This document shows, in pieces, positions 1 through 20,590 of a stretch of 20,590 nt of DNA. Position numbers and translations under genes: made by a program. Under the pieces are notes generated by a model. The model ran no database searches. It was given only the letters and a program-made list of their open reading frames with translations, and had not been told where the DNA came from. Origin of the DNA: a virus; IMG/VR virus record IMGVR_UViG_3300047550_006154, positions 1 through 20,590 of that record. One strand, given 5' to 3'. Within the stretch, counting starts at the first letter, position 1. The number at the start of each line of letters is the position of its first letter.

Positions 1-323
1 CAACAACACTTTCATCTGTTACGACAGCCGGTGCCTACACAGTCAGCGCATCAGCTGGAGTTCTAACAACTTATCTTCCAAATCCATCAGCTATTCCTGC
101 CGGAATGGTTGTGGTTAGAAGCGCCTCACCCTCAGCTCACATTCTAACGGGATCTTCTGGTGTTGTCGGAGTGAATATCTTCGCAGGTGCAGTTGGAGGC
201 CCTGTCGCAGAAGGCCAGAAGTTGACCTTCCCTGCCACAACAGGCGCATCAGTTGCCCTAATAAGTGACGGACGCGCTTATCTTATTGCTGCAACTTCTG
301 GCTCATTTACGATTGGAGCCTAG
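1..323 (+). CDS. C-terminal part of an unidentified virion surface/fibre-like protein (5' truncated)
   Basis: The reading frame (codons starting at base 3) is open from the left edge to the TAG at 321-323, so only about the last 106 residues are present and the true start lies outside the window. The visible part is rich in Ser, Thr, Ala, Gly and Val with very few charged residues and no cysteine. It reads like a beta-sandwich. The end (SDGRAYLIAATSGSFTI) resembles the closing beta-strands common in phage fibre, decoration and other virion surface proteins. An internal ATG at 105 is not the start, because the same composition continues upstream without interruption. Its place before the neck genes fits a head decoration or head-fibre protein, but I do not recognise the family and that role is inference. 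Confidence 0.6.
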   Translation, partial: TTLSSVTTAGAYTVSASAGVLTTYLPNPSAIPAGMVVVRSASPSAHILTGSSGVVGVNIFAGAVGGPVAEGQKLTFPATTGASVALISDGRAYLIAATSGSFTIGA

Positions 324-329
324 TAGCAC

Positions 330-557
330 ATGGGCGTAAGACAACCAACTGATGCTGAGATTGAGAATTATAAGAAGGCTCTTGAGAAAGAAGAGAGAAG
401 AAATCTTGAAAAGATTCAGAAATCACAGCCAGCTGAAGTAGCAGCTCCCGTTGATGTGAAAGAAGATCCCGTCTCTGACGTGGACACGAAGCCTCACATC
501 GAGACCGAGCCGGAAAAAGTGCCAATGACTTTTAAGCCTAAGAAAAAGATGTACTAG
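330..557 (+). CDS. Small highly charged hypothetical protein (75 aa)
   Basis: ATG at 330 lies 6 bases after the stop of the preceding gene, with no clear ribosome site, so it is probably translated by coupling. The 75-residue product is almost all charged or polar. A Glu/Lys/Arg-rich stretch (about residues 8-35) looks helical or coiled-coil. An Ala/Pro/Val and acidic linker follows, and the end is basic (KPKKKMY). There is no membrane segment, cysteine or recognisable domain. It is the last gene before the strong hairpin at 576-604, so it closes the upstream transcription unit. Small charged proteins like this in phage head regions are often minor virion or assembly-helper proteins, but nothing in the sequence proves that here. 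The charge bias and clean open frame support a real gene. Confidence 0.6.
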   Translation: MGVRQPTDAEIENYKKALEKEERRNLEKIQKSQPAEVAAPVDVKEDPVSDVDTKPHIETEPEKVPMTFKPKKKMY

Positions 558-575
558 TTTTAAAAGTCTCAAATG

Positions 576-604
576 AATCAGGCCCGGAATTTCCGGGCCT
601 GATT
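576..604 (+). terminator. Strong GC-rich hairpin, probable transcription terminator before the neck-gene unit
   Basis: A perfect inverted repeat has arms AATCAGGCCCGG (576-587) and CCGGGCCTGATT (593-604) around the 5-base loop 588-592. It sits 18 bases after the stop of the 75-aa gene and 38 bases before the gp13-like start. The T run after the stem is short (TTT, then ACTAC), so termination may be partial. The A run and T run on either side also permit activity in both directions. It is the clearest transcription boundary in the window. Confidence 0.75.
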
Positions 605-642
605 TACTACATACTTATAGATAGTACAGGAGACTTAGTCAC

Positions 643-1818
643 ATGTCATCCTTTAGCACAACACTAAGCCCTACTCCTTTTGGAATATTTGATTCTGATG
701 TCGCCTTCCAAGGAGACGCAGATAACATGGTCGTTTTTGTCAAAAGAAAGCTAGGCGACGACATACTATCTGTTGAACTCACCAAGAAAATGGTCTGGGG
801 GAATTTTGAAGAAGCCACACTTGAATACGGAAACATATTAAATCAATATCAGGCAAAATCTCAGCTTCTTACATACCTTGGCTTTAATACTGGATCTGGG
901 GATGAAGCAACAAATAGGCTACCACGAGAAAGCCTAGAATACTTGGGAAGATTTGCAGAGCCCTATGCTACAGAAGCAGGATTAGGAGGATCTTACAACC
1001 AATATTCTGGGTCCATAACTCTAAGACAAGGACAACAAGATTACGATCTATACTCTGACCTTGTAGGTGCAGACGGCATATCTCTTTTTAGTGGGAGTAA
1101 TAATTCATCTCCTCAAACAAAGATGAGAATAATGGAAGTCTTCCATTTCAGCCCACAAGCAGCATATAGATTTTTTGATACTACTTCCGCCATCAATTAT
1201 CTGAATAATGCTTTCTCTTTTGAATCATTTACACCAGAGACAATTTTTTATGTGCTTCCTGTGTTTGAAGACGTTCTGAGAGCTGGCATGCTTGATATTT
1301 CAAATCGAGTAAGAAGATCAAACTATTCGTACAAGGTGACAGGAACGAAGCTCAGAATATTCCCTACTCCGTCTTTAAACGAAGTTCCTAATAAGCTCTG
1401 GGTAAGGGTTAGATATTTTTCTAATCCTTTGAATCCTGCTTACAATGATCAGACGACTCAAGGTGTATCGAATATTTCAAATATTCCATTTGGAAATGTA
1501 AATTACACAAGAGTCAATAGCATGGGAAGACAGTGGATTAGGCAGTACACGCTTGCTCTGAGCATGGAACAATTAGGACTGATAAGAAACAAATTTGGAA
1601 CTCTCCCAATTCCAGGTGGAAACGTTACACTTAACGGATCAGATCTCATAGCAAAGGGAAGGGAGGACAAAACAAATCTCACGACGAAGCTAAGAGAAAT
1701 GCTTGAGACGCTAACATACGACAAGCTGATTGAGTCGGCAGCTGCAAGAGCTGAAAATCTTACAAAGCAGCTTTCTAAGGTGCCCGTTCCAAATGGCAAA
1801 GCGATATTCATGGGATGA
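643..1818 (+). CDS. 13: Neck protein, T4 gp13-like (head completion)
   Basis: A 391-residue protein resembling T4 gp13, which sits between portal and tail and completes the filled head so that the tail can dock. Two conserved blocks are visible. One near residues 33-62 reads VKRKLGDDILSVELT followed by an aromatic-rich helix (compare the RRLG...INVELT block of gp13). The other, at about 296-352, has RQWIRQYTLALSMEQLG, then PGGNVTLNG near 324 and a charged Lys/Glu helix. The ATG is set by a good ribosome site (AGGAGA, 628-633, 9 bases upstream). It is longer than T4 gp13 (309 aa), with the extra residues in the middle. The gp14-like and gp15-like genes follow directly in T4 order, which supports the call. 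It is the first gene after the hairpin at 576-604. Confidence 0.85.
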   Translation: MSSFSTTLSPTPFGIFDSDVAFQGDADNMVVFVKRKLGDDILSVELTKKMVWGNFEEATLEYGNILNQYQAKSQLLTYLGFNTGSGDEATNRLPRESLEYLGRFAEPYATEAGLGGSYNQYSGSITLRQGQQDYDLYSDLVGADGISLFSGSNNSSPQTKMRIMEVFHFSPQAAYRFFDTTSAINYLNNAFSFESFTPETIFYVLPVFEDVLRAGMLDISNRVRRSNYSYKVTGTKLRIFPTPSLNEVPNKLWVRVRYFSNPLNPAYNDQTTQGVSNISNIPFGNVNYTRVNSMGRQWIRQYTLALSMEQLGLIRNKFGTLPIPGGNVTLNGSDLIAKGREDKTNLTTKLREMLETLTYDKLIESAAARAENLTKQLSKVPVPNGKAIFMG

Positions 1819-1826
1819 TGTAAAAA

Positions 1827-2492
1827 ATGGCTAGACTTTTTGTAACACCTAGAGAAATTAATTTTATAAATGACATAACCAAAGAGCTTATCAAGGATGT
1901 CATTGGACAAAAGATATACTACTTTTCAATAAATGAAATAAAAACAAGAGTGCATGAAGTCTACGAGGAAGCACCAGATAAAATTTTTGAGACACCAATA
2001 GAGCTAGAATGCCTTGTGAAGTATTCACCCCAGCAGATTTCAACTAATAAGTTCGGCTCAGAAGAATACTACACAGTTGAATGCTACATCCAGGTAAGAG
2101 ATCTTATTGACAAGCAGATAGACTTTATGGAAGGAGACTTTTTCTCATACGGAGAAGTCTTTTTTGAAATAGTTCAGGCACCTAGATCAGATACAATCTT
2201 TGGTCAAATTGAACACAAGAGCTACATCACTATTACAGGTAAGCAGTCGAGAAAGGGACAATTTCTATCAAAGGTGTTTGGTCCAACGTCAGAGTGGTAC
2301 ACAGACAAGGATGCAGTTCAAGATACTTTCGTTCAACAGCGTGGGTTCGAAAATAACCGACAAGGTCCGACTGGTGACATACGTGCACTCCAGAAGAACG
2401 GAGTTCTCGATGCACCAATTACAGGACCCGCTGAAGTCTCACAGAAGGGCGATCCCGATCAGGTTGGATCCTCGTTTTATGATGAGTCATAA
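1827..2492 (+). CDS. 14: Neck protein, T4 gp14-like (head completion)
   Basis: A 221-residue protein with the signature of the gp14 neck family. Near residues 101-127 is MEGDFFSYGEVFFEIVQAP followed by an Ile-Phe-Gly-Gln segment. It matches the T4 gp14 pattern of a GD-[LF] turn, a strand ending FEI, then an aromatic or proline segment ending in LG/FGQ. The N-terminal part (TPREINFINDITKELIKDV) also fits. In T4, gp13 and gp14 form the neck that the terminated tail binds. The ATG lies 8 bases after the gp13-like stop with only a weak ribosome site, suggesting translational coupling. The C-terminal 45 residues are polar, Gln/Gly/Pro-rich and probably flexible. Identity rests on this block plus its place between gp13-like and gp15-like genes. 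Confidence 0.75.
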   Translation: MARLFVTPREINFINDITKELIKDVIGQKIYYFSINEIKTRVHEVYEEAPDKIFETPIELECLVKYSPQQISTNKFGSEEYYTVECYIQVRDLIDKQIDFMEGDFFSYGEVFFEIVQAPRSDTIFGQIEHKSYITITGKQSRKGQFLSKVFGPTSEWYTDKDAVQDTFVQQRGFENNRQGPTGDIRALQKNGVLDAPITGPAEVSQKGDPDQVGSSFYDES

Positions 2493-2494
2493 CA

Positions 2495-3679
2495 ATGCCA
2501 CCTAAAGAACAGCTAAAAAAGGGATATGAGGGATTTAATGTTCCAGAAAACTTCTCATTTCCCTCTTGCGGAATTGAAGATGTTGATCGAGCGCTTTTTG
2601 ATCTTTTTGATAAAAACCTAGCCTTTGAAGTCCACGTCAATGAACAGACCATTAAAGTCCCAGTTGTTTTTGCTGCAGGAGAAAGATTCGCGCTTACACG
2701 TCGTCAAAAACCCATCAGAGACAAAAACAATGCACTGATTCTACCGCTCATAGCAATAAAAAGATCCAGTGTGGGTTTCAAGACTGAGTCCGATGCTGGC
2801 GGAGTACCAATATCTTTTAGACAAAATACAGATTACGTCGTAAAGAAGCGTCTTTCACAGTCAGATAGAGATTATCAAAATATCGTAAATAAATTTTCTC
2901 TAAAAAATCAAGACAATGTTGCATCTAGAAAAAACTTTCTAGACAATAGTGCATCGCCTGGGTACGGTGCAATTCCAGGAACAATTGCATCGAGAAGAAA
3001 CGGACCTGGAATCGCTTTTGGAACTGGACGTTTAAATTTTGCGCTAGACAACAGCATCTCAAACAACATATTTGAAGTCATTACAATTCCTTATCCGATT
3101 TTTGTTCAGCTTAATTACGAGATCACATTCTGGACTCAGTACATGTCACAGATGAATCAGATTCTTGAAACCATGCTCATTAAGACTAGTGGGCAGGGGA
3201 GAGAGTTTCAAATTGTTTCAAACAAGGGTTTCACTTTTACTGCGTTTCTAATGGGGACGTTAACCTCTGGAGATAACTTCGAAAACTTCACGGCTACAGA
3301 AAGAATTATACGATACACGTTCTCTGTCCGAGTTCCAGCTTACATTCTAGCACCACGGCATCCTGGCCTTGGCAATCCAGCAAGAGTGTTCCAGACTGCT
3401 CCTGACGTTGTATTTGACACATATGAGATTAGGCAGCAAGTTACTGAGCCTGTTCACGTTGAAACTGCTGAAACTCGAGTTAATAAATTTTCTCTTAGTG
3501 ATGTAGAGGCGCTCGATGACACGGGTCGCCCAATCACAGATAGGAACAAAGAAACAATGGAAACTGTAATAAGTGATCCCAGTCCCAAGTATCAATCACT
3601 TGTAAAAAGGTCTCCGAGAAGCGGAGAGAAAATTTCTGCAGGTAGAATAATTAAGGACATAGAGACTACCAAGAACTAG
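2495..3679 (+). CDS. 15: Tail terminator / proximal tail sheath stabiliser, T4 gp15-like
   Basis: A 394-residue protein resembling T4 gp15, the hexamer that caps the finished tube and sheath and docks to the neck. Conserved blocks seen: VPVVFAAGERFALTRRQ from residue 55, leading to an ILPLIAI strand (compare the VPITYAS..F block of gp15), and PIFVQLNYEITFWTQYMSQM from residue 201, running into a Leu-rich helix (compare the YELSIFTRYEDDMFQI block). Between them is an insertion of about 100 residues rich in Arg, Ser and Asn. After residue 300 comes a polar tail. At 394 aa it is well above T4 gp15 (272 aa). ATG at 2495 follows the gp14-like stop by two bases with no ribosome site, so coupling is likely. 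It directly precedes the sheath genes it would lock. Confidence 0.85.
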   Translation: MPPKEQLKKGYEGFNVPENFSFPSCGIEDVDRALFDLFDKNLAFEVHVNEQTIKVPVVFAAGERFALTRRQKPIRDKNNALILPLIAIKRSSVGFKTESDAGGVPISFRQNTDYVVKKRLSQSDRDYQNIVNKFSLKNQDNVASRKNFLDNSASPGYGAIPGTIASRRNGPGIAFGTGRLNFALDNSISNNIFEVITIPYPIFVQLNYEITFWTQYMSQMNQILETMLIKTSGQGREFQIVSNKGFTFTAFLMGTLTSGDNFENFTATERIIRYTFSVRVPAYILAPRHPGLGNPARVFQTAPDVVFDTYEIRQQVTEPVHVETAETRVNKFSLSDVEALDDTGRPITDRNKETMETVISDPSPKYQSLVKRSPRSGEKISAGRIIKDIETTKN

Positions 3680-3724
3680 TCACTTCATGGCTAAGTGTGA
3701 TATGTATTTGATAAGAAAGCACTT

Positions 3725-3728
3725 GGAG
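3725..3728 (+). promoter_or_regulatory. Ribosome binding site that fixes the first sheath start
   Basis: GGAG at 3725-3728 lies 5 bases before ATG 3734. An in-frame GTG at 3728 overlaps this GGAG and would have no ribosome site of its own, so ATG 3734 (protein starting MAEVTYRSPGFF) is preferred over the longer reading. Confidence 0.65.
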
Positions 3729-3733
3729 TGAAA

Positions 3734-6700
3734 ATGGCAGAAGTAACTTATCGGTCTCCTGGTTTTTTTGAGGCCGAAATAGATCAGAGTGGGCCAACTC
3801 CTGGAGTTGTTGGAACTCCCGTGGGTTTGATTGGTACATCACCGATGGGGCCGGCATTTGTTCCAACAACTGTAACGTCACTCAGCGAGTTCACTTCCAT
3901 ATTCGGAGATGATGAGCTAAATAGATCTCCAGCATATTACGCAGCTCAAGAGTATTTCAAGAACGGAGAAGCTCTAACTTTCGTAAGAGTCCTCGGAGCA
4001 GGAGGAAATTCATCCTCTGGCGATATATTGACAACACAAACAAAGGGAACAACTGTAGGAGCAGGATTTGTAATTTCTGGATCACAGGCATTATCCCCTG
4101 CTATCGATAGAAGAGGAAAAGGATTTGTACAGTTCATAGTGGGAAAACACACGGTACAGTCTGGTAACATCCTTTCATCGTATCCGATTTTAACCCAGAA
4201 TAGCTCATTTCCAGGTGTGTCTGGGGGCAGCACAGTCAATCTAGTCAGAGGCATGCTTCTGCTGGCCTCTGGCACGCGCGCACAAATTTTGAGCAACAAC
4301 CAAGCCTATTCGATCTCGAATGTAAGCGATGATTTGGCTACTCCTGGATCTACTGGTGATTTCAAGATAGTAATCTCAAGTTCTTCTCCGTCTTTTGGAA
4401 GCACGGATGGATATACAGGAATAAAAATTTATACTGCCTCCCTTGATCCAGAGAGCAGTAACTACATTTCTAAGGTCTTGAATACATCTCCGACGCTCTT
4501 CCAGAAGAACGAGCATCTTCTTTACGCAGACTATCCCATTGAAACAACAATTGCATCTCATGAAATTGCTGCAAACACAGTTGCAATTGTTAGCGGGTCG
4601 AGCAACTTTTCATCTACAGGCGATGCAAATCTTCCATTTTCTAGAGGGTTTGGAAAATTTGATGTAAGATTTCAGCCAGCCAAGACGACTTCTTTTATAA
4701 GTCAGCCTTTCGTTGACAAGGAATACGACTTGTTCCACTTTGAAACGATAGGCGCTGGGTCTGATACAAGCACAAAGTTCAAGATCTCAATTTCCAATCT
4801 TAAGCGCTCAGATGATCCTACAAACCCCTACGGTACGTTCACAGTTCTAGTTAGAGATTTTTACGATACAGACCTCAATGTCATAATTCTAGAGCAATTT
4901 CCTCTGTGTGATTTGAACCCGGCGAGTAGCAGATATGTTGCAAAGGTTATAGGAGATAAAAAGAGATACTTCAACTTTGATGCTGTCTCTGAAAGTGAGA
5001 GAAGATTTATTTCTTCTGGAAAGTATCCAAACAATTCAAAGTACGTAAGAGTCGTAATGAATCCGGGAGTTGAATCTGGAAATGTTCCATCTACTGCTCT
5101 TCCGTTTGGATTCTCTGGGCTTCCTGTTATAAAGACGACCGATACTCTCACAATATCGGGAGATACAAGAAGATTTGGAATCACAGCAGTTGCCACTGGC
5201 TTGACTGCATCAGTTGTTCCTCCGGTTCCAATGCGATTTAAAGTCACGGTTGGCCAGACACAAGCATCACCAGCTTTCTTGGGTCAAGAAGGGACGCAAG
5301 AAAGAGTAAATGGTCAGCTTTATTGGGGCATCAAGACAGAAAAAGTCACAGACAATCTTGATCCAAATTCAGGAACCACTAGGAGCAGCTACTTTGACAA
5401 TGTTGTAAAATTCTCAGGTGTTCAAAATCTGGATATGCTTGTTACTGGGTCTGGTGCAAATACATTTGGTTCAAATAAGTTCACGCTTGCCAAGGTCGCG
5501 TTCCTCAACGGGTCAGTCTCTGATTTGACCGGAACAGTAAATCAGCACATGATTAACGCGTTTTATGGAAGAAGCTCAGTTCCTAGCGCACCAAATTATA
5601 CGATTACTTTTTCCGGTGAATCGCCTCGTATCACTTTTGCAACGCTGGCTACTCAGACCTCGCCCTACCAGTTCAATAGATTTAGTGATTTCACAAAATT
5701 TACGAATGTGATGTATGGTGGCTGGGATGGTACAAACATTCTTGATGTTGACATGGACACGCTCAACGATCGTGCGTCTTCTACAGAGACAGGTGGAAAA
5801 GCCATATCTTCCCTCGATATTGGATTAAGCGTCAGTTCAACATCGAACGTCTTCGGAACTTCAACGACAAATTCTATAGTCAACTCGTACAGGGGAGCAA
5901 TCAACATATTGACAGATCCTCTAGCTTCACGTGCAAACATTATTACAGTTCCTGGCATTAGAGATTCAAGCATTACAAATTATGCAATGCTTAGAACACG
6001 CCAGTATGCGCGTGGGTTCTATCTGATGGACATCCCAGCGTACGATGACTCAGGAACAAGGATATTTGAAGCAACTGACATGCCAGATGTCTCACGTACA
6101 ATTCAGACATTCTCTGGAAGAGGCTTGGATAACCGATATGCTGCAACTTATTTCCCAGACGTAAATCTCCTAGATAGTCAATCTGGAAGAAGGGTAAGAG
6201 TTCCAGCGTCAGTTGTTGCGCTTGGAGCCATTGCTCAAAATGACAAACTTGCTTTCCCGTGGTATGCACCTGCAGGATTCAATAGGGCATCACTTTCAGA
6301 TGTTACTGGTCTTGCAACACGCCTTACTAGCAACGACAGAGACAGTCTCTATGACGCTCGAATAAACCCGATTACTTCATTCCCGGGCGCAGGATTTGTT
6401 ATCTTTGGGCAAAAGACGCTCCAGATAGCAAGATCGGCACTTGATAGAGTTAACGTCATGAGAATGCTTATTGAGCTCGCAAGGCGCGTCTCTATTGTCG
6501 GTTTGCAGTACGTCTTTGAGCAAAATACGGCATCAGTCAGGGCTAGATTCTCAAATCAGCTAACATCAGAGCTCACGCTAGTTCAGAGTCAAAGCGGAAT
6601 TGATGCATTCAAGGTCATTATGGATGATACAAACAATACGCCATCTGACATAGAGCAAAACAAGCTTAACGGTAGAATACTGCTTGTTCCAACGCGAGCT

Positions 6701-6757
6701 GTAGAGTACATTGCAATTGATTTCATAATCACAAACGCAGGCGTTGAGTTCGTTTGA
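3734..6757 (+). CDS. 18: Tail sheath protein, first of two tandem paralogues (1007 aa)
   Basis: A contractile tail sheath subunit of the T4 gp18 type. The N-terminal block has GTPVGLIGTSPMGPAFVP from residue 27, a fold that starts nearly all phage sheath proteins. The C-terminal core has GGWDG at 662-666, a polymer-forming domain with NPITSFPGAGFVIFGQKT from residue 878, then an arm of helices including LDRVNVMRML and the final VEYIAIDFIITN strand. The middle (about 110-600) holds large surface domains, including DLNPASSRYVAKVIGD from 393 and NVPSTALPFGFSG from 450. At 1007 aa it far exceeds T4 gp18 (659 aa). Start ATG 3734 is chosen from the GGAG at 3725. A complete paralogue follows after 27 bases. 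No terminase genes separate it from the gp15-like gene, unlike T4. Confidence 0.93.
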   Translation: MAEVTYRSPGFFEAEIDQSGPTPGVVGTPVGLIGTSPMGPAFVPTTVTSLSEFTSIFGDDELNRSPAYYAAQEYFKNGEALTFVRVLGAGGNSSSGDILTTQTKGTTVGAGFVISGSQALSPAIDRRGKGFVQFIVGKHTVQSGNILSSYPILTQNSSFPGVSGGSTVNLVRGMLLLASGTRAQILSNNQAYSISNVSDDLATPGSTGDFKIVISSSSPSFGSTDGYTGIKIYTASLDPESSNYISKVLNTSPTLFQKNEHLLYADYPIETTIASHEIAANTVAIVSGSSNFSSTGDANLPFSRGFGKFDVRFQPAKTTSFISQPFVDKEYDLFHFETIGAGSDTSTKFKISISNLKRSDDPTNPYGTFTVLVRDFYDTDLNVIILEQFPLCDLNPASSRYVAKVIGDKKRYFNFDAVSESERRFISSGKYPNNSKYVRVVMNPGVESGNVPSTALPFGFSGLPVIKTTDTLTISGDTRRFGITAVATGLTASVVPPVPMRFKVTVGQTQASPAFLGQEGTQERVNGQLYWGIKTEKVTDNLDPNSGTTRSSYFDNVVKFSGVQNLDMLVTGSGANTFGSNKFTLAKVAFLNGSVSDLTGTVNQHMINAFYGRSSVPSAPNYTITFSGESPRITFATLATQTSPYQFNRFSDFTKFTNVMYGGWDGTNILDVDMDTLNDRASSTETGGKAISSLDIGLSVSSTSNVFGTSTTNSIVNSYRGAINILTDPLASRANIITVPGIRDSSITNYAMLRTRQYARGFYLMDIPAYDDSGTRIFEATDMPDVSRTIQTFSGRGLDNRYAATYFPDVNLLDSQSGRRVRVPASVVALGAIAQNDKLAFPWYAPAGFNRASLSDVTGLATRLTSNDRDSLYDARINPITSFPGAGFVIFGQKTLQIARSALDRVNVMRMLIELARRVSIVGLQYVFEQNTASVRARFSNQLTSELTLVQSQSGIDAFKVIMDDTNNTPSDIEQNKLNGRILLVPTRAVEYIAIDFIITNAGVEFV

Positions 6758-6784
6758 GAATACTTACGTCTAGGAGCAAATTAA

Positions 6785-9667
6785 ATGGGTAGCGCCACTG
6801 TAACAATCAGCATTATCGATAGTTCGCAGCCCGTTAGGGCAGTAGCGACTGGAACGCCTGCGGGAATAATCGGAACAGCAGAAACAGGTCCCGCCTTTGT
6901 TCCTGTGACTTTTACAACATACGGTGAGTGGAAAACTTTATTCGGAACAAGCGGAGATAGATTTGGACCTGTTGCAGTCAGCCAATGGCTCACAAACGCA
7001 ACCCAAGCAACTTATCTCAGAGTGCTAGGAATTGGAGATGGAAACAAAAGAAACGCTTCAACAGGGCAAGTCACCAATGCTGGGTTTATAGTAGGAAATC
7101 AGCAAGTTCAAGCGAGCGGACTCGTTGCATCAAATCCATATGCAAATTCCGGAGGGCCTCTAGGTCGGACTCACTTCTTGGGCGCTTTCATGTCCGAGTC
7201 TGCTGGCTCTACAATCTTTAGCGAGGCAGGATTTCAGACTGATTCATCAGCATATCCAATAATCAGAGGTGTCGTAATGACACCTTCTGGTGTCTCTCTT
7301 AGCCTGTCTGGAAATTATAACGCAAGCAACACGCCTGGCACTCTCTCGAGTTCACCAAATGGCGGAATCACGGGATCAATGTCAATTACGGGGTCCATGT
7401 TTGTGATGCTGCTGAATGGACACATTAATACATCAGACTATCCAAATGTGATTACAGCCTCTTTTGAGGTCGGTGATAATCACATCTCAAACAAGCTAAA
7501 TACAGATCCTACCCTAATCGAGAGAGCTGGTCACTATCTTTACACGTACTACGACATTCCAACCTCTCTTGCTGCTCACACGGGAACTGGAGTCTTTACA
7601 AATCCAACAACACAGGGATCGACAGAACTGCATGATCTTGTTTTCATAACGACAAGTTCAATTGCGAGAAACACAGCTGACACTACTGTGCCAAACTTTG
7701 AGAACTTCAGCGAGAGGTATACTGTCCCGCACACGCCAAGCGTAATTTCTCAGGACTTCGGCGGGATTAGATACCCAGTGTTTAAGTTTTATGCACTATC
7801 AGATGGATCAAATGCAAATGTTAAATTTAGAATACTAATTGAAAATATAGTTCCATCTTCTGATCCGACCTATCTGTTTGGAAAGTTTGATGTTGCTGTT
7901 TACGATTATGAATCAGAGACAGTCTTGCAAAGATTCAACGGTGTCAATCTCGATCCAACATCAACGAACTACATCGCAAGAGTGATTGGTGATCAATACG
8001 TTTACTTTGATTTTGATCGGGCTTCATCTTCTCAGAAGATAGCAATCGCCGGAGATTACCCAGTTACAAACAACTACATACGTGTAGAGATGTCAGATGA
8101 TCAAGTTCAAGGAAACGTTCCAAGCAATGCACTTCCGTTTGGATACAAAGGCTATGGATATCTGAACACATCGGGCAGCATTTTGGCTACAAATGCCGAT
8201 GCAGGAACAATGATTGCTGGCCATCTGACAGATATAAGAAAGGCATCTATCCCGCCTGTTCCAATGAGAAAAAACATCTCGGTTGGCGGAGTTGCAACAT
8301 CAGATCTTGCTTGGGGAACTCAGCTTCAGCTTCAGAGTCTTTCTGATTACAATTACACAATGACCCAGGATGATTCTATACAGAGTTTCACGAAGTATTT
8401 CCCATCCTTCAGCCCGTCTGATTCAAAGTTTCTTGTTGAGGATTCAACGCTTTCTGACCAGTTTGCTAACAACTTGTTCACAATTGAGAACATCAAGGTT
8501 GTCACAGCATCCAACACGTACGCAGATCCAAATGAATGGGCCTCTGCAGTCTATGTTAGGCAGGGAGGAATTACTGCAGATAGCGCAGCAAAGACGCGCG
8601 GTTTGACTGTTGGAGACCTTTCAAACGTGACCTCACGCGCGTCACAGTACATCTCTTTTGAGATGATAATGCAAGGAGGATTTGATGGCGTCAATATCTT
8701 TGACAGCGAAAAGTCGAATCTAACAAACCTTGCAGTTAAGAGAGAAATTGATGACGCTGGAAATCAGGGAGGCGCAACAAGCGGCCCAACAGTAGTGGCA
8801 TACAAGAAAGCTGTCGATATCATGGGAAGTAAGTCTGATACAGATGTTCAGATTCTTGCAATTCCAGGAATTAGGCACCCATCAGTGACAAACTATGCTA
8901 TCACTGCAACTGAAAGCCGATTTGATGCAATGTATGTCATGGACATTGAGGAGAGAGATGCTTTCAACGAGATTATTACAGGATCTCTTAGCACACCGGA
9001 TGTCTCATACACAGTTGATCAATTTACCGGAAGAAATCTGAATACATCATTTGCTGCTGCTTATTTCCCAGATGTGACAATTTCAAATCCTGACACGGGA
9101 GATGTCATGTCGGTTCCTCCGTCTGTTGCAGTCCTTGGAGCAATTGCATCAAACGATAGAATTGGATCATACTGGAACGCACCAGCAGGATTTAATCGTG
9201 CATCACTCCCAAGTGTTGTTGGTTCGACAATTTCTCTATCGCAAGATGACCTGGATGTGCTATACGATGCATCCATAAATCCGATTGTTGAATTCCCGGG
9301 CACTGGGTTTGTTGTCTGGGGACAGAAGACATTGCTACGGGCAGCGTCAGCGCTTGATAGAATTAACGTCAGAAGACTTCTGATCTTTATCCGCAGACAG
9401 GTCCGGCAGGTTGCGAACAGCCTTCTGTTTGAGCCAAATACACAGGCAACCCTTGATAAGTTTAACTCACTTGTCAATCCGATTTTGCAGCGTATCCAGT
9501 CCGGCGGCGGCGTGGACCGCTACAAGGTCCAGATCGACACAACAACTACCACGCAGGCAGATATCGAAAATAACACAATTCGAGGAAAGATCTTCTTACA
9601 GCCCACAAGGACTGCAGAGTTCATCTCAATTGATTTCGAGGTTAGAGGCCGCAGCACAGATCTATAA
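6785..9667 (+). CDS. 18: Tail sheath protein, second tandem paralogue (960 aa)
   Basis: This is a second full-length sheath gene, collinear with the first. Matching blocks: GTPAGIIGTAETGPAFVP from residue 23, LDPTSTNYIARVIGD at 389-403, NVPSNALPFGYKG from 444, GGFDG at 631-635, NPIVEFPGTGFVVWGQKT from 832, LDRINVRRLL, and the closing AEFISIDFEV strand. Block spacing is nearly the same as in the first copy, so this is an ancient duplication with much divergence. It is not a recent repeat, and the frame is intact with no sign of decay. AGGAG (6772-6776) sits 8 bases before ATG 6785, a strong site that suggests high expression. Both copies keep the C-terminal core needed to polymerise on the tube, so a mixed or alternating sheath is possible. 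Which copy does what cannot be told from sequence. Confidence 0.93.
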   Translation: MGSATVTISIIDSSQPVRAVATGTPAGIIGTAETGPAFVPVTFTTYGEWKTLFGTSGDRFGPVAVSQWLTNATQATYLRVLGIGDGNKRNASTGQVTNAGFIVGNQQVQASGLVASNPYANSGGPLGRTHFLGAFMSESAGSTIFSEAGFQTDSSAYPIIRGVVMTPSGVSLSLSGNYNASNTPGTLSSSPNGGITGSMSITGSMFVMLLNGHINTSDYPNVITASFEVGDNHISNKLNTDPTLIERAGHYLYTYYDIPTSLAAHTGTGVFTNPTTQGSTELHDLVFITTSSIARNTADTTVPNFENFSERYTVPHTPSVISQDFGGIRYPVFKFYALSDGSNANVKFRILIENIVPSSDPTYLFGKFDVAVYDYESETVLQRFNGVNLDPTSTNYIARVIGDQYVYFDFDRASSSQKIAIAGDYPVTNNYIRVEMSDDQVQGNVPSNALPFGYKGYGYLNTSGSILATNADAGTMIAGHLTDIRKASIPPVPMRKNISVGGVATSDLAWGTQLQLQSLSDYNYTMTQDDSIQSFTKYFPSFSPSDSKFLVEDSTLSDQFANNLFTIENIKVVTASNTYADPNEWASAVYVRQGGITADSAAKTRGLTVGDLSNVTSRASQYISFEMIMQGGFDGVNIFDSEKSNLTNLAVKREIDDAGNQGGATSGPTVVAYKKAVDIMGSKSDTDVQILAIPGIRHPSVTNYAITATESRFDAMYVMDIEERDAFNEIITGSLSTPDVSYTVDQFTGRNLNTSFAAAYFPDVTISNPDTGDVMSVPPSVAVLGAIASNDRIGSYWNAPAGFNRASLPSVVGSTISLSQDDLDVLYDASINPIVEFPGTGFVVWGQKTLLRAASALDRINVRRLLIFIRRQVRQVANSLLFEPNTQATLDKFNSLVNPILQRIQSGGGVDRYKVQIDTTTTTQADIENNTIRGKIFLQPTRTAEFISIDFEVRGRSTDL

Positions 9668-9722
9668 GAGAAGATTTTGATTTTTTCAACAGTAGGATAT
9701 TTAGAAAAGAAAGGAGAAGTAA

Positions 9723-10220
9723 ATGGCAACGTCCGCTGAGACGCTATCTGTCACAGATATGCTCCCAAACAAGTTTGAGCCCAAAAGAAAGCATCGATGG
9801 ATTTTTGCCATTGAGGGAATTGACGCCTTCTTGATCAAGACAGCAGCAAGGCCAAACTTCACAATGGGCCAAATTAAGATTCCCTGGATGAACACACAGC
9901 GCTACATTTCGAAGCGTCTTGAGTTCAACAGCTTAAGCGTAAACTTGCATGACCCGATTGCTCCTTCTGGAGCACAGCAGGTGATGGAGTGGATCAGGAC
10001 TCACCACGAGTCAGTCTCAGGAAGATCTGGATACGCTGACTTCTACAAGAGGGATATCCAGCTCAAGATGCTTGATCCAATCGGAACCGTCGTTGAGCTC
10101 TGGGATATAAAGGGAGCCTTCCTTGAGAGTGCTAACTTCCAGGGCGTTGACTACAACGGAGACGATCCGATTGATATTGCACTAACAATTAGATTTGATA
10201 ATTGCGTTCTGCAGTTCTGA
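9723..10220 (+). CDS. 19: Tail tube protein, T4 gp19-like
   Basis: A 165-residue protein, almost the same length as T4 gp19 (163 aa), which forms hexameric rings stacked into the inner tube through which DNA passes. Visible features of the family: an N-terminal MLPNKFEPKRKHRWIF strand, the ARPNFTMGQIKIPWMN segment, the FNSLSVNLHDPIAPSGAQQV block leading to an amphipathic helix, and the final beta strands ending IRFDNCVLQF. It has one of the strongest ribosome sites here (AAGGAGAA near 9711-9718, about 6 bases before the ATG), as expected for a subunit needed in high copy. It follows the second sheath gene by 55 bases. The short, complete frame and sheath-tube order make this a firm call. Confidence 0.93.
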   Translation: MATSAETLSVTDMLPNKFEPKRKHRWIFAIEGIDAFLIKTAARPNFTMGQIKIPWMNTQRYISKRLEFNSLSVNLHDPIAPSGAQQVMEWIRTHHESVSGRSGYADFYKRDIQLKMLDPIGTVVELWDIKGAFLESANFQGVDYNGDDPIDIALTIRFDNCVLQF

Positions 10221-10237
10221 TTTAATATTTTACTTAG

Positions 10238-10273
10238 TCGACCACGTTGCCAAGATAAAGGTGATGTGGTCGA
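10238..10273 (+). repeat. Inverted repeat after the tail tube gene, possible attenuator
   Basis: The 83-base gap between the tube gene and the gp26-like gene contains TCGACCAC (10238-10245) and its exact complement GTGGTCGA (10266-10273), with a 20-base spacer. Further pairs inside the spacer, including wobble pairs, would shorten the loop to about 10 bases. The bases after the stem are T-rich (TTTGTATTTG). This could be a weak terminator or RNA stability element lowering expression downstream of the abundant tube. An 8-base arm can arise by chance, so confidence is low. Confidence 0.35.
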
Positions 10274-10303
10274 TTTGTATTTGCATTGACCAAGTGAGAA
10301 AAG

Positions 10304-11140
10304 ATGCCAAGTAAGTCAAATGTTCGTGCTGGTGAAATTTTGAGCCAGATTCCAAGAGGTTCACCCGTTCAGGATGTTTTCGGGTGGTCAGTTCCGGTGG
10401 AACAGGTCCCCCTTCCATCATCTGGTCTGATATATTCTGTTGATAGTCCTCTTCACGGAAAAGAAACGCTTCAAATCAAGGCAATGACTGCGCAGGAGGA
10501 AGACATACTAATGTCTCGAGCCCTCATAAAGGAGGGGACTGTTATCAAGCATCTCATAAGAAGCTGTTTAATTGATAAGAGCATAGATCCTGATGATTTA
10601 CTTGCGGGAGACAAAAATTCTCTAATTGTTGCAATCAGAATAACAGGATACGGATCTGAGTATCGAGCTGTTGTGTCTTGCCCGGCATGCAGCAAGACAG
10701 ACAATTATTCATTTGATCTCTCGCAGATTGGAATCAAGAGGCTAGGTGCAGATCCAATATCACCCGGGCAAAATGAATTTAGCTTCGTGCTTCCTGTTAC
10801 TAAGAAGCAGGTAACATTCAGGTTTTTAACTGGAAAACTTGAGGAAGAGGACAAGCTTGCCAGGGAGAAAATGGCAAGACTTTTTCCAGATGCCAAGGTT
10901 GATAATCTTGTCACGCGACAGCTCGAGAATCAGACGCTAAGCATCGATGGAAAGACAGATCGAGTTGCGATTAGCTCTTTCATCAAGTCCATGCCAGCTG
11001 CTGATAGCCGGGCATACAGGACATACATGACCAAGATTGAGCCCGGCCTAGACATGAATCTCGATTTCAACTGCAGATCATGCGGCGCTACGTCAAAGGT
11101 GGCACTGCCATTGGGTGCTTCATTTTTTTGGCCTGAGTAG
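10304..11140 (+). CDS. 26: T4 gp26-like baseplate/tail assembly protein with a zinc ribbon
   Basis: A 278-residue protein resembling the T4 base plate family of gp26. The N-terminal segment (VEQVPLPSSGLIYS, then a strand ending TLQIKAMTAQEEDIL) is the typical opening, a short loop followed by a helix that begins at the acidic Gln-Glu-Glu-Asp. Two CxxC pairs, C126/C129 (SCPACS) and C257/C260 (CRSCGA), could together bind one zinc, bringing distant parts of the chain together. A Lys/Glu-rich helix lies near 185-200. T4 gp26 is 208 aa. The gene sits between tail tube and tape measure, where many tailed phages encode tail assembly chaperones, so an assembly role rather than a structural one is possible. 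The ribosome site is weak. Its 3' end overlaps the next frame by 26 bases and carries a T7 run. Confidence 0.72.
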   Translation: MPSKSNVRAGEILSQIPRGSPVQDVFGWSVPVEQVPLPSSGLIYSVDSPLHGKETLQIKAMTAQEEDILMSRALIKEGTVIKHLIRSCLIDKSIDPDDLLAGDKNSLIVAIRITGYGSEYRAVVSCPACSKTDNYSFDLSQIGIKRLGADPISPGQNEFSFVLPVTKKQVTFRFLTGKLEEEDKLAREKMARLFPDAKVDNLVTRQLENQTLSIDGKTDRVAISSFIKSMPAADSRAYRTYMTKIEPGLDMNLDFNCRSCGATSKVALPLGASFFWPE

Positions 11141-11336
11141 TCAGGACAGAGAGCGTGTCCTTGAAGAGATGTTCTTTCTTATGAAGAATATCAACATCGA
11201 CTACGCTTCTATCCGCGCCATGCCGATCTCTTACCGATCTTGGTTTATCAACAAGATTGTCAGCATGCAAAAGACGCTTGAGGCAAAGGATCAGTTTGGA
11301 CTTGATTCTGACACGCCGATCCGTAGTATTGAATAA
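11115..11336 (+). CDS. Small overlapping protein before the tape measure, possible frameshift extension of the gp26-like gene
   Basis: A frame of up to 73 residues, starting at GTG 11115 inside the end of the gp26-like gene. A later ATG at 11169 gives 55 residues. Neither start has a well-placed ribosome site (AAAGGTGG at 11095-11102 is 12 bases from the GTG). The frame has no stop from 11058 onward, so it could also be entered by frameshifting at the T7 run (11123-11129). The product is helical, with a motif (IRAMPISYRSWFINKIV) of the kind found in small proteins that follow gp26-like genes in T4-related phages: a short acidic/helical N-part, then Met-Pro-Ile and an aromatic-rich helix. It ends 8 bases before the tape measure start. 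It is probably an assembly helper. Start and mode of expression are uncertain. Confidence 0.6.
   Translation: MLHFFGLSSQDRERVLEEMFFLMKNINIDYASIRAMPISYRSWFINKIVSMQKTLEAKDQFGLDSDTPIRSIE
11123..11129 (+). other. T7 run, candidate slippery site for a +1 or -2 frameshift
   Basis: Seven T bases fall in the last codons of the gp26-like gene, read TTT TTT TGG in its frame. A Phe tRNA slipping +1 or -2 re-pairs perfectly with UUU, and translation then continues as GGC CTG AGT in the downstream frame to 11336. Both frames are open across 11058-11140. Programmed frameshifts at this genome position are well known in tail chaperone genes (-2 in phage Mu, +1 in others). There is no direct proof here. Confidence 0.3.
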
Positions 11337-11344
11337 GTAAGATC

Positions 11345-13279
11345 ATGGCAGAAGAACCAACCACTACTGGGACCGGAGATACAATACCGGATCCCAAAGA
11401 GCAAGCAAGAACAGCTGAAGAGATTGAGACATCAGTCAAGAGAATGACGAAGGCTTATACAGACCTCGGCTCAGTTCTGAGTGAAGTCGGTCAAGAAGCA
11501 GTCGATGTTTCCGGAAAGCTCGCTGTCGCGTTTGGTGCTTCTCTTGCAGAAGAGATAGCGGTAAAAGGGCTATCTAAAGGCATTGAGGCATTAAAGTCAG
11601 CCACTCAGCAAATAGACAACCTTAGCGCCGCAACAAAAGAAGCAAGAAGCATCGTAGAGTCATTCTCGGGCGGATCAATGATCGCCCTAAACGAGTTCTA
11701 TGGAGATGCATCAGGCGGCGCCAAGCAGTTCTCGTCAGACCTGTTTAAGACTGTTAACGACCTTGGCACAGCAACCTTTCAGGCATACGACGGATCCGGA
11801 AAGGCTATCACGCTGGGCATGATGCAGATTGGTAGCGCTACCGAGATTGCGCAATCGTATGTTGATGCTCTTGTTGATGATACTAGATTGTTTAAATTTG
11901 CGTCTGAATCGATGAATGCGGATCTTGCGTCATCAGTCTTTCTTGCGCAAAAGAATATTGGACTCTCGACTAGAGACATCAATACGATTTTCCAGACAGA
12001 GCTTTCCAGGACAGGAAAGATATCTGGCGATACGCTTGTCCAATTTGAGAAGTCTGTTCTCGCTACTGCAGAGCTTACGGGCCAATCAGTTGAGAAGACC
12101 TCGCAGGACATGATGGCGATCATGAGAGACTTTCAGCACTTTGGAGATATAACTGAGACACGTGCTGCGTCTCTTTCTGTCACGCTATCAAGACTTGGTA
12201 TGTCAGTGGGTGATCTAACATCTGTCGCAGGTAAATTTCAAACATTTGAGGGTGCCTCGCAGGCAATGAGCAATCTGGCAGCAACAACAGGGGCTACGCT
12301 AGACACGCTTGAGCTGTTTAGGCTTGCAAACGAAGATCAAGAAGGATTTGTTCTCTCACTCCGCGAACAGCTAGAGGCACAAGGTCTTGAGTTTGAAAAC
12401 ATGAACGCCATCCAGCAGAGAACACTTGCGCAGTCATTCGGGCTTGATCCTCGTGCGTTGCAGCGTCTTATGCAGGATGGAATTGGAGAGGTAGAGAGCG
12501 CGCAGGCTGAGCTTGAAGGAAAGACTTCAAAAATGACCGAAGAGGAAACAAAAAAGCGTGTAGCAACTCTCAAATCTGTCGTTGATGCTTCGAAAGCGAC
12601 GGCAGAGGATGTATTAAAGCGCACAACTGAGGCTGCCGCTGCCGCTGAGGGCTTTGCTTTCCGAGTTGAGAAGGCAATGGTGACAAATTCTCAGCTGATG
12701 AAGACTGTCATCGATGACTTGGAAGGAGTCAAGGCCTCTGCTCTTAAGCGTCAGAAAGAGTTTGATGACTCTCTTAACAGTATCATTGCTAAGCAAGAAA
12801 AAGCTATAAGCAAAATAGAGGAAATGAGAAAAAAGGCGTCTGAGACCAGCGGTGCCGGAGGCGCTGCCGAGCCGACAGCAGCTGGCAATACGGGAGCAGA
12901 CATTAACAACGACACAGATGGAGTCCAACGTATGACATCTACGGGATATGTCGGATTCACCTCTGGCGACTACTACGCTGCAGCTCTAAATCCTATGGAC
13001 CTAGTCAAACAAGTTTTGACAGCATTTCCTCCAGCCACAGTTCCGATTCCTGCAGCTACTCCGCCAATGCCCGCTTCTCCGCCGCCTGCAGCAGCTCCTA
13101 GCACAACACCTCAGCGCATTGAGCACGTCATTAAGTTTGTTGTCGCAGGGGATGGAACTGATCTAGGCGACTCGCTCGCTAGATCGATAGGGCGACAGCT
13201 TGCAACTGTTGGTGTTGTCATTGACGGAATTGACACAAAGTTCAAGACAAACAATCCCCAAATAGAGACGACACCATGA
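11345..13279 (+). CDS. 29: Probable tail tape measure protein, T4 gp29-like
   Basis: A 644-residue protein, mostly helical and Ala/Ser/Glu-rich, in the standard tape-measure place after tube and assembly genes. T4 gp29 is 590 aa. An early acidic disordered stretch (residues 1-20) is followed by helices to about 465 and a clear charged coiled coil at about 466-502 (LKRQKEFDDSLNSII, then Lys/Glu heptads). A Pro/Ala-rich linker spans 562-590, and a compact C-terminal region (VIKFVVAGDGTDLGDSLARS, onward to about 637) may bind the hub or tube initiator. By the usual rule of about 1.5 angstrom per residue the tail would be near 95 nm, close to T4. No strong membrane segment is seen. The ribosome site is weak. 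The stop overlaps the next start (ATGA). Identity rests on position, length and composition. Confidence 0.72.
   Translation: MAEEPTTTGTGDTIPDPKEQARTAEEIETSVKRMTKAYTDLGSVLSEVGQEAVDVSGKLAVAFGASLAEEIAVKGLSKGIEALKSATQQIDNLSAATKEARSIVESFSGGSMIALNEFYGDASGGAKQFSSDLFKTVNDLGTATFQAYDGSGKAITLGMMQIGSATEIAQSYVDALVDDTRLFKFASESMNADLASSVFLAQKNIGLSTRDINTIFQTELSRTGKISGDTLVQFEKSVLATAELTGQSVEKTSQDMMAIMRDFQHFGDITETRAASLSVTLSRLGMSVGDLTSVAGKFQTFEGASQAMSNLAATTGATLDTLELFRLANEDQEGFVLSLREQLEAQGLEFENMNAIQQRTLAQSFGLDPRALQRLMQDGIGEVESAQAELEGKTSKMTEEETKKRVATLKSVVDASKATAEDVLKRTTEAAAAAEGFAFRVEKAMVTNSQLMKTVIDDLEGVKASALKRQKEFDDSLNSIIAKQEKAISKIEEMRKKASETSGAGGAAEPTAAGNTGADINNDTDGVQRMTSTGYVGFTSGDYYAAALNPMDLVKQVLTAFPPATVPIPAATPPMPASPPPAAAPSTTPQRIEHVIKFVVAGDGTDLGDSLARSIGRQLATVGVVIDGIDTKFKTNNPQIETTP
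11369..11395 (+). repeat. GC-rich bulged hairpin at the start of the tape measure coding region
   Basis: GGGACCGG (11369-11376) can pair with CCGG-A-TCCC (11387-11395), with one bulged A and a 10-base loop. It begins 24 bases after the tape measure ATG. Such a structure could slow translation of a protein needed in few copies. A stem this short is expected a few times by chance in 20 kb, so it is noted only because of its place. Confidence 0.25.
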
Positions 13280-13470
13280 TAAAAGAATCTGACATGGATT
13301 TTGTGCTAGAAATAGAGCGGCTTATCAGAGAGACTTGTTCTGCGATAGATTCAGCATATATGTCAGAGGAGTTTTTGACCTCAGCAAACGAATCCTTTGA
13401 TAAGATACCTAGTCTAAGGAGCCTAAAAACTCAGATGGAGAAAGATGGCAACCCGACAGACCCTTCGTGA
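13276..13470 (+). CDS. Small hypothetical protein between tape measure and tube initiator (64 aa)
   Basis: ATG 13276 overlaps the tape measure stop in an ATGA junction, and the 3' end overlaps the next gene by 26 bases, so the frame is tied into the operon at both ends. The 64-residue acidic product looks all-helical (FVLEIERLIRETCSAIDSAY in the N-terminal half, then a Ser/Leu-rich second helix). It has one cysteine, no membrane segment and no domain I recognise. Translational coupling at ATGA junctions usually marks genuine genes whose product works with that of the neighbour, so a tape-measure or baseplate assembly helper is a reasonable guess. The GGAG for the following gene lies inside its last codons. 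Function is unknown. Confidence 0.6.
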   Translation: MIKESDMDFVLEIERLIRETCSAIDSAYMSEEFLTSANESFDKIPSLRSLKTQMEKDGNPTDPS

Positions 13471-16400
13471 TTTTCTCACGAGCATAGGACGGATAGAAAA
13501 TTCCATATCGATTCCCATCGATCCGGGATCTGACGGTGTTGTCGATTCTGGCGACGATCTTGGCGTTGAGCCACGCACAGAAATTGATCTTCTAAATTTT
13601 TCAAACGGTGAGTCACTGCTCGGAGACTACACTGCGTTTATCACGCAGAGAAACCAGTTTCCCCTCTCGCCGGGGACGCATGAGGCACCCGGATCAAATA
13701 GAGGCAATGCTATCCAGCAAGCCGATCTATCGAGCGCACCCGAAGTCTTTGCAGATCCGAGTGTAGGAGATAATTCTCTTGCGCTTGATCGTTCGAACAG
13801 CGCCAAATTTGACGCTTCTGGATATTCCATTGATTCAATCGTAGACAAGACAGGAGATGGTTCTGCTGAAAATGGTGACACGCTCCTGTCGTCTGTAATT
13901 GCATCTCCTTCTAATTCAGACTCAACGATTGATCAATCGCGTGCTGTTGTTGGTGCTTTTGCAACACTCAAGAAATACAACAGCTTTTCTCCGACTTCAT
14001 CTCCGAGTAGCTATTCAAACGATAGTTCAGGATTTCCCCTTACGACAAGTGAGTACGAGGATTCGAGAAATCTACGCGTGCAGGTCGGAGACGGTGTGTA
14101 TGAGCCGCAGACAGTTGAGGTCTCTGCCGACATAACTCAAGAAGAGTTGCAAAAAATTGCCAGAAGCATGCTTTTAAAGGCGTCAGGATGGGATGATACA
14201 GTTTTTCCGAATCAGGCGACAAACCCAGACACTGCTTTTGACGGAATTAATTCGGGTGATCTCGCCAAGTTTCCTCTCATTGCAGAGAGAGAGCAGGGAA
14301 CCCCTGATCACTTTAGATCGCAGGATGCATATGGAGTCCCCCTCTCAGCAAACGGAGAAGACAGTCTTCTTGCGGGCAGAGGGGACGTTGTGCAGAAGTC
14401 TTCTTCAGAGGCAAAATACACACGCACCAGAGGCGCTACTCATACAATTGATCAGAGATTTGGAGACATCAATCTAAACCTGGCTGCCAATGAGAGAATA
14501 CAGTCTTTGCAAGCTGGTATCGCAATGCTTGGTCTTGCAAACATTGTTGACAGAAAGATGAACAGCGTCTCATCAGAATTGCAAGAGCTCAAGGTTAGTT
14601 ATGACAATGTTTTGCGCGGTCCCTACTCACTCGGAACAAGCGTTAAGTCAAATGTGAGCGCAAAGACAAGAATTCTTATTCACTCTTTCATGTTTCAGAC
14701 CGGGATATACAGCTATACCGCCTGCATGAGCGAGGGTTTGTACGCCTGCTTTGGCCTGAGCAAGGAATTTAGCGCTCTCACAGAGGGGATCCCATATGAG
14801 ACACCAGATCTTGCAGGAATATACAAGAAAGAAATAGAGAAGATAGCAGGTGATCTGTCATCTGAATTTACAAGCGTCTATGACTCACCAATGCTTATGT
14901 CTCAAGGATTCTGGCGCGCCGTGGCTGAAAGCGCATATCGGTCCATCAAGAGCATGCAAGCATCAACTGAGTCTCTAAATGGTTCTGATTTCGTCTCAAC
15001 AGTTTTAGGCATGCAGGATTCGCTGGCTGTCAGGATCATGAATGTCTTTCTTGCGATAGGTTACCAGCGCCTTGTAATTCAGGGAGGAGTACTTTCGGAG
15101 GACGTTAAGTCTGGACAGAGTCAGGTGTCGAATCCGTTTGACATGGATGGTTACCCTAACGCTCCCGGAACTAGACAGATGAAATCGAGAGATGGAGGCT
15201 TAATTAGCAACTCCTCACTAGCTTGGCGTAATAGCGTTCTCCCGAGCATGTTTATACTGCCTGTCGAGGCTATGGCTGCCACGCTCGATCTTGACTACAT
15301 GTTCGATCCAGACAAGGGTGCGAATCCAATAAAGGGAATGCTAGGCTCGACAATGTACGATAAGACGTACGTGAAGGGCGCTAGAAACTCCAACAGCATC
15401 CCGTCCATTGCTGCTAAGCTTCTTGAAGATAGGCTTGGCGCTGAATACATTCCCTTCTACTTTCGAGATCTTCGAACAAATGAAATAGTTGCTTTTCATG
15501 CCTTCTTAGAGTCTCTATCTGATGGTTACTCTGCAAACTTTACTGAAACGCGCGGATTCGGACGCGCAGATCCTGTCCAAAACTACACAAATACGACTAG
15601 AACAATTGGATTAACTTTCTGGATTGTCGCTACATCAAAAGAAGACTTTGATGAGATGTGGTTTAAGATCAATAAATTAACAACCCTTGTATATCCCCAG
15701 TATACACGCGGAAGAACTGTAAAGATCAAAGATGAGACTGCATCAATTGGAAATCTACTTAACCAGACTGTAAATTTCGAACAGCCTTTTAGTCAGGTAG
15801 CCGGTGGAACTCCAGTTATAAGACTAAGAGTCGGAGATCTCATAAAGACCAACTACAGCAGATCAAATTTTGCGAAGCTTTTTGGAGTTGGAAATGACAC
15901 ATTCTTTGAAGAATCAGATAATTTACTTTCTTCTGTGACCTCTGGACTTGCTGGCTCTGCAGGCTTAGGAAGCCTGGGCGTCACCGGAGAGGCAGCAGAA
16001 ATTTTGAAAAATATCGATCTTAGACTTCTTCCGTTTCTTGGATACGCTGCATCTCCGATTGAAGCTACGCAGCTTACCTCTCTTATCCAGAATCAAATTG
16101 CGTCAGGAATTACAACGGCAGCGGTCGATGTTGCTACTGAAATATTGGCCTATTTCTTGAAGAACGGATTTGTTAATCCTCTTTTGTATGGAGATAGAAG
16201 CAGGCTTTTTGCAAATGATCCAAACGCCACTTCTTCTGGAAATACAGAATTCTCTACTGCAGATTATCTGCTGCTTAGAAGCGGCTTGATTCTAAAAGCA
16301 AGATCAACACCTTACATTTCAATCCCAGACGATGAGAATCAACAGCAAAAGGTAAGAATCCAAAGACCCGTCCTTGTGAAATACGTCAAATCAATCCCTG

Positions 16401-17068
16401 CGGATGATCAAAACAGCCAAAATAGGACTGGACCTGCATACCAGGTTGAAATCACAGATCCTACTGTTGGAAGCAACCTGAGTGGTGTCAATATCACAGT
16501 TTCAGCAGCAGACCTTTATGTTGATTCTGGACAAATTGTCAACATTGCGTCTGTTCCGGGCGTGCTTCTGTCGCTTGGAGCAATAGCAGGGCTGTCAGGC
16601 CTTGCTGCGACTGCGGGCGCGGCGCTAATTTCAAATGCAACAGAATCTTCGTTTGGCCCGGTCGATGTTCCCTTGGCAGATTTCATCGGGTCTACAGCTC
16701 GTACATTCACATCGCCGTACAACAACCCGCTGACAAAAGCATTTGAAGACAGAATGGGAGAAGGATTGGCCGGTGTTGTCAAGCAGATGACATACACCTG
16801 GATGGAGGCTCCCTGGGAGACAGATTGGAATTCTCGGGCACCAACAGCATGCAAGGTACAGCTAACCTTTGCGCCAATTCACGACATTGCGCCGGGATTG
16901 GATTCCAATGGTTTCAACCGTGCCCCAATATACAACGTCGGTCAGATTATGAACGACACGTTTGGACACCCGAGAGCAGACGGTGGAAATGCGAGCAAGT
17001 ATTTCTACAAAAAGGGTGGAGCTGTCGCAGAAGAAGCCTCAAATCCCGAAGCTTTCTCAAAAAAGTAG
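13445..17068 (+). CDS. Giant tail tube initiator / baseplate protein, T4 gp48/gp54-like (1207 aa)
   Basis: The conserved tube-initiator segment lies at residues 669-754: IPFYFRDLRTNEIVAFHAFL, then a strand with GFGRADPVQNY, then TIGLTFWIVATSKEDFDEMW and a helix ending TTLVYPQY. It matches the gp48/gp54 pattern of FRDLR..., GR.EPV.Y and LT.L.YP.Y. The closing part, about 1105-1190 (VKQMTYTWMEAPWETD, then RAPTACKVQLTF), matches the family's C-terminal tube-like strands. T4 gp48 and gp54 are only 364 and 320 aa. Here about 650 residues precede the core: an acidic Ser/Asp-rich, probably flexible part to about residue 330, then a helical part at about 340-560. About 250 more are inserted between the two conserved blocks, including a Gly/Ala-rich hydrophobic run near 1039-1063. 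GGAG (13437-13440) lies 4 bases before the ATG. Probably the platform on which the tube nucleates. It could also combine gp48 and gp54 roles. Confidence 0.78.
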   Translation: MATRQTLRDFLTSIGRIENSISIPIDPGSDGVVDSGDDLGVEPRTEIDLLNFSNGESLLGDYTAFITQRNQFPLSPGTHEAPGSNRGNAIQQADLSSAPEVFADPSVGDNSLALDRSNSAKFDASGYSIDSIVDKTGDGSAENGDTLLSSVIASPSNSDSTIDQSRAVVGAFATLKKYNSFSPTSSPSSYSNDSSGFPLTTSEYEDSRNLRVQVGDGVYEPQTVEVSADITQEELQKIARSMLLKASGWDDTVFPNQATNPDTAFDGINSGDLAKFPLIAEREQGTPDHFRSQDAYGVPLSANGEDSLLAGRGDVVQKSSSEAKYTRTRGATHTIDQRFGDINLNLAANERIQSLQAGIAMLGLANIVDRKMNSVSSELQELKVSYDNVLRGPYSLGTSVKSNVSAKTRILIHSFMFQTGIYSYTACMSEGLYACFGLSKEFSALTEGIPYETPDLAGIYKKEIEKIAGDLSSEFTSVYDSPMLMSQGFWRAVAESAYRSIKSMQASTESLNGSDFVSTVLGMQDSLAVRIMNVFLAIGYQRLVIQGGVLSEDVKSGQSQVSNPFDMDGYPNAPGTRQMKSRDGGLISNSSLAWRNSVLPSMFILPVEAMAATLDLDYMFDPDKGANPIKGMLGSTMYDKTYVKGARNSNSIPSIAAKLLEDRLGAEYIPFYFRDLRTNEIVAFHAFLESLSDGYSANFTETRGFGRADPVQNYTNTTRTIGLTFWIVATSKEDFDEMWFKINKLTTLVYPQYTRGRTVKIKDETASIGNLLNQTVNFEQPFSQVAGGTPVIRLRVGDLIKTNYSRSNFAKLFGVGNDTFFEESDNLLSSVTSGLAGSAGLGSLGVTGEAAEILKNIDLRLLPFLGYAASPIEATQLTSLIQNQIASGITTAAVDVATEILAYFLKNGFVNPLLYGDRSRLFANDPNATSSGNTEFSTADYLLLRSGLILKARSTPYISIPDDENQQQKVRIQRPVLVKYVKSIPADDQNSQNRTGPAYQVEITDPTVGSNLSGVNITVSAADLYVDSGQIVNIASVPGVLLSLGAIAGLSGLAATAGAALISNATESSFGPVDVPLADFIGSTARTFTSPYNNPLTKAFEDRMGEGLAGVVKQMTYTWMEAPWETDWNSRAPTACKVQLTFAPIHDIAPGLDSNGFNRAPIYNVGQIMNDTFGHPRADGGNASKYFYKKGGAVAEEASNPEAFSKK

Positions 17069-17077
17069 GTAACAGAA

Positions 17078-17371
17078 ATGGCAACAAGTCGTTACGCATT
17101 CGTCCCCAGGATAGATGGAGAAAAAATCTCCACCACGAACATAAGTTCAAGAATCTATTTTGCTGTGCAGCAAAATAGAATTAGATACAACACGATTAGG
17201 CTTGTGGAGGGAAGAAGACTTGACACCATAGCAGGACAAACCTACGGAGATTCTACCCTGTGGTGGGTCATTGCTTCTGCCTCTGGAATAGGATGGAACT
17301 TGCAGTGTCCCAGGGACACAGTTTTAAACGTTCCATCTGACTTGAATCAAGTTTACGCGCTTCTAAGGTGA
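17078..17371 (+). CDS. 53: LysM-type baseplate wedge protein, T4 gp53-like (97 aa)
   Basis: A 97-residue protein, most of which is one LysM-like module at about residues 40-92: RLVEGRRLDTIAGQTYGDST followed by LWWVIASASGI and the Pro-Asp-Thr-Val-Leu-Asn-Val-Pro strand. The paired Trp and the LDTIA...YGD pattern are typical of phage baseplate LysM proteins. T4 gp53, the wedge protein joining wedges to the central hub, carries such a fold at its C-terminus. At 97 aa this one is about half of T4 gp53 (196 aa). It lies between tube initiator and hub, which fits a linker in the inner baseplate. The alternative is a small LysM tail protein like gpX of Mu-like phages. A 12-base inverted repeat lies in its coding region. 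The ribosome site (near GTAGGT) is modest. Confidence 0.8.
   Translation: MATSRYAFVPRIDGEKISTTNISSRIYFAVQQNRIRYNTIRLVEGRRLDTIAGQTYGDSTLWWVIASASGIGWNLQCPRDTVLNVPSDLNQVYALLR
17154..17179 (+). repeat. Long perfect inverted repeat inside the LysM gene
   Basis: TCTATTTTGCTG (17154-17165) is followed after two bases by its exact complement CAGCAAAATAGA (17168-17179). In RNA this gives an 11-base stem with a 4-base loop (GUGC). It starts 76 bases after the gene's ATG and encodes ordinary residues (IYFAVQQNR). Twelve paired bases with so short a loop are unlikely by chance. No T run follows, so it is not a classical terminator. It may be an RNA processing or stability site. Confidence 0.6.
17365..17370 (+). 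promoter_or_regulatory. Ribosome binding site supporting a TTG start for the hub gene
   Basis: AAGGTG at 17365-17370 overlaps the end and stop codon of the LysM gene and sits 5 bases before TTG 17376. No in-frame ATG follows until 17601, which has only a weak site, so the TTG is the best start. Confidence 0.6.
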
Positions 17372-17375
17372 TAAA

Positions 17376-20237
17376 TTGAATGTAAATACACCTGCAACCA
17401 ACGTTGCGTCATACACAGCTCTTAGAGAAGCTGCAAAGAGACTGCTAAATTATGTATCTTTTAGCAGTCTCTCTGATCAAAACAGCGCACAAGCATCTCT
17501 CGCAACAATTACAAATCCCGCAGATACAGTCGAATCTGAGATTAGAGATCAAATATTGGGAAGCTCCGAATCTGTCCCGAGCAGTGCAAAACTAAAGAAA
17601 ATGCTCACAGAAGAGGTCGCAAGTGTAGAGAAAGCCGATCCTGGAATTATTTTCCTAAACGAAGGAAACGGAATAATCCCCATAGATGCGACAAAGACAA
17701 ATCTGCCCTTACTAACGAAAAGAAATATTGCAGTTGTGACACACAGGGCGCAGTCTCGTGTTGATTTTGCTTCATCAATTTCAGATATTTCTGCTCTTTT
17801 TTGTAATATAGTCCCGCCAGTCGAGATGTCTTTGTGTGTTCCATACTTTGATGTTAGAATTCTATATCCAGGACAAATCAGCGGCCTCGGAAAGCTAAAT
17901 CAGTTAAAATTTATTGGCATCGGAGAGAAGCGGGGCGAGTCTTTTGATGCGAAGATCACAGATGATTCTGAGCGGATCGGAGTCGATGTTGCAGGAATGG
18001 AGATATTCTGCATGCCTCAGACGCTTGCCGGGCAATACTCGCAGCTGAACGATCCTAAGCTTGTCCAAGATCGTGGGCTAGAGGTTCTTGATCCTATCAT
18101 GCCCCTTCTAACACTTGAGAGCGCAAATATCCAGCAAGTCGGCGTAGGCGGCTCTCTTTACGCACAAACAAAGATCGATCTTAAGCTAATTTTACACGAC
18201 AGATCAAGACTTTCTGACATTGAGCCTCTTGTCTCGGTTGAAATTTTTCCAACTGTAACATTTCGCGTTGAGTATGGGTGGGCGCATCCAAACACAAATG
18301 AAATGACAGGAGGAATCTATGCCAATTTCCTTAACAAGATGAGAATAAGACAAGATTTCTCTCTATACTCAGTTTCTGTCGGAACAAGAGATTCAACATC
18401 CCTCACCGTCAACATAAGCCTGATATCAAAAGGTGACTACATCGCAAAGAGCGCAAATGTGATCACAGCAAACTCGCAATACATCCCATATTCAGTTGTC
18501 TTGTCCCTGATTAGACAGTTCGTTAACGTCCAGGTTGGGAAAGAAGATGAAAACAAAACCACACCGCCCTTTTCTCCGTCAAAAGTCGGAGCAACAATCG
18601 TTGCAAGCACGTCAGATGGTTTGACCACAAACAAGTATGTATCAGTTGAGGCTTTTTATAATCTTTATGCTAAAATTAAGGAAATTTCCAAGGGAACAAA
18701 AGACCCAGACAAGACTGACGAATCTGTACTAACAGAGATAAAAGATGCCCTGACAAATCTTGATATAGATGGATCTGAAACACTTGGCGGAGATTATCTA
18801 AAGAATATTTTCAATTTTTATCCCGAGGGACAAGAGGTTGATCCAACCTTTGGCGCAAACACGACTCCCTTTTTTCTAGGTGCTGTCAACTCCACAAGTG
18901 CTGATTCTGGAATTTCTACGTATGCGAGAACACAAATTGATAGTATATCAAGGGCTGCTGGATTAATTCCTAGTGAGCCCGGCAAGCGTACATCGTATTC
19001 AAATGTTGTGCCACTTGCTTGCCTGGTCGCAAAGATTGTCGCAAAGCCCATTATGATCTCAGATCCCACAATATCCGAAGCTAGAATTCACTTCTTCTCG
19101 TTCAATTCTCAGTGTGGAATAATGGCTGAAGAGAGCATTGGGAGCTTTCCAATAGTGGTCAAAGATCTGCTTGAGAGAGAAGAAGGCGATAAGAAGATCA
19201 GCGGAATCAATACACGATCATCAGTTGCATCAGCTCTTAACAAGATGATGGCCCAAGTAAACGACCCTAGCTCAAGATTCTATGGATTCTCTCAAGAGAT
19301 AGATGCCCTTAACAAGGCGATTGAGGAAGCTCAAAAGACAGAAATTGAGACTGAAGAGGATAGAAAAGCTGTCCAAGAAGCAATCGACAGCGCGAGACAA
19401 GTAAACAAAACAGCTGTTGAGAATGCAAATCGAATATACCTTGCAAAGGGAGGTGATGTAAGGGCAGTAAAAGGTACAGATGTTTCATTTATCCCACCTA
19501 GAATAAAATACCAGATGGAAGTCGTTCCGATGTACGAGGAAGAAGTTACTGAATCCGTTAAAAAATCTCTGCTTCGAATCATTGTCTATGATGATCGTGC
19601 CGGAAATTTCAACAAGCTTGGTAATCTGGTGAGCGGCATGGTAAACACTAACGGAATTGCGCTAGTGGATGGTGCACCCCCAGAGCTTGCAGGAGATACT
19701 ACTAAACTATTGGAGAATCTAAAGAAAGCTGAGGGTGATGAAGTAGACAGCTACAGAATAAAAGATCTAAAGACCATGCGTGAACTAGTCTCAAAGATAT
19801 ATCCTACACTTACTGTAGGAATCGAAGGATCAGTTATTGAGTCTGCGACTTTCAACTCTCAGCCTTCAGGAGATGTTGCATCATCCTATCTCTTGACTGC
19901 GATTGGAGGAGAAACAGGTGGTTCACAGTACGGAGGCACAAGCGAATCCAGCGCGGTTGATGATGTGCTAGTGATTCCGTCTAACATCACGCTTAACATG
20001 ATAGGAAACACATGCATGGCAAGGGGACAAACGTATTACGTTGACTTTGGAACGGGAACGACTGTTGACAACACCTATGCAGTACAGTCGGTTTCTCATT
20101 CCATTCGACCCGGGTCATTTAAGACAACCGTCTCAATGCTTCCGGTGAGCTCGGCAACTATGCGTTCTGTGACAAGGCAGGTTGAAGAGCTGATCAAGAT
20201 GATAAACGTAAAAGAGGGAGAAATTTTAAGCAAATAA
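17376..20237 (+). CDS. Large baseplate hub-like protein (953 aa)
   Basis: A 953-residue protein following the LysM gene by 4 bases, with a TTG start supported by AAGGTG at 17365. Two regions look like phage baseplate hub proteins of the gp27/gpD type: VTFRVEYGWAHPN from residue 294, and a C-terminal beta-barrel part at about 866-940 (IPSNITLNMIGNTCMARGQT, then YAVQSVSHSIRPGSFKTTVS). The latter resembles the common hub ending in which a strand reading V..V.HSI precedes a TT.. strand. A charged coiled coil with many Glu, Lys and Ala lies at about 644-690. T4 gp27 is 391 aa, so much is added. In this role it would form the central trimer that carries the spike and begins the tube. A 13-base inverted repeat lies near its 5' end. 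Exact family is uncertain. Confidence 0.6.
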   Translation: MNVNTPATNVASYTALREAAKRLLNYVSFSSLSDQNSAQASLATITNPADTVESEIRDQILGSSESVPSSAKLKKMLTEEVASVEKADPGIIFLNEGNGIIPIDATKTNLPLLTKRNIAVVTHRAQSRVDFASSISDISALFCNIVPPVEMSLCVPYFDVRILYPGQISGLGKLNQLKFIGIGEKRGESFDAKITDDSERIGVDVAGMEIFCMPQTLAGQYSQLNDPKLVQDRGLEVLDPIMPLLTLESANIQQVGVGGSLYAQTKIDLKLILHDRSRLSDIEPLVSVEIFPTVTFRVEYGWAHPNTNEMTGGIYANFLNKMRIRQDFSLYSVSVGTRDSTSLTVNISLISKGDYIAKSANVITANSQYIPYSVVLSLIRQFVNVQVGKEDENKTTPPFSPSKVGATIVASTSDGLTTNKYVSVEAFYNLYAKIKEISKGTKDPDKTDESVLTEIKDALTNLDIDGSETLGGDYLKNIFNFYPEGQEVDPTFGANTTPFFLGAVNSTSADSGISTYARTQIDSISRAAGLIPSEPGKRTSYSNVVPLACLVAKIVAKPIMISDPTISEARIHFFSFNSQCGIMAEESIGSFPIVVKDLLEREEGDKKISGINTRSSVASALNKMMAQVNDPSSRFYGFSQEIDALNKAIEEAQKTEIETEEDRKAVQEAIDSARQVNKTAVENANRIYLAKGGDVRAVKGTDVSFIPPRIKYQMEVVPMYEEEVTESVKKSLLRIIVYDDRAGNFNKLGNLVSGMVNTNGIALVDGAPPELAGDTTKLLENLKKAEGDEVDSYRIKDLKTMRELVSKIYPTLTVGIEGSVIESATFNSQPSGDVASSYLLTAIGGETGGSQYGGTSESSAVDDVLVIPSNITLNMIGNTCMARGQTYYVDFGTGTTVDNTYAVQSVSHSIRPGSFKTTVSMLPVSSATMRSVTRQVEELIKMINVKEGEILSK
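17437..17472 (+). repeat. 13-base perfect inverted repeat inside the hub gene 5' end
   Basis: AGAGACTGCTAAA (17437-17449) and its exact complement TTTAGCAGTCTCT (17460-17472) flank a 10-base loop. The stem begins 61 bases after the TTG start and encodes about residues 21-33. No T run follows. It lies about 280 bases from the similar structure in the LysM gene. It may be a processing site, a translational control hairpin or a recognition site for a phage protein. Function is unknown. Confidence 0.65.
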
Positions 20238-20302
20238 AGTAGCCAATTTTTGAATCCCATGTGCAGATTTGTAAAGATCTTCTATTTCTTAAAGAATATT
20301 GA

Positions 20303-20590
20303 GTGAAGATTCTTTTCGAAAAAAGCATCACAGGTGCACACCAAAGTTTTATCTGGGAAGATGGAAGCTTTGCTGTTGGAGATCTTAGCTCTTTTGATTG
20401 GTTTTTCTCGACAGGCGCTAGGCGACATCGAAATATTATCGCCGCGTCAGAAGCTGCAGGATGTAATCTTGTTCTGGAACCTTGTGCACCACAGGCCAAG
20501 TTCTGGATGAAGCACACGCAGCATCCTGCGTGGAACAGAATATTGAGTAGATCAGAGTTCTCGACCCATCTGGCGCACCAGATTGATATG
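20303..20590 (+). CDS. Unidentified gene running off the right edge (first 96 codons)
   Basis: From GTG 20303 the frame is open to the last base of the window with no stop (96 codons). A stop codon (TGA 20300-20302) lies directly before it, so no longer start exists. Only a weak ribosome site is seen. A later in-frame ATG near 20506 would leave most of the open frame unused. The visible part starts MKILFEKSITGAHQSF and contains WEDGSFAVGDLSSFDWFF, a His/Arg-rich stretch, and two cysteines. Composition is balanced like a soluble protein. I do not recognise the family. Being after the hub in the same direction, it is probably another baseplate, tail or late gene. The 65 bases before it show no clear promoter or terminator. 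Confidence 0.6.
   Translation, partial: MKILFEKSITGAHQSFIWEDGSFAVGDLSSFDWFFSTGARRHRNIIAASEAAGCNLVLEPCAPQAKFWMKHTQHPAWNRILSRSEFSTHLAHQIDM

Follow-up and report, generated by a model that had tools for sequence, protein, structure and literature searches.

A tandem pair of tail sheath genes kept through a lineage of uncultured aquatic phages suggests a sheath of two subunits

In a large group of uncultured aquatic phages the tail sheath is probably assembled from two different subunits, A and B. The paralogous genes that encode them are adjacent, occur together in all relatives examined whose contigs are long enough, and have evolved in step. We put at about one in two the probability that these proteins form an obligate two-subunit sheath of ordered, mixed composition, for example one in which A and B rings alternate. 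Models of contractile tails, type VI secretion systems and bacteriocins usually assume a single repeating sheath unit, apart from the VipA/VipB split of the type VI machinery. That a phage sheath can comprise two proteins is already known from phage PaBG; the present case is a tandem pair, the outcome of an independent duplication, that has been kept through a lineage. The open-licence literature searched yielded no description of this lineage, of a lineage-fixed tandem sheath pair, or of the asymmetry of the linking arms described below.

A T4-type tail cluster with two sheath genes

The DNA analysed, referred to here as the window, is a complete virus record of 20,590 bases, a metagenomic fragment. 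Its conserved tail cassette opens, on the + strand, with the gene for an Ad2-like neck or head-tail adaptor protein of 391 aa (643..1818; phrog_211, E=1.4e-8), which occupies the same position in relatives. Next on this strand are a 221-aa protein (1827..2492), conserved in position among relatives, matching no family in Pfam or PHROGs and suggested by gene order only to be at the T4 gp14 position; a T4 gp15-like tail sheath stabiliser or terminator of 394 aa (2495..3679; phrog_227, E=1.4e-4), whose match to PF16724 at E=3e-5 is just under the Pfam cut-off and whose gene position is conserved in relatives; sheath A (3734..6757) and sheath B (6785..9667); and the tail tube protein of 165 aa (9723..10220; phrog_4542, E=8e-24). 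Downstream of the tube gene, again on the + strand, lie genes for a baseplate protein of the T4_baseplate family, gp26/gp51-like and 278 aa long (10304..11140; PF12322, E=1.4e-15; phrog_150), and for a 97-aa gp25-like baseplate wedge protein (17078..17371; phrog_7145, phrog_232), expected to be the sheath initiator. Three large proteins, two of them between these genes (11345-13279 and 13445-17068) and one after the second (17376-20237), have conserved places in the cassette and gave no PHROG or Pfam match; the first occupies the tape-measure place of SP-15-type phages, its length in relatives ranging from 579 to >1,800 aa. The sheath pair has the stabiliser gene upstream and the tube and baseplate genes downstream, and because of this gene order—neck, stabiliser, sheaths, tube, baseplate—the cluster is assigned to a T4-type phage tail, not to a headless injection system.

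The two sheath frames are adjacent on the + strand and intact, as the earlier note on this DNA had described them: neither has an internal stop, and the interval between them is 27 bp. The open reading frame of A could also be entered at a GTG at 3728, giving 1009 aa. This codon overlaps the Shine-Dalgarno sequence GGAG (3725..3728, + strand). Relatives share this type of site ahead of A, and their proteins start with the same MAE..., so the ATG at 3734 that had been proposed is upheld as the start of a protein of 1007 aa. Collinearity of A with B, a protein of 960 aa, had been read from scattered matching blocks; BLASTP extends it from residues 18/11 to 999/951, over 1016 columns with 33% identity and, along the whole length, 50% similarity, an end-to-end match (E=5e-144) that is not due to chance.

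Domains, fold and place beside the tube gene all mark both proteins as sheaths. Each contains the subtilisin-like PF04984 and the C-terminal PF17482 domains, above Pfam cut-offs, and each matches the PHROG tail-sheath families 23, 10581, 17610 and 34521, B being recognised by phrog_23 at E=1.5e-61 and A at E=8.7e-60. AlphaFold2 models, each built on an alignment of ~90 relatives, reached a pLDDT of 90 for A and 86 for B; searches of the PDB with these predicted structures returned T4 gp18 first for both, followed by other phage sheaths and by injection-system sheaths. T4 gp18 is the best PDB match in sequence as well as in fold, and has the core in common with the pair; its N-terminal arm has SPG and its C-terminal arm TGADF. 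It is, however, a single protein of 659 aa, whereas A and B, which had rightly been called larger, have more extensive outer domains inserted (at roughly residues 110-690).

The pair is found wherever contigs are long enough

Searches of IMG/VR with A and B yielded >100 loci, in which A is followed by B wherever the contig is long enough and loci with one copy end at the contig edge. As these searches had been seeded on sheaths, the survey was repeated from the tube gene: A was present in all 44 of the loci with room upstream of B. The PF17482 model, run over the full length of 16 contigs of 61-324 kb, matched twice in most of them; two contigs gave one match, and there BLAST shows both sheath genes. 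The tube gene, by contrast with the sheaths, was found exactly once in each of 17 records searched, including all 16 long contigs.

The window being a metagenomic fragment, a chimeric contig, a collapsed repeat or some other error of sequencing, assembly or annotation might be suspected of having created the pair. Independent contigs refute this and leave it a negligible probability: the A-B junction is repeated in an overlapping contig, L003 (100% identity in the stretch; L numbers are our designations for contigs and loci), in many divergent contigs, and in L202-L204, three contigs binned into bacterial MAGs. The bins to which these last were assigned, Halobacteriovorax, Methylococcaceae and Flavobacteriales, disagree, the binning is unreliable, and we rejected it as a guide to the host. 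No annotated phage is close enough to suggest one (the best tube identity is 45%), and no isolate of the lineage was found in the phage collection searched.

The duplication is older than the lineage

Maximum-likelihood trees were built by short ('quick') searches with SH-aLRT supports only. One, of 74 sheaths, recovers A and B as separate monophyletic groups, with supports of 100 and 100; in the other, of 80 sequences, the two clades reappear with 100 and 99. The outgroups GAP32, RM378 and Syn1 sit on long branches, and their positions are uncertain. Because A and B form separate clades, the branching within one mirroring that within the other, and because single-sheath relatives fall outside both, the trees date the A/B duplication to before the lineage. 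The earlier note had held that its reading would fail if the second gene proved to be newly acquired and not shared by relatives; the trees and the tube-based survey together rule out a recent or sporadic duplication.

A and B are equally constrained and evolve in step

Over 29 dereplicated genomes pairwise divergence averages 0.475 both for A and for B, against 0.297 for the tube and 0.579 for the stabiliser. Pairwise distances of A and B correlate at 0.939, compared with 0.802 for A and stabiliser, 0.770 for A and tube and 0.711 for B and tube; adjacent genes share history and this inflates the A-B value, though equally adjacent pairs correlate less, and regressing out five neighbouring genes leaves a partial correlation of 0.79. 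A and B from the same genome are also slightly more alike (identity 0.349) than A and B from different genomes (0.343), a difference that lies mainly in the core and was equalled in 0 of 2000 permutations. Gene conversion between the two is ruled out as its source, the excess being just 0.6 points. Within the core B is the more conserved (B-B identity 0.616, A-A 0.577), and almost every A and B gene of relatives has a GGAG-type ribosome site in front of it.

Equal rates, co-evolution and ribosome sites are more readily explained by two major parts adapted to each other than by a main part and a spare. Conservation alone is insufficient to argue for equal stoichiometry, because the minor sheath genes of eCIS are also kept together in operons.

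These observations bear on one variant of the two-component sheath that the earlier note had proposed, in which A and B are alternative sheaths, one used at a time according to host or conditions. Both are full length and each could in principle polymerise alone. Yet their genes share a strand, with 27 bp between them and a ribosome site for each, and are never separated where the contig allows both to be seen; all relatives have them in the A-B order, with no sign of an inversion or switch; there is a single tube gene for the two; and their evolution is equally constrained and tightly correlated. The asymmetry of the arms (below) also makes independent, equivalent use less likely. For these reasons we consider alternative sheaths quite improbable, while the broader proposal of a two-component sheath gains from the conserved pairing and the old duplication.

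A and B differ in their terminal linking arms

Sheath subunits are linked to one another by terminal strands. In diffocin the conserved handshake sheet is composed of four beta-strands from three neighbouring subunits (PMC11329794). The C-terminal motif G-[AVS]-x-F is present in 80 of 81 A proteins and in 89 of 92 single-sheath relatives, and in none of 114 B proteins (Fisher p about 7e-55, a value overstated because the test treats related sequences as independent). At the N-terminus the single-sheath relatives mostly have SPGV[FY], together with the C-terminal G-[AVS]-x-F; in A this arm has become SPGFF, and in most B S[PA]G[VI]-[ST], while from B of the window's own subclade the SPG motif has gone altogether (MGSATVTISIIDSSQP). 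The window's A has SPGFF at its N-arm and GVEF at the end of its C-arm; T4 gp18 has TLLSPGIELKE at its start and TGADF at the end of the aligned part. The predicted structures agree: in the model of A the end is built as strands, whereas that of B has disordered, low-confidence ends (residues 1-19 and 944-960). Of the claim that both proteins keep the C-terminal polymerisation core, the core itself stands for both; the canonical end of the C-terminal arm is kept by A only.

A and B, then, have a common core and differ exactly where subunits grip each other, and since the linking arms have diverged the two are probably not interchangeable at the handshake contacts. The degenerate arms of B in the window's subclade, and their low confidence in the model, could instead be taken to mean that one copy is no longer a sheath and has become a decoration protein, an assembly chaperone or a redundant relic. 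B, however, has the whole core, a sheath-family match as strong as that of A, a T4 gp18-like fold and no relaxation of constraint, and we judge this reading very improbable.

Extra sheath copies in some relatives and the question of end rings

A third sheath paralogue, C, lies directly downstream of the tube gene in 7 of the 38 tube loci that extend far enough (L142:3283-6480, L143:1550-4801, L144:1446-4823, L146:5023-8400, L168:3150-6377, L179:5349-8579 and L198:1625-5269), and encodes about 1070-1210 aa. Pfam and PHROGs searches of C gave no match; profile-profile comparison matched it to B at 100% probability (E=3.9e-90, 895 columns) and to A at E=1.7e-84. C is fast-evolving, with a stem branch of 1.5. 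A second copy of B in tandem, B2, gives the order A-B-B2 in L098 (4413-7448) and L105 (13220-16354), and is found also in L106 and L108; it evolves about three times faster than the partner B, whose end branches are 0.14-0.17 where those of B2 are 0.46-0.51. B2 and C behave as expected of minor parts, and A and B, on the same sequence measures, are without such acceleration.

Oversized B sheaths, of 1400-1590 aa, were seen in L173 (5572-9897), L179 (546-4754), L180 (2697-7034), L189 (3610-8382) and L203, mostly in loci that also have C; the additional length is probably made up of extra outer domains.

The extra copies bear on the rival explanation that we take most seriously, although we think it less likely than an ordered mixed sheath: that one paralogue forms the trunk and the other only a specialised end ring, either a baseplate-proximal starter or a neck-proximal last ring, the role of the minor sheath proteins in Afp/PVC. 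A subunit with fewer sheath neighbours might do without the canonical C-arm end, absent from all 114 B, and without the N-arm SPG motif that B of the window's subclade also lacks; in eCIS baseplate entries of the PDB, Afp2/3/4 or Pvc2/3/4 occur together; and B2 (L098/L105) and C (L142-L198) show that some relatives have further paralogues available. Against an end-ring role for either A or B stand their equal rates and evolution in step, the higher core conservation of B, the presumptive minor part, the much faster evolution of the copies that do look minor, and the strong ribosome sites on both genes.

Comparison with known sheath systems

Some phage genomes have been found in a survey to encode two sheath copies (PMC9230969), and in PaBG two sheath proteins, gp76 and gp213, 38% identical, are both in the structural proteome and were inferred to derive from a duplication (PMC7412058). 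PaBG, a Pseudomonas jumbo phage, and with it Lu11, NCTB, HRDY3 and Erwinia and Dickeya phages, resembles the window in having two divergent sheath paralogues per genome. The differences are several: the PaBG sheath genes are ~117 kb apart, one by the tube gene and one elsewhere, not 27 bp apart; the proteins are about 530-560 aa long, not 1007 and 960; and PaBG has two annotated tube genes where the A-B lineage has one. In the tree gp76, gp213 and Lu11 cluster with a support of 100, apart from A and B; because they form this group of their own the PaBG pair arose separately, and a single duplication event common to both is ruled out.

Nor do PaBG-type pairs show a consistent asymmetry of the C-arm like that of A and B. 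We considered a general rule that one partner loses its C-arm end: it fits PaBG and the uncultured phage LR756508, and fails in Lu11, NCTB, HRDY3 and Dickeya AD1. Since the PaBG family shows the asymmetry inconsistently or not at all, the feature is fixed in the A-B lineage, yet is no rule of all two-sheath phages.

LR756508.1, a 484-kb uncultured phage, also has two sheath paralogues (824 aa; L115:8029-10503 and 11518-13992), ~1 kb apart. One copy has the C-arm TGATF; the other has lost the arm motifs and sits on a long branch whose place in the tree is unsure. The tube gene lies ~7 kb downstream of the sheaths. The two copies fall outside the A and B clades, so this pair is apparently the result of yet another, separate duplication.

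The nearest single-sheath system is that of Microcystis phage Mel-JY01, which has the window's gene order of neck, 221-aa-like protein, stabiliser, sheath, tube and gp26-like protein; its sheath is 41% identical to A and its tube protein 45% identical to the window's. It differs in having one sheath gene, of about 812 aa, and so do all 80 environmental loci of this type, 26 of which have >3 kb of context on both sides.

The injection systems of the Afp/PVC type, with which the pair had been compared, likewise possess several sheath paralogues (Afp2/3/4, Pvc2/3/4) with a common core domain. Their sheaths are, however, small (354-451 aa), and they have no phage head, whereas the window has a neck adaptor and a stabiliser and its relatives are virus contigs of up to 324 kb. 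The comparison is useful as an analogy; the two-component sheath of PaBG (PMC7412058) is the closer known case.

A proposed two-subunit sheath

In the diffocin sheath the first and last layers are each distinct, and between them conformers B and C alternate, with a repeat of 79.5 A (PMC11329794). Sheaths of the A-B lineage may have reached a comparable arrangement by another route. An ancestral single sheath gene, in a Mel-JY01-type gene order, was duplicated in tandem before the lineage radiated, and both copies, keeping the sheath core, have been retained together under equal constraint. A and B are translated from their neighbouring genes, each from its own ribosome site, and would polymerise around the same single-protein tube. 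Their arms have meanwhile diverged, A keeping the canonical C-arm and deriving the SPGFF N-arm, B losing the canonical end of its C-arm. We infer that both proteins would be present in the virion, in the same tail, at near-equal copy number and in alternation.

If rings of A and B do alternate, what diffocin achieves with two alternating conformers of one protein would be written into two genes: the two-ring repeat, which in single-protein sheaths depends on a conformational switch, would be genetically fixed. A fuller version of this model, which we hold more tentatively, is an obligate heteropolymer in which two paralogues with complementary, non-interchangeable arms alternate in fixed order and, in some members, a third paralogue makes special rings.

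A second subunit might add ring order, tail stiffness, staged contraction or end-ring identity, and the C-arm end, cleanly lost from one partner, marks a contact of interest. Sister phages with a single sheath in the same gene order, and relatives with three, make the role of the second subunit testable.

Other genes in the relatives' tail cassettes

In relatives, homing (HNH) endonuclease genes have repeatedly been inserted within or close to the stretch of the cassette that holds the sheath, tube and baseplate genes: L014:7627-9273, L030:10727-12388 (- strand), L107:13027-14730 (- strand) and L034:1374-2786. Open reading frames of similar size occur in L021, L087, L099 and L101. L087, a 324-kb contig, also carries beside its tail genes a nicotinamide/nicotinate phosphoribosyltransferase gene (20229-21641; PF04095 and PF18127), which suggests NAD salvage by the phage.
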